DNA from: Vibrio vulnificus NBRC 15645 = ATCC 27562
GTDB taxonomy: Bacteria > Pseudomonadota > Gammaproteobacteria > Enterobacterales > Vibrionaceae
Reading direction: 5' to 3'
DNA: 64,000 bases
NCBI RefSeq assembly: GCF_002224265.1
Contig: NZ_CP012882.1
Location: 1,488,001-1,552,000 of the forward strand
Shown: positions 1-64,000 of the stretch, piece by piece
Layout of the letters: the number at the start of each line of letters is the position of its first letter
Numbering within the stretch: the stretch's first letter is position 1
Notes under the pieces: generated by a model
Told to the model about the DNA's origin: nothing
The model's input: the letters and a program-made list of their open reading frames with translations, nothing else
The model's database searches: none
Translations under genes and position numbers: made by a program

Positions 1-2733
1 AGCCATGACCAGGTCACTTGCGCCGAGGTAGTGCGTCACTTCAATGTCACTTGTGTAAGCGCAGCCTTTAACCGGGATCCAGACCGACACCTTGGTTCCT
101 TGTTCAAGCTCGCTATGGAATGCAATGGTCCCCCCCATCAAATCCAGCAAACTTTTGACGATAGACATCCCAAGGCCAGTGCCACCAAAGCGGCGAGTAA
201 TGCTGGTATCCGCTTGAACAAACGGCTGGAATATACACTCGAGTTGAGCCTCTGTCATGCCGCAGCCAGTGTCTACAATCTCAATAGATAGCGATTTTTC
301 ATCGCAAGAAATCGCGACCTTTATCTGCCCGACTTCGGTGAATTTCATGGCATTAGAAAGCAAGTTACCGACAATTTGATTCACTCTCAACGCATCGTAC
401 TGCGCGTCAATGTACGCCGTTGGTTGCCAATGAACGTTAAACTGTAATCCCTTTAGCTGCGCGCTTGCTTCAAAACTTCGTAAGACTGGGCCCAGCTCTT
501 CGATAATTCGATACTCTTGAATGTCTAGCTGCAGTTGGCTGGCCTCAATTTTTGAGAAATCGAGAATGTCGTTCACATGCAAACTCAGACGCTCAGCCGA
601 ACGGATGGCGTTATCAAGCAGTTGCTGACTTTCACTGTTTGAAAGGCGATGAGACAGAATCTCCATCAGCCCCAGCATGGCCGCAATCGGGGTTCTTAAT
701 TCATGACTCACCACCGCTAAAAACTGATTGCGAGCTTCAACGGCTTGCAACGCCGCACGGTTGGACTCTCGCAGCGCCAGTTCGGTTTGCTTCAAATCTG
801 AAATATCGCTAAACAACGTGAGATAGTGGGTCATTTCCATTTGGTCATGAATAATGGCTTTGCGCGTCACATGGTAAAAACGCTCCCCCATACCACATTC
901 GCTGGCCGGCACTTGAATGATCTCTTCAAATTCAGCTTGCTCTCGCTCAGACAAATTAAGAAACGAGCAGACACTCTCCAGCTCGATACAGCCATTCTCT
1001 CGACATTGACGAAAACTCGCTTGATAAGCTTGGTTTGAAAGCACCAAACGCCCTTTTGAATCTGAAATGGAAATCATGCTAGGGATGGTATCGAGCAACT
1101 TGGTTAACCAACTGATTTGATGTTGGGACAACTCAACCACTTTTTCACTCTGACGTAATGAGTCTTTCAAGCGTGTCGACCAAAGAGAAAACAGCAGAAC
1201 GATCAACAACGCTAGGCATAAAGCGATCAACGAGTAAATTATGACCTGCTGCTTGTCATAGCCAAAATGAAGCATCACTTTGCGGTAGGCAGACTGGATA
1301 GAATCGATTTCCTTGGCGGAGAATGTCTTCAGCGCACTGTTGAGCATGTCATGAAACATGGGATCGTCTTTACGAACCACCATCGCTAATTTAACGACGA
1401 ATTCGGTCTCTAGGGAGTCCGCCAATGGCTTAAAATGATCGCTATGATCGTCAATCAACAGTTGATGAATTAGATCCCGATTCATCAACGCGTGACTCAC
1501 TTTTCCCGATTCCAACTGCGGCAAGAGTTCTTTTAACTCACGGAACACACGCACATTTCGATAGTTTCGATTCACATCCAGATAGGAGTAGTAGTTGCCC
1601 GTGCGATCGAGAATCGCCAGATTACGCTCTTGATAGTCCGCGGTACTTTCCACCATATCAAACGTGATATTGGCATAGGGTTCCGTGACCAGAAAGTCGC
1701 GTTGATCCACGCCTTGGTAGTTACGCGCAGGCAGAAGATCGACAACACCATCTTCCAACATTTGCAACACATCACGCCCTTCTGCGGGTACATACTCAAA
1801 TTCGAGTACGCTCCGCATGCTGATACGATCCAGAATATCGTGCACATAGCCTTTCACTTTTCCATCTCGATCGCGATAGGAAAGTGGAAAGGTTTCTTCT
1901 TCAATCGTATAACGAATCACTTGCTCTCGCCCTTCGTCAAAAAGCAAGCGAAGGCTGGCTTGATCATTCAAAAAATAGATGTCTTTTGAATGAATTCGGC
2001 TGCGCGTCAAGCCTCTTTGTTCTGCCAGAATCACTTTGTCGATGATGGACTTCAGTTTGCGCTGCTCTTTGTTAAACAACACACGATTAATTTGGGTACC
2101 CAATGACTTGTCAAATAACACCTTGCCCTGGCTGACCTCTTTTTCGCTCAAGAAGTGACTCAGCGAAACATAGTTACTGATGGTGGCATCGGCTAACCCT
2201 TGCAAGATCATTTGCGCGGCAGCCTGATAATTGCGTGCGGTGATAATGTTGCGATACCCACGCTCGGCCAGCACTTCACAATAGGAGGTTTTTTCTACGC
2301 ATACCCACTTGAGGGATTCGAGCGGTTCAAGCTCAAGGGCTTTGTCGCGCAACCAAATCACGCGCACATTTTTGTACAGCGGCAATGAAAACAGGAAATC
2401 ATTCGCGCGAGACGGCGTTTTGCCAAAACCGATCACCATATCCACTTCTTTGTTTTTTAACCCAAGCAGCATCTCGTGAATACTGTCGTAGCCTTGATAG
2501 CGGATCTGTATGCCTAGTTCTCTGGCAAAACTCATTGCGTAGTCGTGATGAATCCCTTGAGGCGCGAGCTCTAGCCCTCCCCAATAGGGTAACCAACTAT
2601 TGTTTAGAATGCCGACATTCAGCACCGGATGGGCCGAAAGGTAATCGCGGTCTGCATCTGACAGATAATTAGCCGCAGAGGTCAATGATGTGAGCAAACT
2701 AAGCAAAGCGATCGCGGCGATTCGTAACAACAA
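1..2733 (-). CDS. Hybrid sensor histidine kinase, EvgS/BvgS type (3' end outside window)
   Basis: A minus-strand frame is open from the window edge to about 2733. No ATG is available in frame near the N-terminus; TTG at 2731-2733 (or 2728-2730) follows a purine-rich AGAGAGAG and begins a signal-peptide-like stretch, so I choose TTG. Order seen: two periplasmic solute-binding (SBP_bac_3-like) domains, a membrane helix around 1195-1255, a PAS region, HisKA with the H-box SHELRTP (about 690-710), then the ATPase N box and G boxes (DTGCGM, GGTGLGMSIV near 150-270). After the ATPase the frame continues off the window, where a receiver and perhaps an HPt domain would be expected. Family knowledge: the Venus-flytrap domains sense a small periplasmic ligand and signal through a phosphorelay. 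The ligand and the partner regulator cannot be told from here. Confidence 0.88.
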   Translation of the reverse strand, partial: MLLRIAAIALLSLLTSLTSAANYLSDADRDYLSAHPVLNVGILNNSWLPYWGGLELAPQGIHHDYAMSFARELGIQIRYQGYDSIHEMLLGLKNKEVDMVIGFGKTPSRANDFLFSLPLYKNVRVIWLRDKALELEPLESLKWVCVEKTSYCEVLAERGYRNIITARNYQAAAQMILQGLADATISNYVSLSHFLSEKEVSQGKVLFDKSLGTQINRVLFNKEQRKLKSIIDKVILAEQRGLTRSRIHSKDIYFLNDQASLRLLFDEGREQVIRYTIEEETFPLSYRDRDGKVKGYVHDILDRISMRSVLEFEYVPAEGRDVLQMLEDGVVDLLPARNYQGVDQRDFLVTEPYANITFDMVESTADYQERNLAILDRTGNYYSYLDVNRNYRNVRVFRELKELLPQLESGKVSHALMNRDLIHQLLIDDHSDHFKPLADSLETEFVVKLAMVVRKDDPMFHDMLNSALKTFSAKEIDSIQSAYRKVMLHFGYDKQQVIIYSLIALCLALLIVLLFSLWSTRLKDSLRQSEKVVELSQHQISWLTKLLDTIPSMISISDSKGRLVLSNQAYQASFRQCRENGCIELESVCSFLNLSEREQAEFEEIIQVPASECGMGERFYHVTRKAIIHDQMEMTHYLTLFSDISDLKQTELALRESNRAALQAVEARNQFLAVVSHELRTPIAAMLGLMEILSHRLSNSESQQLLDNAIRSAERLSLHVNDILDFSKIEASQLQLDIQEYRIIEELGPVLRSFEASAQLKGLQFNVHWQPTAYIDAQYDALRVNQIVGNLLSNAMKFTEVGQIKVAISCDEKSLSIEIVDTGCGMTEAQLECIFQPFVQADTSITRRFGGTGLGMSIVKSLLDLMGGTIAFHSELEQGTKVSVWIPVKGCAYTSDIEVTHYLGASDLVMA

Positions 2734-3006
2734 GCAACAACTCTCTCTGATAATGACAATAAGGTGGGGAAGTGTAGCGATTGATTGACAAGCGCACAAC
2801 ATTTAAACAGTGATGATAAGTTTTAATTTATATAACGATATCAACAAGATATCTTTTTGTAGGAATATTCTCACAACCATTAATGCGCAATCACACATTC
2901 ACTGATGAGTGAGAGTTTGATGGCGAAAATGACTTTTCTATGTTCATTTTTTTTAAACTCGGTATAGTACCCGCCCCAACCTCTTTTCCACTTAAGGATT
3001 GCGCCT

Positions 3007-4386
3007 GTGACTGCACCATTTAACACCCTTTCTCTCAAGCCTGAACTGCTATCGACTCTTGATACATTGGGCTACACAGAGATGACGCCAATTCAAGCTC
3101 AGAGCTTACCACTAGTGCTCGCAGGAAAGGATGTGATTGGTCAAGGAAAAACAGGGTCAGGGAAAACCGCCACCTTCGCTTTGGGTCTGCTGAGCAACCT
3201 TAATGTCTCGCGCTTTCGCGTTCAATCGCTTGTTCTTTGCCCTACGCGAGAATTGGCAGATCAAGTCGCAACGGAAATTCGTACTTTGGCGCGTGGCATT
3301 CACAACATTAAAGTGCTCACGTTGTGTGGTGGTATGCCTATGGGGCCACAAATTCTTTCGTTGGAACATGGTGCACACATCTTAGTTGGCACTCCGGGGC
3401 GCATCCTCGATCACCTAAGCAAAGACCGTATTGATCTTACAGAACTGAATACGTTAGTGCTCGATGAAGCCGACAGAATGTTGGAAATGGGCTTCCAAGA
3501 TGCGATTGATGCCATCATTGATGCCGCACCAACTCAACGCCAAACACTACTTTTCAGTGCGACCTTCCCAGAGCAGATTGAATCCATCGCAAGCAAAGTG
3601 ATGCAGAATCCGGAAATGGTGAAAGTAGAGTCTACACACCAAAAGAGCACCATCGAACAACGCTTCTATCAGCTCGAGAGCACCGAAGAACGCGACAACG
3701 CTTTGGAAGCTCTGCTGCTGACGCACAGACCCGAATCTACCGTGGTCTTTTGCAATACCAAGAAAGAAGTGCAAAACGTCACCGACGAGCTGAACCATCG
3801 CCGCTTCAGCGTCATCGAACTGCACGGTGATATGGAACAGCGTGAACGCGAACGCGCATTAACCATGTTTGCCAACAAAAGCATTTCCATTTTGGTCGCA
3901 ACTGACGTTGCCGCTCGTGGTTTGGACGTGGACAACCTAGACGCCGTGATTAACTTTGAGCTTTCTCGTGATCCTGAAGTGCATGTTCACCGCATTGGTC
4001 GTACTGGCCGAGCGGGCGCGAAAGGAATTGCGATCAGTTTCTTCAGTGAGAAAGAGTTGTATCGAGTAGAGCGTATTGAAGAATACATGGGTATTGATGT
4101 GCATCCGGCCAAACTGCCTCAACCGGAAAACCCTAAACCTTACTACCCTTCGATGCGTACGATTCAAATTTTGGGTGGCAAAAAGCAAAAAGTCCGTGCT
4201 GGTGATATCTTAGGCAGCCTAACCAAAGAGGCCGGAATTGACGGTAAGTTGATAGGTAAAATCAATATCTTACCTATGGTCTCCTATGTTGCTATCGATA
4301 ACTCTGTGGCCAAAATCGCCGAACAGCAGCTGCAAAACGGCAAAATGAAAGGGCGTAACTTTAAAGCCCGAATTATGAAAGGTTAA
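3007..4386 (+). CDS. dbpA: ATP-dependent RNA helicase DbpA
   Basis: DEAD-box helicase of 459 residues, the usual DbpA length. Motif I is GKTGSGKT (residues 47-54), the DEAD motif lies near 153-156, SAT near 183-185, and HRIGRTGRAG near 329-338. A C-terminal domain of about 75 residues (from GGKKQKVRAGDILG) matches the DbpA RNA-binding domain, which in the family recognises hairpin 92 of 23S rRNA and directs late 50S subunit assembly. The start is GTG at 3007, placed 6 bases after AAGGATT; TATAGT at 2963-2968 could be the -10. It stands alone, convergent with the mtr operon. Confidence 0.95.
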   Translation: MTAPFNTLSLKPELLSTLDTLGYTEMTPIQAQSLPLVLAGKDVIGQGKTGSGKTATFALGLLSNLNVSRFRVQSLVLCPTRELADQVATEIRTLARGIHNIKVLTLCGGMPMGPQILSLEHGAHILVGTPGRILDHLSKDRIDLTELNTLVLDEADRMLEMGFQDAIDAIIDAAPTQRQTLLFSATFPEQIESIASKVMQNPEMVKVESTHQKSTIEQRFYQLESTEERDNALEALLLTHRPESTVVFCNTKKEVQNVTDELNHRRFSVIELHGDMEQRERERALTMFANKSISILVATDVAARGLDVDNLDAVINFELSRDPEVHVHRIGRTGRAGAKGIAISFFSEKELYRVERIEEYMGIDVHPAKLPQPENPKPYYPSMRTIQILGGKKQKVRAGDILGSLTKEAGIDGKLIGKINILPMVSYVAIDNSVAKIAEQQLQNGKMKGRNFKARIMKG

Positions 4387-4408
4387 AAACGCGTTTCCGT
4401 TCATAGCA

Positions 4409-4437
4409 AGTGTCGGTGATCTTGACTCACCGACACT
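4409..4437. terminator. Hairpin between dbpA and mtrB
   Basis: Perfect 11-bp inverted repeat, AGTGTCGGTGA / TCACCGACACT, with a 7-base loop, lying between two convergent genes. There is no clear T-tract on either side, so it may be a weak bidirectional terminator or an mRNA 3'-end stabiliser. Confidence 0.6.
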
Positions 4438-4507
4438 CAACTCCCCTAAGTTCAACCACCTTTCCTCCTTCGACAACGCGCAAAATCCACAAGCCACTCA
4501 CTACGAT

Positions 4508-6490
4508 TTAGTGACGAAATTCCCATGAAAGCATCGCGAAGAAGCCATTATAATCTTCTTCAACGCGCCCCATATTGGCCGTTTCCGCATCGAACAGATA
4601 ATCCGCCTCATTGAAGTCTTCAAAACGCAAGTTCAATATCACACTTTGGTTTTCCGCCACGCGATAATCGCCTATAAGTTCGAGGCGATGCACCACCGAG
4701 TCTACATCTGGATAATGATACCCAGCTCCTGTGGTGTTAGTTTGTCCACGACCATGGTTGTAGCTATAGTCCAACGACAAGCTGAGTTTTTTTTCTAACA
4801 AGTTCTGCCGTTTAAAACCAAATCCCACTGTGGTCACACTGTCTTTTGTCTCTGTTTCGTAGCGATTCCAACCCGGCGCAGCGCTGTTGGCATGCTGCTG
4901 TTCAAAGCGAATAAATTGTTGATTGAAAAAGAGATGTCCTGTGGTGTCGTCTTCAAGATAAAAGCTGACGCCGAGATCATAACCGTAATCCTGCCCTTCG
5001 CTGCGACCGATATCCGGTTGCGGATAGCGCTCATTAGCCAACCAAGCAATAACGGTAAATTGTGCGTTATCGGCAAGATCGTGACTGGCATCGCCACGCA
5101 GCTCCAAACGCTCACGATCTGCGAGGTAAAATTGACGTAGATGAGGCGCATCAGAAGAGGTTTGCGTCCATTTGGAACCATCACGAGTTTGATACGAGAG
5201 TTTTCCGCCCATTCGCCAATCGGCTTCAGGGCGATACACGCTACCTAGATAGAAGGTATGCTCATTGGTTTCTTCACGCACTGCGTATTGGCGCTTGTCT
5301 GCCCGATACTCATAACCCGCATTCAAGCGTAACGAGCGAGAATAACGATGACCCAGCTTCGCATCAAACTTGATTGCATTCCTATCGTATTCTTTACGTG
5401 TCTGACCAATCACCACTTGGCGATCGGAGCGATCATCGCGATCACGATAATCTAACCCTAGCTTCAGCGAGGTAGAACGACTCAAACGATTGTAATAGTT
5501 CGCATCGATCTGAATCGTATCCACTCGCCCGTGGAAACTATCCGTTGTGACCGGCGACTGAGGAAATGGGTTCATGCCCCCCTCTGAGGTCGCACGTGAC
5601 AAAAGCAGGCGTCCGTTAAGACTTTGCGCTTCTAGCTGGTAATTGCCAGAAAGTGACAATTGATGGAAATCGTTTTCCGGCTCGTACGCCAGTTGATTGG
5701 CATACGGATTCGTTTGCTCTCCGTAGTAAAGAGCACTGTATTTCTGACGAAAGAAAGCGCCTTGATAAGAAATGTCCGCATTCCACGCCTCTTCAATGTA
5801 GCTAATCCCCGCAGCGGTATTCAGTGTTTCATAGTCCACCACCTTCGGAAGATATCCCGGTACATTGCCATAGGCAGGTATTGAGGAGGTATAAGCCGTC
5901 ACTGTGCCTTTTTTTCTTTCATGTTGAACGGCGACATGCGGTTTCCAAGGAGAATGTGGCGTGAGCGCAAGCGAGAGATTCAGTGTTTCTCTTTTCACAC
6001 CTTTCTCAAAAGTGGCCAACTCACCCGCCGTCTGCACGTTATTTTCTCCACTGTAGGTGCTGAGTAATGCCTTATTCCAATAGTATGGCGATTCTCGATA
6101 CCGCCCTTGGAAACGTAGGCCATCATACTGGCCCACATCGAGTTGCATTAAAAACCGTTTTAGTCCTAGATCTTCAATTTTCAGCTTGCTGTAAAAACCA
6201 TCATCGTCGTATCTCGATAGATCGGTGTTGAAGCTGCTACCCACGCCGTTTCCGGGATCATTGGAACTCCAAATTGGTGGAACCCAGTTATTAAACCGAG
6301 ATGCGCCGTCGTTGTTTTGGTATCCCAACCCAAAACTGATTTCCCCAATCCACTTGCCGTCACTTTCACAGGGTTTACAACTCCAGCGACTGGTGTCTGC
6401 TTCACTCGCCTGTTGTAAAGCGTAGTCATCAGCAAGAGCGGGAATGGCGAGAGCGGCAACAATGGCGGCCCACAAAGGTGATACGTTCAT
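4508..6490 (-). CDS. mtrB: MtrB/PioB-type outer-membrane beta-barrel (decaheme sheath)
   Basis: 660 residues with a signal peptide ending near PALADD, then alternating polar and aromatic beta strands to a C-terminal ending in EFRH, typical of an outer-membrane barrel. The mature N-terminus carries a CxxC pair (Cys38 and Cys41, CKPC), a hallmark of Shewanella MtrB. Family role: the barrel holds the decaheme MtrA inside the outer membrane so that electrons pass to MtrC outside. Start ATG at 6490 with AGGGAGG upstream; only 10 bases separate it from the mtrA stop. Last gene of mtrC-mtrA-mtrB. DmsF of the extracellular DMSO system is a close alternative, but no dmsAB genes are present. Confidence 0.9.
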   Translation of the reverse strand: MNVSPLWAAIVAALAIPALADDYALQQASEADTSRWSCKPCESDGKWIGEISFGLGYQNNDGASRFNNWVPPIWSSNDPGNGVGSSFNTDLSRYDDDGFYSKLKIEDLGLKRFLMQLDVGQYDGLRFQGRYRESPYYWNKALLSTYSGENNVQTAGELATFEKGVKRETLNLSLALTPHSPWKPHVAVQHERKKGTVTAYTSSIPAYGNVPGYLPKVVDYETLNTAAGISYIEEAWNADISYQGAFFRQKYSALYYGEQTNPYANQLAYEPENDFHQLSLSGNYQLEAQSLNGRLLLSRATSEGGMNPFPQSPVTTDSFHGRVDTIQIDANYYNRLSRSTSLKLGLDYRDRDDRSDRQVVIGQTRKEYDRNAIKFDAKLGHRYSRSLRLNAGYEYRADKRQYAVREETNEHTFYLGSVYRPEADWRMGGKLSYQTRDGSKWTQTSSDAPHLRQFYLADRERLELRGDASHDLADNAQFTVIAWLANERYPQPDIGRSEGQDYGYDLGVSFYLEDDTTGHLFFNQQFIRFEQQHANSAAPGWNRYETETKDSVTTVGFGFKRQNLLEKKLSLSLDYSYNHGRGQTNTTGAGYHYPDVDSVVHRLELIGDYRVAENQSVILNLRFEDFNEADYLFDAETANMGRVEEDYNGFFAMLSWEFRH

Positions 6491-6500
6491 GACACCCTCC

Positions 6501-7472
6501 CTAGTTTCTTAATGACATGCCGCGCGGATGATTGGTTCCGTGCACTTGATTGTGGCAGTTCAAGCAACTGCCTCCCCTCACCTTTAGATCATTTTCCGGT
6601 ATCTCAACATTCGCGTGCGGCACGCTATGGCAATCCTGACAAAGTTGCGGAAGCCGTTTAATCAATAACGCCTGATTGACCGACCCGTGTGGATTGTGGC
6701 AGTTAGAACAGTCTTCTGTAACGGGCTCATGTTCCCATAAGAATGGGCCACGTTTTTCTGAGTGACAATCCAAACAGGTTTCATTGGTGGTGGTTTGCTT
6801 CAAGCTGTATTCATTAACGGTTTGATGGGGATCATGACAACTCGAACACGCCAGAGAACCGTTGAGAATCGGATGGCTACTGCGTTTATGCAGATCAGAT
6901 TTTGTTTTTGCATGGCAGTTAGTGCAGGTTTCCACTTGTTTTTCGGCCACCATCATAGGATCGTCTTTCTCGTGCAACTTATGGCAACTCGAACAAGAGA
7001 GATCCTCAAAAGCATGTTCGCTGCTGTGCCACGCAGAGCGACTCGAGTCGGTATGACAAGACAAGCACACACTGTTTTGCTTTTCTGACGGCACTGGAGA
7101 CATGGGGCCAAAGGTAATCATGGGTTCACGCATTTCACCTTTACGAGGATTACGTTCATGATTGTTGGCTGGGCCATGGCACGCTTCACACTGTTTGTCG
7201 CTCATTGGCCCATGAACATTGGCCGACTTACCATGGATATTGTCGAAAATTCCCGTTGCGGGTAACTCAGAATCGTCATCATGGCAGCGTAAACAGCCAT
7301 CAGGGCCACGTCGTGAATACTTTCCGTCACTAAACTTCTGATCCAATATTGCTTCAATCGCTTCACGAGAATCGACCACTGGCTGCGTAGAGCGCTCTTC
7401 TGCACTCAAATTTGAAGAGAGACCAAGCGCCATCACTATCGTCACGAACCACCACTGAATCGTTGTTTTCAT
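6501..7472 (-). CDS. mtrA: Periplasmic decaheme cytochrome c, MtrA/DmsE family
   Basis: 323 residues with a Sec signal peptide and exactly ten CxxCH heme-binding motifs (CLRCH, CEACH, CLSCH, CSSCH, CTNCH, CSSCH, CLDCH, CSNCH, CQDCH, CLNCH), spread along the whole chain as in Shewanella MtrA (about 333 residues). Family role: a heme wire that threads the MtrB barrel and takes electrons from periplasmic or inner-membrane cytochromes. RBS AGGAAA before ATG 7472. It follows mtrC by 53 bases and precedes mtrB by 10, so it is in one operon. Neighbouring mtrC and the absence of a DMSO reductase favour MtrA over DmsE. Confidence 0.93.
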   Translation of the reverse strand: MKTTIQWWFVTIVMALGLSSNLSAEERSTQPVVDSREAIEAILDQKFSDGKYSRRGPDGCLRCHDDDSELPATGIFDNIHGKSANVHGPMSDKQCEACHGPANNHERNPRKGEMREPMITFGPMSPVPSEKQNSVCLSCHTDSSRSAWHSSEHAFEDLSCSSCHKLHEKDDPMMVAEKQVETCTNCHAKTKSDLHKRSSHPILNGSLACSSCHDPHQTVNEYSLKQTTTNETCLDCHSEKRGPFLWEHEPVTEDCSNCHNPHGSVNQALLIKRLPQLCQDCHSVPHANVEIPENDLKVRGGSCLNCHNQVHGTNHPRGMSLRN

Positions 7473-7525
7473 AAGATTTTCCTATTGCTCAACCGTGCTC
7501 CGGAAGTCTCTCCCGAAGCACTCAG

Positions 7526-9730
7526 TTAACGGTATTCGTACACTTTATGGACTTTATCTACGCCTTGCTCCTGACCGATGGCGTGACACGTTGCGCACTG
7601 TTCTTTGCCCGTTGCTTCCACAGCGGTATCCGCAGCAAACACGGCCCCGTTTTTGATCATATGATCGAGCACGGCATCACCAGGAATCGTATCAGGATCG
7701 GCATTAGCCAAAGGCGATTCAATATGACAGGCACCACACGCCACTAATGCGGGGCTGAAGTATTTTCCACTGGCCAACGAAGGTCGTGTATTTTTCTGGC
7801 TTGGTAAGTTGTATTGCCCAGCACTATGGCACGCTTCGCAGTTGTTAATTGCGCCAGGGAAGACGGATTCACCTACATGCGCAGAGCCGAAGGCATGGAA
7901 TGAGTGAACATGATATTTGAGATCCGCGGCCATGCCTGCGTAGTACGCGGAGCGCTCTGAATTGTGGCAATTTTTACACTGTTGCAAATCCGTTGCTGCG
8001 TGTGGATGAGCGCCCAATTTGTGAATGGTGAGCTCTTTGTGACAATTGTTGCAAGACGTTACCTCTGCACCAACAGGCAAGGTATGCGGCGTTGTGATAC
8101 CGCCCACATCAAACGTTCCTTTTGCGTTCTTAGCAGCAATCACATAAGGGTATTTCAAATTATCAATGCCAGTGAATGTCGAACAATCCGCCAACTCACC
8201 TGTTGTTCGGTTGGCACACAACGGCATATCAGCCACATTCACGGTCAACGTGGACGTTGCAGTTGGCAAAAGCGTCGCGCCAGTGAAATCTTTCTGGCAA
8301 GTGAACAAGCCATTGCCTTGTGCGGTACAGGTAGAGAGATCCAAACCGTTATTTGCCAGCATTGGGCCTTCACCGTTATCCCAATTGAGCAACAAGTTGA
8401 CATGACCATGTTCATTGATAAATGGCGTGATTTCACTAAGCGCGCTAATACCAACGCCATCTTTCTGAATAATGACATCAACTTCAAACATGGAATCCAC
8501 AAAACGAGCCTGCTTAATACTGACAAGCAACGTATCCCGTGCTGCCGCTAACTTATCCAAACGGCCTAGATGCACTGTGCGAGCGCTTCGGCTGGCATCC
8601 ATACCAATAATTGGGTCACCGTTCTCATCGCGCTCATAAGGGCGATGGCAACCTGTGCAGGTTTCTCTATCCCAGGTAAAACCGACTTCATTGTCGTGTG
8701 CACCTCTGTCTCTGTACAAATGACAAGACTCACAAGCCACTTGGCTAGGATGTTCAAACCAGTTGTTCGCATCTGACGCTTTTGTCACATCCTGCGAGTG
8801 GCAAGTCGTACAGTTACGCGCGTCTTGTGGAAATGGATTGCCTTCCATCACCAATCCATTGATCTCCGTAACCAACGCGCCATTGCTATCGACTGGCTGT
8901 TTGTAGGTTGTCGGATCGCTTGAACTTGAGCCAAGGGCATACACATTTCCGTGATACTGATGCACGATGGCGGCCAGTGGGCGACGACGTGGGGCGGCAC
9001 CAGGATTACTGTCATTGTGGCAGGACGAACAAACTGCGATGTTGTTATCAATGGAGCGATACCCAGGGCCATGATGCAGTGGTTCACCCATGTGACAGTT
9101 AGAACAAGTCTCTTCTTCAATGACGTTGCGAGAAACCGTTTGATCGGATGGTGTTCCAGGAATCCACTGGTACACATAGGTAAATCCTAGCTCTTGGTCA
9201 CCATACGCCATCACAATACGATGCAACTTGTCTTCATCCCAAGCGATCATGCCTCCGTTATTTACCGAGTCAGTTGGGTAAGGATCGGCAACATTCAGAA
9301 TATCTGCAATTGCAAAGGTATAAGTGTAGCCGCTCTCTGTTTTGAGCAACTCACCACCCGCTGTCCAAACATTTTCCATGCTCGCTCGATTGGTTGCGTC
9401 ATTACTAGAATGGTGGAAGCTCTTCCAAAACGTGTTGCCATCTCGCCCACCGCCGCTTCTTTGAGGCATTGCTTTAAGCACCGCGATACGAAAATCTTTC
9501 GTTGCATCGAACTCATAGGCGCGGCCTGATGCATCAAAGACTTCAAAATCAACCACAAGCTTGGTTTCACTGGCCCCATCAGGTACCACGAGTTGAGGGG
9601 TTGCCACTCTGACCGTAAAGTCTTTCCCAAGCTGGGGAGGCGGCGTATTTTGATCGTTACCACTTTCTGGTCCACAAGCAATCAGTAGAATACTGAGTAC
9701 AGAGGCCAACATCGCTCTTAATATAATCAT
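7526..9730 (-). CDS. mtrC: Outer-membrane decaheme lipoprotein cytochrome, OmcA/MtrC family
   Basis: I start at ATG 9728-9730, because this gives a lipoprotein signal peptide with lipobox LLIAC (Cys19); the longer open frame up to 9967 lacks coding character. The 734-residue protein has ten CxxCH motifs in two groups of five (about residues 207-356 and 557-710), separated and preceded by beta-rich segments. This is the four-domain plan of MtrC/MtrF/OmcA. Family role: terminal surface reductase passing electrons to metal oxides, flavins, humics or electrodes. It is the first gene of the mtrCAB operon; AAGGGA lies about 10 bases before the start. Confidence 0.93.
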   Translation of the reverse strand: MIILRAMLASVLSILLIACGPESGNDQNTPPPQLGKDFTVRVATPQLVVPDGASETKLVVDFEVFDASGRAYEFDATKDFRIAVLKAMPQRSGGGRDGNTFWKSFHHSSNDATNRASMENVWTAGGELLKTESGYTYTFAIADILNVADPYPTDSVNNGGMIAWDEDKLHRIVMAYGDQELGFTYVYQWIPGTPSDQTVSRNVIEEETCSNCHMGEPLHHGPGYRSIDNNIAVCSSCHNDSNPGAAPRRRPLAAIVHQYHGNVYALGSSSSDPTTYKQPVDSNGALVTEINGLVMEGNPFPQDARNCTTCHSQDVTKASDANNWFEHPSQVACESCHLYRDRGAHDNEVGFTWDRETCTGCHRPYERDENGDPIIGMDASRSARTVHLGRLDKLAAARDTLLVSIKQARFVDSMFEVDVIIQKDGVGISALSEITPFINEHGHVNLLLNWDNGEGPMLANNGLDLSTCTAQGNGLFTCQKDFTGATLLPTATSTLTVNVADMPLCANRTTGELADCSTFTGIDNLKYPYVIAAKNAKGTFDVGGITTPHTLPVGAEVTSCNNCHKELTIHKLGAHPHAATDLQQCKNCHNSERSAYYAGMAADLKYHVHSFHAFGSAHVGESVFPGAINNCEACHSAGQYNLPSQKNTRPSLASGKYFSPALVACGACHIESPLANADPDTIPGDAVLDHMIKNGAVFAADTAVEATGKEQCATCHAIGQEQGVDKVHKVYEYR

Positions 9731-10426
9731 AGGATTATCCCTTATTCCTATTAATCTTCTGTATGTTGGAGTTATCGCTTTATACTTTACGTAATTGTAG
9801 TGGATTTTTACCAGATGTCTCGCCAAGACAACCTGTCGTGATAAGCTCATCAAAAGAAAATAAACAGTGAAAATAAACTTACTATTAATTATATTCTCTA
9901 GAACAAACGAATTGGCATTGTTATATTTATCAATTACTTTCCCACTATCAAACAAGACGTTTAACATGTCCTGAATAATATCTTTTCACTTTGAGACATA
10001 GAGCATGCATTTGAATTTGAAATATTAGAGAATTAAACTACAAATTAAAAAGGCAACAAAATCAATGCCATAAGAAAAAACAGGCGGTTGATAAATGATA
10101 TAAAGACTCATTTAACCCATGCGTCTTTTCTATTTCCATAGAAATAGAATTAAGAAAAATCGACATCTAATTGATTTAGATCATCTATTCCATCGTCATA
10201 AATTAGATATTAACGAGGTTAAACCAAGCTAAACACAAAATACCTCACCCATGCATAAATGGCTCAATCATCAATCCAAATGAATCACAAATTAAATTCC
10301 TTAGCACAACAAATAAAAATATCAAAGAGATCGAGCAAATTTTAAATAATGTATTACTATCAAATTAGAAAGCCAACTAACTTTAGAAAGTATCACTGCA
10401 CTATTTAATTATAGGAACGTCACGCT
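9731..10426. other. AT-rich divergent regulatory region of the electron-transfer locus
   Basis: About 700 bases, very AT-rich, between the divergent mtrCAB and diheme/tetraheme cytochrome operons. I see no convincing gene in it. It contains the FNR-like site at 10171-10184 and presumably both promoters, which I cannot place confidently. Confidence 0.6.
10171..10184. promoter_or_regulatory. Candidate FNR-binding site
   Basis: TTGATTTAGATCAT matches the FNR consensus TTGAT-N4-ATCAA in 9 of 10 defined positions. It lies about 245 bases before the diheme cytochrome gene and 545 bases before the mtrC start codon. Anaerobic activation of this locus would suit its function. The distance to either start codon implies long leaders or an additional nearer site. 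Confidence 0.55.
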
Positions 10427-11050
10427 ATGCTTGATAAAAAATCTACTTTAAACAACATCTTCTGTACCATTGCTCTGTTTATCGCTTCATTTGGTTCGGC
10501 TTTCGCTAGCACGCAAGCCCTCGTTAGCGAGAAACAATGCGATGCATGCCATGGAGCAAATGGTGTGAGTGGGCACACTGATATACCCACCATTGCGGGC
10601 ATTCCTGAGTTCAATCTCAGCGACCAAATGCTACGCTACTTAGAAGGACGCCCCGCCAAAACCGTCCAACACGTGTCGGGAGATATCAGTCAATCCGGAG
10701 ACATGGCAACCATCGTTCGTTCTTTAACAGAAGACGAAATTGAACAACTCGCAGCCTACTACGCTGACATGGAGTTTGTTCGCGCAAAACAACCTTTTGA
10801 TCAAACACTGGTAAACCAAGGTAAAGCCATTCATCTAAAAAGTTGCGAAAGTTGTCATGCCGATGGAGGAAGCGATCCTCTTGATGAAGCTTCCATTTTA
10901 GCAGGCCAACAAAAAGGCTATTTGTTAACAACCTTAACGCAATTTCATCAAGGCCAACGCTCAGCAGACAAGAAAATGGATAAAGCGATTAAAGCATTAT
11001 CTCAAGAAGAGCGACAAGCACTTGTTGAATATTATGCAAGCTTCCAATAA
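10427..11050 (+). CDS. pdsA: Periplasmic diheme cytochrome c (PdsA-like)
   Basis: 207 residues: signal peptide ending near SAFAS, then two class I cytochrome c domains with CDACH (about residue 38) and CESCH (about residue 141), a cytochrome c4-like tandem. RBS AGGAA before ATG 10427. It is followed after 26 bases by the tetraheme CymA-like gene. In Vibrio natriegens a periplasmic diheme cytochrome named PdsA carries electrons from CymA to MtrA; the same neighbours here suggest the same job. The PdsA name rests on context and domain plan, not on an alignment. Confidence 0.75.
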   Translation: MLDKKSTLNNIFCTIALFIASFGSAFASTQALVSEKQCDACHGANGVSGHTDIPTIAGIPEFNLSDQMLRYLEGRPAKTVQHVSGDISQSGDMATIVRSLTEDEIEQLAAYYADMEFVRAKQPFDQTLVNQGKAIHLKSCESCHADGGSDPLDEASILAGQQKGYLLTTLTQFHQGQRSADKKMDKAIKALSQEERQALVEYYASFQ

Positions 11051-11076
11051 ATACGTTTATATCAGGGAGTCGTCTT

Positions 11077-11634
11077 ATGAGCCTATGGGATAAACCTCGC
11101 AGCAAATGGTGGTTAGGCGTTCCACTTGGAGGCGTTGTGGCTGTTGTTATTGGTGCCATAGCCATGACCGGCTTTCATTGGGGTATGACGTTCACCAACA
11201 GCAATGCGTTTTGTTTTGGCTGCCATATTGGGATGGATACAATTGTTGAAGAATACCAAGAGTCCGTTCATTTCAAGAACGCTAAAGGTGTGATTGCGGC
11301 AACGTGCAGTGATTGCCATGTCCCTCGCGAATTGCTGCCTAAGCTCAAGTTAAAAATCATGGCGACTGCGGATATCTTTCACAAGTTGTCGGGCGACATC
11401 ACTCTGGACAACTTTGAGACTGAGCATCGACCTAGACTGTTTGAAAAAGTCACCAACGAATTTGTGGCAAACAAATCACAGCAGTGCCGCTATTGCCATC
11501 GTGTTGAGTTGATGGATTTCACTGCGCAAGATCGAACGGTCGCTCGTCGGCATCAAACCATGGAGGAAAGAGAGAAATCGTGTATCGACTGTCATGCGGG
11601 AATCGCGCACAAACTGCCACAACAATCTGAATAA
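11077..11634 (+). CDS. cymA: Tetraheme NapC/NirT-family quinol dehydrogenase, CymA-like
   Basis: 185 residues with one N-terminal membrane anchor (about 12-36), a short periplasmic tetraheme domain and four heme motifs: CFGCH, CSDCH, CRYCH, CIDCH. Size and plan match Shewanella CymA, which oxidises menaquinol and feeds periplasmic and outer-membrane reductases. RBS AGGGAG. It is second in a two-gene operon with the diheme cytochrome. NapC and TorC-like paralogues are alternatives, but there are no nap or torA genes here and mtrCAB is adjacent. Confidence 0.88.
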   Translation: MSLWDKPRSKWWLGVPLGGVVAVVIGAIAMTGFHWGMTFTNSNAFCFGCHIGMDTIVEEYQESVHFKNAKGVIAATCSDCHVPRELLPKLKLKIMATADIFHKLSGDITLDNFETEHRPRLFEKVTNEFVANKSQQCRYCHRVELMDFTAQDRTVARRHQTMEEREKSCIDCHAGIAHKLPQQSE

Positions 11635-11655
11635 ACACGACGATAGTGCAATCGC

Positions 11656-11798
11656 TATACCCAAACAACTTGGCGTTGCAGGTAGGGGGCAAATGAGTGA
11701 GTCCCCATGCGCATAGATACGCTATGTGATTGGGCCGGGCTAGCGATCAGTGAACGAATGCAGCCAACACCGTTGCAGCTTCTAGTAGGAAGGGGATA
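11656..11798. repeat. ERIC-type intergenic repeat, copy 1
   Basis: About 143 bases, starting TATACCCAAACAACTTGGCG and ending near AGTAGGAAGGGGATA. It is an imperfect long palindrome with the ERIC landmarks TTGCAGGTAGG, GAGTGAGTCCCC and GCAGCCAACACCGTTGCAGC. The copy at 15549-15689 is its close relative. It lies between cymA and the next convergent gene. Confidence 0.85.
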
Positions 11799-11899
11799 AG
11801 TGGCTATGCTTACCAAGTAAATAGCATAAGGTCACGCTCATTTGCCTATGCTAAGTCCCCTATTTTGAAAAATAACTGTATTTAAAAATAACCATATTG

Positions 11900-11930
11900 A
11901 TAAATAAAAAGGCGAGCCGATTGGCTCGCC
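11900..11930 (-). terminator. Intrinsic terminator of the FGE-like gene
   Basis: Read on the minus strand: GGCGAGCC, loop AATC, GGCTCGCC, then a T-rich tract (TTTTTATTTATC). It lies 20 bases past the stop codon at 11952. Confidence 0.88.
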
Positions 11931-11951
11931 ATTCACATGACTTACTGATGC

Positions 11952-13763
11952 TTACAGTACTCTGACAACTCGGAATCCTGCAAAGTTTGCTGCAGAATCA
12001 GGAGAAATAAATAACTGAGATTCCGCTTTTGCTTTTTCAGGAGAGAAGCTCCAAGCACCGCCTTTTAATAAGCCTTTGCTGTCTGCGGTCCACTCCCAGA
12101 CGTTACCAACCACATCATAGAGGCCAAAGCCATTGGCACTAAATGATTTCACTGGAGAAGTGCTGTTATTTGACCAAGGAGTTCCGCCCCATCCTGTATT
12201 AGCTTGGCCCGAACCAAACTTCTCGCCCCACCAATACTCCGCTTCCGAGCCTGCTCTCGCTGCGATCTCCCACTCGTCTTCGGTAGGCAATCGGTAGTGG
12301 TAGCCTGTTTTGTCGGACAGCCAGTTAACGTAGGCGTTTGCGTCATTTTGACTGACACAGACAACCGGAGAGTTTTCTTGCTGACTGAAACCCGGATCAC
12401 GCCAGTATTTGTTGGCTATAGGAGTGATCGCCGCTTGTTCGATACGAGTACAGATTTTGTGTAGTTCAGCATCTGTCTGATAGTTACTTTGGTCAACAAA
12501 AGCACGGAACTGTGCAACCGTAATCGGCGTGGTACTTATCGAAAATCCACGATTCAAGCGAACTTGCTTACCCGCACGCTCACCGACCATATAAGTGCCT
12601 TCTGTCACGACCGCCATTTCCGGTGCTGGTAATGAACCCAAGTTATCCGCAAACGTCTCACCCGTCTTGGCGACATTGCGTTTTGCTACTAGGTTTGCTC
12701 TCAGTGCTTGGTCTTGGCTAACCATCAGATCGGTACGGAAGGTACTGTAGCCTTCTTTCTCAATGCTGATCTGGTGATTGCCCATCGGCAGCATAATCTC
12801 AACGGGTGTGGAGCCGTACTTCACGCCATCAATCAAAACGGTATCACCATATTGATTGGAACGAATGGTCAGCGTATGCCAAGCGGTTTCGGTCACTTTT
12901 TCACCGTCAACGACCTGACTTGGAGAAAAACAGTATTTTGAATCAATGTTCAGCAGCTTACACGGCGCATTTTCAGCCGGTCGCGTGTTTAAAGAAACCT
13001 TGAGAATTTGCGTGTATTGATTCTCACCAGAAAATTCAGCTTTCGACGACTGGTGCTTCAATACATGGATATTAAGAGCCGCTTGCGATTGATTCTGCTT
13101 GGCCAATTTGGCTTCGGTTGTTCCATCGATCAGTTCGTTTTGATACTGACGAACCGCTTTTTGCAGCGCTAAAGTTGTTGTTTGTTTCGCACATTGTTCA
13201 AGTGTCATATCGCTACGACAAGTATTGGTGAACGATACGGTGAGATCCCCTTTCTGGCTGATTTCACTGCGTATGGTCGCAATACGAGCACGTTGACGTT
13301 CTTCTTGAAGCTGTGCAATTTTGCCACGAATCACCGTTTCTTCTGCGTTAATCGCGGCCAATTCGCTTGCGAGTGTTTCATGCGTTTGACGCGCTTCGAG
13401 CTGCTCGCTTTGATTCTGCTTGACCTTAGACCAAGCGGACTGATAGGCACTCTGAGCGGGCATCAAATCAAAATCAGGCGTATCACTTAAACGTTGATAA
13501 TCTTTCTCAAGCTGTTGCTTCGCCTTATCGAGTCGCGCAACAAGTTCAGCCTCTTGTTGTTTCAATCGCTCAAGCTGCTCTGCTTGGTTATTCAACTGAT
13601 TCTGTTTAGCCGATTTCTTCTTTTCCGTATCGCTAAGCAACGTGTTTTGGGTGAACAAAGCGTCATCAACAACCACCACAGGGCTTGCTTCTTCCGCCAT
13701 CGCAGGAATTCCAGCAACAACAGGCAGCATGGCAAGTGTAAGTGCAGAAAAAACTAAACGCAT
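11952..13763 (-). CDS. Periplasmic coiled-coil / PEGA / FGE-like (SUMF) protein
   Basis: Start ATG 13761-13763 gives a clean signal peptide (MRLVFSALT... AMA|EE); 603 residues. Order: a Gln/Glu/Lys-rich coiled coil (about 40-180), a middle domain, a PEGA domain (about 298-335, with YGSTPVEIMLPMGNHQ) and a C-terminal formylglycine-generating-enzyme-like domain (about 380-603, with GNVWEWT and GFRVVRVL). The cysteine pair used by true FGE in the segment after the GGxW motif is not visible here (GGAWSFSPEKAKAESQL), so sulfatase activation is unlikely; a structural or sensing role is more plausible. The N-terminal two-thirds is paralogous to the next gene upstream. Function unknown. Confidence 0.8.
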   Translation of the reverse strand: MRLVFSALTLAMLPVVAGIPAMAEEASPVVVVDDALFTQNTLLSDTEKKKSAKQNQLNNQAEQLERLKQQEAELVARLDKAKQQLEKDYQRLSDTPDFDLMPAQSAYQSAWSKVKQNQSEQLEARQTHETLASELAAINAEETVIRGKIAQLQEERQRARIATIRSEISQKGDLTVSFTNTCRSDMTLEQCAKQTTTLALQKAVRQYQNELIDGTTEAKLAKQNQSQAALNIHVLKHQSSKAEFSGENQYTQILKVSLNTRPAENAPCKLLNIDSKYCFSPSQVVDGEKVTETAWHTLTIRSNQYGDTVLIDGVKYGSTPVEIMLPMGNHQISIEKEGYSTFRTDLMVSQDQALRANLVAKRNVAKTGETFADNLGSLPAPEMAVVTEGTYMVGERAGKQVRLNRGFSISTTPITVAQFRAFVDQSNYQTDAELHKICTRIEQAAITPIANKYWRDPGFSQQENSPVVCVSQNDANAYVNWLSDKTGYHYRLPTEDEWEIAARAGSEAEYWWGEKFGSGQANTGWGGTPWSNNSTSPVKSFSANGFGLYDVVGNVWEWTADSKGLLKGGAWSFSPEKAKAESQLFISPDSAANFAGFRVVRVL

Positions 13764-13841
13764 GATAAATACTTCATTAAAACTTAGGGAACATGCCAAA
13801 TTATCGAAAAATGGCGTTTAAATAAAAATGCGAAAGCAGGG

Positions 13842-14939
13842 TTACCCCTGCTTATCTTCAACCAACTTGACCCAAACGGTATCGGTCGAACCGACATAAA
13901 TCTCACGATTATACGTTTCATAGCCCGGTTTCGACACCGTAAAACGATGCTTGCCTTTAGGCAAGAGCAATTCGACTGGCGTACTTCCGTAGCTAACACC
14001 GTTGATCGTCACCGCATCATTGTACTGATCCGATCTTACCGTTACTGTGACCCAATCTTTTTTCTCTTGCTTTGATGAGTTACTGCTTGCTGATAAACAG
14101 TAGCGGCTTGATACAGAAAGTAGTTTACATGCTGCCGTTGCTTCTGGTTTCGCTTGAAGCTGAGCTTGAATACTCGTGCTATACGCACCATTGCCTGAGA
14201 AGCCACTTTCAATCGTTTGACTCTCTTGAACGTGGATGTTTAACTGAACACCTTGCAAGTTTTGCTTCGCCAACACCGATTCCGTCAAGCCTGACAAAAG
14301 TTTATCTTTAAAAGTGTTTACGGCTTTTTGCTTGGTGAGGTATTTGCCTTGGCTAATACACTCTCCAATCGTCATCGTTGATGAACAAGTCGTCGTGTAA
14401 CGTGTTTCTAGTACCGCGCTTTCGCGAAGTTCTGCTTCCAAACGTTTTACACGCGCTTCAACGTGAGACTCTTGTAAGTTCGTGTATTCACTGTTTAAGC
14501 GTGCCAGCTTCTGTTTTAGCTGAGATAAACGAGATTCGCTTTCTACGATACTTTGATCACTCTTGAGCTTTTCGTTTTGATTCTGTTTCAGCGCTTCCCA
14601 AGACTCTTGGTATTTTTTCTGAAAAGAAACAAGGTCAGTATCTGGATCTTCCAGTAAACGAGCATACTGCTTATCAAGAGCAGATTTCGCTCGGTTACGT
14701 TTCGCTTCCAGCTCTTCAGCTTCTCGCTGCAAACGAGCGTTGTCGCCTTTCAATCCTTTCAGTTGACTGCTTTCTTCGCTGTATTGCTCTTCTACTGCTT
14801 TGATCTCTTGTTGTTTTGCATCGATTTTTTCATCAACGGCGGCAACTGGATCGGCCTGATTCACCTCTTCTGCCAACACAGAAGATGCCCATGGAAAACT
14901 TAGCGCAAGCAAAAGCGCTGGGATTGGACGTATGTTCAT
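13842..14939 (-). CDS. Periplasmic coiled-coil / PEGA-domain protein
   Basis: 365 residues from ATG 14937-14939; signal peptide ending near SSVLAEE. A long coiled coil (about 35-200, KxxE/QxxL-rich) is followed by a conserved middle domain and a C-terminal PEGA domain (about 305-345, YGSTPVELLLPKGKHRF). It resembles the neighbouring FGE-like protein over its whole length but lacks the FGE domain, so the pair arose by duplication with domain gain or loss. PEGA domains are usually extracytoplasmic and thought to bind ligands or envelope structures. 78 bases separate the two genes; likely one operon read from 14939. Confidence 0.8.
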   Translation of the reverse strand: MNIRPIPALLLALSFPWASSVLAEEVNQADPVAAVDEKIDAKQQEIKAVEEQYSEESSQLKGLKGDNARLQREAEELEAKRNRAKSALDKQYARLLEDPDTDLVSFQKKYQESWEALKQNQNEKLKSDQSIVESESRLSQLKQKLARLNSEYTNLQESHVEARVKRLEAELRESAVLETRYTTTCSSTMTIGECISQGKYLTKQKAVNTFKDKLLSGLTESVLAKQNLQGVQLNIHVQESQTIESGFSGNGAYSTSIQAQLQAKPEATAACKLLSVSSRYCLSASSNSSKQEKKDWVTVTVRSDQYNDAVTINGVSYGSTPVELLLPKGKHRFTVSKPGYETYNREIYVGSTDTVWVKLVEDKQG

Positions 14940-15548
14940 AGTTCCCTGCTCAAATAACGTTACATTCTGTACGTGCAAAACGAGATAAGCATCTCGTTAA
15001 TCTAAACAAACCTTCCTTCTAGTACCGCGACAAATCCGTACTTGAGAAGAAGCTCAAGAGCTCTGCTAATTATTAGAAACGATCTCCTGAAAAATCATTG
15101 TATATCAATCCTGTTGAGAATATTGTTTTCAAAGTCTAAACCAAATCACACTTTTGAGCTAATTACATAATTTTATCGCTCAATTTTACTCCTGCTGACA
15201 GTAATGGCATCAAGAAACAACCAGTTACATTACGAAAACTATTGAATAACCGAGCATCGTTTGCTGTTCAAAAAGTCAGCATTATTAGCAAAAACTGTGT
15301 TTTCAATTGAAACCACACCAATATCTCTCTATAGAACATTTAACACAAAACGCCTAGTGAGATAGCTCAACAAGTTGAAAGCGTGAGCTAATCAAAAAAA
15401 CCTATCCACCATCTCAGCCTTAAGCCATGCTCAACTAGAGGGCAATCACAATCTTGGTTTTGCATGGTGTTTTATTATTGAAACCGCTATTCTTCTGTAC
15501 CTTCTACCCAAATAACGTCGATATCTTCAACTTGTCGCGCGGCGAATC

Positions 15549-15689
15549 TATACCCAAATTGCTTGGAGTTGCAGGTAGGCGGCAAGTGAGTGAATCCCCA
15601 TGAAGATAGATGAACTATGTGATTGGGCCGAGGCGTACCAGTGAACGAACGTAGCCAACACCGCTGCAGCTTCAAGCAGGTTGTGGATA
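15549..15689. repeat. ERIC-type intergenic repeat, copy 2
   Basis: About 141 bases, TATACCCAAATTGCTTGGAG to GCAGGTTGTGGATA, closely similar to copy 1 in the same orientation, including GAGTGAATCCCC, TATGTGATTGGGCC and GCTGCAGCTTC. The two copies bracket the PEGA/FGE-like gene pair. Confidence 0.85.
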
Positions 15690-15728
15690 TTCATTTTCGC
15701 TCAGCCAAGCATCTCTCCGTTATTTGAG

Positions 15729-15734
15729 TATAAT
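15729..15734 (+). promoter_or_regulatory. Candidate -10 element of cti
   Basis: Perfect TATAAT 33 bases before the cti ATG. No good -35 hexamer is seen at standard spacing, so this is only a partial promoter assignment. Confidence 0.4.
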
Positions 15735-15766
15735 AAACGCTATGGCTTATTTAGACGATTAACCAA

Positions 15767-18121
15767 ATGAAATTTAGAACATTTCTAATACTAGCAGTAG
15801 TCACACTTTTTGCAGGTTGTGCCACCTATACTGGGCTCAACTATGACCAACTGTTTGGCGAGGCCGAAGTCCGTGACCGGACCGAGCACATTCAATCGGC
15901 TCAAAGTGCGTTTTTTATGCACGATGTCAAACCCATCATCGAAAACCGATGTGTGGTTTGTCACGCTTGCTACGACGCGCCATGTCAACTCAAGCTCTCT
16001 TCCGTAGAAGGTATTGACCGCGGCGCAAGCAAGACGCTCGTTTATCAAGGGACTCGTCTTACAGCCACGGCACCTACTCGCTTGTTTGAAGATGCGCAAA
16101 CCACGCAAGAGTGGCGTGATGCAGGCTTTCATCCTGTGCTCAATGAGCGTGCCCAAACTGGTGTTGCCAACATTGATGCTGGCTTGATTGCGCGATTGCT
16201 GCAACAAAAGGAGCGTCATCCCCTTCCTCAACAGGACCAGCTTGAAGGATTTGATTTTTCGATTGATCGCGAACAGACCTGTCCGACGATTGAAGAATTT
16301 GATCAGTACGAGCGGACCAACCCAAGCTGGGGAATGCCCTTTGGTATGCCCAACCTTTCGGCCAAAGAACACCAAACGCTCATGGCTTGGCTGGAAAATG
16401 GCGCGATCATGAACGATCACATTCCGCTCACACGTGATCAGGCGGCGGAGATCACGCGATACGAGCAAATGTTCAATAAGAGTTCGCGTAAAAACCAGCT
16501 TGCCGCACGTTATATCTACGAGCATCTTTTTTTATCGCACCTCTATTTCTCTGAGTTAGAGGGGGAACCTCGCTTCTTTACTATGGTTCGTTCGTCCACC
16601 CCACCAGGCGAACCCATACAGCGCATTGTCACTCGTCGCCCCTATGATGATCCGGGTGTAGAACGTGTTTACTACCGAATCATTCCCGAGCAAGGCACGA
16701 TTGTCGATAAGACACACATGCCTTTCGCTCTGAATAGCCAGCGAATGAAGGATTGGAAAGCGTGGTTTATTGACGCAGATTACGTCGTCGAGCAGTTGCC
16801 AAGTTACGATCCTGAGATTGCGGCCAACCCAATGAGTGCTTTTATTGACCTCCCAGTGAAAGCACGCTTTAAGTTCATGCTAGATAACGCACAAAACACC
16901 ATTATGGCTTACATAAAGGGGCCAGTGTGTCGCGGGCAATTGGCGCTGAATGTGATTAACGATCGTTTCTGGGTTTTCTTCCTCGATCCTGACAAAGCGG
17001 ATATTCCGGAGGTTAACGAGTTTTATCGCTCACAAGCCGATAATCTAAAACTACCGGGCGAACTTGAAAGTAATACCCTACCAGTCACCAATTGGGTCAA
17101 ATATTCGACACAACAAGCTCGCTATTTAGAAGCAAAATCGGAGTTTATTAACCATTGGTTTAAAAATGGTACGCATCTCAACACCGACATCATATGGGAT
17201 GGTAATGGCACTAACCCCAATGCCGCATTAACGGTGTTCCGTCACTTTGATAGTGCCTCTGTGGTACAGGGATTGGTGGGTGAGAAGCCCAAAACGGCCT
17301 GGGTTCTCGACTACGCTTTGCTAGAACGCATCCACTACTTGTTAGTGGCGGGTTTTGATGTGTATGGCAACTTTGGTCATCAATTAATCACTCGCATGTT
17401 TATGGATTTTCTTCGTTTAGAAGGTGAAAGTAATTTCATCGCCTTGTTGCCCGCAGATATGCGCCATCAAGAGCAATCCAGCTGGTATCAACAGCAAAAC
17501 CGCCAACTGAGCGATTTCTTGCAGCGCAATGTGGCGCCCTTTAGCCAACCAACTAGCGTTGTATATAAAACCGATGATCCTAAGTCCGAGCTGTTTGACA
17601 TATTACGCCGTCAAGTGAGCCCAATCCTGAATGCACGCTATGAGATTGTCGATACTGGCATGAGCGTGAAAAACGAAGCATTGCTGAAGTCATTGAATTT
17701 GGTAAAAGGTGAAAAACTGTTGCCTATCCCGCAAATTACCATGTTGATGGTCAAAGCAGATACTGGGAAAGAGCAGCTTTATACACTGCTTCATAACAAT
17801 GCACATTTGAACATCTCAAGTTTGTTTAATGAAGAGAAAAATCGTGACCCAGCGAACGACAGTCTCACCATAGTGCGTGGCGTTGTCGGGAGCTACCCTG
17901 CGGCATTCTTCTTGTTAAACGAAAACCAAGTGGCTGAGTTCGTCCAAATCATTACTGCAATGAAATCTGAGCAAGACTACGTTAAGTTATTGGATAAATT
18001 TGCGATTCGTCGTAGCTCAACCAATTTCTGGTCGTTTAGCGACAAAGTTCATACTTGGTATCGCAACGATCAACCTATCGAATTTGGATTGCTTGACTAT
18101 AATCGTTTTGAGAACCGATAG
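15767..18121 (+). CDS. cti: Fatty acid cis/trans isomerase (cytochrome c-type)
   Basis: 784 residues, the normal Cti length. A lipoprotein-like signal peptide (LFAGC) is followed by the Cti heme-binding segment RCVVCHACYDAPCQLKL near residue 62. Family role: a periplasmic heme enzyme that converts cis-unsaturated acyl chains of membrane phospholipids to trans without shifting the double bond, quickly stiffening the membrane under solvent, heat or osmotic stress. It is followed after 26 bases by a small gene with a strong RBS, probably co-transcribed. Confidence 0.93.
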   Translation: MKFRTFLILAVVTLFAGCATYTGLNYDQLFGEAEVRDRTEHIQSAQSAFFMHDVKPIIENRCVVCHACYDAPCQLKLSSVEGIDRGASKTLVYQGTRLTATAPTRLFEDAQTTQEWRDAGFHPVLNERAQTGVANIDAGLIARLLQQKERHPLPQQDQLEGFDFSIDREQTCPTIEEFDQYERTNPSWGMPFGMPNLSAKEHQTLMAWLENGAIMNDHIPLTRDQAAEITRYEQMFNKSSRKNQLAARYIYEHLFLSHLYFSELEGEPRFFTMVRSSTPPGEPIQRIVTRRPYDDPGVERVYYRIIPEQGTIVDKTHMPFALNSQRMKDWKAWFIDADYVVEQLPSYDPEIAANPMSAFIDLPVKARFKFMLDNAQNTIMAYIKGPVCRGQLALNVINDRFWVFFLDPDKADIPEVNEFYRSQADNLKLPGELESNTLPVTNWVKYSTQQARYLEAKSEFINHWFKNGTHLNTDIIWDGNGTNPNAALTVFRHFDSASVVQGLVGEKPKTAWVLDYALLERIHYLLVAGFDVYGNFGHQLITRMFMDFLRLEGESNFIALLPADMRHQEQSSWYQQQNRQLSDFLQRNVAPFSQPTSVVYKTDDPKSELFDILRRQVSPILNARYEIVDTGMSVKNEALLKSLNLVKGEKLLPIPQITMLMVKADTGKEQLYTLLHNNAHLNISSLFNEEKNRDPANDSLTIVRGVVGSYPAAFFLLNENQVAEFVQIITAMKSEQDYVKLLDKFAIRRSSTNFWSFSDKVHTWYRNDQPIEFGLLDYNRFENR

Positions 18122-18147
18122 CACAACCTAACGTAAAGGAGGTTCCC

Positions 18148-18333
18148 ATGAGTATCCGAGATAGAATCGAAGCTCTGGAGCAACAAATTTACGTCGCTTG
18201 TTCTGAAGGTGATTATGACACCGTGAACATGCTAGAGAGCAAATTAGAACGCCTAAGAGGGCGTGTTGAGCATCCATTTGATGACGACCCTAACGCGCTG
18301 GATACCCAGTTTGATTGGGACAGCGACAATTAA
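18148..18333 (+). CDS. Small conserved-type protein downstream of cti
   Basis: 61 residues, acidic (C-terminal FDWDSDN) with an N-terminal heptad-like helix. The RBS AAAGGAGG is near-perfect, 8 bases before ATG 18148. It lies between cti and a terminator, so it is the last gene of the cti operon. No domain recognised; probably cytoplasmic. Confidence 0.75.
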   Translation: MSIRDRIEALEQQIYVACSEGDYDTVNMLESKLERLRGRVEHPFDDDPNALDTQFDWDSDN

Positions 18334-18355
18334 CTGGGTAAATATCGGGCATAAA

Positions 18356-18383
18356 AAAGCCTCCGTTGATTGACGGAGGCTTT
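18356..18383. terminator. Bidirectional terminator
   Basis: AAAGCCTCCGT, 6-base loop, ACGGAGGCTTT, followed by TCTTTTT on the plus strand and preceded by an A-run, so it can end both the cti operon and the converging torS. Confidence 0.9.
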
Positions 18384-18412
18384 CTTTTTGGCCGGGAGCT
18401 GCTTGGAAAACG

Positions 18413-21325
18413 CTATTGAACCAAGTTCTTCAGTGCGTGATAACTTAGCTCAACGCACTCTTCCAACGCTTCTTTTTCGTTGAGATAGAGGCTGATTGGT
18501 GAAGAGTGGGTTTCAATTGTTTTGCACAGCGTCATTAACTTATTTAGACCCAAACTGCCTGCACTGCCCTTAAGTTTGTGGGCTAGCCCTTTAACTTGCG
18601 CTTCATTCGCTTCATTGGCAGCGCTCACTAAGGCTTGAAGAATTTCATCGCTGCTGCTTTTGAACAGTTCGATGATTTGTCGCATTTTGTCAGCACCAAG
18701 CACCTCCATATCGGAAAGCACCACTTGAGGATCCATCAGATTGCTATTCTGAGATTGAGCAATGCTTGAGCAAACGTCACCGCTCGTTGCCGTGTCTTGA
18801 CTTTCTACGCACACCAGTACTTTTCCTTCTAACATTTTTTGAATCAGCGCTGAAAGCGCTTCTTTTTCCAGTGGTTTTGCAAGGAAACCGTCAAATCCTG
18901 AGGCTAAATAGCTCTCCACTTCCTCATTAAATACGTGAGCAGAAACCGCAACCATAGGTGTTTTTCTCTCACTTGATTGCTCTTGCTGCTTTAAACGTTG
19001 GATCAAATCCGTTCCATTACAATCAGGCAGATTGATATCAACTAACGCAATATCAAATGACTGCTGCTCAAACAACATTTGTGCTTCTGCACCATCTTCC
19101 GCCATTACCACGGTATGACCCAAGCTACTGAGAAACCCTTCCGCAACAATACGGTTCACAGCGTTGTCTTCAACCAATAGGATCGTCGCTTGTCGGTTTT
19201 CAGTTTCGAGCGGACAAACAACGGGCTCAACGGCATCGCAAGGCGTCAAAGGCACGGTGAACCAAAAACGACTGCCTTCTCCCTCTTCCGACGTCATTTC
19301 CATCTGCCCACCCATGGCTTGAATGATGCGGCGACTGATCGCCAAACCCAACCCTGTACCACCCGCGGCTTTTTGCCCACCACTGGCTTGGGTAAAGGCA
19401 TCAAAAAGGGTCGCCTGCTCTTGTTGAGCAATGCCGATACCAGTGTCAGTGACTTCAAACTGCACCACATTCTCCTGCTCAAGATCGAGGCTAACGTAAA
19501 TATCCACCGCACCTTGATGAGTAAATTTAATCGCATTACCAACAAGATTGTTGAGCACTTGACTGATGCGTGTGACATCGCCACGCCAATAATGGTTAAC
19601 ATCACTCTCGATATGATAGGAGAAGGTCAGCGATTTCTCGGCGGCTCGGCTTTGCATCAGTTGGAAAGTGTCTTCCACCATTTGATGCAACTCGAAGGCG
19701 GATTCTCTAATCTCAAGATGCCCAGCTTCAATTTTGGAGTAATCTAAAACATCGTTCAAAATGGCCAGGAGATTTTTACCACTGCGATTGATGATATCGG
19801 CATAACGCTTTTGCAACGGATTCAGACCGGAGTCCATCAATAAGCGAGCGGTACCCAGTACGCCGTTCATTGGCGTGCGAATTTCATGGCTCATCGTGGC
19901 CAAAAATGCCGATTTCGCTCGGTTTGCTTGTTCTGCTAATGAACGCGCTTTGGCGTGATTGAGCACTTCGTGATTGAGTTTCTCATTGGTCAGTTGTAAC
20001 TGACGCGTGCGCTCAGTTACAAGCTCTTCTAAGTGTTCTTTGTGCTCTTGAAGCTCTTTTTTCGCTTTGGCTTCCCCTTCAGCAACGATTTTCAGTGCTT
20101 GAGCCGTGTTCCTTGCCGTGATGATCGCCTGCCCCATATGCGCCAGCTCGTCATTGCCCCGAACTTGAAGCTCAATATCGAGATTGCCTTGGGCTACTTG
20201 CAACAACGCCGCCGAATATTCCGTTAAACGCGTCACCACAGAAACATAAACCACTCGCCAAACAATCACGATGGCGACGATGAGGCCAGCGAGTGAAATC
20301 ACCGTTAGAATGAGCTGCGCTAAGTTCAGTGTGCGTGTTAGCTCCGACACGGCTTTTGTCGTGGTCTGATTTGAGTCGTCCACAAGCTTATTGACGGTAC
20401 CGTTGAGCTCAGAAAAAAGCGCGAGGTTTTGCTGCATAAGCTTCTGGGATTCTAGGTTATTTTGGTATTGTTGCCCAAGGATGTTAAACACGACTTGGCG
20501 CTTGCCCAACTCAGTAAGTAAGTTGGACATTTGCGCAGAGCGAGTAGGATCTTCCACCGCTTGAACTCGGCGAACCATGATTTTGAGGTTGGCATCAAAC
20601 TCATTACGCACATCATGAATGCGATCAATATTGGAAAGTGTACGTGCTTCTTCGATCTGGTTGAGCATTTTGAATGCGAGCAGATGCAGCTCATGCAATC
20701 GTTCGGAAAGATCAAGGTCAACCTCCACCAAGGCATCAAGCGCTTGGTAAGCTTGAGGAATTTTGTTTGACTCCAATAAGTCATAGATATGTGTCACATT
20801 CGCAACCGCAATGGTGCTGGTATTGAGCACTTGAGTGCGCGTCAGTTGTTCAAGCTCTTCGCTGAGCAGACGCATCTCTTCAACTCGGCTATCAATCTCT
20901 TTTGCTAACCACAGTTTTTTCTCCACTGATACGCCTAAGTCGGCCAAGTTATCAATCACACTTTGCACATGAGTTTCGAGCCGCTCCAACAGTAGCGGAT
21001 CAAACGACTCTCCACCGCCAAGCGCTTTAATATGTGAAAGTAGCGACTCCAACTGAGAAAAAAGTTCTTTCCCTGACTGTTTTCGCTCCACTTCATTTTT
21101 GGCGTTTGATAAGGTTTGGACCGATGCAATAATACGCGAGCTGAGCTCAGAGACTTGTCTTGCTTCAATCATGGCGGGAATAGCCGTATCAACGACATTG
21201 CGCTCTGTTTTTGCCACGAACGAAAAACCCGATACACCAATTAACGCTGATAACATCACCAACATTGCCATGGCGATGAACGAGAGTAACAACTTCCGGC
21301 CGATACTCGCTGTTGCTAATAACAT
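18413..21325 (-). CDS. torS: TorS-type hybrid sensor histidine kinase
   Basis: 970 residues from ATG 21323-21325. Order: membrane helix, a long helical periplasmic sensor (about 45-330), second membrane helix, HAMP, HisKA with MSHEIRTP (about 477), ATPase (GGTGLGLAISRR), receiver (phospho-Asp in LVDINLPDCNG, about 764) and HPt (LAHKLKGSAGSLG, about 914). This is the tripartite TorS plan, and the sensor region follows E. coli TorS (AIPAMIEARQVSE, IYDLLESN). Together with periplasmic TorT it senses TMAO and phosphorylates TorR. torT is divergent next door. torR and torCAD are not in this window. Confidence 0.92.
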   Translation of the reverse strand: MLLATASIGRKLLLSFIAMAMLVMLSALIGVSGFSFVAKTERNVVDTAIPAMIEARQVSELSSRIIASVQTLSNAKNEVERKQSGKELFSQLESLLSHIKALGGGESFDPLLLERLETHVQSVIDNLADLGVSVEKKLWLAKEIDSRVEEMRLLSEELEQLTRTQVLNTSTIAVANVTHIYDLLESNKIPQAYQALDALVEVDLDLSERLHELHLLAFKMLNQIEEARTLSNIDRIHDVRNEFDANLKIMVRRVQAVEDPTRSAQMSNLLTELGKRQVVFNILGQQYQNNLESQKLMQQNLALFSELNGTVNKLVDDSNQTTTKAVSELTRTLNLAQLILTVISLAGLIVAIVIVWRVVYVSVVTRLTEYSAALLQVAQGNLDIELQVRGNDELAHMGQAIITARNTAQALKIVAEGEAKAKKELQEHKEHLEELVTERTRQLQLTNEKLNHEVLNHAKARSLAEQANRAKSAFLATMSHEIRTPMNGVLGTARLLMDSGLNPLQKRYADIINRSGKNLLAILNDVLDYSKIEAGHLEIRESAFELHQMVEDTFQLMQSRAAEKSLTFSYHIESDVNHYWRGDVTRISQVLNNLVGNAIKFTHQGAVDIYVSLDLEQENVVQFEVTDTGIGIAQQEQATLFDAFTQASGGQKAAGGTGLGLAISRRIIQAMGGQMEMTSEEGEGSRFWFTVPLTPCDAVEPVVCPLETENRQATILLVEDNAVNRIVAEGFLSSLGHTVVMAEDGAEAQMLFEQQSFDIALVDINLPDCNGTDLIQRLKQQEQSSERKTPMVAVSAHVFNEEVESYLASGFDGFLAKPLEKEALSALIQKMLEGKVLVCVESQDTATSGDVCSSIAQSQNSNLMDPQVVLSDMEVLGADKMRQIIELFKSSSDEILQALVSAANEANEAQVKGLAHKLKGSAGSLGLNKLMTLCKTIETHSSPISLYLNEKEALEECVELSYHALKNLVQ

Positions 21326-21435
21326 ATTTTTCTTAACCTTACACAACGGCAAACAGCAGATCAGCATTGGTTCGCCGGGGAGAATACGCTATATTCTGCT
21401 ACGTAACTTCCAACGATGCCAATGAACCTTGCTGC

Positions 21436-22449
21436 ATGTTAAAGACTAAGCACACTTTTTCGCACTGTTTGCGCAAAACTTTACCACTTTCCCTTCCAAT
21501 TCTATTTTCTACCCCTGTTTATGCGGCGGAAAAACTCTGTGCGATTTATCCACATTTAAAAGACTCTTACTGGCTTTCTGTCAATTATGGCATGGTGTCT
21601 GAAGCGGAGAAGCAAAAGGTCAATCTACGCGTGTTAGAAGCGGGAGGCTACCCAAACACTGCCAAACAGCAGCAACAACTGATGCTATGCAGCAAATGGG
21701 GGGCGGATGCTATCTTGCTTGGTACCGTCGACCCCATGGCGTTTAACGAAAACTTGCAACAGTGGACAGGCAGTATTCCCGTTTTCGCAACTGTAAACCA
21801 ATTGGAGCTCGATGAAACGCAAAGTAAGAATCTGAAAGGCACCGTCGGCGTGGATTGGTATTGGATGGGTCATCAAGCGGGTCAATACTTGGCACAGAAA
21901 CATCCTGCTGGCTCAGGAACCAAAAATGTCGTGTTATTGTTAGGCCCCAAAAGCAGTGGTGGGACCAAGCCCGTCGATAAAGGCTTTAGAGATGCCATTA
22001 AGGGCAGTGATATCCATATCATGGAGAGTTTCTGGGCGGATAACGACAAAGAGTTACAACGTAACTTAGTACAGCAAGCGATCGACACACCCGATGTTGA
22101 TTATCTCGTTGGCAGTGCGGTGGCAATGGAAGCAGCGATCAGCGAACTACGTAGCGCCAATAAAACAGGCCAGATTGGTTTGATTTCAACTTACCTCAGC
22201 CATGGCATTTATCGTGGCCTATTACGCAATAAAATTGAGTTTGCTCCGACGGACCAAATGGTGCTGCAAGGGCGCTTATCGGTGGATCAAGCGGTCAACT
22301 ATTTACGTCATAAGCCATATCAGATTCACAGCTCACCAACCATTGAGCCTCTAACACCAAACACGCTGAACTTCTCAACTATTGAAGACTCTTTATCGCC
22401 ATCCGAATACAGGCCAATTTTTGACGTCAAAGCAGTTGAATCTCAGTGA
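21436..22449 (+). CDS. torT: TMAO-binding periplasmic protein TorT
   Basis: 337 residues from ATG 21436, giving a signal peptide ending at VYAAEK; an upstream TTG frame from 21367 is less likely. The mature N-terminus (LCAIYPHLKDSYWLSVNYGM, then LEAGGY and CSKWGADAILLG) is unmistakably TorT, a periplasmic-binding-protein fold. It presents TMAO to the periplasmic domain of TorS. It is divergent from torS with a short shared promoter region. Confidence 0.93.
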   Translation: MLKTKHTFSHCLRKTLPLSLPILFSTPVYAAEKLCAIYPHLKDSYWLSVNYGMVSEAEKQKVNLRVLEAGGYPNTAKQQQQLMLCSKWGADAILLGTVDPMAFNENLQQWTGSIPVFATVNQLELDETQSKNLKGTVGVDWYWMGHQAGQYLAQKHPAGSGTKNVVLLLGPKSSGGTKPVDKGFRDAIKGSDIHIMESFWADNDKELQRNLVQQAIDTPDVDYLVGSAVAMEAAISELRSANKTGQIGLISTYLSHGIYRGLLRNKIEFAPTDQMVLQGRLSVDQAVNYLRHKPYQIHSSPTIEPLTPNTLNFSTIEDSLSPSEYRPIFDVKAVESQ

Positions 22450-22505
22450 CGATTTATGCTTAATTATTTTCGAACCGAATCAGGTAACCATAACGGAAAC
22501 ATTTG

Positions 22506-22961
22506 ATGCAAAAAACAACTCGCACGATGCCAGCGCATAAACACATTGCATTGGTTGCACACGATAACTATAAGCCTGAGCTGCTACGCTGGGTAAAAGA
22601 GAACAAAGAAAAATTGCAGAGCCACTTCTTGTATGCCACAGGGACAACTGGCCACATGCTTAGTCGCGAAACCGGGCTTGCGATTAAAAGTATGATCAGC
22701 GGCCCAATGGGCGGTGACCAACAGCTTGGCGCTTTAATCTCAGAAGGCAAGATCGATATGCTGATTTTCTTCTGGGATCCACTGAATGCGGTACCACATG
22801 ATCCGGATGTAAAAGCGCTGCTGCGCATCGCCAGTGTATGGAATATTCCAGTGGCAACCAACCGTGCAACGGCAAAATTCCTTTTTGAATCGCCATTGTT
22901 GAATGAAGAAGTTAACGTCGAAATACCTGATTACCAAGCCTATTTGGCAGGCCGCACCTAA
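22506..22961 (+). CDS. mgsA: Methylglyoxal synthase
   Basis: 151 residues. Contains the phosphate-binding GTTGH segment, the catalytic Asp in [13 protein letters not shown] and [20 protein letters not shown], all typical of MgsA. It converts dihydroxyacetone phosphate to methylglyoxal, a bypass that relieves sugar-phosphate stress. ATG 22506 is preceded by GGAAACAT. Near helD and yccS, as in E. coli. Confidence 0.95.
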
Positions 22962-23024
22962 TTCTTCTTTCTGAGTGCCTCAACAATCACCACCGCTAAA
23001 ATCGGTGGTTTTGGGATGACAATA

Positions 23025-23055
23025 AAAATGCCAGCAACTCAGTTGCTGGCATTTT
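23025..23055. terminator. Bidirectional terminator between mgsA and helD
   Basis: AAAATGCCAGCAACT, one-base centre, AGTTGCTGGCATTTT followed by TATTTG: a strong stem with A and T tracts on both sides, between convergent genes. A weaker hairpin (ACCACCGCTAAAATCGGTGGT) lies just before it. Confidence 0.9.
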
Positions 23056-23099
23056 TATTTGTTCTTTCGCGCTGAGTTTACCTTCGCGACCAGACTTAT

Positions 23100-25172
23100 C
23101 TAGCTGTTGTGTTTCACCACTGGGTAGTCGTTTTCCAACAGCTCCTGAACAAATCCGGAACCTGCACCACTGTGTGTGATCCAAACCTTCTCTTTGGCGC
23201 GAGTTAACGCCACATAAAACAAGCGTCTCTCATCGGCATACGCAAAGGTGTCTGAAGATTGAGTTAGTGCGCCATCAACATGCAGCTGTTTTTTCTTGGC
23301 AGGGAACTGCCCTTCATCAACGCAAAGAATAATCACGTAATCCGCTTCTTTGCCCTTACTGGCGTGGCAAGTCATGAAGTTGAGCGACAGGTTTTTGAAG
23401 CGTTTGACCCAATCATCATAAAGGTCCGGCTTGTGATAGTGATTGCGACCAAGTAGCAGCACTGATTTCTGCTTGTCCGACTTTCTATCCAACTGATCGA
23501 GGATCTTTTCTACCGAGTTACTTGGCGCTGTGTGTACTGCTTTTTGTTTCTGCTGTTTGTGACTCTGCAGCGTTTTCACCAGTTGTCGTGGATTCGCCTG
23601 AATAAATCGATTCGCCACCTCTCCAATCATATTATTAAAACGATAAGTGGTATCAAGGTGATGCACCGTTGAGTGCTCAAAGCGCTGTTGGAAACCCGTG
23701 GTTAAATCAACATCCGCCCCAGCAAACTGATAAATCGCCTGCCAGTCATCACCGACGGCAAACAGAGAGGCGCCTGGCTGCTGATGGGTTGTCTCGCATA
23801 GCGCTTCAACCAAGGCAAGCCGATCGGGTGAAATGTCCTGATATTCGTCGACCATAATGAAACGCCAAGGAGAGACAAACTTCCCTTCTTTGACGTATTT
23901 CGTTGCACGACTGATCATGGTTGGAAAATCGATCTGCTCGGTCTCTTTCAGCATTTTTTGCCATGCGCTGAAGCATGGCCAACACAGTGACAGTTCGCTG
24001 TTCAAACGCGTGTAGTCTGGTAATTCGACCAAACGCTCTTGGATCTCTTTCTTACTAAAACCTAGTGACGCAAATTGAGTCAGCTGCCTGTCCAGCCAAG
24101 CAATCAACTTGGGGTTTTCTGATTGGCTGCCCAACTCATCGTCCCCTGTGAGGTAGGCAATCGGCCATTTGGTTAAATGTTTTTGCCAACGCTTGAAGTT
24201 AGTTGGGGTCATCCAATGCTTTTTCAGCCAATCCACACACCATGCTTGACGCAATTTGTCATCCAAAGCGATGGGAGAAATCTCAACAGGCTTACTTTCC
24301 ACTTGATGAATGATCGACAAGCCTAACTGATGGAAAGTAGACACACTGGTGTTTTGCGCGGCAAGTCCTATTTTATCCACCAAGCGCTGTTTCAGCTCCT
24401 GAGCAGCATCACGACCAAACGCCAACAACAGCATTTGTTCATCTGTCGCTTGATGGCTTTGTAATAAATACGCCACCCGGGCGGTCAACACGCTGGTTTT
24501 CCCTGAACCTGCCCCAGCCAAGACGAGATTGTGATCATCATTCAGCAACACCGCATGTTGCTGAGAAACATTGAGCGGCGAAGATTCGATTTGATTGAAC
24601 AACACTTCCCAATTTTGCCTTTCCTGTTCAAGCCAAGACAAATTGCGCAGTTGAATCGCTTGCTCTCCATCAAGTAGCCAGCTTTCCATCGCAGCCACCC
24701 GTTCTGGCAGTCGCTGTTTCGCTTCATCAAGCGTCATGTTCATCTCTTTTAATTGACCATGAACATCGCGAACCCAAGTGTCTACGGTTGAATGCGGTAA
24801 ATAAGCCGGTAAATAGATTAAACGGTGTAACCCGTCTTCCCAAATCGGCAAATACTGACTCAATTGGCGACATTGCTGATCGTGCCACTGTTGATATTGC
24901 TCCACCGCATTCCGAGCAAATTGTTTGCACTCTGGCCATGGAAGACCTTGTACCAGCCAGCTCTGCTGCTTACCTTCGACCGGATGCGCAAAAAACTGCA
25001 ACGCCCCCCAAAACAAGCCTCGTTTTACGTGAATCTCACCATTCCAAACCGTAAATGGAATGTGCTCCTCGCTTCCGACCGATACCAAGAGGAGAGACTG
25101 ACCTTGCAATTCGACATGGTGATACTCTTTTTGGATAAAAAACTGGGCGGTTTTATTGGCCGTTAGCAGCAT
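23100..25172 (-). CDS. helD: DNA helicase IV (UvrD/Rep superfamily)
   Basis: 690 residues, close to E. coli HelD (684). A helicase-IV-specific N-terminal region (KRGLFWGALQF) precedes the Walker A LAGAGSGKTSV (about residue 219), LLLAFGRDAAQEL, Walker B DEYQDISP, GDDWQAIYQFAGA, and the motif VI VALTRAKEKVW. A 3'-5' SF1 helicase in DNA repair and recombination. It converges on mgsA and is divergent from yccS. Confidence 0.94.
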   Translation of the reverse strand: MLLTANKTAQFFIQKEYHHVELQGQSLLLVSVGSEEHIPFTVWNGEIHVKRGLFWGALQFFAHPVEGKQQSWLVQGLPWPECKQFARNAVEQYQQWHDQQCRQLSQYLPIWEDGLHRLIYLPAYLPHSTVDTWVRDVHGQLKEMNMTLDEAKQRLPERVAAMESWLLDGEQAIQLRNLSWLEQERQNWEVLFNQIESSPLNVSQQHAVLLNDDHNLVLAGAGSGKTSVLTARVAYLLQSHQATDEQMLLLAFGRDAAQELKQRLVDKIGLAAQNTSVSTFHQLGLSIIHQVESKPVEISPIALDDKLRQAWCVDWLKKHWMTPTNFKRWQKHLTKWPIAYLTGDDELGSQSENPKLIAWLDRQLTQFASLGFSKKEIQERLVELPDYTRLNSELSLCWPCFSAWQKMLKETEQIDFPTMISRATKYVKEGKFVSPWRFIMVDEYQDISPDRLALVEALCETTHQQPGASLFAVGDDWQAIYQFAGADVDLTTGFQQRFEHSTVHHLDTTYRFNNMIGEVANRFIQANPRQLVKTLQSHKQQKQKAVHTAPSNSVEKILDQLDRKSDKQKSVLLLGRNHYHKPDLYDDWVKRFKNLSLNFMTCHASKGKEADYVIILCVDEGQFPAKKKQLHVDGALTQSSDTFAYADERRLFYVALTRAKEKVWITHSGAGSGFVQELLENDYPVVKHNS

Positions 25173-25380
25173 GGATTCATTTCTCTTGCTTCTGAAATCA
25201 AGGGTTTCAGGGTTATACCATTTTGTAACTGGAAAATGTAGCCATTAATCCCTATCAAGCAGCAGCGAGTGGAGAAATACTAAGCAGGCAAAACTTTTTA
25301 TGTGTTCAAGTCATATTGTTAATGTTGGTTTCTGCTACACTGCCGAATAACTCGTTCATGCTTATTTACACAGGAAAACC

Positions 25381-27534
25381 GTGAACTTACGTTTCAAACT
25401 CCGTCACTTTTGGGCCAATAAAACCATTAGCTATAGTGTATTGATCCTCATCACTTTGCTCGGTGTTGTCGTACCAGCTTGGTACTACGAACAAAATACC
25501 TTGATCACGCCTTTAATCCTCGGTGTTATTGCCGCCGCTTTGGCGGAAAGTGATGACAGTTTTAGCGGCAGAATAAAAGCCGTGTTGCTCACGTTTATCT
25601 GTTTTGCTATCGCGGCTTTTTCGATTGAGCTTCTCTTTAATACACCATGGCTCTTTGCTATTGGGCTCTTTGTTTCTACCTTTGGCTTTATTATGTTGGG
25701 CGCAGTTGGCCCTAAATACGCCAGCATCGCCTTTGGCTCTTTGCTTATCGCAATCTATGCCATGCTCGGAGCACACCAGAGTGTCAATATTTGGTTTCAG
25801 CCATTATTGCTACTCTCAGGCGCCGCATGGTACTACTTTATGTCGATGGTTTGGCAAATCCTCTGGCCCATGCAGCCAGTCCAGCAAAGCCTAGCCAACG
25901 TTTTTCACCAGTTGGCCAATTATCTTGATGCAAAGGCGCAACTCTTCCATCCCGTAACCAACATGACACCTCAACCGATGCGCATTAACGCCGCAAGCCT
26001 CAATGCCCGGACGGTTAATGCACTCAATAACTGTAAACAGACGTTGCTGAGCCGCTCGAAACGAGGTCATATTGATGGGCCAAGTGACCGCTTCCTTAAT
26101 ATTTACTTTATTGCGCAGGATATTCACGAGCGAGTCAGCTCGAGCCATTACCGCTATCAAGATCTTGCTGTGCAGTTCGAGCGGTCAGATATTTTGTTCC
26201 GCTTTAAGTATTTGCTTGAGGCGCAAGCGACCGCCTGTCGAGAAATTGCCGAATCGTTGCGCTTAGGCAACGAGTATAACCACGCGTCTCACTCCATTCT
26301 GGCTTTGGCAGAGCTACAAAACGCATTGAGCTACCTCCAAGAGCAAAAAAATCCAAAATGGTCTCATCTTCTCGGCCAACTTAACTACTTGTTCAATAAC
26401 CTCGCTACCGTTGAAAAGCAGTTTAATAACATCAGTAATCCTGATGCGGAAAAATTGGAAGAAAATTTGCTGGACGATACGAATCCGCATACTCTTAAAG
26501 CCATGTTTCAGCGCATTCGGGCCAACTTCAACAAAGACTCGATGCTGTTTCGTCACGCCATTCGTATGGCGATAGCATTGACTGCCGGTTATGGCGTGAT
26601 CTATGGATTCGAGATTGAAAGAGGCTATTGGATCCTATTAACCACTTTGTTTGTTTGCCAACCAAACTACAGCGCAACAAAACAAAAGCTGGTTGCACGT
26701 ATTGCAGGCACTTTTGCTGGCTTACTTATCGGTGTTCCCCTACTCACGTTTTTCCCATCGCAAGAAAGCCAATTGGTGTTTATCGTCCTCTCTGGCGTGC
26801 TCTTTTTTGCCTTTAGGATTAATAACTACGGATTTGCGACTGGTTTCATCACCCTACTCGTGCTCTTTTGCTTCAACCAGTTGGGCGAAGGTTATGCGGT
26901 CGTATTGCCTCGGTTGGCCGATACGCTCATCGGTTGTGCACTTGCCGTTGCTGCTGTGGTTTTGATTCTGCCTGACTGGCAGTCTCGTCGCTTACACAAA
27001 GTGATGTCTGATGCGATAGACGCCAACAAGCAGTACTTACTGCAAATCATTGGTCAGTACCGGATTGGTAAAAAAGATAGCCTCGCTTATCGTATCGCAC
27101 GTCGCGATGCGCATAACCAAGATGCCAATCTTTCGTCTGCGATCAGTAACATGCTGATCGAGCCTGGGAAGTATCAGACAGCGGTCGATGAGAGCTTCCG
27201 TTTTCTCACACTTAATCATGCCATGCTAAGCTACATCTCTGCCCTTGGAGCTCACCGCACTCGCTTGGATGACGAATCCACACATCAATTGGTACTCGAC
27301 GCGCACCGAACAATCCACCAGCACTTAGAGACGCTTCAATCTCAGTTGTACAATCGTTGTGATGATTGTGATGTCGACACAAGTAACGCCGCGGACTTGG
27401 AAAAGCGATTGAGTGAATGGCGTGAAGATGACGAAGGCAGTGCTCGCATGGTACTTCAACAACTGCACTTAATTTATCGAATGATGCCAGAGTTACACTC
27501 ATTAGCCAGTAAGCTTGCAGTACGCACGCAGTAA
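25381..27534 (+). CDS. yccS: Inner-membrane protein YccS (FUSC family)
   Basis: 717 residues, with two blocks of membrane helices (about 15-150 and 395-530), each followed by a soluble helical domain, the YccS/YhfK plan. GTG start 25381 follows CAGGAAAACC. The family resembles efflux proteins of the aromatic-acid exporter type, but its substrate is not established. Same neighbourhood as in E. coli (helD, mgsA). Confidence 0.9.
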   Translation: MNLRFKLRHFWANKTISYSVLILITLLGVVVPAWYYEQNTLITPLILGVIAAALAESDDSFSGRIKAVLLTFICFAIAAFSIELLFNTPWLFAIGLFVSTFGFIMLGAVGPKYASIAFGSLLIAIYAMLGAHQSVNIWFQPLLLLSGAAWYYFMSMVWQILWPMQPVQQSLANVFHQLANYLDAKAQLFHPVTNMTPQPMRINAASLNARTVNALNNCKQTLLSRSKRGHIDGPSDRFLNIYFIAQDIHERVSSSHYRYQDLAVQFERSDILFRFKYLLEAQATACREIAESLRLGNEYNHASHSILALAELQNALSYLQEQKNPKWSHLLGQLNYLFNNLATVEKQFNNISNPDAEKLEENLLDDTNPHTLKAMFQRIRANFNKDSMLFRHAIRMAIALTAGYGVIYGFEIERGYWILLTTLFVCQPNYSATKQKLVARIAGTFAGLLIGVPLLTFFPSQESQLVFIVLSGVLFFAFRINNYGFATGFITLLVLFCFNQLGEGYAVVLPRLADTLIGCALAVAAVVLILPDWQSRRLHKVMSDAIDANKQYLLQIIGQYRIGKKDSLAYRIARRDAHNQDANLSSAISNMLIEPGKYQTAVDESFRFLTLNHAMLSYISALGAHRTRLDDESTHQLVLDAHRTIHQHLETLQSQLYNRCDDCDVDTSNAADLEKRLSEWREDDEGSARMVLQQLHLIYRMMPELHSLASKLAVRTQ

Positions 27535-27557
27535 CCAAACATTCCACTTCATTTTTC

Positions 27558-27591
27558 GGTGATAAACGGCCTATTAGCGCCGTTTATCACC
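27558..27591 (+). terminator. Terminator after yccS
   Basis: GGTGATAAACGGC / GCCGTTTATCACC, 13-bp perfect stem with an 8-base loop, followed by TTTC only. Strong hairpin, weak T-tract. Confidence 0.7.
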
Positions 27592-27694
27592 TTTCAACCA
27601 CGCCCATTCTATACCGTCCAGTTTTACCGTGCCCTGACATTTTCCGGACAATAAAACAGCGTTCATCCAGTACATTGCTCATTATTCACTCGTT

Positions 27695-27916
27695 GTGATG
27701 GACAACACCGTAATGAATGATGAGCAAAAAAAACGATACAGATCGGTGATTAACATGAAACAAACTGATTTCGAAAGATTGCGTGACGAGCTTAAAAGGC
27801 TGTCTCCTCTTCAGTTACAACATTTGCAAGGCGACATTCAACTTGCCTTGCTAAAGAAGGACAATGACATTCTAAGCCTTGAAGAGCGTGATGCATTGGC
27901 TAAGTTATTTGTTTAA
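27695..27916 (+). CDS. Small hypothetical protein
   Basis: Up to 73 residues; in-frame starts are GTG 27695, ATG 27698, ATG 27713 and ATG 27755, none with a strong RBS. The best-looking core is MKQTDFERLRDELKRLSPLQ... (from 27755, 53 residues), a helical, charged, soluble protein ending LEERDALAKLFV. No family recognised. Confidence 0.6.
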   Translation: MMDNTVMNDEQKKRYRSVINMKQTDFERLRDELKRLSPLQLQHLQGDIQLALLKKDNDILSLEERDALAKLFV

Positions 27917-28011
27917 GAAGAGATTATCTAAACACGATTTTGCTAGCATAGTTGCCACCATTGTCAAATCCAACTATGCTTAAGACAGGTTAATTAGCGA
28001 GCGTTTTAACC

Positions 28012-28308
28012 ATGCCAATTTCAGGAGTTCAATCCGGTTATCAACTCATTCAGCAATCCAGTAAGATGGCTGAAGAGGCAGCGTTGGAAGTGAACCAAGC
28101 AAACGGAAATCCTACCTCTAATGAGCTCGCTTTTAATCGTGTCGAATTTGATCGTCAACCTGAAGAAAAAACCACTCAAGCACCACCCACAGATCACAAC
28201 GAAGCTTTGATGAAACTGAGCCAAGCCAGTAGTTATAACCGTATTGGTGCGAGCGTTATTGAACGAAACAACGATGTGATTGGTAGCCTATTGGATATCC
28301 AAGTGTGA
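28012..28308 (+). CDS. Small hypothetical protein
   Basis: 98 residues, soluble, polar, with no signal peptide or cysteine. The C-terminal part (MKLSQASSYNRIGASVIERN, then DVIGSLLDIQV) looks like an amphipathic helix of the type that packs in extended helical assemblies. The RBS is poor. Function unknown. Confidence 0.65.
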   Translation: MPISGVQSGYQLIQQSSKMAEEAALEVNQANGNPTSNELAFNRVEFDRQPEEKTTQAPPTDHNEALMKLSQASSYNRIGASVIERNNDVIGSLLDIQV

Positions 28309-28387
28309 CCATTTGTTACGCTTACCACCTTGTTTACTCTCCCTGATTCAGTAGAATCGACGCTTCCTTTTTCTTGCTGACAGACTT

Positions 28388-29647
28388 ATGCCCGTTAAAA
28401 CTACGCAAAATAAAAATATTCATACCGCACTTCGCTGTCTAGATAGCGCCCAACAAATAGAGCAAAAACTCAACCCCAATTACGCACCACCAAAACGTAC
28501 CTTACCCAAGAGCCCCTTTATTAGTGATAAAACCCTAAAGAAGCGTTGGGATGTGGTGAACTGTCATGCCACTCAAGACCAATTATTAGATCAACATACT
28601 CTTGAACACATGACGCTCTATCAAAAGAACATTGAGCACTTTGTCGGTACGGTGAAGGTCCCTGTTGGGCTAGCGGGACCATTGCGCGTAAATGGCTTAT
28701 TTGCCAGCGATGATTATTTGATCCCCCTTGCCACGACAGAGGCCGCTTTGGTAGCTTCCTATTCACGTGGGGCCCATCTCATTACCGCAGCCGGCGGAGC
28801 AACGGCCATGCTAGTGAATGAAGGCGTGACACGCACCCCCGTATTTGCATTCACGAACTTAGTCTCCGCGGGTCAGTTTGTCGCTTGGGTGACCACCCAC
28901 TACGATCGTTTTAAGCAAATCGCCGAATCCACGACTTCGCATGGTACGCTCAGTGACATCAATATCAACATGGAAGGCAATCATGTCTACCTAATGTTTG
29001 AATACCAAACAGGCGACGCCTCTGGGCAAAATATGGTGACCATCGCCACCAACGCCGTATTTCAATCGATATTGGAAACCTGCCCCATCGACATTAAAGA
29101 AGCCTTTCTAGATGGCAATCTCTCAGGAGATAAGAAAGCAAACAGCAAAACACTGACAAGCGTTCGCGGGAAAAAGGTGATCGCCGAAGTGACCCTTTCC
29201 CGCGAGATGGTTGAAAAGTATTTGCATACTACGCCGGAAAAAATGGTCAAATTCGGCCAGATGACAACGACGGGTGCGGCATTGAGTGGAGGAATTGGTG
29301 TTAATGCCCATTACGCCAATGCGTTAACGGCACTCTATTTGGCTTGTGGACAAGATGCCGCTTGCGTGGCCGAATCAGCCATTGGCATTACCCGAATGGA
29401 ACTTGCCGCCGATGGGCACTTATATGCCAGCGTGACACTGCCAAACCTGATGGTCGGAACCGTTGGTGGCGGCACTGGCCTACCAAGCCAAAAAGCCTGT
29501 CTAGACATTTTAGGCCTTTATGGACAAGGCAACGCGCGTGCATTGGCTGAAGTTTGTGCTGCACTTTGCTTGGCCGGAGAGCTTTCGATTGTTGGTGCTT
29601 TTGCCGCTGGGCATTTTTCTCGCGCGCACCACAAACTGGCTCGCTAA
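28388..29647 (+). CDS. Hydroxymethylglutaryl-CoA reductase, class I
   Basis: 419 residues, about the size of an HMGR catalytic domain with no membrane anchor. Seen: VPVGLAGPL, TTEAALVASYSRGA (catalytic Glu), DASGQNMV (cofactor-binding Asp), GDKKANSKT (catalytic Lys), GTVGGGTGLP and the C-terminal HFSRAHHKLA (catalytic His). It makes mevalonate from HMG-CoA with NADPH. No other mevalonate gene is nearby. Vibrio is known to carry an isolated HMGR, thought to be acquired from archaea. Confidence 0.94.
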   Translation: MPVKTTQNKNIHTALRCLDSAQQIEQKLNPNYAPPKRTLPKSPFISDKTLKKRWDVVNCHATQDQLLDQHTLEHMTLYQKNIEHFVGTVKVPVGLAGPLRVNGLFASDDYLIPLATTEAALVASYSRGAHLITAAGGATAMLVNEGVTRTPVFAFTNLVSAGQFVAWVTTHYDRFKQIAESTTSHGTLSDININMEGNHVYLMFEYQTGDASGQNMVTIATNAVFQSILETCPIDIKEAFLDGNLSGDKKANSKTLTSVRGKKVIAEVTLSREMVEKYLHTTPEKMVKFGQMTTTGAALSGGIGVNAHYANALTALYLACGQDAACVAESAIGITRMELAADGHLYASVTLPNLMVGTVGGGTGLPSQKACLDILGLYGQGNARALAEVCAALCLAGELSIVGAFAAGHFSRAHHKLAR

Positions 29648-29677
29648 AGCAATATGCTCTCTAAAACGGCTGTTTCT

Positions 29678-29707
29678 CACGGCTTAATCACTATGAATTA
29701 AGCCGTG
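29678..29707 (+). terminator. Hairpin after HMG-CoA reductase
   Basis: CACGGCTTAAT / ATTAAGCCGTG, perfect 11-bp stem, 8-base loop, between convergent genes. No T-tract, so termination is not certain. Confidence 0.5.
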
Positions 29708-29742
29708 AAGCGCAAACTCCCAGACAATCAACCTCTTAGCAT

Positions 29743-30009
29743 TCAAAGAAAAGCCACTATGATCGCGACAAAGGCCGGCAAGATAGAAAACCACTTATGT
29801 CCTTTTTCTTTGCACTCCCGACGGTGACACATGGCAATCTGAATCGGGGCAGAAAAAAACATCATAATCAAATAGCTCACTGCATAGGTTTGCCCGACTA
29901 GAATAAGAAAAACAGCATGCAATGCGATGTGCAATAAAGCATACGCCTTTTCTACTTTCATTTTTACGATCAATAACAGCGAAAACAACACAGCAATCAA
30001 AATAGACAT
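29743..30009 (-). CDS. Small membrane protein
   Basis: 88 residues from ATG 30007-30009 (GTG 30018 is possible). Three hydrophobic segments (about 2-17, 25-45, 72-88) and a polar cytoplasmic-type stretch CHRRECKEKGHKW. No family recognised. A Fur-like site lies just before the start, suggesting iron control. Confidence 0.65.
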   Translation of the reverse strand: MSILIAVLFSLLLIVKMKVEKAYALLHIALHAVFLILVGQTYAVSYLIMMFFSAPIQIAMCHRRECKEKGHKWFSILPAFVAIIVAFL

Positions 30010-30022
30010 AAATAACACTTAT

Positions 30023-30037
30023 CAATAATAGTTCTCA
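30023..30037 (-). promoter_or_regulatory. Candidate Fur box
   Basis: Read on the minus strand, TGAGAACTATTATTG matches the 7-1-7 Fur model TGATAAT-N-ATTATCA in about 10 of 14 positions. It sits 14-28 bases upstream of the ATG of the minus-strand small membrane protein. Confidence 0.4.
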
Positions 30038-30170
30038 TTCGCAATACTATATCAGTGTAAATTCTCTGTCCAACTATCGTTTCAATAGGCAAAAAAGATA
30101 ACTTCTCCCCCACCAACACCCCCATGCTATTGAGCAAACGAATGATTACGTTATTGATGTTTTTCTTTCT

Positions 30171-30182
30171 AAACGTTTGCGT
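30171..30182. promoter_or_regulatory. PurR-like operator
   Basis: AAACGTTTGCGT is the exact complement of ACGCAAACGTTT, the core of the E. coli PurR box. The left outer half is degenerate. It lies 175 bases before the YgjV-like gene, with the candidate -10 between. No purine gene is adjacent, so this may be chance. Confidence 0.3.
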
Positions 30183-30356
30183 AATCGCTAACCTTCTCTT
30201 AACCTTGAATTGAGGCTTTCATCACGGATTTTCCATTGATATAGTGCACTTAACGAAAACAAAATTAGACCATTCGAGGCATGGAGCTTCCTCACTTATC
30301 TCAAGAAGAGAAGAATTGGTACCGACATATTCGGCAAGATTTAAGAGGGTCAAATT

Positions 30357-30605
30357 ATGGAAATGAATATGGTTGAAATTCTAGGCTACGCAGCTTCAAT
30401 CATGGTTGCAATCTCACTAATGATGAAGGACATCGTTCGTCTGCGCGTTTTAAACTTCATCGGTTGTGCACTGTTCACTGCATACGGTCTAATGATTGAC
30501 GCATGGCCAGTGGTTGTGACTAACGGCTTTATTGCGTGTGTCAACGTCTACTTCCTAGCCAAAATGCAGCAGGAAAAAAAAACTCTAACGCCTGAAAAAG
30601 CGTAA
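30357..30605 (+). CDS. YgjV-like small inner-membrane protein
   Basis: 82 residues (ATG 30357 or 30363, with AAGAGGGT upstream). Three hydrophobic helices (about 8-22, 31-46, 50-68), with RLRVLNFIGCALFTAYGLMI resembling the YgjV and SemiSWEET-type fold where small subunits pair to form a transporter. A terminator follows. Substrate unknown. Confidence 0.7.
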   Translation: MEMNMVEILGYAASIMVAISLMMKDIVRLRVLNFIGCALFTAYGLMIDAWPVVVTNGFIACVNVYFLAKMQQEKKTLTPEKA

Positions 30606-30628
30606 TTTTATAGAGTGCTAAATTGCTT

Positions 30629-30652
30629 AAAAAGCCCCTAAGGGGCTTTTTT
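30629..30652 (+). terminator. Intrinsic terminator
   Basis: AAAAGCCCCTAAGGGGCTTTTTT, compact stem with T-run, 24 bases after the YgjV-like stop. Confidence 0.9.
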
Positions 30653-30790
30653 CGTTGGTCGGATTCATTTTAAAAAAACTTACCTAGGTTACCAAGGCCT
30701 TCAAACGCCATTTTGGCGTTGCGCCACATACCATTGCCAAACCCGTCACGAGGAGTACAATCAACTAAAACCGCGAAATGAGACAACACG

Positions 30791-31177
30791 ATGAACATAG
30801 GTGCTATTGCAAAATTAACCGGATTATCAAGCAAATCCATTCGCATGTACGAAGAAAAAGGCATTATTTCACCGCCGCTACGCAGTGACGCCGGCTATCG
30901 CGAATATGGGCAAAAGCACATTGTTGAACTCAATCTGGTATCACGCGCTAAAAATGCAGGGTTTTCTCTCCAAGAGTGTAAAGAATTTGTTCAGCTAGCA
31001 CAAAACCCTAACCGTAAAAGCAGCGAAGTCAAAGAGAAGACCAAAGAAAAACTGGCTGAAATTGAACAGAAGTTGGCGCATTTGCACGAGATAAAAAAAC
31101 AGTTGGAAAGTTGGGTTTCCTCCTGCCCTGGTAACTCAGATAGTCATTGCCCGATAATCGAAGAGCTCACTAAATAG
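30791..31177 (+). CDS. cueR: Copper-responsive MerR-family regulator CueR
   Basis: 128 residues. N-terminal MerR helix-turn-helix (MNIGAIAKLTGLSSKSIRMYE), dimerisation helix, and the metal loop with Cys112 and Cys120 (CPGNSDSHC), exactly the E. coli CueR positions for Cu(I). It activates copper export genes such as copA by distorting a 19-base promoter spacer. copA is not adjacent, and I see no typical CueR operator in the 120 bases upstream. A 7-bp hairpin (30704-30720) precedes it. Confidence 0.92.
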   Translation: MNIGAIAKLTGLSSKSIRMYEEKGIISPPLRSDAGYREYGQKHIVELNLVSRAKNAGFSLQECKEFVQLAQNPNRKSSEVKEKTKEKLAEIEQKLAHLHEIKKQLESWVSSCPGNSDSHCPIIEELTK

Positions 31178-31227
31178 CAAGGCTTTTGCCATCGCCTCCT
31201 CATCTCGGAGGCGACTTACTCACGAGT

Positions 31228-31983
31228 TTAGAAATAGGTACACATACGTTTACCGTCGCGTTCAATGACACTAAACGGGGTTTCGTAGATCTGCTCAAGC
31301 ACCGCTTCTTCAATCACCTCTTCAACACTACCACTGGCGACAATTTGACCTTTTTTCAAAGCAATAATTTGGTCGGAATAACACGCCGCAAAGTTAATGT
31401 CGTGGATCACCACCACCACGGCCTTGTTCATCTCTTTGGCCAATCGACAAATCGTCTGCATGATCTGCTTTGAATGGCGGATATCCAGATTGTTCAGTGG
31501 TTCATCAAGGAAAACATAATCGGTATCTTGGGCTATCACCATGGCAATAAAAGCGAGCTGCCGCTGCCCTCCACTGAGTTCATCGAGATATTTGTCTTGG
31601 ATATCACTGAGATCAAGATACTGAATCGCGCGGTCAATCTGTTGTTGATCTTGTGCCGTCAATCGACCGCCAGAATGAGGAAAACGGCCAAAGGCCACCA
31701 TTTCTCGAACAGTAAATCGCATCGTAATGCTGTTTGCTTGGCGTAAAACAGCCAATTTCTTCGCAAGGACTTTGTTGTCCCACGTTTGAATCTCTTTCCC
31801 TTCGATCAACACCGCCCCGCCATCACGATCAAGCAAACGCGAAGCCATCGACAGCAGTGTACTTTTACCGGCCCCATTCGGCCCAATAATGGAGGTGACA
31901 CTTCCTTTTTCAAATTGACCACTGGCTGCCGACACAACAGCAAACTTGCCAAAATGTTTAGTGAGTTTATCTAGAACAATCAT
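31228..31983 (-). CDS. Iron-siderophore ABC transporter ATPase
   Basis: 251 residues: Walker A GPNGAGKS (about 33-40), signature LSGGQRQ, Walker B DYVFLDEP and the H-loop His. It is closest in character to the FepC/FatE/VctC branch that powers ferric catechol siderophore import. It follows the second permease by 7 bases and is the last gene of the set. Confidence 0.88.
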   Translation of the reverse strand: MIVLDKLTKHFGKFAVVSAASGQFEKGSVTSIIGPNGAGKSTLLSMASRLLDRDGGAVLIEGKEIQTWDNKVLAKKLAVLRQANSITMRFTVREMVAFGRFPHSGGRLTAQDQQQIDRAIQYLDLSDIQDKYLDELSGGQRQLAFIAMVIAQDTDYVFLDEPLNNLDIRHSKQIMQTICRLAKEMNKAVVVVIHDINFAACYSDQIIALKKGQIVASGSVEEVIEEAVLEQIYETPFSVIERDGKRMCTYF

Positions 31984-31990
31984 TGCCTAC

Positions 31991-32941
31991 CTACACAATA
32001 CGATTTCGCAGCAACATCGACATGAAATAGATGCCACCCACAAAGTTGATGATTACGCTGAGTGTTGTTTGAAATGTTAAGACGTTTTCCACCAGCCATT
32101 GACCGGCTAACAGCAGTGTGACGCCCAAAATGGCGCAGCCGGGCAATAGCTGGGCATGACGATAAGTGTGAAACATCTCCCTGGCCAAGTTGGTCACGAG
32201 TAGACCAAAGAACAAGATTGGCCCGATTAGCGCAGTGGCTACGGCAATTAAAACGGCACTTAACATCAGCACCTGCTTGGTTACTTGACGAACATTCACC
32301 CCCAAACTGGTGGCGTTATCTTTATCTAACCAACACACATCCATGACAGCATGCATGTGATACATAAGCAGCGATGCAATCAACAAAATTGGTGCCGTAA
32401 AGTAAACCAGTTGGGTATCAATATTGTTGAAGCTCGCAAACATACTGGCTTGAACCGTCGCGTAATCATTAGGATCCATGATCAAAACAAAGAAGGAGGC
32501 AACGTTAGAGAAGAGTTGGCCGACAACTAAGCCCACCAATAATAAAGTAATCAGATTTTTCTCTTTTCCTCGGAAATAAAAACCGAATAACGCCATAGAG
32601 AACAAAACCATGGCCACGACGGAGAGCCCAAAATTCAAGTAGGCGTTAAGCACATACTGGCTCAAACCGCCGAAGACCACCACAATGATGACTTGCACCA
32701 ATAAATAGAGAGAATCAAATCCCAAGATTCCCGGTGTCAGTATGCGATTGTGCGTCACGGTCTGAAACAGAAGCGATGCTTGAGAAATCGCAACACCTGC
32801 TAACACCATCGCCAGCACTTTGGGGATACGGCGAGAGAGAAAGTATTGATAATTGTCCAGTGTGAGTCCTTTGCCCAAAAACAGAGTCACCATCACTAGG
32901 CTTATCGCCAGCAGAAGCCACATTTTGCTACGATCAGACAC
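31991..32941 (-). CDS. Iron-siderophore ABC transporter permease (second)
   Basis: 316 residues, FecCD/BtuC family with about nine membrane helices; GPILFFGLLVTNLAR is the conserved loop that contacts the ATPase. It overlaps the preceding permease by 8 bases (32934-32941), indicating translational coupling. VctG/FatC-like. Confidence 0.87.
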   Translation of the reverse strand: MSDRSKMWLLLAISLVMVTLFLGKGLTLDNYQYFLSRRIPKVLAMVLAGVAISQASLLFQTVTHNRILTPGILGFDSLYLLVQVIIVVVFGGLSQYVLNAYLNFGLSVVAMVLFSMALFGFYFRGKEKNLITLLLVGLVVGQLFSNVASFFVLIMDPNDYATVQASMFASFNNIDTQLVYFTAPILLIASLLMYHMHAVMDVCWLDKDNATSLGVNVRQVTKQVLMLSAVLIAVATALIGPILFFGLLVTNLAREMFHTYRHAQLLPGCAILGVTLLLAGQWLVENVLTFQTTLSVIINFVGGIYFMSMLLRNRIV

Positions 32942-33869
32942 CTTGCTTCCCTCTCAAGATCAGATAGATAAACACAGCGCCACCCAAAATGGCAATCACC
33001 ATGGAAATGGGCACTTCATAAGGGAAAATAATCAAGCGGCCAAGCAAGTCACAACCAAGCACCAGCAAGCCGCCATATAGGGCAGTCAGAGGGATATTGC
33101 GGCGTAAATTATCGCCATAAAAATAGCTCACCAGATTTGGCACAATCAGCCCCAAGAAAGGCAATTGCCCGACGATCATGACGACACTGGCGGAAAGTAC
33201 CGAGACCAACAGAACACCAATCACCACCACCTGCTGATAGTTCAAACCAAGGTTGAGAGCGAAGTCCTTACCTAAGCCTGCAGCGGAAATTCTTGTCGCA
33301 TAGAGATAGCTGAATATTCCCACCGGAAGCGCAATGTAGAGCAGTTCGTAATCACCTTGCAAAAGGTTGGCGAAATTGGCGACAGACCAAGCAGAGAGGT
33401 TTTGCAGCAAGTCATACCGATAGGCAATAAACGTTGCCAGTGAATCAATGATGTTGCCAAAAATGATGCCGATTAGAGGAATAAACACGGCATTTTTGAA
33501 CTGTATTCGTTGGACAAACGTGACAAACAACCATGTTCCACCCATTGCAAAACTGAAGATCAGTAACCAACTGTCCCCTTTGCCAAAAAACACTAAGCTG
33601 ACGATGTAGCCCAACATGGCACATTCAATCGTGCCGGACGTCGATGGTGCAGCAAATCGGTTTTGGCTGATTTGCTGCATAATCAAGCCCGCGATACTTA
33701 AACCCGCACCAGAAAGCAGTATCGCCAGCAGGCGAGGTAAACGGCTCGTCACGAGCAAATGAAGCGCCTGCGTGTCCCCAGACAACAACATCGCTGGTGT
33801 AAGATCCCCTACGCCGACAAACACCGACGCGAAGGACAGCAAAAACAGAGCCAGCAATAACTTTTTCAC
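32934..33869 (-). CDS. Iron-siderophore ABC transporter permease (first)
   Basis: FecCD-family permease of 311 residues with GQLPFLGLIVPNLVSY as the ATPase-contact loop. I prefer GTG 33867-33869, because GGAGG lies just upstream and the protein then begins with a membrane helix; ATG 33900-33902 is the alternative. VctD/FatD-like. The periplasmic binding protein that usually precedes this gene is missing here. Confidence 0.85.
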   Translation of the reverse strand: MKKLLLALFLLSFASVFVGVGDLTPAMLLSGDTQALHLLVTSRLPRLLAILLSGAGLSIAGLIMQQISQNRFAAPSTSGTIECAMLGYIVSLVFFGKGDSWLLIFSFAMGGTWLFVTFVQRIQFKNAVFIPLIGIIFGNIIDSLATFIAYRYDLLQNLSAWSVANFANLLQGDYELLYIALPVGIFSYLYATRISAAGLGKDFALNLGLNYQQVVVIGVLLVSVLSASVVMIVGQLPFLGLIVPNLVSYFYGDNLRRNIPLTALYGGLLVLGCDLLGRLIIFPYEVPISMVIAILGGAVFIYLILRGKQGV

Positions 33870-34159
33870 TCTGCCTCCACGAAAGAAGAGCAAAAGGCCC
33901 ATGCTTGTTTGCTTCGACTTGACGATTGATTATCTGGCCCAAAAGCGGCGAAGGAGATGCCAAAGATTGCTGTTTCAGCTACCTCTACCCCGAACTCACG
34001 GTGGGAAGCGGGTATCATTCGGCGATGGGGATCTCTATCCATGTACTTAATACCAATTGAGAAGTGTTATCATGCGCATTCGCAATATACAGATTCACTC
34101 ATGAGTATTCAACTGGTTAAACAAGATGAGGCCGTCGCATTTGAGTTTAAAGCGACAAA
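33870..34159. other. Unassigned stretch before the siderophore permease
   Basis: About 290 bases. A minus-strand frame of 58 codons (MDRDPHRRMIPASHREFG...) ends in a TGA that overlaps the permease GTG as GTGA, but it lacks a convincing RBS and resembles nothing I know. It could be a decayed gene, perhaps where a binding-protein gene once stood, or leader sequence. Confidence 0.35.
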
Positions 34160-34333
34160 TTACGCCTTTTTGTTGTCTGGCAATGCGTTAGTTTGCGTGT
34201 GGAAGCGCGCTTTAGGCATGAAGAAGCCACAAGCCTCGCGCTTAGCGAAGGTAGGTTGTTCCCACGCCCCACATAAATCTTTGACGTTTTCTTTAGCACG
34301 ACAAAAGTGTCGGCATTTACCGCAAGTCTCCAT
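34160..34333 (-). CDS. Small cysteine-rich protein
   Basis: A 57-residue frame with an excellent RBS (AAGGAGCAGGA directly before ATG 34331-34333). It begins METCGKCRHFCRAK and has five cysteines at 4, 7, 11, 21 and 35 (CxxCxxxC...CGAW...CGFF), a metal- or Fe-S-binding pattern. It starts 36 bases after the NifW-like gene on the same strand, whose own tail is CxxCxxC. Longer overlapping frames here (34147-34398 minus, 34101-34358 plus) are low-complexity shadows. Specific function unknown; iron-sulfur or zinc handling is an inference. Confidence 0.75.
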   Translation of the reverse strand: METCGKCRHFCRAKENVKDLCGAWEQPTFAKREACGFFMPKARFHTQTNALPDNKKA

Positions 34334-34369
34334 TCCTGCTCCTTGTAACGATATTTAGCCCTTGTGATT

Positions 34370-34645
34370 CTACCTTCGCTGACACGAGGTACATCCACGG
34401 CATGCTTGACGTGTGTGTGGGTTCAAGCGACCCCGTTGTACTTTGCAATAGGCGTTTTTGAGTGCTCTTCTTGCCGAGAACCAATCGTCCGGTTTAGTTA
34501 GAATTAAGTATCCGTTAAAGCGTTTAACCAGTTCACTGCGATACTCATCAATAAAACGGCTGTCATAGCCGATGTCAAAATAGTCTAGTGCTTGCTCAAT
34601 GCAAGTGAAACTGGCGATGACGTCTTGTATCGATGGTTTGCTCAT
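34370..34645 (-). CDS. NifW-like protein with cysteine tail
   Basis: 91 residues from ATG 34643-34645 (TTG 34663 is possible). The core ALDYFDIGYDSRFIDEYRSE, then LVKRFNGYL, follows the NifW pattern (sED-FFgipYd...vnr-hiLkrF--yL). NifW is known as a nitrogenase-stabilising protein. No nif structural gene is present. The C-terminus adds CRGCTSCQRR (Cys82, 85, 88), which NifW normally lacks. With the next cysteine-rich gene and a siderophore transporter nearby, a role in iron or Fe-S protein maintenance is plausible but inferred. Confidence 0.6.
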   Translation of the reverse strand: MSKPSIQDVIASFTCIEQALDYFDIGYDSRFIDEYRSELVKRFNGYLILTKPDDWFSARRALKNAYCKVQRGRLNPHTRQACRGCTSCQRR

Positions 34646-34827
34646 AGGAAGTATGCTTGTCAATTTTGCGCAGTGTAGACCTATCGCCGTTTCACTTCTT
34701 TGACTTAGACCAACTCCACTTCAACTACATTTTTCATCAATTGATTCAACAAATTGCAACATAGATCGCTACAAACCAGCGACATCGCAGGCTACACTCC
34801 CTCCCCATCGCGAAAGGAGCTAAAACG

Positions 34828-35199
34828 ATGAAATATTTCGAACAATTACTCGAAGTGGTCCGACGTAAGGCGAAGTACGATCAAAGTAACTCTTGGTATT
34901 TGGGGCCACATACCTATCTCAACGAACTGAAAAAGGAAGTCGACGAAGTGTTCGATGAGATCCCGCGAGAGCGTACGTGTTACTTAGAAGATGAACTGGC
35001 GGATGTGCTCTGGGATTACCTGAATGCGATCGTAGCGCTCGAAAAAGAATCGGAGATCCGCTTAGATTCAATATTGCACCGAGCCTATATCAAATATAGC
35101 CAACGCGTCACGGCGATTGAATCCGGTACTGACTGGGCAGATATAAAAGAGGCGCAAAAACAAGTTCTTGAACAAGAATACGCTCAATCTTCTCGCTAA
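34828..35199 (+). CDS. MazG-like nucleotide pyrophosphohydrolase
   Basis: 123 residues, all-alpha, with the paired acidic motifs ELKKEVDEVFDE and EDELADVLWDYLN (ExxE and ExxD) that bind magnesium in MazG/dUTPase-like pyrophosphatases. Strong RBS (AAAGGAGC). It is followed after 15 bases by a Nudix gene, so the two likely form a nucleotide-sanitising operon. Exact substrate unknown. Confidence 0.82.
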   Translation: MKYFEQLLEVVRRKAKYDQSNSWYLGPHTYLNELKKEVDEVFDEIPRERTCYLEDELADVLWDYLNAIVALEKESEIRLDSILHRAYIKYSQRVTAIESGTDWADIKEAQKQVLEQEYAQSSR

Positions 35200-35214
35200 T
35201 GTCTAGGAATAAAT

Positions 35215-35670
35215 ATGATCCCATTTCAATCTCATGCCGTATCGGGTGTGGCACTTTCCCGTTTTGAAGGCCAATATAAAATCCTGATGATGAAGCGCAC
35301 CAAAGGAAACTATTGGTGCCATGTTGCAGGCGGAATCGAAAAAGGCGAAGCCGGTTGGCAAACCATCGTTCGAGAGTTTGCCGAAGAGACCCAAATAAAC
35401 GTAGAAACACTCTACAACGGCCAATATTTGGAACAGTTTTATCAAGTCAAAAGTGACTCTATCGTCAACATTCCTGTTTTTGTCGTCTATTGTGACGACA
35501 ATCAAGTCGTTACACTCAATGATGAGCACACCGAATATCGTTGGTGCGATTTAGAGCAAGCCAAATCGTTAGCCGAATTTCCAGGGCAAGAAGCGCTGTA
35601 TGATCATGTTTGGCAACACTTTGTCTTACGTACCCCTTCACCGCTCTCACGCATTCCACTCAATAGATAG
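35215..35670 (+). CDS. Nudix hydrolase
   Basis: 151 residues with the Nudix box GGIEKGEAGWQTIVREFAEE (then TQI), matching Gx5Ex7REUxEE with Gln in place of the last Gly. AGGA before ATG 35215. It cleaves nucleoside diphosphates linked to another group; the fold lacks features that would fix the substrate. Paired with the MazG-like gene. Confidence 0.87.
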   Translation: MIPFQSHAVSGVALSRFEGQYKILMMKRTKGNYWCHVAGGIEKGEAGWQTIVREFAEETQINVETLYNGQYLEQFYQVKSDSIVNIPVFVVYCDDNQVVTLNDEHTEYRWCDLEQAKSLAEFPGQEALYDHVWQHFVLRTPSPLSRIPLNR

Positions 35671-35730
35671 CGGGTTAAACGCATCCATAAAAGTGTGGAC
35701 TGAGTGGATGCGTCATCTCGCTAACGGGCT

Positions 35731-36342
35731 TTAGGTTTGCGGTAAATCGTCAATAACCTTATCGCGATAGAAGTAACGTCTGTCATGTTCTCCAATCGGC
35801 CGTAACACTCGGCAAGGATTACCGACGGCCACGACATTCGCTGGGATGTCTTTCGTCACCACACTGCCGGCACCAATCACGCTGTTTTCGCCAATCGTTA
35901 CGCCTGGCAACACAACGCTGTTCGCCCCAATCCAAACGTTATCTTTAATGTGCACAGGAATATTGAATTGCGCCACTTTACGTCGCAGTTCAGGATCGAT
36001 CGGATGTCCCGCCGTTGCGATGGTGACATTGGGTGCAATCATCACCGAGTTGCCAATGTAGATGTGCGTATCGTCCACCAAGGTTAAATTGAAATTGGCA
36101 TAGACGTTATTACCTAAGTGTGTGTGCTTACCCCAATTGGCTCTTAGTGGTGGTTCGATGTAGCAGTTTTCACCTACATTGGCCAAGAGATCACGCAAAA
36201 TCGCCGTGCGTTTTTCCATTTCTGAGGGTCTAGTTTGGTTAAAATCATAGAGAATTTCTAGGCAAGCTTGCTGCTCCAACGCCACACTCTCATCATCACA
36301 AAAGTAAATCTTTTGTTGATGCATTCGCTCTCTCACACTCAT
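35731..36342 (-). CDS. Maltose/galactoside-type O-acetyltransferase
   Basis: 203 residues from ATG 36340-36342, chosen for the RBS GGAGAGAGAA. N-terminal helical maltose-acetyltransferase domain (YDFNQTRPSEMEKR), then left-handed beta-helix hexapeptide repeats (VWIGANSVVLPGVTIGENSV, IGAGSVVTKDIPANVVAVGN) with the catalytic His in ATAGHPID. It transfers acetyl from acetyl-CoA to a sugar; LacA/Maa family. Confidence 0.88.
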   Translation of the reverse strand: MSVRERMHQQKIYFCDDESVALEQQACLEILYDFNQTRPSEMEKRTAILRDLLANVGENCYIEPPLRANWGKHTHLGNNVYANFNLTLVDDTHIYIGNSVMIAPNVTIATAGHPIDPELRRKVAQFNIPVHIKDNVWIGANSVVLPGVTIGENSVIGAGSVVTKDIPANVVAVGNPCRVLRPIGEHDRRYFYRDKVIDDLPQT

Positions 36343-36483
36343 TTCTCTCTCCACTAAACCGTTTGCCTTGATGACCACCGCGCCACAAGGGAAAACGTTA
36401 ATGTAGCAAAACCGATTGATTTCCTTCAGTTCTGTTGATTGAAATGGAGAGCGGGATAACAGATTTCCATTGCACAGAACTCA

Positions 36484-37164
36484 TCACACGTTGAACGGCT
36501 TATTTCGGTAGCAACGCGTTGGTCGGCCTACTTTGCCATGCGCCAAAAACGCGTAAAGCGCTCCCCTTTCAACCACCTTGTCGAGATATCGCCTTGCCGT
36601 GCTCTTACTCACACCGAGTAACGCGGCGACACTGGCAGCGGTGTGCTCACTGTGGCCGTGGGGAAAGAGTGAAACCACCTGCTGCAAAGTAAACTCATCC
36701 ACGCCACTGACCTCATCCACCACCAGTTCGGTGGCGTGAAAAATGCCATCCAATTCACTTTGCTTGACCATTTGCTGGCTATCCACCAGCTGTTTCATCT
36801 TCATCAAGCGAAGCAAGCTGGCTTGTAACCGCGTGTAGTTCACAGGTTTCACTAGATAATCAAAGGCGCCGTAGCGATGAGCGAGATTCACCGTGTTAGC
36901 GTCGTTGGCAGCCGTGATCACAATGCACTCAGGTTTTGGTTGTAACACCAAACAGCGTTGAACTAACTCCACACCCAACCCATCGGGCAAGTAGTTATCA
37001 ATGATCACCAGATCGGGTTTCGCGGCAATGATCAGTTGCTCGGCGGTAGTCAGGTTAGCCGCTATTCCTATCACTTCAAAATCATCCAGTTGAGCAATAA
37101 AGAACTGATGCAGCTCGGTGATTCTCTCATCATCTTCTACAATCACGACTTTTATCATGCTCAC
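36484..37164 (-). CDS. Response regulator, DcuR/CitB (DpiA) family
   Basis: 226 residues: receiver with acidic pocket EDD, phospho-Asp in LVIIDNYLPDG and Lys in YLVKPVN, then a C-terminal helix-turn-helix (AASVAALLGVSKSTARRYLD). It overlaps the sensor kinase stop/start by 4 bases (ATGA type), so the two are coupled. In the family, such regulators switch on carriers and enzymes for C4-dicarboxylates or citrate. Confidence 0.88.
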   Translation of the reverse strand: MSMIKVVIVEDDERITELHQFFIAQLDDFEVIGIAANLTTAEQLIIAAKPDLVIIDNYLPDGLGVELVQRCLVLQPKPECIVITAANDANTVNLAHRYGAFDYLVKPVNYTRLQASLLRLMKMKQLVDSQQMVKQSELDGIFHATELVVDEVSGVDEFTLQQVVSLFPHGHSEHTAASVAALLGVSKSTARRYLDKVVERGALYAFLAHGKVGRPTRCYRNKPFNV

Positions 37165-38720
37165 TCCTTCGGAAGATAAACGGTAAATAGTGTTTCTTGT
37201 TCATCGCTGTCGAGCTCTAGATGACCATGCGCCTCGGATAGAATGGATTTCACTAAGTGAAGGCCAATACCATGTTCCCCTGTGCCACTCTTGGTCGAGT
37301 AACCCCAGCGGCATAAACTTTCCAGATCCTCATCGAGACTAGGACCGTTATTAGAAAAAGTAAGAATGAACTCTTCTTCGGTTTCATGTAATTTCACCGC
37401 CATTGTGGCATCGTTTTGGCCTTGGCACGCTTCTAAACCATTGTCGATCAAGTTCCCAACTAGTGAGCACACTTGTTCCTCGCTCACTCTTTGAGTCAAT
37501 CCGGAGAGATCGCCATAACACGAAATATTCAATGACTGATTCGATTCTCTCGCTTTGCTCAATTTAGCCAACAGCAACGCCGTTAGCTGAGGCATGCTTT
37601 TCACACCTTGTAGCGAGTCTATGCGTGTTTGATTTTGTGCCGCTTGCGCTAAACAGACTGAGAGCGTCTTATCAAACGCCCCCATTTGTAGCAAGCCAGA
37701 AATGACCGACAGCTTGTTTTGATGCTCGTGATGTGTCACTCGCATGCTTTCAAGATACTTGTCGACCTGACTGATGCGATCCGAAAGTGCTTGCAACTCC
37801 GAGCGCTGACGCAGAGTGAATACCGCGCCAGCCGATTCCCCATTCGATGTACGCATGGTGACGCGATTGATGATCACCCCATCTAAGCCAAACTGCGCGA
37901 CTTTATTTATGTAATCTTCTCCATCCAAAGGAAACAGATGCCTAGCGTCATCCAGCTGTTTGGTCTCCTTACCCACGAGATCGCTTTGACGAAGAATGGC
38001 TCTCGCAGCGTCGTTCGCTAAATAAATATTTCCCTGTTGATTGATGGCAACAACCGCTTCATGAGTCGCGTCCAATACGCCTTGATGGGTCTTCAACGCT
38101 TGCTTTAATTGCCAAGGCTCGAGATCTTGCATTTGTTTCTTTACATAAGACGAAAATCGCCACGACAACAGTAAAAACAACGATAGAGCAGAAAGGGCAA
38201 ACAAAAGCAGCGGCAACAGCTTTTCCCGACTCCACAGATTGAGCGTTTCGACAAGATAGCCCACCTTAACCATGCCAACCACTTCCCCTTGTGGGGAAAA
38301 AATCGGTGAAATATAACGTACCGAAGGGCCTAAAGAACCAACGCTTTGCGAGAGATAAGCCTCACCAAAATTGAGTGCCCTTTGAATGTCTCCCCCAACC
38401 ACGGGTAAACCGACACGCTCACTCACCGGATGCGCCAAGCGGATGCCCTCTTCATTGCTGACAGTGATAAAATCAGCGTCACTCACCAATTGCACAACCG
38501 AAATGATCTCCGACACCCATTGTGCATTTTCACGCTCAACAGCATCAATGAGACTGGGCAATTTTGCCAATTGCTGTGATTGCACCTGCGCACGCAAGGC
38601 AATTTGGTTGTTCAGAACATTTTCTAATTGATACGCACTGTAACTCCACCAGGCAGCGATGCCAATTAGGACAGTACAACTCAGGATGAAGGCCAATTGC
38701 CTTGTAAAGGATAATGTCAT
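37161..38720 (-). CDS. Sensor histidine kinase, DcuS/CitA family
   Basis: 519 residues from ATG 38718-38720 (GTG 38780 is possible). N-terminal membrane helix, periplasmic PASp sensor (GLPVVGGDIQRAL, PIFSPQGEVVGMVKVGYL), second helix, cytoplasmic PAS, the DcuS-type H-box HHEHQNKLSVISGLL and an ATPase ending GTGEHGIGLHLVKSI. It likely senses a di- or tricarboxylate. Its 5' end abuts the truncated DASS carrier on the opposite strand, so its own promoter now lies within transporter-derived sequence. Confidence 0.87.
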   Translation of the reverse strand: MTLSFTRQLAFILSCTVLIGIAAWWSYSAYQLENVLNNQIALRAQVQSQQLAKLPSLIDAVERENAQWVSEIISVVQLVSDADFITVSNEEGIRLAHPVSERVGLPVVGGDIQRALNFGEAYLSQSVGSLGPSVRYISPIFSPQGEVVGMVKVGYLVETLNLWSREKLLPLLLFALSALSLFLLLSWRFSSYVKKQMQDLEPWQLKQALKTHQGVLDATHEAVVAINQQGNIYLANDAARAILRQSDLVGKETKQLDDARHLFPLDGEDYINKVAQFGLDGVIINRVTMRTSNGESAGAVFTLRQRSELQALSDRISQVDKYLESMRVTHHEHQNKLSVISGLLQMGAFDKTLSVCLAQAAQNQTRIDSLQGVKSMPQLTALLLAKLSKARESNQSLNISCYGDLSGLTQRVSEEQVCSLVGNLIDNGLEACQGQNDATMAVKLHETEEEFILTFSNNGPSLDEDLESLCRWGYSTKSGTGEHGIGLHLVKSILSEAHGHLELDSDEQETLFTVYLPKE

Positions 38721-38937
38721 CAAATCGTGGCTAATTGCGATTGTGTTGGGTATTTTTAGTAACTTGTATATGTCGACCACCCACTACTCGTCTGGCCCCG
38801 CGCCGATTCTGTTTGGCGCTGGATTCCACAGCTTACAGAACTGGTGGAAGATCGGCTTTGTCTTCTCACTGATCGTTATCCCCATTTTCATCTTTGTCGG
38901 AGGTATGTGGTGGAAAGTGCTCGGCCTTTGGTAATAA
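38714..38937 (+). pseudogene. 3' remnant of a DASS (SLC13)-family dicarboxylate carrier
   Basis: The plus-strand frame encodes SWLIAIVLGIFSNLYMSTTH, then YSSGPAPILFGAG and FHSLQNWWKIGF...GGMWWKVLGLW and a stop. This is the last helix pair of DASS/CitT-type anion carriers (family pattern SNL--s-THYgtGPapi-fG-Gy---WWKiGF). The rest of the carrier (about 400 residues) is absent; immediately to the left lies the 5' end of the dcuS-like kinase on the other strand. A terminator follows. Boundary at the left is approximate. Confidence 0.8.
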
Positions 38938-38958
38938 GGGCACGGAAAAACGATGTAC

Positions 38959-38984
38959 AACAGGGCTTAAACGCCCTGTTTTTT
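38959..38984 (+). terminator. Terminator of the DASS remnant
   Basis: AACAGGGC, loop TTAAAC, GCCCTGTT then TTTT: a good intrinsic terminator that outlived the gene it served. Confidence 0.85.
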
Positions 38985-39042
38985 CGTTTGTCATTTTTAT
39001 TTCATCTTCGCTTTGCACTATGGCTTCAAGAACTTCAGTCAC

Positions 39043-39840
39043 ATGTTCACCGTGAAACCACTCAAACGTTATCAATACGAACGCTACGCTGTCCTGTGTA
39101 ATCTCGCTTATCCGAGGGTGTTTAAGCAAACACGCTATGGTTTCGATCCAAATGGACAACGCATCATCAAAAACCAATTTGGCAAAACCATGATTCGAGT
39201 GCTGTGGAGTAAAAATGCAGATGAAGTGGTGGTCGTCATTAAAGGCTCACATAGCCTTAGCGACTGGCTGCTTAACTTCGCATTATGGACAAAAAGCACC
39301 CAGTCTCTTGGTCTTCCCTATCGTATTCATGCTGGGTTCTATCACCTGTTAACTCAAGAAAGCCAACCATCAAGGAATCAAGATCACTTAGGAATGACGG
39401 TACTTGAAAAACTTGAGCAGATTTTGCTTGAACGCATCAAAGAGGGGAAGCGTATCGCGATTACTGGTCACTCCTCTGGTGGTGCCATTGGCTGTGTTTT
39501 TGCCGATTATTTTGAGCGAAAATACCCAAAATCAATTAAACGTGTGGTCACATTTGGCCAACCGGCCATTGGCGACTGGCGCTTCGCCAAACACTATTCT
39601 TTGGCACATAAAACCTATCGAATTTGCTGCGACCTCGATATCGTTACCTTTATGCCACCATTGCCCTTCCTGTATTCTCACAGTGGAAAATTGCTCTGGC
39701 TCTATAACGGTAGAATCTATGAAAATACCCCGACTTATGAACGCTTGGGGCGCTCTGTGCTCAGTTGGCTTATCCGACCATTCACTTACCACCTAATGAG
39801 CAAATATATCCGAAATAAAGATTTTTTTGACGAGCGATAA
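39043..39840 (+). CDS. Class 3 lipase (alpha/beta hydrolase)
   Basis: 265 residues from ATG 39043 (a TTG at 39013 would add ten). Lipase_3 features: nucleophile elbow GHSSGGA, TFGQPAIGD after it, and later Asp and His candidates (CCDLDIVTFMPP, SHSGKLLW). No signal peptide, so it is probably intracellular or exported by another route. Acts on acylglycerols or phospholipids in the family; substrate unknown. Confidence 0.85.
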   Translation: MFTVKPLKRYQYERYAVLCNLAYPRVFKQTRYGFDPNGQRIIKNQFGKTMIRVLWSKNADEVVVVIKGSHSLSDWLLNFALWTKSTQSLGLPYRIHAGFYHLLTQESQPSRNQDHLGMTVLEKLEQILLERIKEGKRIAITGHSSGGAIGCVFADYFERKYPKSIKRVVTFGQPAIGDWRFAKHYSLAHKTYRICCDLDIVTFMPPLPFLYSHSGKLLWLYNGRIYENTPTYERLGRSVLSWLIRPFTYHLMSKYIRNKDFFDER

Positions 39841-39857
39841 ACAAACGCTCAAAAGCA

Positions 39858-39892
39858 AGAAGAGACCCACGGTCTCTTCTCGATAATTTTTC
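39858..39892 (+). terminator. Terminator after lipase
   Basis: AGAAGAGACC, loop CAC, GGTCTCTTCT, then CGATAATTTTT. Reasonable intrinsic terminator for the lipase gene, close to the convergent small gene. Confidence 0.75.
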
Positions 39893-39905
39893 ATGCCCAC
39901 ATTTG

Positions 39906-40160
39906 CTACAGGGAAGCGATCTCTTTTTCCAACTGATATTTTTGGTCGGTGACGATTTTCTCTAGCACAATCACGCGCTTTGTGAGTTTGTCGATCTGCT
40001 GCTGCATCTCTCTTTGCACATCAGCAGACGCACCTTCCGTTTTCGTCAACTCTAACGCTTTAACCTTTTCACGATGATTTAAAACGATTTTTAGCATGCC
40101 ACTACCAAAAATGGCGGTGAAAATAATCAAAACAATTAAAATGTCGCCCAACTGTTCCAT
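39906..40160 (-). CDS. Small membrane-anchored coiled-coil protein (PspB-like plan)
   Basis: 84 residues: one N-terminal membrane helix (about 5-25), then a charged coiled coil (about 30-82). RBS GAGGT before ATG 40158-40160. The topology recalls PspB, but the sequence is not clearly homologous and pspA/pspC are not here. Function unknown. Confidence 0.65.
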   Translation of the reverse strand: MEQLGDILIVLIIFTAIFGSGMLKIVLNHREKVKALELTKTEGASADVQREMQQQIDKLTKRVIVLEKIVTDQKYQLEKEIASL

Positions 40161-40379
40161 GTTGTTACCTCTAGTTAACGTTATCCATTAATCAAAAACG
40201 ATTCATGTAGTTTATAAAATAGCTAGAGTAATAACGCAATCATTGCGTCGCAGATCACATCGCGTTTGTCGCTGAAACAAAATGAAAGAGAGAGAAGAAA
40301 AAACACAGATTAAATCAATGATTACAAGGAATTATTGAATAAGGTCGCGAATGAACGGAACGAGAACAAGGAAAGAGAA

Positions 40380-40453
40380 TGGAGGCGCGTCCCGGAGTCG
40401 AACCGAGGTCCACGGATTTGCAATCCGCTGCATAGCCACTCTGCCAACGCGCC
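40380..40453 (-). tRNA. tRNA-Cys (GCA)
   Basis: 74 bases on the minus strand, GGCGCGTTGGCAGAGTGGC... to encoded CCA. The acceptor stem closes (GGCGCGT / ACGCGCC), the T-loop is GGTTCGACTCC, and the anticodon GCA is at plus coordinates 40419-40421. Confidence 0.96.
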
Positions 40454-40485
40454 TTTTAGATAACCATTGCTGGTTTGAGTTAGGA

Positions 40486-40572
40486 TGGTGCCCCGGGCCG
40501 GACTTGAACCGGCACGACTCGAAAGTCGAGGGATTTTAAATCCCTTGTGTCTACCAATTTCACCACCAGGGC
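40486..40572 (-). tRNA. tRNA-Leu (TAA)
   Basis: 87 bases on the minus strand, a class II tRNA with a long variable arm (CGACTTTCGAGTCG). Anticodon TAA at plus coordinates 40536-40538 within stem AGGGA/TCCCT; T-loop GGTTCAAGTCC; encoded CCA. Followed by tRNA-Cys after 32 bases, one transcript. Confidence 0.96.
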
Positions 40573-40633
40573 AACGCATACTGCGATGGTAACACCACCT
40601 GCTCTAACGACCTTCGCCGTGAGAACGAGGCGT

Positions 40634-40661
40634 ACTTTAACGGATTTTTTATTTGGGTCAA
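40634..40661 (-). promoter_or_regulatory. Promoter of the tRNA-Leu/tRNA-Cys operon
   Basis: Minus strand: TTGACC (-35), 16-base AT-rich spacer, TAAAGT (-10), then a GC-rich discriminator (ACGCCTCG) typical of stringently controlled stable-RNA promoters. About 60 bases before tRNA-Leu. Confidence 0.75.
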
Positions 40662-40764
40662 TAACAAAAACAAACTTTTTGAATCAAATGGTTAGTTTGC
40701 CATCGCCTCAGTACGGTTCGCGCGCAGTATGGGGGATTTTTCAACACTCTGCCGTTTTGCACTC

Positions 40765-41691
40765 TCATTGAATGTTTAGATAAGTCATGATAGCTCGATG
40801 ATCCGAACCGATCACTTCATCGATAGACTCCCTTTTACAGATAGCAAAATCACTGTTGAGCCATAAGTGATCGATGGAAATTTGCAGCCATGACGGCAGT
40901 GTCCATGTCGGTAAGTTTGGCCAACTTGCAATAGGGGCAGTTTGCATTCCAGAAAAAAGCGTGTCAAAGCGCTCACTGCTTGCAGAAAGATTCATGTCGC
41001 CCATGATTAAAATATCCTTCGTCGGACTTTGTGTCGCTTGGTGTTCTAATGCCTGAATAAGTGCGTTGCGTCTCAACCACATCTCTTTGTTGCGAGGAGA
41101 AGGCGGATGAGCGATAAGCAGGAACACAGGGTGTTGCTCATCAACTTGCCAAATGCCTCGGATGAAATTTTGATAGCCTTCGATATAAAAAACATCCATC
41201 CCATATAAAGGTTGCCGAGAAAAAATTAGCTGATGCGACGGTAGGCCCACTTTTGGCTGGCCACCAAAACGATAGCGGTAAACGTCATCCAACACTTTTA
41301 GCCGCTCTAAGTGTGGAGCCGTCACTTCTTGTAGCAAAATGAGATCAGGTTGCACCTTTGATAGGTAATCGATCAATTGGTCGACATGTTGATTAGAGAA
41401 CAGCATATTGTACTGAAATAGACGGACGCTATTTCGGCACTCCCCTTTCGAAACCATCCCTTTCGGGACGCCAATGGCCGTGAAATAAACAATGAGCCCA
41501 ATGGAAGCTAACATTGGTGTCCACGCGCGTATCCCCAAACTGATGAATGCGACAACCGCGAGAGGCAAAATAAACAGTGCGGGATAAGCCGATATGTTTT
41601 CGGCCCACCACAAATGGGTCTGCGCTTTTACCCCCCAGTAGAAAAGGGAGCAAAGAATGATAATGAACCACAAGCCATAACTTTTAAGCAT
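40765..41691 (-). CDS. Endonuclease/exonuclease/phosphatase family membrane protein
   Basis: 308 residues. Three N-terminal hydrophobic helices (about 5-75), then an EEP catalytic domain: QYNMLF, LLQEVT (metal-binding Glu), LIAHPPSP, IMGDMNLS and GSDHRAIM (catalytic Asp-His). Such anchored members act outside the cytoplasm on nucleic acids or phosphoesters; substrate unknown. Confidence 0.85.
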   Translation of the reverse strand: MLKSYGLWFIIILCSLFYWGVKAQTHLWWAENISAYPALFILPLAVVAFISLGIRAWTPMLASIGLIVYFTAIGVPKGMVSKGECRNSVRLFQYNMLFSNQHVDQLIDYLSKVQPDLILLQEVTAPHLERLKVLDDVYRYRFGGQPKVGLPSHQLIFSRQPLYGMDVFYIEGYQNFIRGIWQVDEQHPVFLLIAHPPSPRNKEMWLRRNALIQALEHQATQSPTKDILIMGDMNLSASSERFDTLFSGMQTAPIASWPNLPTWTLPSWLQISIDHLWLNSDFAICKRESIDEVIGSDHRAIMTYLNIQ

Positions 41692-41855
41692 TGCTGAGTC
41701 ATACCTATTGAGCCGCTACCTTAGTTAGTCTAGCAATGTTTATTTGAGAGGCTGTTCCATTTTTCTTAAATTTCAAACTTTTCTGACACTCTCCGTACAT
41801 AGACAGTCGATAGACTTGGCTATACTTCTCTTTCAATTCACTACAAGGTATCCCC

Positions 41856-42236
41856 ATGAAAGCAAAACTAGCAGTTGCAGCGGCAACGCTAATTTTACTG
41901 GCAGGATGTCAGCAAGAACCTCAAGGACAACCTTCAAATAACCGTGTTGGTAAAGCTATCTGCGACTCCCAAGCGAGCATGCCAGGAGGGTGGCACGATG
42001 CAGAAGTCGATCATCAAGTTATGCAAGCCGTAGACACAGTGTTAGAGCAAATGAACACAAACTCGCCACTAAAAGGAATCACATCGGTTCATACTCAAGT
42101 GGTCAGTGGTGTTAACTACGCTATAGAATTTCAGCTAGAGAATGGCAGCCAATGGAATACGATTGTTTACCGTAACCTGAAAGGCGAATATCAAATTACC
42201 CAAACGGCTAAGCTAGGCTTGTTCTGTCAGCAATAA
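41856..42236 (+). CDS. Cystatin (stefin)-like lipoprotein
   Basis: 126 residues with a lipobox LLAGC (Cys18) and RBS AAGG. The mature part reads like a eukaryotic stefin: a Gly-Gly N-terminal trunk (PGGW, residues 43-46), an amphipathic helix (DHQVMQAVDTVLEQMNT), the first hairpin QVVSG (81-85, cystatin QxVxG), and VNYAIEFQLENGSQWNTIVY as following strands. In cystatins the Gly and QxVxG loop wedge into papain-type proteases. Cys36 and Cys124 could form a disulfide. A periplasmic or outer-membrane protease inhibitor is inferred. Confidence 0.78.
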   Translation: MKAKLAVAAATLILLAGCQQEPQGQPSNNRVGKAICDSQASMPGGWHDAEVDHQVMQAVDTVLEQMNTNSPLKGITSVHTQVVSGVNYAIEFQLENGSQWNTIVYRNLKGEYQITQTAKLGLFCQQ

Positions 42237-42266
42237 ACTCGCATAACAACCTTCCTCAAGACACAA

Positions 42267-42296
42267 ATACCCAAACGACTTGGCGTACCAGTTAGG
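42267..42296 (+). repeat. ERIC fragment
   Basis: ATACCCAAACGACTTGGCGT then ACCAGTTAGG matches the left end of ERIC copy 1 (ATACCCAAACAACTTGGCGT). The rest of the element is missing. Confidence 0.6.
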
Positions 42297-42352
42297 ACAC
42301 CATGAGCAACTCTCAAAAACCCTTGTGTCATGGCGTTGGGGGGAACAAAAAG

Positions 42353-42385
42353 AAATCCCCTTATCTGATTAAAACAAGGGGATTT
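42353..42385. terminator. Terminator at the end of the Tad locus
   Basis: AAATCCCCTT, 13-base loop, AAGGGGATTT. On the minus strand it is followed by CTTTTTG, ending the Tad operon; on the plus strand by TTAAT. Confidence 0.8.
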
Positions 42386-42409
42386 TTAATCACTTTAAGC
42401 GGTAAAAGG

Positions 42410-42472
42410 CTAAATGCCGCTCAAAGCTCCGCACATCATGATCAAAATGCAGATAACCGCCAGAAAGCCCAT
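42410..42472 (-). CDS. Possible 20-residue hydrophobic peptide
   Basis: ATG 42470-42472 is preceded by GGAG (overlapping the OmpA-gene stop TAG), 6 bases away. The frame encodes MGFLAVICILIMMCGALSGI and stops: a single membrane helix. It sits between the last Tad-locus gene and its terminator. Only an RBS and hydrophobicity support it. Confidence 0.4.
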   Translation of the reverse strand: MGFLAVICILIMMCGALSGI

Positions 42473-42475
42473 CGG

Positions 42476-43042
42476 CTACTCCAAAGTGAGAACGACTCGA
42501 CGGTTACAACCATTCTGCTGGTTTTCTTCCGCGGCACAGATTGGCGTGGTTTCACCGAACGCTTTTTCTAAGATTCGATTGCCTAAACCCAAATCGTTTT
42601 TAAGGAAACGGGCGACGGTGTTTGCACGTCTTGCAGACAACTGCTTATTGTAAGTATCTGAGCCTGTGCTGTCGGCATGCCCTTCCACTGAAATTTTACG
42701 ATTTGGGTCAACAATACCGATATAGCTACGAATCGCATCTTGATGGATATCGGTTAAACCAAATTTGTTGTGCTGGTAATTCAGCACCAGTGACATTTTT
42801 TTCTCATCGAAGAAGCAATGTTCACTGCTGTTTTGTGCTTTTACTTTCTGCACATCACGATTCAAGACACGGGCTTCCGTCTGTCCTTCATCAACCACAA
42901 TCGAACCTTCGCTTTGTGTGGTTTTGTAATGCGTTGATAGCAATGTTTTGGTTATGATCTGTTCTTCTGATGTATTGACACAATTGGCCTGGGCATAATT
43001 GGAAAGCAGCACCAGTAACAGTAAAGGCAGTGTTTTTTTCAT
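42476..43042 (-). CDS. OmpA-family protein of the Tad locus
   Basis: 188 residues from ATG 43040-43042 (RBS AAGGAT). Signal peptide ending NYAQA, then a C-terminal OmpA-like peptidoglycan-binding domain (EGHADSTGSDTYNKQLSARR, GETTPICAAEENQQNGCNRR). It probably ties the Tad machine to the cell wall. Last large gene of the operon. Confidence 0.87.
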   Translation of the reverse strand: MKKTLPLLLLVLLSNYAQANCVNTSEEQIITKTLLSTHYKTTQSEGSIVVDEGQTEARVLNRDVQKVKAQNSSEHCFFDEKKMSLVLNYQHNKFGLTDIHQDAIRSYIGIVDPNRKISVEGHADSTGSDTYNKQLSARRANTVARFLKNDLGLGNRILEKAFGETTPICAAEENQQNGCNRRVVLTLE

Positions 43043-43043
43043 T

Positions 43044-44324
43044 TTAATCCTTAAGTCTACCTGTCTCTTCATTAATGAGATTCAAAATATATTTGTATAC
43101 GTCATTGCCTTCTTTGGCATGATAGATATTGTCATGACCAAAGCAGTCGCCAATCCCATCGTTTTTGTCTACAACGTAGTTAACCCCAATAACACCCATC
43201 GTCACTTTGGTCTTTGACGCTTTGTCACTTGGGTTTTCACTTTGGAAAACGTTCCTTTTTTGTGAAATTTTCGTTTTTAACTTTTCGCACAAACCTGCCT
43301 TTACAAGTCTGTTTAGATATTTATTGTATCGAACTTCACGCCACTGCCTACCTTCCAAGTAGTAGCGAACAAAATCACCATCTCTACCATCAGAAAGCAA
43401 AATAAATACTTGCTCTGGATTTAAGTCCGTGGCTTGCTCAGCCATTTGAGCTGCACCAATAATGCCTTGCCAAGATTCAGTTAGGCCGTTTGGGGAAGCG
43501 TAATAATTTGAACTGTTGAACTTAGCTAGAAATGCGTCATAGTCTTCAGTTAAGGGGATATCCTCGAATGTTTTAATATTGCCGGAATCGTTCCGCGAGT
43601 GGATTTTCGGTGCCGTAAACATATTATTCACCGTGCCAGACGGCGTCCTATATGATGAATAGTCAAACGCCGTACGCTGCCTACCAACCTGCTTAACTGC
43701 AGTATGGTGAAACCCAATCACCGCCACTCGGCTCTTCCTATCTGTTTTAAACTCCCGCAGGTCGTCCACGATTCGGTTGATCGTTTCTGCGACTACATCA
43801 TATTTCCTCTTGCCACTTCTTCCCCAAGGATTCACCATCGAGCCACTCATATCGATAATGAAGTAAATATCTAGAGGTTGCGGTAGAAATTTTCTAGACG
43901 TAGACGTTCCCATAACTTCAAAGTCTTTGGTTAATCCCATCTCACCGTCATTGTAAGAAATCCAGGAGTCGTGCTTTGTTTTGGCAGACACGACAAAATC
44001 GGTAAAAGGCGCTAGTTCGCCACTGCGCTGCACGCAGCCGTCTTTGTACTCGCAGCGTCGATTAAACACTCGAGCCACGACTTCGCCTTTATTATCTTCA
44101 ATATAGTGGTCAACAATCTTTTGCGCGTATTCTTGGTTTTTCTCATCGTTTTCTTTTGGACTCGCAATTAAAGCCAAGCTCGCTACTTCCGCCGCTTCTG
44201 TAATTTTGGCGTGTGCCATATGCCTTTGAGTCATTTGCATCGAGAACACCATAATGACGACAAGTGCTGGCAACATACCCATAAAGATAATGCCTGCGAC
44301 CCCTTGTTGCTTTTTGATGGACAT
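43044..44324 (-). CDS. tadG: TadG-like protein with von Willebrand A domain
   Basis: 426 residues from ATG 44322-44324. Short TadE/G-type N-terminus (KKQQGVAGIIFMGMLPALVV), one membrane helix, then a VWA domain with MIDAS motif DMSGSM and LLSDGRDGDF. It anchors Tad pilus assembly in the envelope in related systems. One base separates its stop region from the OmpA gene. Confidence 0.85.
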   Translation of the reverse strand: MSIKKQQGVAGIIFMGMLPALVVIMVFSMQMTQRHMAHAKITEAAEVASLALIASPKENDEKNQEYAQKIVDHYIEDNKGEVVARVFNRRCEYKDGCVQRSGELAPFTDFVVSAKTKHDSWISYNDGEMGLTKDFEVMGTSTSRKFLPQPLDIYFIIDMSGSMVNPWGRSGKRKYDVVAETINRIVDDLREFKTDRKSRVAVIGFHHTAVKQVGRQRTAFDYSSYRTPSGTVNNMFTAPKIHSRNDSGNIKTFEDIPLTEDYDAFLAKFNSSNYYASPNGLTESWQGIIGAAQMAEQATDLNPEQVFILLSDGRDGDFVRYYLEGRQWREVRYNKYLNRLVKAGLCEKLKTKISQKRNVFQSENPSDKASKTKVTMGVIGVNYVVDKNDGIGDCFGHDNIYHAKEGNDVYKYILNLINEETGRLKD

Positions 44325-44325
44325 A

Positions 44326-44907
44326 CTAGACCCTCGCAAACGAAAATGACGTGGATACCGCTTTAATGACATTACCCTCAGCCAAGCCAAAGATATTAAA
44401 CGGCGTTTCGTAACAAAGCGTGATTTGATACATCGGCAGCCGACGGTTGCGAGAGGTAATTGGCAACAGCTCTAGTGCCTCTTCTTTAGTGAGACTGTCT
44501 AGATTTGGCAAATTGCAACCGTCGGTCGCGCCACTACTAAATTTTTTATAACGTTTGCGAAAGTTGCTTGGCTTATCGCCCTCTACCGCCAGCTGCTCGA
44601 CAAACACGCCGAACTTAGCCTCTTCAAAGCCCGGCATCATGCGCTTTAGGGAGGCTTTGGATAGATAGTTCACAGCTCTCTTTGTTTCAGAGCAGTAAGG
44701 ATCGGCTCTGCCACAAATATCTAAATCACCATCAAAAAACTGTTTTCTTTCCGCCATGATCGTTGTGAGTGAATAAGCGGCGCGGTCGAGTAGTCCTTTG
44801 GTATTGATGGCAACAACATAATTGGCCATCACAACAAACAGGCCTGAAAAAAACATGAGAACTAGCGCTAGCTCCACCATAAAAGCACCCTGTTGCTTAG
44901 CTTTCAC
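44326..44907 (-). CDS. tadF: TadF pseudopilin
   Basis: I choose GTG 44905-44907: GGAGG lies 8 bases upstream, and the protein then begins MKAKQQGAFMVELALVL, a prepilin leader cleaved after Gly with Glu at +5. This start overlaps the tadE stop by 11 bases. 193 residues, one N-terminal helix and a periplasmic domain with several cysteines. Longer in-frame starts (ATG 44946 or 44970) would hide the leader. Confidence 0.83.
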   Translation of the reverse strand: MKAKQQGAFMVELALVLMFFSGLFVVMANYVVAINTKGLLDRAAYSLTTIMAERKQFFDGDLDICGRADPYCSETKRAVNYLSKASLKRMMPGFEEAKFGVFVEQLAVEGDKPSNFRKRYKKFSSGATDGCNLPNLDSLTKEEALELLPITSRNRRLPMYQITLCYETPFNIFGLAEGNVIKAVSTSFSFARV

Positions 44908-45424
44908 AACCCGACCCTCCACCAATTTTGAATGCGCAACGCTCATATTCTTGAATAGCCATAAGCTCACGCCTCACTTGAAAGTCTGGCAAAATACCAT
45001 CCAAAATCGTGTTGTAGGTGTACTGCATACGATACATCGCTATCGCCATATCCTTCGGTTTGTCTTTTCGTTCAGGACAAGTTTCAATATCGTCATAACC
45101 GACATTGCAAGTCACAAAGTCCTGATAGTTTTTGAAATAATCGACCGTAATATTGACGCTTTCTTCTTTAGCCAAATATTTCCACGCCACACCGGCATTT
45201 TCGTTAATGGTTTTTTCCAACAGTTTTTGATACTCCTGTGGAGTCGTGGCATTGGATGTTCCCGCTTTTTTGGTCTTGATAACCGACAGTGTCAAAGCAT
45301 GGTCGGAAACACTCATTGAATAACTCAGCATACAGAGCTCAATCCAACTAAACACCATGATGAGTAAAACAGGTAAACCAAGTGCAACCTCAACGGTTAA
45401 GGCACCCTTCTGCCTTTTTTTCAT
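44897..45424 (-). CDS. tadE: TadE pseudopilin
   Basis: 175 residues; leader KKRQKG|ALTVEVAL fits cleavage by the TadV-type peptidase with Glu at +5. One helix followed by a periplasmic domain with Cys pairs (TCNVGYDDIETC). Start overlaps the tadD stop by 4 bases. Confidence 0.87.
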   Translation of the reverse strand: MKKRQKGALTVEVALGLPVLLIMVFSWIELCMLSYSMSVSDHALTLSVIKTKKAGTSNATTPQEYQKLLEKTINENAGVAWKYLAKEESVNITVDYFKNYQDFVTCNVGYDDIETCPERKDKPKDMAIAMYRMQYTYNTILDGILPDFQVRRELMAIQEYERCAFKIGGGSGCES

Positions 45425-46551
45425 AGCTCGACATACCTTTTCTTGGTGTAATCCACAACAAAAGCACCTTTGATGTTTAAGCTATTAAGAAAGGTTTTCG
45501 CTTCCTCTATGTCAGTAAATTCACCAATGCAGTAGCGCTTCCATAAACCATGCGTATACGAGTAGACGGTACCGTAGTTCGCTTTTAGGAAATTGAGATA
45601 ATCGTTCGGCACGGCTTTGTAAGAAGCCAACACTTGAATACGATACAGTGATGGCGCTTTAGGCTTGAGGTTATTCACATCGAGCTTACTTACAGGCACT
45701 ACGTTATCAACTGGCTTGGCCTGCTCCACTTTTCTCGTTTCTTCTTGCGCTTTTGGTGTCACTTGAGCAGTCTGTACAACAGTAGCTCGGGTCGTGTCTT
45801 TGTTTATTTGAGCGACTTGTGGCTGCACGGCTTTCTTCCCTTTGTTCTTTCCTTTGTTGACAGTTTTCATTAATGCCGCCAACTGTTTTCTCGCTTCTTC
45901 TTCGCCCTTTTCATGTTTTAGCACTTCCAGAGCAATATCAGGGCGGTTGGACTGCACAGATGAGATGATGAGATTTGACCGAACTTTGGCATCACTTGGC
46001 ATAGCGACATAAAGGTCATAAAGAATTTCCGTCGCTTCGACATAGCGATTTTGCAAAAGGTAAACCACAGCGATATTGTTGCCCGCCTCTCTATCCGAAG
46101 CACCGCTTTTACGACTTTCTTCGAAATGTTGAATAGCCGTTTCATACTCTTTACGTTGCGCGTAAATCTTGCCTACCAACAAATGATAGGCCGCCTCATC
46201 TCCACCTTCATCGAGGAACTTCTCGCTTTCTTGCAATGCTGAATCGTAGCGTTTTTTCTTATAATTTAAGTTCGCCAAACTGTAGATATAATCTGGTTCA
46301 TCTAGGTCTTTGGCTGTATAAGTATTGGTATAAAGTTCGGCTGACTTGATATCCCCCATATCTAAATAGAGGTTAACCAATTTCACCTTATAACTTGGCA
46401 CTTCTGCCAAATTACCCTTGTAGAATTCGACCAACTGCTGATTCTCACCAGAACTCAATAACAAACGTTCTTTAGTTTGCAATTCCGAACTAATAGATGA
46501 GCAACCTACAATCGAGAAAAGAATTAATAATTTAATTATCCATTTAGCCAT
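45421..46551 (-). CDS. tadD: TadD-type TPR lipoprotein with C-terminal SPOR-like domain
   Basis: 376 residues. Lipoprotein signal (FSIVGC, Cys17), TPR repeats (about 40-230), a basic low-complexity linker (KGKNKGKKAV) and a C-terminal SPOR-like domain (YRIQVLASYKAVPNDYLNFL, then WKRYCIGEFTDIEEAKTFL). TadD normally lacks the SPOR part; here it could place the lipoprotein at septal or denuded peptidoglycan. It acts as the pilotin or scaffold for the secretin in related loci. Confidence 0.83.
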   Translation of the reverse strand: MAKWIIKLLILFSIVGCSSISSELQTKERLLLSSGENQQLVEFYKGNLAEVPSYKVKLVNLYLDMGDIKSAELYTNTYTAKDLDEPDYIYSLANLNYKKKRYDSALQESEKFLDEGGDEAAYHLLVGKIYAQRKEYETAIQHFEESRKSGASDREAGNNIAVVYLLQNRYVEATEILYDLYVAMPSDAKVRSNLIISSVQSNRPDIALEVLKHEKGEEEARKQLAALMKTVNKGKNKGKKAVQPQVAQINKDTTRATVVQTAQVTPKAQEETRKVEQAKPVDNVVPVSKLDVNNLKPKAPSLYRIQVLASYKAVPNDYLNFLKANYGTVYSYTHGLWKRYCIGEFTDIEEAKTFLNSLNIKGAFVVDYTKKRYVEL

Positions 46552-47422
46552 CAGTTAACATCCTCATAATGCCAGGAGCAATAATCAAAATAATTATTGG
46601 CACCATGATAAAAATAATCATAGGGATTGACATTTTCGCACCAAGCTTGCCTATTTTTTCTTCAAGTTCCATCATATTTATTTGACGAATATCGGTGGCA
46701 AGCGTACCTAACACTTGGCCGACTGAAGAACCAAATTTCAAACTTTGAACAAGCGTCATAACAAAACTTTGTGCTTCACTTGAGGGCACCATTTCATAAA
46801 ACTCCTCAAGCGCTTTTTCTATTCCAATCACTTTGGATCTTTGCACCGTAACATTAACAGTAAATGCCAAATATTTATCAACCGTTTGCAGCTCTTTAGC
46901 AAGGTACTCGAGTGTCGCTTCAATGGTCATACCCGTATGGACACACACATTCATCAAATCCAACAGAAATGGCAAGCGTGAGCTGACGTGACGTGTGATA
47001 GTGTTCGTTCTCGAAGATATGTATAAATCCGGACCAGCAACAAAAATAATTAACGCAAAAGCACCAATTAGTATCATTTCATTCAAATCAATGACCTCTT
47101 GACTCACTGCTAGTAAGCCACCTCCAATCGTTAAGAACAGAGGTACTATTTTAAATAGATAGTAAGTTTGAGCGATAAAGTCACTATAGATCCCCGCTGC
47201 GACCAGTTTCTTTTTGGTTTCTTCTTTATTAAAACTAAAACGTTTAAAAAATGACAAAAAAAGATCATCACGTTTCTGTTGCTCTTTGGTTGAACCAATT
47301 ATTTTTCTAACCGATATTTCTGCTCTGGTTTCATCCCACATTTTTAAGGTAAAAATAGCCACAATAACAGAAACAAAAAGTGCAACTAAAATAAATATGA
47401 TACTAGGAAGAGAAAAATTCAT
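46544..47422 (-). CDS. tadC: TadC inner-membrane platform protein
   Basis: 292 residues from ATG 47420-47422, overlapping the tadB stop (ATGA). GspF-like (T2SSF) domain with membrane helices at both ends; MTLVQSLKFGSSVGQVLGTL is the T2SSF core. Pairs with TadB as the motor platform. Confidence 0.9.
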   Translation of the reverse strand: MNFSLPSIIFILVALFVSVIVAIFTLKMWDETRAEISVRKIIGSTKEQQKRDDLFLSFFKRFSFNKEETKKKLVAAGIYSDFIAQTYYLFKIVPLFLTIGGGLLAVSQEVIDLNEMILIGAFALIIFVAGPDLYISSRTNTITRHVSSRLPFLLDLMNVCVHTGMTIEATLEYLAKELQTVDKYLAFTVNVTVQRSKVIGIEKALEEFYEMVPSSEAQSFVMTLVQSLKFGSSVGQVLGTLATDIRQINMMELEEKIGKLGAKMSIPMIIFIMVPIIILIIAPGIMRMLTDG

Positions 47423-48336
47423 GATTTCACTCCCCGCAAAATAAACCAGATACAAATAAATCCAATAATCTCGCTAGTAAGAACGTAGTAAAATATCGGT
47501 TTTCCACCTTCCTCAAACATTACATAATTATAATTCTCTGGACTTGTAAATTTCAAAATCAACAAGAAGATAACGGGTAAACAAGCAATGATTTTGGCTG
47601 ACATTCTCGCTTCAGACGTTAACGAACTTTTCTTTTTGTCGACGGCGCGCGCTTCAAACATAATCCGGTTAATACGAGAGATAACTTCTTTTAATTGGCC
47701 ACCGCGACTCAGGTTTATGCGAATAGTCGCCGCAAAGAAAAAGTATTCTACATATGGGAAAGAGGCGGCGCTTCTAGACAGAACATCATCGGGGTCCTCA
47801 CCAATCAGCAAGCGCTCCGCCATCAGCTTAAATTGCTTCCCTACGTCGTTTTGCATTTGATTTCCCACATACTCAAATGCATGAACGATGCTTTGACCTG
47901 AAGAGAGCGCACCAGAAAGTATGTTAAGCGCATCGGGAAAATCTTCTTTAAACTTAGCCGCTTTGGCTTGCTGAAGTTTAATCACAAACACGACAAATAA
48001 AGGGGGTTGTGCATACATCAGCAGCGTCAAAAAATCCATCTGCAAGATAAAGTCGTTAATAAAGTAGAGCGCGATCGCCGTGACCAACAAGAACAACCCG
48101 ATCTTTTTCATTGGATTTGGCATCAAAATGGTCACAAACGCTTTAAAATGACGACGAATTTTGGCGCGAAAACTCACTTCAAATTTTTGCGCATCAATAA
48201 CGGTTCTTTGCCCTTTAACCCCTTCAAAATCTTGTTCGAGCTCGATAATACGCTGAATCGCTTTTTCTTGTTTCTTCTTATGCGTGACAAAATAGATAGC
48301 AAGAGCTACCCAAGAGAGCACCATTAGCCACATCAT
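47419..48336 (-). CDS. tadB: TadB inner-membrane platform protein
   Basis: 305 residues with N-terminal helices and a T2SSF domain (DALNILSGALSSGQSIVHAF). Overlaps tadA upstream by 4 bases and tadC downstream by 4. Confidence 0.9.
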   Translation of the reverse strand: MMWLMVLSWVALAIYFVTHKKKQEKAIQRIIELEQDFEGVKGQRTVIDAQKFEVSFRAKIRRHFKAFVTILMPNPMKKIGLFLLVTAIALYFINDFILQMDFLTLLMYAQPPLFVVFVIKLQQAKAAKFKEDFPDALNILSGALSSGQSIVHAFEYVGNQMQNDVGKQFKLMAERLLIGEDPDDVLSRSAASFPYVEYFFFAATIRINLSRGGQLKEVISRINRIMFEARAVDKKKSSLTSEARMSAKIIACLPVIFLLILKFTSPENYNYVMFEEGGKPIFYYVLTSEIIGFICIWFILRGVKS

Positions 48337-49598
48337 GAGAACAACTCCTGCACCGTATCTTCTAAACCAAAGAAACGAGCTCGCTCATAAATAACCGAGC
48401 GCTTTGACAAACCAGGCGAGCGAAACTCACCTTGGATCTTGCCGCCATCAAAGCTGCCAGTGGTTTCAAATCGGAAAATATCTTCCATCACCACATTGTT
48501 ACCTTCTAGCCCAACAATTTCACTGATGTACATGACTTTACGGCTGCCATCGTGGAGACGCCTTACCTGAACAATCAAATCCACCGCACTCACGATGGTG
48601 CGGCGTATCGCCTCCAATGGTAGCGACGCAGTTGCCATCATCACCATGCTTTCAGTACGTGCAATTGCATCTCGCGGCGTATTGGCGTGCAATGTAGACA
48701 TTGAACCATCGTGGCCGGTGTTCATCGCCTGCAACATCTCAAAAGCTTCTGCACCACGACACTCACCGACAATAATACGGTCCGGACGCATACGCAGAGC
48801 GTTGATAACGAGGTCACGAGCCGTGATCTGCCCCGTGCCTTCAACACTTGCTTGACGTGTTTCTAACCGAACGATATGAGGCTTTTGCAACTGCAATTCG
48901 GCCGCATCTTCAATGGTGACCACACGTTCGCCTTCCCCGATAAATCCCGACAGAGCGTTAAGCAAGGTTGTTTTGCCCGAGCCGGTACCACCAGAGATCA
49001 AAATGTTGCACTTACAGTGACTGGCGATGGACAACAACTTGGCCATTTCTATCGACATGGCGCCAAATTCAACCAAGTTTTCTAGTTTGATCTTTTGCTC
49101 TTTGAATTTACGAATAGAGATGGAGGTGCCATCAATCGCCAATGGAGGAATAACGATATTGACACGGCTACCGTCTTTTAATCGCGCATCACACAAAGGA
49201 GAAGACTCATCGATGCGGCGACCAACATTCGATGCGATGCGCTTAGCGATAGTGTTCAACTGCTTTTCATTGACAAATTGGATCGGTGACTTTTCTACCT
49301 TACCGCCAATTTCAATAAAGACGTCGTATGGGCCATTGATCATGATGTCCGAGATATCATCATTTTCGACCAATTTTTGCAGCGGTCCCAATCCTTTAAG
49401 CTCGTCGTAAAGCGCTTTAACAAGCTCGGCGCGCTTTAGCGAACTTACCTGAAGCTGCTTTTTGTCGATCAAGATATTGACCGACTCCGACAACTGCTCC
49501 GCCAGCTCTTCGTTACTGATTTCACTTAAGGTTGAAGCATCAATCGCGTCAAAAATTTCATCTCGTAAGTCGAGATAGATCTGCTTTAGTTGATTCAT
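48333..49598 (-). CDS. tadA: TadA pilus assembly ATPase (CpaF family)
   Basis: 421 residues, secretion ATPase: Walker A SGGTGSGKTTLL, Asp box TIEDAAELQL, Walker B RPDRIIVGECRG and His box TGHDGSMSTLHANTP. Drives Flp pilin polymerisation in the family. Overlaps tadZ and tadB by 4 bases on each side. Confidence 0.94.
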   Translation of the reverse strand: MNQLKQIYLDLRDEIFDAIDASTLSEISNEELAEQLSESVNILIDKKQLQVSSLKRAELVKALYDELKGLGPLQKLVENDDISDIMINGPYDVFIEIGGKVEKSPIQFVNEKQLNTIAKRIASNVGRRIDESSPLCDARLKDGSRVNIVIPPLAIDGTSISIRKFKEQKIKLENLVEFGAMSIEMAKLLSIASHCKCNILISGGTGSGKTTLLNALSGFIGEGERVVTIEDAAELQLQKPHIVRLETRQASVEGTGQITARDLVINALRMRPDRIIVGECRGAEAFEMLQAMNTGHDGSMSTLHANTPRDAIARTESMVMMATASLPLEAIRRTIVSAVDLIVQVRRLHDGSRKVMYISEIVGLEGNNVVMEDIFRFETTGSFDGGKIQGEFRSPGLSKRSVIYERARFFGLEDTVQELFS

Positions 49599-50797
49599 TT
49601 TTTAAACAACGTGAATTTCTTAGCGTTTTTAGTCTGGATTTGCTTTCCGGTAAGAGACGAAACCATTTCAGCGATAGACGTCGCGTATTTGCTCTTCATC
49701 AAGCCACTGGTTCCCATTTGAATCAGCTTTTGCTCCAGACCCGGTTCATAGGCAAAGTCGACAGACGAATGGCATTTGATTCGCTCTTTGGCATTTTTTA
49801 GGGTCACCAAATAATCTTTGTGAGGACGTGTCTGGCTGAAAATCACTTGATGCTCCGCCTTACCGATTTTCTTTTTGAATCGGTTGTAAGCGCGTAATGA
49901 AGAGACCGACGGTTCACAAACTAAATAAATCCGATGGTATTTGTCCGCCAAATCTTGGTCGTGAACCTCTTCAAAGGAGCTCATCGGCACAGAATCAATA
50001 ATAAAGTTATATTTATCAACCAGTTCCGTAGAGAGACTAAATAGCGTCGAGGCATGATCGCTCAGACACGCGGTGGTTTTTTCCAGAGCCAAATAGTCCA
50101 GCTTTTCGGTCACTTTACACAGATACGTGGTGGCAATGGCAGAATCGATCTCTGACTGATTCAAATCGATACTGTTTTCCTTGATTTTGTACCCCTTAAC
50201 ACCGAGAAAAATATCGCCATTCATCGCACCTGAATCGTGATCAACCACTAGAGTTTTTAGGTTGGCATTTTTAACCAATGCATTAGCCAACACGCTACTA
50301 ATACAAGAAACCCCGATACCACCTTTTGTGCCCAGGATAAGGATCCTTTTCGCAATTCGCGTCTTACCGCTTTTTGATGCTTCTGCAATGTCACGCTTTA
50401 AGCTCGCTAATAATCCATCGAGCTCTTCATCCCAAAGAATGTAACTGGCACCGCATGACTGAACACGGTCTCGTAGCTTGATCGAATCAAAATTACTAAT
50501 AACCAATAGCTTGATGCTGACATCAAGACGGGTCGCAATATCAGAAACCTCATCCACCATGTTTTGGTTATTACGCATATCCAAAATGACGTGATTTAAG
50601 GTGACGTCACTGCGATTCCACGTTGCTTCTTCATCCAAATCGGTTACTTTGAGGGGCTTTTCAAACCCCTCGATTGCGTACAGTTCATCAACGGCAGCAA
50701 GAAATCCCGCATCGTCAGAAACGATCAAATCTTGGTTGGTATTGCCACCTTTTCTTTTTGAGGATGAACTTTTAAATAATGTATCGAGATCCATCAT
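49595..50797 (-). CDS. tadZ: TadZ/CpaE polar localisation ATPase
   Basis: 400 residues: a receiver-like N-terminal domain and a ParA/MinD-type ATPase with deviant Walker A GTKGGIGVSC and LVVDHDSGAMNGD. TadZ places the Tad machine at a pole. Its start overlaps the previous stop. Confidence 0.87.
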   Translation of the reverse strand: MMDLDTLFKSSSSKRKGGNTNQDLIVSDDAGFLAAVDELYAIEGFEKPLKVTDLDEEATWNRSDVTLNHVILDMRNNQNMVDEVSDIATRLDVSIKLLVISNFDSIKLRDRVQSCGASYILWDEELDGLLASLKRDIAEASKSGKTRIAKRILILGTKGGIGVSCISSVLANALVKNANLKTLVVDHDSGAMNGDIFLGVKGYKIKENSIDLNQSEIDSAIATTYLCKVTEKLDYLALEKTTACLSDHASTLFSLSTELVDKYNFIIDSVPMSSFEEVHDQDLADKYHRIYLVCEPSVSSLRAYNRFKKKIGKAEHQVIFSQTRPHKDYLVTLKNAKERIKCHSSVDFAYEPGLEQKLIQMGTSGLMKSKYATSIAEMVSSLTGKQIQTKNAKKFTLFKK

Positions 50798-51258
50798 CAG
50801 TAAGTACTCTTCAATGGGTTGACCAAACTAATGTTTCGGTTATGTTCTAACGCACAACCGAATCGGTATTCATCTTTGCTTGAAAAAGCGAGGCTTCCAC
50901 AGTTTTGACTGCGGATATGAACATACTGAGCTTGAATCAGAATGGCTTTTTTCTGTTCATTCGGTGCAATTTCAACTTCATAGCGGATCTTGCTAATTTT
51001 TGAACTTTTTAGCTGCACCAATAGCTTATCGATAAATTCGCTCGCACTTGGCTGATAGTAAATCTTGAATTTTGCTTTTGGTTCACGCTCATTGACTTCA
51101 TTAATAAATGACATGGCGCGAGATACCGAATACTCTTTGCCTGTTGCATCAAACTCATAGCTCTCTTGAAGCTGTTCCATCACACTGGTGTTTGAAATAT
51201 TAACGTTTGAACAAGCGTTCAAAAGCAAAACAAATAAAACCAATAACCATTTTTTCAT
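50797..51258 (-). CDS. Tad-locus outer-membrane lipoprotein (RcpB position)
   Basis: 153 residues with lipobox LLNAC (Cys16), soluble periplasmic domain and two or more late cysteines. It lies between the secretin and tadZ, where other Tad loci carry a secretin-associated lipoprotein; the name RcpB rests on position only. Start overlaps the secretin stop (TAATG). Confidence 0.7.
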   Translation of the reverse strand: MKKWLLVLFVLLLNACSNVNISNTSVMEQLQESYEFDATGKEYSVSRAMSFINEVNEREPKAKFKIYYQPSASEFIDKLLVQLKSSKISKIRYEVEIAPNEQKKAILIQAQYVHIRSQNCGSLAFSSKDEYRFGCALEHNRNISLVNPLKSTY

Positions 51259-52583
51259 TAATTGAATCCCCCTTTGTTCAACGTATCTTCCAACTCAGGT
51301 TCATTCATTGATGAGAGGTCGATTCTCAGTAGACGCTCGATATCACTGGTGCGACGGAAACTTGGTAATTTGATGTCTTCCGCTTTCACTGGGTCCACCA
51401 AGTTCACCGTGGCGACAATGATTAATTCAGTTTTGGTTTGATTGGATTTTGTATGGCTGAACAAAGCGCCAAGAATAGGAATATCACCCAATACAGGGAT
51501 TTTGCTTAATGACTCGCGCTCTTCTGACGTTAACAAACCTGCCAACACAAAACTCTGGCCGTCCTTTAGTTGAACGGTTGTTTGAGCTTTACGTGTACGT
51601 AGCGCTGGCACATTGATCAAACCATTCGCGGTCTTATTTTCTTCGTCGATAGAGCTGACTTCTGGCAAAAGTGATAAGCGAATGTTTTCCGAATCCGTCA
51701 CCTTGGCGACCATAGACAACTTCACACCATATTCTTTATAAGACACGCTAATTCCGCTCTCATCACGGATGGCGATTGGCAACTCACCACCGACAAGAAA
51801 GCTTGCGGTTTCACCAGAGATCACCGAAAGATTGGGTTCGGCAAGTACACGACCAATTTGGTCGTCACCACTTGCGGTAATTACTGCAACGATGTCCTGA
51901 GCGGTAAAATCAAGCAGTTTGTTCACAAAACGTCCCGCCTGACCACTGTCTGAATAAGAGACACCTAGCTCAGATAGAAACGAGCTCGAGACTTCGGCGA
52001 CAGTCAGTTTGACGTTGATCTGCTCGGTAGTCAGCACCTTGAGATTATTGATAATGTTGTCGTAAATATAAGTGGCGGTGTAATCCAAAGAATCAACTTG
52101 TCCACCGCTCGTATCTTGTAGAGTAAGCGTATTACGAGTGACGCTTTTCTTAAGCATTTCGCCGACCGTACGATAAATCTGAGCTTTTATTTCCTCACTA
52201 CTTACCACCCCGTCGAGAATCACTTGCTCGCCTACATTGGTAATGTTGACAGACTCATCTGGAAAACGGGCAATCAAGGTCTGTTTCACCAATCGCAGAC
52301 TTTTGTTGACCACCACTTCCGCGTTGTAAAGTTCATTTCCAGAGCGGTCATAGACAATCACCGACGTCGCACCAAGGCCAACACCGTAAACCACTACTTT
52401 GGTTTCATCGATGATTTTATAGTCGGCAATTTCTGGATCACCTACAAATACGGTTGAAATTTGACGTTTCAACGAAATGGTTTTTGCTGATCCCTGATTT
52501 AAATTCATTAGTTCATTAGAATTAACCGATGAAGAGACAAAGCCAATCGTGGTGATTAGTAAACACATTAATGTTTTTTTCAT
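51258..52583 (-). CDS. rcpA: RcpA/CpaC-type Tad secretin
   Basis: 441 residues: signal peptide, a BON-like and pilus-secretin N domain (VFVGDPEIADYKI, YDRSGNELYNAEV), then the secretin core with LADPNLSVI-type segment (LAEPNLSVISGETASFLVGG) and VPVLGDIP-type KIPVLGDIPILGALF. Forms the outer-membrane pore of the pilus. RBS AAGGAAT. Confidence 0.92.
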   Translation of the reverse strand: MKKTLMCLLITTIGFVSSSVNSNELMNLNQGSAKTISLKRQISTVFVGDPEIADYKIIDETKVVVYGVGLGATSVIVYDRSGNELYNAEVVVNKSLRLVKQTLIARFPDESVNITNVGEQVILDGVVSSEEIKAQIYRTVGEMLKKSVTRNTLTLQDTSGGQVDSLDYTATYIYDNIINNLKVLTTEQINVKLTVAEVSSSFLSELGVSYSDSGQAGRFVNKLLDFTAQDIVAVITASGDDQIGRVLAEPNLSVISGETASFLVGGELPIAIRDESGISVSYKEYGVKLSMVAKVTDSENIRLSLLPEVSSIDEENKTANGLINVPALRTRKAQTTVQLKDGQSFVLAGLLTSEERESLSKIPVLGDIPILGALFSHTKSNQTKTELIIVATVNLVDPVKAEDIKLPSFRRTSDIERLLRIDLSSMNEPELEDTLNKGGFN

Positions 52584-52585
52584 TT

Positions 52586-53359
52586 TTATTCCTTACCACG
52601 TAATTCTCTAACGCCAAATTGATCTTCCAGAATGTCGCTACTGCGAATTGACAAGTAACGTTTGGCTACGCTGGAAGGAACAATACTGATATCACCAATC
52701 TTTTGTGCCATTTCTAGCTTCAATACCTGAGGTACTTTCAACGCAATTACCAAACTGTTTTGCGACTCAGAAGTTTTTGTAGAATTTACATTTCTATCTG
52801 ACTTAATGACTTGTATGACCTTTGCATCGCTAATAATGATTTTACTAACGAGATGTCCAATATCTTTGTAGCCATTTTCTAATAGATTAGATCTTGATGA
52901 TGTAGTGGAAACAAAACTGACGCTGTCACCCGGTTGCAAAGTAATATTTTCGATAATATTAGAACTTGATGGTTCATAATAATAAGGCACTTCATCTTTT
53001 TTTAGAGACAGAAACATATAATCACGATCACCAGGATTACTGATCATATCGTTTGACAATATGCTTCCTTTGAGTAAGGGTCGGTTAAAAAGCGCGCCCG
53101 GTTGGATATTCAGTTCATTCTTTAGTGTGTGTCGATTGCTGTGCGCTTCAGATAGCTTAACTTCAACTTCCTTGTACACAGACTTAGATACAATCCCAGA
53201 TTTTTCAACATCTTGAACCAATTCAAGCAAGACTACAGTGGGTTCAACTACAGGTTCTGCTGCGACAACTTCTTCAGTCTCAAACATATCACCCATAAGA
53301 AAAAACAGCGTGCTGAATATTGCAAGGGAAAGGAAGAGAATGATAACGGCTCTATTCAT
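52586..53359 (-). CDS. rcpC: RcpC/CpaB-type Tad assembly protein
   Basis: 257 residues from ATG 53357-53359. One N-terminal helix, then an SAF-like domain (LNIQPGALFNRPLLKGSILS) and a C-terminal domain as in CpaB/RcpC. Second gene after the pilin; it supports the secretin and modifies pilus secretion in related systems. Confidence 0.85.
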   Translation of the reverse strand: MNRAVIILFLSLAIFSTLFFLMGDMFETEEVVAAEPVVEPTVVLLELVQDVEKSGIVSKSVYKEVEVKLSEAHSNRHTLKNELNIQPGALFNRPLLKGSILSNDMISNPGDRDYMFLSLKKDEVPYYYEPSSSNIIENITLQPGDSVSFVSTTSSRSNLLENGYKDIGHLVSKIIISDAKVIQVIKSDRNVNSTKTSESQNSLVIALKVPQVLKLEMAQKIGDISIVPSSVAKRYLSIRSSDILEDQFGVRELRGKE

Positions 53360-53421
53360 TGTTTTGTCTTTTTTATTAAGAGAAAAATGGAGGTTTCCCT
53401 CCATTCTATATTGGGAAGTAA

Positions 53422-53715
53422 TTAACCGCCTGTTGCACCACCACCTGCAGCACCACCTGCAGCACCACCTGTGCCACCTGTGCCACTAACGGTTCCAGCT
53501 TCTGTCATTTTTGATGAAATAGCACTCATCGCATTATTAAGAGTTTGCTTTAGAGTACCATCCTTGAAAACAAACAAAATAATTGCAGACATTGCCACTG
53601 CGATAATCGCGTATTCTACCGCCGTTACACCGCGTTTATCTTCATTTAGAGATCGAAGACCTTGATTAAGGTTTAACTTCCACTCAATCGCTTTTGTCAT
53701 AACTTTGTTAAACAT
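53422..53715 (-). CDS. flp: Flp-type pilin with glycine-rich tail
   Basis: 97 residues. Prepilin leader ending NEDKRG, then VTAVEYAIIAVAMSAIIL: cleavage after Gly29, Glu at +5, Tyr at +6, the Flp signature. After the core (to about residue 74) comes a tail of only Gly, Ala, Thr, Ser and Val (75-97), encoded by imperfect triplet-based repeats at 53425-53493. First gene of the Tad operon. Confidence 0.93.
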   Translation of the reverse strand: MFNKVMTKAIEWKLNLNQGLRSLNEDKRGVTAVEYAIIAVAMSAIILFVFKDGTLKQTLNNAMSAISSKMTEAGTVSGTGGTGGAAGGAAGGGATGG

Positions 53716-53914
53716 ACTATCCTCTTATTAACTTTAAAATGTGTCGTTATGGGGTGAAGACAAATTAAACTAATGGAATAACAAACGCCAATGAATAAGA
53801 TTTATATATACATAATGCAAAATTATGATAAAAAAACGTTATAACGCTATAAATATAATAGTTATTAGCGGAGTGAAAATTAATGTAAAATAGGCTTTAT
53901 TTTTGGAAATATTT

Positions 53915-54355
53915 ATGCCACTCGCCATAACATTAATATTTTTTACAGCACTCTACGCATCATTTACTGATGCCAAATCTCGCGTCATATCGAACCACAC
54001 CGTTGTTTTTGCTTTTCTTTGTTGCTTTATTTTTGCTTTTCTAAATGGTTATTTATTACACTCCTTTTTAATTGCAACATTATGCTTTGCATTAAGTTTT
54101 ATATTGTGGTTGTTTGGATTCTGGGGCGGTGGTGACGCAAAATACTTTCCAGTCATGATGGTGGGCGTAAAACCCGACTATGCTATTGAAGCCATTTGCT
54201 ATATCGGCTTATTTGGTGGAATCACCGTAATCGGTGTTTATGTGTATTGTTTGATTGCCAAAAAGGAGATAAAAAAAATAGGCATCCCTTACGGAATACC
54301 TATTTCTGCATCATGCTGTTTGTTTATGCTATTAAGCTTGTTGGTCCTCAGATAG
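53915..54355 (+). CDS. tadV: TadV-type prepilin peptidase
   Basis: 146 residues from ATG 53915 (GGAA before it), about five membrane helices. The two aspartates of A24 peptidases are in TDAKSRVISN and GGGDAKYF. Cleaves and matures the Flp pilin and the TadE/F pseudopilins. It is divergent from flp rather than inside the operon, and converges on the LysR gene with 3 bases between stops. Confidence 0.9.
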   Translation: MPLAITLIFFTALYASFTDAKSRVISNHTVVFAFLCCFIFAFLNGYLLHSFLIATLCFALSFILWLFGFWGGGDAKYFPVMMVGVKPDYAIEAICYIGLFGGITVIGVYVYCLIAKKEIKKIGIPYGIPISASCCLFMLLSLLVLR

Positions 54356-54358
54356 CTG

Positions 54359-55210
54359 CTAATGATGCTGTTCAAAAAGATCGTTGAGTTTCGCCTTTAA
54401 GCCAATTTTGTCTAACTCATCAGACATCCCTTCACTAAACCAAACATTCATATTGACCTGTTGGCTAGTGGGAATCTTCTTGTAGTTAGGCTCTCTAACT
54501 GACCAATCAGGACAAACCATGATGGTGCCATGGTTTTCCAACTCTTTGTTCATCAGTCTTGCAGAACTCGTGCTTACCCAACTTGAGACAAACCGCGTAT
54601 CGATTTTGTTCTCTTTCAGTAATTCTTGAACCAAGGTTTTCGACAAGGAGTTGCAATAAACCACTCGGAACGGATAGCACTCATATAAGTCTATACATGC
54701 TGTGTGACTAATTACATAACTTGATGATCTTAACTGATAAGAATTACCATTTTCAGAGCTCAATCGATTGAGACTGAATATTACATCGAAGTTAGCGATA
54801 TCGATCGTAGACGTTGTACTAAAACTGGTGATCGCTAAATCTGTATTATTCAGTGCACGAAATTCGCTCACGACTTTTTCTACGAGAATAGGACAGAACG
54901 AATCTGCAATCGCAATGTTATATTGCTCTCTCGTATCCACTTTTTCTAAATCTTTGAATAGCTTTTCATACATGGACATTGTTTGATCCGCATATTCTAA
55001 TAACACCTTACCGTGTTTCGTAAGCCCAAATCCCTCTTTTCTAACAAAAATACTAGCCCCAATTGTATTTTCGATCTTTTTGATATGCTGCGACACAGCG
55101 GGCTGAGTCATAAATAGTGACTCGGCTGCAGCTGTAAAGCTTTTGTGTTTTGCAACCTGTGAAAATGTCCGAAGATATTTTACGTCGATCATTCTATGAA
55201 CGGTTTTCAT
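54359..55210 (-). CDS. LysR-family transcriptional regulator
   Basis: 283 residues (ATG 55210; ATG 55192 is possible). N-terminal helix-turn-helix (LRTFSQVAKHKSFTAAAESL, FMTQPAVSQHIKKIE) and a periplasmic-binding-like effector domain. Position at the end of the Tad locus suggests pilus control, but this is inference. Confidence 0.88.
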   Translation of the reverse strand: MKTVHRMIDVKYLRTFSQVAKHKSFTAAAESLFMTQPAVSQHIKKIENTIGASIFVRKEGFGLTKHGKVLLEYADQTMSMYEKLFKDLEKVDTREQYNIAIADSFCPILVEKVVSEFRALNNTDLAITSFSTTSTIDIANFDVIFSLNRLSSENGNSYQLRSSSYVISHTACIDLYECYPFRVVYCNSLSKTLVQELLKENKIDTRFVSSWVSTSSARLMNKELENHGTIMVCPDWSVREPNYKKIPTSQQVNMNVWFSEGMSDELDKIGLKAKLNDLFEQHH

Positions 55211-55492
55211 GACAGCTATCTACCTTGATGTTACCCAGTTTTATAGTTTTTTTGTGTACTTTGTATTTCTGATTTTTAAAATCAAGACAAAAATATCAAT
55301 ACGCTACGCGAGTTACAAAAAACTATTGTTTATGCAACTATAAACACAGCTTATATGATGTATTTTCCTTTGTAATAAAATTGTAAATAAAATTCTCCTC
55401 AAGCCAGAACCCATATAGGCAGAGCAGTATTATCATCATGAGGCATTTATTCGAACTGTGAATTAATCTTTATGCAAACTGACTGACGAATA

Positions 55493-55508
55493 TGTGACAA
55501 CGGTCACA
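55493..55508. promoter_or_regulatory. Perfect CRP-type site
   Basis: TGTGACAACGGTCACA, a full match to TGTGA-N6-TCACA. It is 283 bases upstream of lysR on one side; on the other, no annotated gene starts within range except the 27-codon frame at 55622. Downstream plus-strand hexamers TTGGCA (55530) and TTGACA (55555) show no good partner -10. Confidence 0.65.
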
Positions 55509-55621
55509 TACGAAACTTCATCCTGATAGTTGGCACGTCATACCTTAAATAAACTTGACAGCGGAATTTTTCTCATGAATGGGATATTCAAGATATTTCG
55601 CGGCAAACAATAAGGATTTCA

Positions 55622-55705
55622 ATGCATTATCGCCGAAGTTTACAGTTGATTTCATTTCGAACAAACAATAAAGAAGAGGTGAAACACCTCTTCTTTTGCT
55701 GGTAA
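55622..55705 (+). CDS. Possible 27-residue peptide
   Basis: AAGGA lies 5 bases before ATG 55622. The frame reads MHYRRSLQLISFRTNNKEEV and then KHLFFCW before a stop, running through the hairpin at 55671-55695. It could be coincidence; it may also be part of a short CRP-controlled transcript. Confidence 0.25.
   Translation: MHYRRSLQLISFRTNNKEEVKHLFFCW
55671..55699. terminator. Terminator at the protease 3' end
   Basis: AAGAAGAGGTG, loop AAA, CACCTCTTCTT, followed by TTGC on the plus strand and TATTG on the minus strand. It lies 35 bases past the protease stop. Confidence 0.8.
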
Positions 55706-55730
55706 TGGAAACTGCCGAATGTCTGGTTTC

Positions 55731-58700
55731 CTAGCTCTTTCTTCTACGCCACAATAAAACGAATGCCATTAGCCATGCCGATCCAAAGCCTAGAGAACCC
55801 GCATCTTCACCACCAGAATCAGCTGTTGGTGGGTTGTCTGAATCATCATTTTGGCCAGAAATCGTGCTGGTTGGCGACAACTCTATTTCAAACCATCCCT
55901 GCTTGCTCTCTCCGTTATCAAAAAGAACGTCATAGTTGAATCTGTCGATCATGGTTAATGCTGTTTGAGACGGGGCTTGATAGATCAATTCCTGATTCAC
56001 AATTTGCACTTCACCATGTTCTGCTGGGCGCGTAATACGCAGTTGGAACTTCCCTTTGTATTCAGATTCAAGAGGCTTCACATTCAGTGAGCTACCAAAC
56101 TTGAGCTTAAGTTTGCCCTGCTTCACACTAGGCGTCGTGGCATGCACCGTTAATGTCAAACTATGAGTAACCGCCTCTCCTTGTTCGTCACGAACCGTTG
56201 CACTGAACACAAGCTTTTCATTGCCAACGGATTGAGAAGGAATCACGACGATTGCAACCGACTTATCCGCATTAAGTATTGTCGCTTTACGCCCAGAGAC
56301 TTGTTTCCAATTGAACTGGTGGTTGTTGGAATCAATGTCTTTTAATTGCACAACCGACAGTTCAATGCGCTCGTCTGCACTGACTTGCAACTTAGAGGCG
56401 TTAACACGAAAAGTATGTAAGTCGTTGACTGGCAGAATGTTGATCGAAACCGTGGCAATATTTGAGGTCGTCCCCTCGACATTCGTCACTTGGAACGTGA
56501 AACTGTCTTTGCCAGCAAAGTTCGCTTGAGGTACATATTGACCATTGTGAATCAGCCCATTTCTCGGCAGTTCCACAATCTTAACCTCTCCTCCTTTGCC
56601 TGCTAATTGCTGCAAGTTGAGGATGACACTTTCATCTTCACGTCCTTCAAGGGTGATGTTATCGATCACTAAAGCCTTCGGTTTAACAAACTGAATGATC
56701 AATGTTGCTTGAGACATCAGTCCTTGAGGGTCTTTGATCTCATACGTCACCGTTGTGCTCGTTTCACTACCGAAAGTCGCTGGTGCACTAAATTCAATTT
56801 CATTTCCTGAAAGGCTCGCTTTACCCAGCCCTTGCTGAGAGACGATACGAGTTAAAGTGAGCGTCTCGCCATCTTTCTCAATATCGTTGTCCAACACTCT
56901 AAAGCGTTTCACTTCCCCAGCTTTTATTTGGCCGTGATCATTTTGCGCTTCAGGCTGATGGTTATTCACCTTCACTTCCACGTTTTGGCTGACTTCGTTT
57001 TGGGCATCATCAGTCACAGTGACCTTGAAGTGCATGACATCACTCGCTGCCACACCTTCAGGAACCACAAAACTGCTGGTTTTCTGCTGGCCATTGCGTA
57101 GCGTCACTTTTGGACCGGAAATCTGCTGCCATTGGTAACTAAACGCTTTGGAATCTTCATCCTCCACTTTGTCAACGCTCAGCTCAACGAGTCCTCCAAC
57201 GTACACGACGTCATTAACCACTTTGGCCGAAATCACCGGAGGTTTGTTAATCGCCAGCACTGTAACAGACACTTTTGCCGTGTTACTCACGTTTCCTTCA
57301 CTGTCGCGCAAACGATATTGGAACTCATCAACGCCTTCAGCCCCCAAATCAGCTTGATACTCTTTTCCATTCACAGTTCCTTTGCTTGGCTGGGTCATGA
57401 GCTCAACCTGAAAACTGTGACCAGGTATTAAGTTGGTATCATTGTTCATTAGGTTGAGCTGCACACTCTGGCCCTGAGTAACTTGGAATTGATCGTCCAG
57501 TGCGAGAGGAAGCGGGTTAACTTGGGTTTGTAGTAGTGCTGCAAACGGGAAGTTTCGACCTCGCGCGCTGTTCATTCGGCCACCTTGTAACGTGGTATTG
57601 TCAGCGTAGAACTGCTCTTTGCGAATGCCATCGCTGAGATAAGCATCGTAATAAGAAGTTGAAAACTCGGGTATTGCATTGGTTAGCTCAACCACAATGA
57701 GGTGACGCTCTTGTGTCAATGCGAATGGTTGTGGGAACATCGCCCGTCCACCATCGGAATTCAGTTGCCCACGAGTAATTTCAACGCCATCTTCCGCCTT
57801 AAAAGTCACTTCGCCACGCCAATTGGTTTGATAAGGATATTTGGTCACCTTATATTCCATAGGCTGTGTCTGATCACTTTTCTGCGCATAAAAATGAATG
57901 CCATCTAATGAGGTGTTTTCAAAATGCACATCCACCGCAAAACCGAGTGCATTAATTCGGCGATCATATTGCGTATATTGACGTGCAAATGAGGTCATCC
58001 ACGCATGTTTGCCACGCTGATCTGGCAATTGCAGTGTCAACGTTGAATGCTGATTAGTACTGACAATGTCACTGATAGTGATGCCGGTATTGCGCCCAGC
58101 TGTGTTCAACCTTAATGAAGGCGTTGAGTCATCAGAAAGTAAGGTAACATTGCTGCTGCCCGGGAAAACATCGCCATTGTCACTCCACCCTCCTGCGTTT
58201 AGTTCATCTAGCCCGTCCGCTTGGAATATTTGCACCTGCATTGGGCCAGTACTGTTGAACTTGTTGTCAATCACCACAGAGGTAGCCAACAGGCCTTCTC
58301 CTTGCAATGCTCTGTCGTAGTCGACTTTTCGGCGGTTTTGCAAGTAGAGCCTTGGCCCCATTTTCTGTAGGTAAGGATCAAGATAGATGACGCTTTCACC
58401 TTGAGAGGTGTTGACGGTATAGTTTTGGTTACTGTTTAAAACATCTGGTTCCAAAAAGCCTGATGCTTCTTTGCTCCATGCCGTCATATTGACAGGCGTG
58501 TCGCCAGAATAAAGGTCGCCAGGTTTGCGGCCCCATGAACCACCGCCCATCAAACCCCAATGACCTATAGAACCATCATGCTCATAAGAATACAAATCTG
58601 GAAGACCCAACATCAAATGACCGAGTTCGTGAGCAATAACGCCCATTGTTGACTGGTGGTCGCCTTGAAAATCCGCAAACAAGCAATACGCATTGATGGT

Positions 58701-59591
58701 GACACCATCGATGGTTTCATTGTTATGGGCAAACTTATGAGGCCAAATGTAAGGTCGACGATTACCGCCAGCCGCCGCATCGTAACCCGCAAACACGAAC
58801 ATCACTGAGAGTTCTGAAGGCTTGATAAAACCATCACCATTACTGTCGTAAGTGGACAAATCAATATACTGATCAAGCGCGGCGTAAGCAGCCGAAAAAA
58901 CGGCACGTTGTCTGGTGGTACAAGTATTGTCCTCTTTGGAGTGACAATCAGGATGCGCCATATCTAATGAAATGTTAATCACCCCATCATTCGCTGTACC
59001 TTGCGTTTCTCGTGCTGGAGTAACAACGTACTTGTTGTAGCTGTTCTTGAGAAAGTAATCTCTAACGCTTTGCCCATTCTGACCAAAAATTCGGTTAGTA
59101 AAGTCATTGACCATCACCTCGTCATTAAAGCTGACTTGAACCACAAGCAAAGGTTGAGTAACAGGTTGATCTGCTTGAAGGATTCGTAAAGTAGCAGAAT
59201 GGTGCTCAGTGGTGTTGATGTCTGACGAATGTCCTTCATCAAAGCTAATTCGAGCTGGCTTTACTGGGTGAAGTGATGAATTAGAGGCCGCTGGACTTTG
59301 CGAAGCTTGAGTAACAACAACATCTGTTGAGACCACTCTGCCCTCGCCATCAAATTCTGCGTATTTGCCGTAGTACCAAGTCTCTCCTTGATAGAGATAA
59401 ATAGTGCCTTCACGGTCTTGGTACCACGCTAACGCTTGATTCCCCATTAGACGCATTTCACGTACCGATCCATCACTCATCGTGAACTCATGCCAATCCG
59501 GAGACGGCAGAGTGGTCGCATTAAGTGAGATGGAGGAGAGCAAACTTGATATAGCGATTCCTATTTTCGCTTTTTTTATTTTTAAAGACAT
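55731..59591 (-). CDS. Secreted M6-family metalloprotease with GlyGly-CTERM-like tail
   Basis: 1286 residues. Signal peptide (to about 26), propeptide, then an M6 (immune-inhibitor-A type) catalytic domain with HELGHLMLGLPDLY (zinc site near 318) and an EF-hand-like DSNGDGFIKPSE. The C-terminal half holds several Ig/cadherin-like beta modules (DDQFQVTQGQSVQLNLMNND, DNDIEKDGETLTL). The extreme C-terminus is Gly-rich linker, helix and RRRK (SLGFGSAWLMAFVLLWRRRK), the GlyGly-CTERM plan, sorted by rhombosortase after type II secretion. Likely degrades host or matrix proteins; target unknown. Confidence 0.88.
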   Translation of the reverse strand: MSLKIKKAKIGIAISSLLSSISLNATTLPSPDWHEFTMSDGSVREMRLMGNQALAWYQDREGTIYLYQGETWYYGKYAEFDGEGRVVSTDVVVTQASQSPAASNSSLHPVKPARISFDEGHSSDINTTEHHSATLRILQADQPVTQPLLVVQVSFNDEVMVNDFTNRIFGQNGQSVRDYFLKNSYNKYVVTPARETQGTANDGVINISLDMAHPDCHSKEDNTCTTRQRAVFSAAYAALDQYIDLSTYDSNGDGFIKPSELSVMFVFAGYDAAAGGNRRPYIWPHKFAHNNETIDGVTINAYCLFADFQGDHQSTMGVIAHELGHLMLGLPDLYSYEHDGSIGHWGLMGGGSWGRKPGDLYSGDTPVNMTAWSKEASGFLEPDVLNSNQNYTVNTSQGESVIYLDPYLQKMGPRLYLQNRRKVDYDRALQGEGLLATSVVIDNKFNSTGPMQVQIFQADGLDELNAGGWSDNGDVFPGSSNVTLLSDDSTPSLRLNTAGRNTGITISDIVSTNQHSTLTLQLPDQRGKHAWMTSFARQYTQYDRRINALGFAVDVHFENTSLDGIHFYAQKSDQTQPMEYKVTKYPYQTNWRGEVTFKAEDGVEITRGQLNSDGGRAMFPQPFALTQERHLIVVELTNAIPEFSTSYYDAYLSDGIRKEQFYADNTTLQGGRMNSARGRNFPFAALLQTQVNPLPLALDDQFQVTQGQSVQLNLMNNDTNLIPGHSFQVELMTQPSKGTVNGKEYQADLGAEGVDEFQYRLRDSEGNVSNTAKVSVTVLAINKPPVISAKVVNDVVYVGGLVELSVDKVEDEDSKAFSYQWQQISGPKVTLRNGQQKTSSFVVPEGVAASDVMHFKVTVTDDAQNEVSQNVEVKVNNHQPEAQNDHGQIKAGEVKRFRVLDNDIEKDGETLTLTRIVSQQGLGKASLSGNEIEFSAPATFGSETSTTVTYEIKDPQGLMSQATLIIQFVKPKALVIDNITLEGREDESVILNLQQLAGKGGEVKIVELPRNGLIHNGQYVPQANFAGKDSFTFQVTNVEGTTSNIATVSINILPVNDLHTFRVNASKLQVSADERIELSVVQLKDIDSNNHQFNWKQVSGRKATILNADKSVAIVVIPSQSVGNEKLVFSATVRDEQGEAVTHSLTLTVHATTPSVKQGKLKLKFGSSLNVKPLESEYKGKFQLRITRPAEHGEVQIVNQELIYQAPSQTALTMIDRFNYDVLFDNGESKQGWFEIELSPTSTISGQNDDSDNPPTADSGGEDAGSLGFGSAWLMAFVLLWRRRKS

Positions 59592-59980
59592 TATCCCGCC
59601 TTATTATTGACAATAATAAAGGCAACATATCAACCAGGCCAATTAATTACCAATTAGCATTTGGATTAATAATATAAATTAAAGTTATACTTTCACCCTC
59701 TATAACAACCAAATAAAAATGCTTTAAATATCAATACGTTAATAAACAAAACGACATCCGAACAACAAACTTAAAAAATTAATCAGGTAGATAAATCAGA
59801 AGCCTACCCAAAATTGATGCTGCCAATAAAAATGAAGTACTGATTATCGACTTAAATTTATAAGTCGATAAAAGAGAGTTATAGGGAAAATAAATCGCCT
59901 CGATCGTTGGTCTCAACTCACGAGGCGATTTTGTCTGTTTATACTGCTAGGATCTGTGTGCTACCCCCCCACTTACCACC
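59592..59980. other. AT-rich intergenic region upstream of the protease
   Basis: About 390 bases. Contains the protease promoter (not placed), a perfect 10-bp hairpin at 59845-59870 (TATCGACTTA / TAAGTCGATA, 6-base loop) and the sbcC terminator. No gene seen. Confidence 0.6.
59889..59934 (-). terminator. Terminator of sbcDC
   Basis: Stem AAATCGCCTCG / CGAGGCGATTT (59892-59902 with 59921-59931), loop of 18; on the minus strand it is followed by ATTTTCCC. About 50 bases after the sbcC stop. Confidence 0.8.
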
Positions 59981-62900
59981 TCAACTTGTTGAGGCATTAG
60001 CGGTAAAAGCGGACTTAAGACGAATCGAAGAGCCCACTCGCGACGGTATCACGTCAATCCGTTGTTGCATTTGCTCTTTCAACTCTGACACATGGGAAAT
60101 CACACCGATCATTCGGCCTGTTTGCTGCAACTCCACCAAGGTTTGAATGGCGAGATCAAGTGATTCAGGATCCAAGCTGCCAAAGCCTTCATCAATAAAC
60201 AAAGTCTCTAAACGAATACCACCGCTGTATGACTGGACAACATCCGATAAACCAAGAGCGAGGGAAAGTGCCGCCATGAAAGATTCACCACCGGAGAGTG
60301 TGGCTACATCACGCGATTTTCCGGTGTAGCTGTCTTCCACAATCAGATCGAGCCCACGACCCGCCGTGCCCTTAAAGCCTTCGGTTTTTCGCGTTAACTG
60401 GTAGCGGCCTTTACTCATTAGCGCCAAACGATGCGAAGCCTGAATCAGCACATCATCCAGCAACACTCCTAATACAAAACGGTGCAAACTAATGCGACTG
60501 CCTGTTTTGCCACTCGCCACATCGTAGAGTGTACCAAAGACCTTGTACTCTTCTTCAAGGCGATGATTATGCGTGTGCAGTTCAGCTATCTTCGCTTGTA
60601 CGGTCTCAAGCTTCGCCACCAGTGAACGTACCGCATCCAACTCATTTTTGATCTGTTGATAGCGCTGTTCCGCCGATGTCACCAACAACTCTAATTGCTC
60701 AAGATCGGGCGCTTGCTGATTTTTCAAACGCTCTTGGAGGTCTTGATAACTCTGCTCTAAACGTGTCGCCTGCTGTTGATGTTGCTCAATCTCGCGTTTC
60801 CATTGTTCGATCTGTTCTGGTTCGACGCGCAGCGCCAAATAGTGCGGTTCATCGTCAAATGAGGATACAGACAGCGCCTCCAACCATGCAGTTTGGTTTT
60901 GTTCACTCCGCTGCTGAGTCTGCAGCAACATCTCACTGTGTGCTTTGACTTCACTTTTAAGTGCGGCAAGCGTTTGTTGAACCTCCTCAAAACGCTTTTG
61001 GATCGTCTCTTTTGCCGTTTGCAAAGCCGTGGTTTGTTGCTTGAGCTGCGCGATTTCCTGCTCAACTTGGGCAACCTGGCTAAACTGCGCGGCAATTTGT
61101 TGGCTGAACTTCGCCAACTGTTGCGTTTTTTCTAGCAACGTTGCACTGCTAGAAATATGTTGCTGAGCGAGTTCTTTTTCCATCTCCTCGCCTTTCGCAC
61201 AACGCTCCGTCAATTGTTTAACATGGCTTTCTTGCTGAGCGAGATCTAACCCTTGCAGCTGTTTGAGCGTGTGACTGATTTCAAGAGTTTGCGCCTGCAA
61301 AGTTTCTAACGGGCTCTTAAGCAGCTCACCGAGTTGTGTTGCTTTTTCCTCAATCGCTTTCTGCTGTTGCTTGACTTGTGCAAGGTGCAGCTCCAGCTCT
61401 TGGTGATGTTGATTGAGCTGGGCGAGCGCGATTTTTTCCTGCTCACGGGCCTGCTCTACCTGATGTTTATGCACAGGCTCACCAATAAACTGCGCTTTTT
61501 GCGGGTGCTCAAGGCTACCGCAAACCGGGCAAGCTTCCCCTTGATGAAGGCGCTGCGCCAAAATAGCGGCTTGGCCATTATGCCAACTCAACTCAATGTT
61601 ATCCGCGGACTGTTGGGCATTGAGCCAATGCTGCTTGGCTTGCTGGTGTAACTGCTCTTTTTGTTCAGTTTGTGTGAGTAAATTCTGCAGCGCTGTATTC
61701 AGATTCTGGTATTGCTCATAGTCACTGATCTGACGCTTAAGCTCGCTCTCTCGCGCTTCAAGTCTCGGTATCTCTGCCGCTTGCTGCTTGGCCTTTTCAA
61801 ACGCTTCAATGGCGGATGTCAGCTCCTGCTGCATCACGACTTTATGTTCTTGCACGCGCTTTAATTGGTGTGCAAATTTCTGCACGTCTTCTTCAAGACG
61901 AATGATATCTTGTTCAAACTGGGCTTTTTCCACCAGCTTGCTTTTAACCGTCTCTAATTCATACGTTTGCTGTTGTAGCTGAGGAATTTGCTCGGCATTT
62001 TTCTGTGCCTGAAAACACTGTTGCTCGAGCTCATTGCTCTGCAATAACAGTGTGTTTAATGATGCGTTAAGCTGTTCAATTTTGCCTTGCTGAACATGAA
62101 CATCATTGAGTGCGTTTTTCCACTGACGATACGGTGCGTCAAGCTGCTGGGCTTGACGTGCTTGTTCCAGCTTTTGCGCCAACTGATGCATCTGATCATT
62201 TTTCGCCAAATGGGCATCTAAATTCGTTTTGGCCAAAGCCAGTTTGTTAAAATCATCGACCAGAGCTTTGGCAACTGATAGGGATTGCTTGGCCAAATTA
62301 TAACGCTCGAGAGCGTGTTTCTCCGTCTCTTGCCACTGCGTCAGTTGCGTCTTTTTGTCTACAAGCGCCTCTTTGAGCGCCTGCTCATCACTGACATCCG
62401 CCACCTCTAGCGCCCCACGAATTTGATTATCAAACTCTTCTTTGGCTTTACTAATCGCATTGGCTTTATCTTTTAGCGCCCATTCAATGCGTTTGTAAAT
62501 TTCAGTTTGGAACAGTTGGCCAAAAATCTCTTCACGATCTTTGGAACTCGCCAACAGCAAATCGCGGAACTTCCCCTGTGGCAACACCATGACTTGGCGA
62601 AACTGCGTTTCATTCAATCCAATCAGTTCCGTCACTCGCGTTTTCACTTCAGCCGTTTTGCTGGTGATCAGTTCTTCGTCATCTTGGCAAAGATAAAGCG
62701 CAGCAGTGTGTTTTTTGGTGGTGGTGCCTTCACCGCGCGCTTTTGCCGCCTCTTGCTCAGGTAAGCGAATTACCTTATAGCGTTTTCCATGTAGCAAAAA
62801 CTCTAACGTCACTTCCGTGGCTAGATGGATAGAGGCCAAATCTGAACGCATCTGCATACCTTGGCGCTCATTGCCTGTGGTTTCGCCATAAAGGGCAAAA

Positions 62901-63046
62901 CAGATCGCATCCAAGATAGAGGTTTTTCCGGATCCTGTGGGCCCATTGATTAAAAACAGAGGGTTGTCACCCAATTGAGTAAAATCAATGACTTCACGTT
63001 CAGCAAATGGACCAAACGCCTGCATGGTAAGTTTGAGTGGTTTCAT
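59981..63046 (-). CDS. sbcC: Exonuclease subunit SbcC
   Basis: 1021 residues from ATG 63044-63046 (RBS AGGAA). Walker A NGPTGSGKTS (about 31-40), two long coiled-coil arms meeting at a zinc hook CPVC (about residue 505), then the signature LSGGESF and Walker B LFIDEGFGSLD. With SbcD it cleaves hairpin and cruciform DNA and processes double-strand ends. 8 bases downstream of sbcD. Confidence 0.95.
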   Translation of the reverse strand: MKPLKLTMQAFGPFAEREVIDFTQLGDNPLFLINGPTGSGKTSILDAICFALYGETTGNERQGMQMRSDLASIHLATEVTLEFLLHGKRYKVIRLPEQEAAKARGEGTTTKKHTAALYLCQDDEELITSKTAEVKTRVTELIGLNETQFRQVMVLPQGKFRDLLLASSKDREEIFGQLFQTEIYKRIEWALKDKANAISKAKEEFDNQIRGALEVADVSDEQALKEALVDKKTQLTQWQETEKHALERYNLAKQSLSVAKALVDDFNKLALAKTNLDAHLAKNDQMHQLAQKLEQARQAQQLDAPYRQWKNALNDVHVQQGKIEQLNASLNTLLLQSNELEQQCFQAQKNAEQIPQLQQQTYELETVKSKLVEKAQFEQDIIRLEEDVQKFAHQLKRVQEHKVVMQQELTSAIEAFEKAKQQAAEIPRLEARESELKRQISDYEQYQNLNTALQNLLTQTEQKEQLHQQAKQHWLNAQQSADNIELSWHNGQAAILAQRLHQGEACPVCGSLEHPQKAQFIGEPVHKHQVEQAREQEKIALAQLNQHHQELELHLAQVKQQQKAIEEKATQLGELLKSPLETLQAQTLEISHTLKQLQGLDLAQQESHVKQLTERCAKGEEMEKELAQQHISSSATLLEKTQQLAKFSQQIAAQFSQVAQVEQEIAQLKQQTTALQTAKETIQKRFEEVQQTLAALKSEVKAHSEMLLQTQQRSEQNQTAWLEALSVSSFDDEPHYLALRVEPEQIEQWKREIEQHQQQATRLEQSYQDLQERLKNQQAPDLEQLELLVTSAEQRYQQIKNELDAVRSLVAKLETVQAKIAELHTHNHRLEEEYKVFGTLYDVASGKTGSRISLHRFVLGVLLDDVLIQASHRLALMSKGRYQLTRKTEGFKGTAGRGLDLIVEDSYTGKSRDVATLSGGESFMAALSLALGLSDVVQSYSGGIRLETLFIDEGFGSLDPESLDLAIQTLVELQQTGRMIGVISHVSELKEQMQQRIDVIPSRVGSSIRLKSAFTANASTS

Positions 63047-63054
63047 CGCGATTC

Positions 63055-64000
63055 CTAAGACTTGGTCAATTGTTGAATGAGTTGGCAAATCGCGGCATCT
63101 TGCGTTTCGCTCAGTGGGTTGTCCTGCGCTTGTGCAAAGAAATCACGAAACATATCAACTTCGCTACGAGCCAATTTAGCTTGCGATAAACCTTGCTCTA
63201 CGTTCATTAACATCCCTGGTTTTTCTAAATGAAGAACATTGGGATAGACCGCTCGCAACTTTTCCATTGGGTTTAAAATGGCATGTTTGTCATGCAAGCG
63301 AACAAGCAAATAGTCTTGATAATTGGGATCTTGCTTACCTTGTTCGAGAATATCGTTCATTTCACCCTCAATCACCCGCATGTCATGAGGGGCATCGAGC
63401 GCGATGTGTTCTGCGCAGACAAAACCGTTTTCATCCAACTGCACTAACGTGAATCCTTTTTTCTGGAACTGCTCAGAAAAACTGTATTTCATCAATGAAC
63501 CACTATAACGAATGTGTTCTTCCACTCGCTTTTGTGGTTGGTGCAGGTGCCCTAAGGCAACATAGTCAAAAATGGAAAAATGCTCATAGCTAACGCGGTC
63601 AGATCCACCGATGGAAAGTGGACGCTCCGACTCACTGCTCTGCGCCCCATCGACAAAACAGTGGCTCAATAGCACCTGACGCTGTTTGGGATCAAAATGC
63701 TGGCGAATTTCATCAACCAAGACGCGATGCGCCTCATCATAATTGCTCACCGACACGCCAAATGCGTCGCGCACTTGCTCAGGATCGCTGTAAGGCATAC
63801 CATAAAACGCCACATCGCCCGCCCTCTCACTTTTAAGCACAACCGGTTCTATCATTTGCGAAAACTGGCTAATGATGTGCAGCCCTGAGGGTTTCATTTG
63901 CGAAGCACCAAAGCCCAAACGCGCTGCACCATCATGGTTGCCTGGAATCAGGATCATCGGCGTATCAAGTTCACCACAAATTTCATCAATCGTTTTGCCG
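63055..64000 (-). CDS. sbcD: Exonuclease subunit SbcD (5' end outside window)
   Basis: The minus-strand frame is open to the window edge. Seen: MILIPGNHDGAARLGFG (phosphoesterase GNHD motif), VLLSHCFVDGA and YVALGHLHQPQ (metal-binding His), with the SbcD C-terminal domain. The N-terminal part with the first metal ligands is off the window. Nuclease partner of SbcC in one operon. Confidence 0.94.
   Translation of the reverse strand, partial: GKTIDEICGELDTPMILIPGNHDGAARLGFGASQMKPSGLHIISQFSQMIEPVVLKSERAGDVAFYGMPYSDPEQVRDAFGVSVSNYDEAHRVLVDEIRQHFDPKQRQVLLSHCFVDGAQSSESERPLSIGGSDRVSYEHFSIFDYVALGHLHQPQKRVEEHIRYSGSLMKYSFSEQFQKKGFTLVQLDENGFVCAEHIALDAPHDMRVIEGEMNDILEQGKQDPNYQDYLLVRLHDKHAILNPMEKLRAVYPNVLHLEKPGMLMNVEQGLSQAKLARSEVDMFRDFFAQAQDNPLSETQDAAICQLIQQLTKS

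Follow-up and report, generated by a model that had tools for sequence, protein, structure and literature searches.

Gene Content and Layout of the Locus

The window, i.e., the whole stretch of 64,000 nucleotides of Vibrio vulnificus NBRC 15645 = ATCC 27562 that was analyzed, lies on the 1.74-Mb contig (C2) of a 5.0-Mb, two-contig genome. Between positions 4508 and 11634 it carries five intact genes in two divergent arms. On the minus strand are mtrB (4508–6490), encoding a 660-aa outer-membrane barrel with an N-terminal CKPC motif, mtrA (6501–7472), encoding a 323-aa periplasmic decaheme cytochrome, and mtrC (7526–9730), encoding a 734-aa decaheme lipoprotein of the outer surface. The plus strand holds pdsA (10427–11050; a 207-aa periplasmic diheme shuttle) and cymA (11077–11634; a 185-aa tetraheme quinol dehydrogenase of the NapC/NirT family). 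The arms are ca. 700 bp apart, with 696 bp (9731–10426) between the divergent starts of mtrC and pdsA. The divergent arrangement of all five genes thus agrees with the original prediction for this DNA. The longest ATG frame of mtrC reaches position 9967 and would encode 813 aa, including an upstream extension before the likely start. Translation probably starts at 9730, which gives a protein of 734 aa with a predicted signal peptide and a lipobox (LIAC); in several relatives the part upstream of the equivalent position contains in-frame stops.

Counting of CXXCH motifs in the translated proteins yielded 10 for MtrA, 10 for MtrC, 2 for PdsA, 4 for CymA and none for MtrB, which has a single CxxC (the CKPC at residue 38). 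In 1000 shuffled-residue controls per protein the mean number of CXXCH motifs was 0.00–0.08 and the maximum was 2, so the heme-site counts are not due to chance. They reproduce the chain of 4 + 2 + 10 + 10 hemes plus a CxxC-bearing barrel that had been proposed. The accompanying description of “five multiheme genes” needs correction: four of the genes encode heme proteins, but the fifth, encoding the MtrB barrel, does not.

Identity of the Encoded Proteins

MtrB matched PF11854 (486 bits) and TIGR03509 (523.5 bits; cut-off 240) as well as chain B of PDB entry 6r2q (E 1.1e-56), while MtrA matched TIGR03508 (322 bits; cut-off 192) and chain A of the same structure (E 2.6e-90). MtrC scored 541.5 bits with TIGR03507 (cut-off 209), and its sequence relatives in the PDB are UndA and MtrF; only the longer frame also matched, weakly, the MtrC of entry 9eov. 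An AlphaFold2 model of MtrC, built without hemes from an 18-row alignment (mean pLDDT 70.6, pTM 0.65), retrieved exclusively UndA, MtrC or OmcA entries, i.e., outer-membrane cytochromes of the Shewanella type, among its 15 PDB matches at E ≤ 0.001. Sequence and model together place MtrC among the decaheme lipoproteins of the OmcA/MtrC family, with their solved fold.

The best NCBIfam match of PdsA was the PdsA model itself (NF049874), with 256 bits under a cut-off of 330. This is in line with other Vibrionaceae, since four of their PdsA proteins scored 237–264 bits; one from Aeromonas reached 386 and one from a Cellvibrionales bin 177. CymA matched PF03264 (186.6 bits) and, under their cut-offs, the TorC and NapC/NirT models of NCBIfam. 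No CymA model matched, and the name is given to this tetraheme NapC/NirT protein because of its place in the published and compared loci; it occupies the same place in all seven Vibrionaceae loci discussed below. The proposed MtrCAB-CymA-PdsA identity is therefore borne out by family models for MtrA, MtrB and MtrC (above cut-off) and PdsA (below cut-off), and by family and position for CymA.

Occurrence in Related Genomes

We fetched 62 MtrA-related loci, seven of which (L021–L027) are from Vibrio, Photobacterium and a Vibrionaceae bin. All seven show the identical divergent order of five genes, with 4, 2, 10 and 10 hemes plus MtrB, and the same layout was found in three further genomes (G038, G213 and G152). 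In the sister genome G038 the five proteins are 96–99 percent identical to those of the window. In three Aeromonas loci (L028, L029 and L031) the place of cymA is taken by a five-heme gene, and the one product tested, that of L028, was identified by model as NetB; a fourth Aeromonas locus (L030) is cut by a contig end. The genes flanking these loci differ from those of the window, and none of the window's flanking genes occurs near the mtr loci of L021–L027 within up to 8 kb in either direction, or 2.6 kb at one end of L027. The CymA-PdsA-MtrCAB set is thus again seen to be kept as a single block while its neighbors vary.

Trees of RpoB, MtrA, MtrB and MtrC were calculated for 11 genomes. They did not include G038 and G079, in which RpoB was not found, G010 and G169, whose frames are split, L025, G173 or three genomes devoid of mtr genes. 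For the window's genome they contain no well-supported conflict that would point to horizontal transfer. The window's locus groups with Vibrio and Photobacterium, with many forks unresolved, and the MtrC of V. hangzhouensis joined Aeromonas, a placement flagged by the tool as a possible long-branch artefact. A near-mode search of a plasmid collection gave no match to the locus. By identity, and apart from the sister genome, MtrA and MtrB are closest to Photobacterium lutimaris (L021; 77 and 56 percent), whereas MtrC is closer to most other Vibrio (65–71 percent in seven) than to P. lutimaris (53 percent). This mismatch in nearest relatives may reflect an exchange of parts of the locus, although the trees do not resolve it.

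An empty insertion site could not be demonstrated, as the genes flanking the locus, dbpA and a pair of coiled-coil PEGA proteins (11952–14978), one of which has an FGE-sulfatase domain, are not adjacent in other genomes. Matches to the FGE-PEGA protein occurred in 66 of 80 genomes, some of them to the FGE domain only, and dbpA was present in 61 of 61. Among the 30 best FGE-PEGA loci, excluding those of the host and G038, the PEGA pair was kept together in 28 of 28 other Vibrio loci, and neither dbpA nor an mtr gene was present in the 1.5-kb flanks of these 28 loci.

A Predicted Route for Electrons to the Cell Surface

We consider it highly probable (roughly nine chances in ten) that the locus encodes a complete extracellular electron transfer pathway of the Vibrio MtrCAB type. 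CymA in the inner membrane would oxidize menaquinol and pass the electrons to the soluble diheme protein PdsA, which would hand them to MtrA sitting inside the MtrB barrel. From there the lipoprotein MtrC would take them outward, reducing ferric iron, electrodes, flavins or other external acceptors. We infer this order and direction of electron flow from homology. Of the maturation and menaquinone pathways, CcmF and MenA were sought in the host genome, and two CcmF/NrfE frames and one MenA were found above cut-off.

This layout has already been described for Vibrio and Photobacterium (PMC8805035, mBio 2022). The same five proteins, likened here by name, form the CymA-PdsA-MtrCAB pathway of V. 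natriegens (Conley et al., 2020, AEM), a system of another species, or at least of another genome. In view of the published description (PMC8805035), the set in the window is not a new hybrid. Adjacent mtrC, mtrA and mtrB, pdsA beside them, CymA (or NetBCD) next to the cluster and a single mtrC are features of Group 2 MtrCAB systems that the window shares, the host genome containing one MtrC match and, hence, no duplicate of mtrC. According to PMC8805035, all Group 2 members have pdsA, and metal reduction by A. hydrophila and V. natriegens requires MtrCAB (with reference to Conley 2018 and 2020). The Aeromonas loci L028, L029 and L031, also of Group 2, differ from the window by their pentaheme protein in place of the tetraheme CymA.

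The Mtr systems of Shewanella belong to the same family and complex type, as indicated by the matches of MtrA and MtrB to 6r2q. The Shewanella copies compared are 48–53 percent (MtrA) and 24–26 percent (MtrB) identical to those of the window; their A-B-C order suggests that they could be MtrD and MtrE. The cymA gene of Shewanella is located elsewhere and FccA/CctA serve as carriers (PMC8805035), in contrast to the window, where cymA and pdsA lie beside mtrCAB.

The pathway may allow the host to grow by mineral respiration; with less confidence, we suggest that its main use would be as an electron sink aiding survival without oxygen, as reported for V. natriegens, rather than as the main mode of growth. 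“Respiration” may, indeed, be too strong a term, because the V. natriegens pathway is said to enhance survival under fermentative conditions (PMC9315368).

It is very improbable that the locus, intact in sequence, is idle in the species and was merely retained after horizontal transfer. Its spread is patchy: of the 227 genomes of the genus, 29 gave at least some match with the barrel model (15 exceeding its low cut-off), and a long match (>370 bits) occurred in 12, host included; MtrC was matched in 11 of 196 genomes, in one with only 18 bits. In addition, mtrC frames are broken in three relatives (G173, G169 and G010), and in G010 mtrA and pdsA are broken too. The interrupted mtrC frames of these genomes are those of loci L013, L014, L017–L020, L212 and L213, and they could represent sequencing error or early decay, the former being possible in G169 and G010 because their listed contamination is 6 and 5. 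Against an idle locus stand the five intact frames of the window and their near-identity with those of the sister genome.

Slightly less probable still is an inward-directed conduit fed by electron donors outside the cell, the direction proposed for the Pio and Mto systems. MtrAB homologues do run that way in Rhodopseudomonas (PMC8805035), but the partners found here, PdsA and CymA, belong to the metal-reducing Group 2 systems, and mtoC and mtoD have been described almost only for Group 4 (PMC8805035). Finally, that MtrA and MtrB are DmsE and DmsF homologues serving an extracellular DMSO reductase, a reading named beforehand as one that would speak against the original prediction, is hardly tenable: although the top curated hit of MtrA, the subfamily model TIGR03508, bears the name “DmsE family” and none specific to MtrA matched, mtrC, pdsA and cymA adjoin mtrAB, the host genome contains one MtrB/PioB barrel match, one decaheme above the MtrA/DmsE-family cut-off and no DmsA above cut-off, and its best DmsA-like frame (360 bits vs 778) lies on the other contig.

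The MtrCAB pathway proposed for the window is ordinary for its bacterial group and a further member of an already described kind; with it, one more Vibrio can be counted among the bacteria that are likely to be electroactive.

Cysteine Pairs of MtrC

The MtrC of the window contains four extra cysteines between hemes 5 and 6 (C468, C478, C505 and C516; spacing 9, 26 and 10), i.e., two pairs, whereas the Shewanella decahemes compared have one pair in this position. We surveyed the cysteine spacing in 29 proteins of at least nine hemes, drawn from the window and from 20 of 25 scanned loci (leaving out L035, L037, L040, L051 and L075). The spacing 9/26/10 was found in 8 of 8 proteins from Vibrionaceae and 9/21/18 in 4 of 4 from Aeromonas. 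All 12 proteins from Shewanella, Marinobacter-labelled and Ferrimonas loci had a single pair, as did that of one Cellvibrionales bin, and four proteins from two other bins had other patterns. All 6 of 6 additional stretches, one of which (L210) repeats L027, also show the Vibrio pattern. Every row of the 18-row alignment has C505 and C516, at the position of the Shewanella pair, and 10 of the 18 rows have C468 and C478; the Shewanella rows are decahemes encoded after an A-B pair, maybe of the MtrF and OmcA/UndA types, and S. oneidensis MtrC is not among them. An order-wide draw, in which 39 of 394 genomes matched, gave for the best 30 loci four such cysteines in 11, two in 15 and none in 4; three of the 11 four-cysteine proteins had already been counted in the earlier survey.

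The single pair of S. oneidensis MtrC is reported to be a redox-active disulfide, which restricts the reduction of flavins when oxygen is present (PMC4486940, PMC9973256). All such cytochromes are reported to carry a CX8-15C motif in domain III (PMC4486940), and a second cysteine pair is not unheard of, since two CX5-8C motifs are present in a subgroup of MtrC (PMC4486940). The main texts of the two papers on the disulfide (PMC4486940 and PMC9973256) do not mention Vibrio, cysteines are not mentioned in PMC8805035, and a literature search by title gave no title pointing to an extra pair in Vibrio MtrC. One could imagine that in Vibrionaceae and Aeromonas, unlike in Shewanella, the two pairs (C468-C478 and C505-C516 in the window, the second being of the kind that acts as an oxygen sensor in S. 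oneidensis MtrC) form a two-stage redox switch tying flavin reduction to oxygen, but we regard this as unlikely. The extra pair poses a small, testable question, namely how the conduits are closed when oxygen is present.

As a signature of Group 2 the extra pair had to be rejected, for it is not exclusive: it was also found in three decahemes of another family (f6) and in one of family f21. In the f6 proteins (L222, L223 and L224; 814–820 aa) the two pairs, likewise located between hemes 5 and 6, are spaced 10/30/9.

Regulatory Sites and Neighboring Genes

The region between mtrC and pdsA contains an FNR-like site at 10171–10184, which is found at the same position only in the sister genome G038 (L006), and no FNR or CRP site is conserved in position beyond that genome among the 15 relatives' regions. 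Allowing at most one mismatch, FNR-like sites were present in the window and also in 3 of these 15 regions (L006, L013 and L030), the ends of which are alignment-derived and rough. Random sequences of like composition carry such a site in 1.5–13 percent of cases; the site is a candidate that we do not count as evidence. A promoter scan gave 8 sites vs 12.3 in shuffled sequences, terminator-like sites numbered 8 vs 7.8 in shuffles, and Rfam gave no match within positions 1–22500 of the window.

Several other genes of the window can be named. A fatty acid cis/trans isomerase (CTI; PF06934, 959 bits), the translation of which has a CXXCH motif, is encoded at 15767–18121. The interval 18413–22449, some 7 kb from the mtr locus, encodes a TMAO sensor kinase of the TorS type (TIGR02956, 1174 bits vs 676.5) and, next to it, a TorT-like periplasmic protein, which was named by eye. 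Two further clusters were likewise named by eye from the list of open reading frames: a siderophore-type ABC transporter at 31228–33902 and a Tad-type pilus cluster at 42476–53404.
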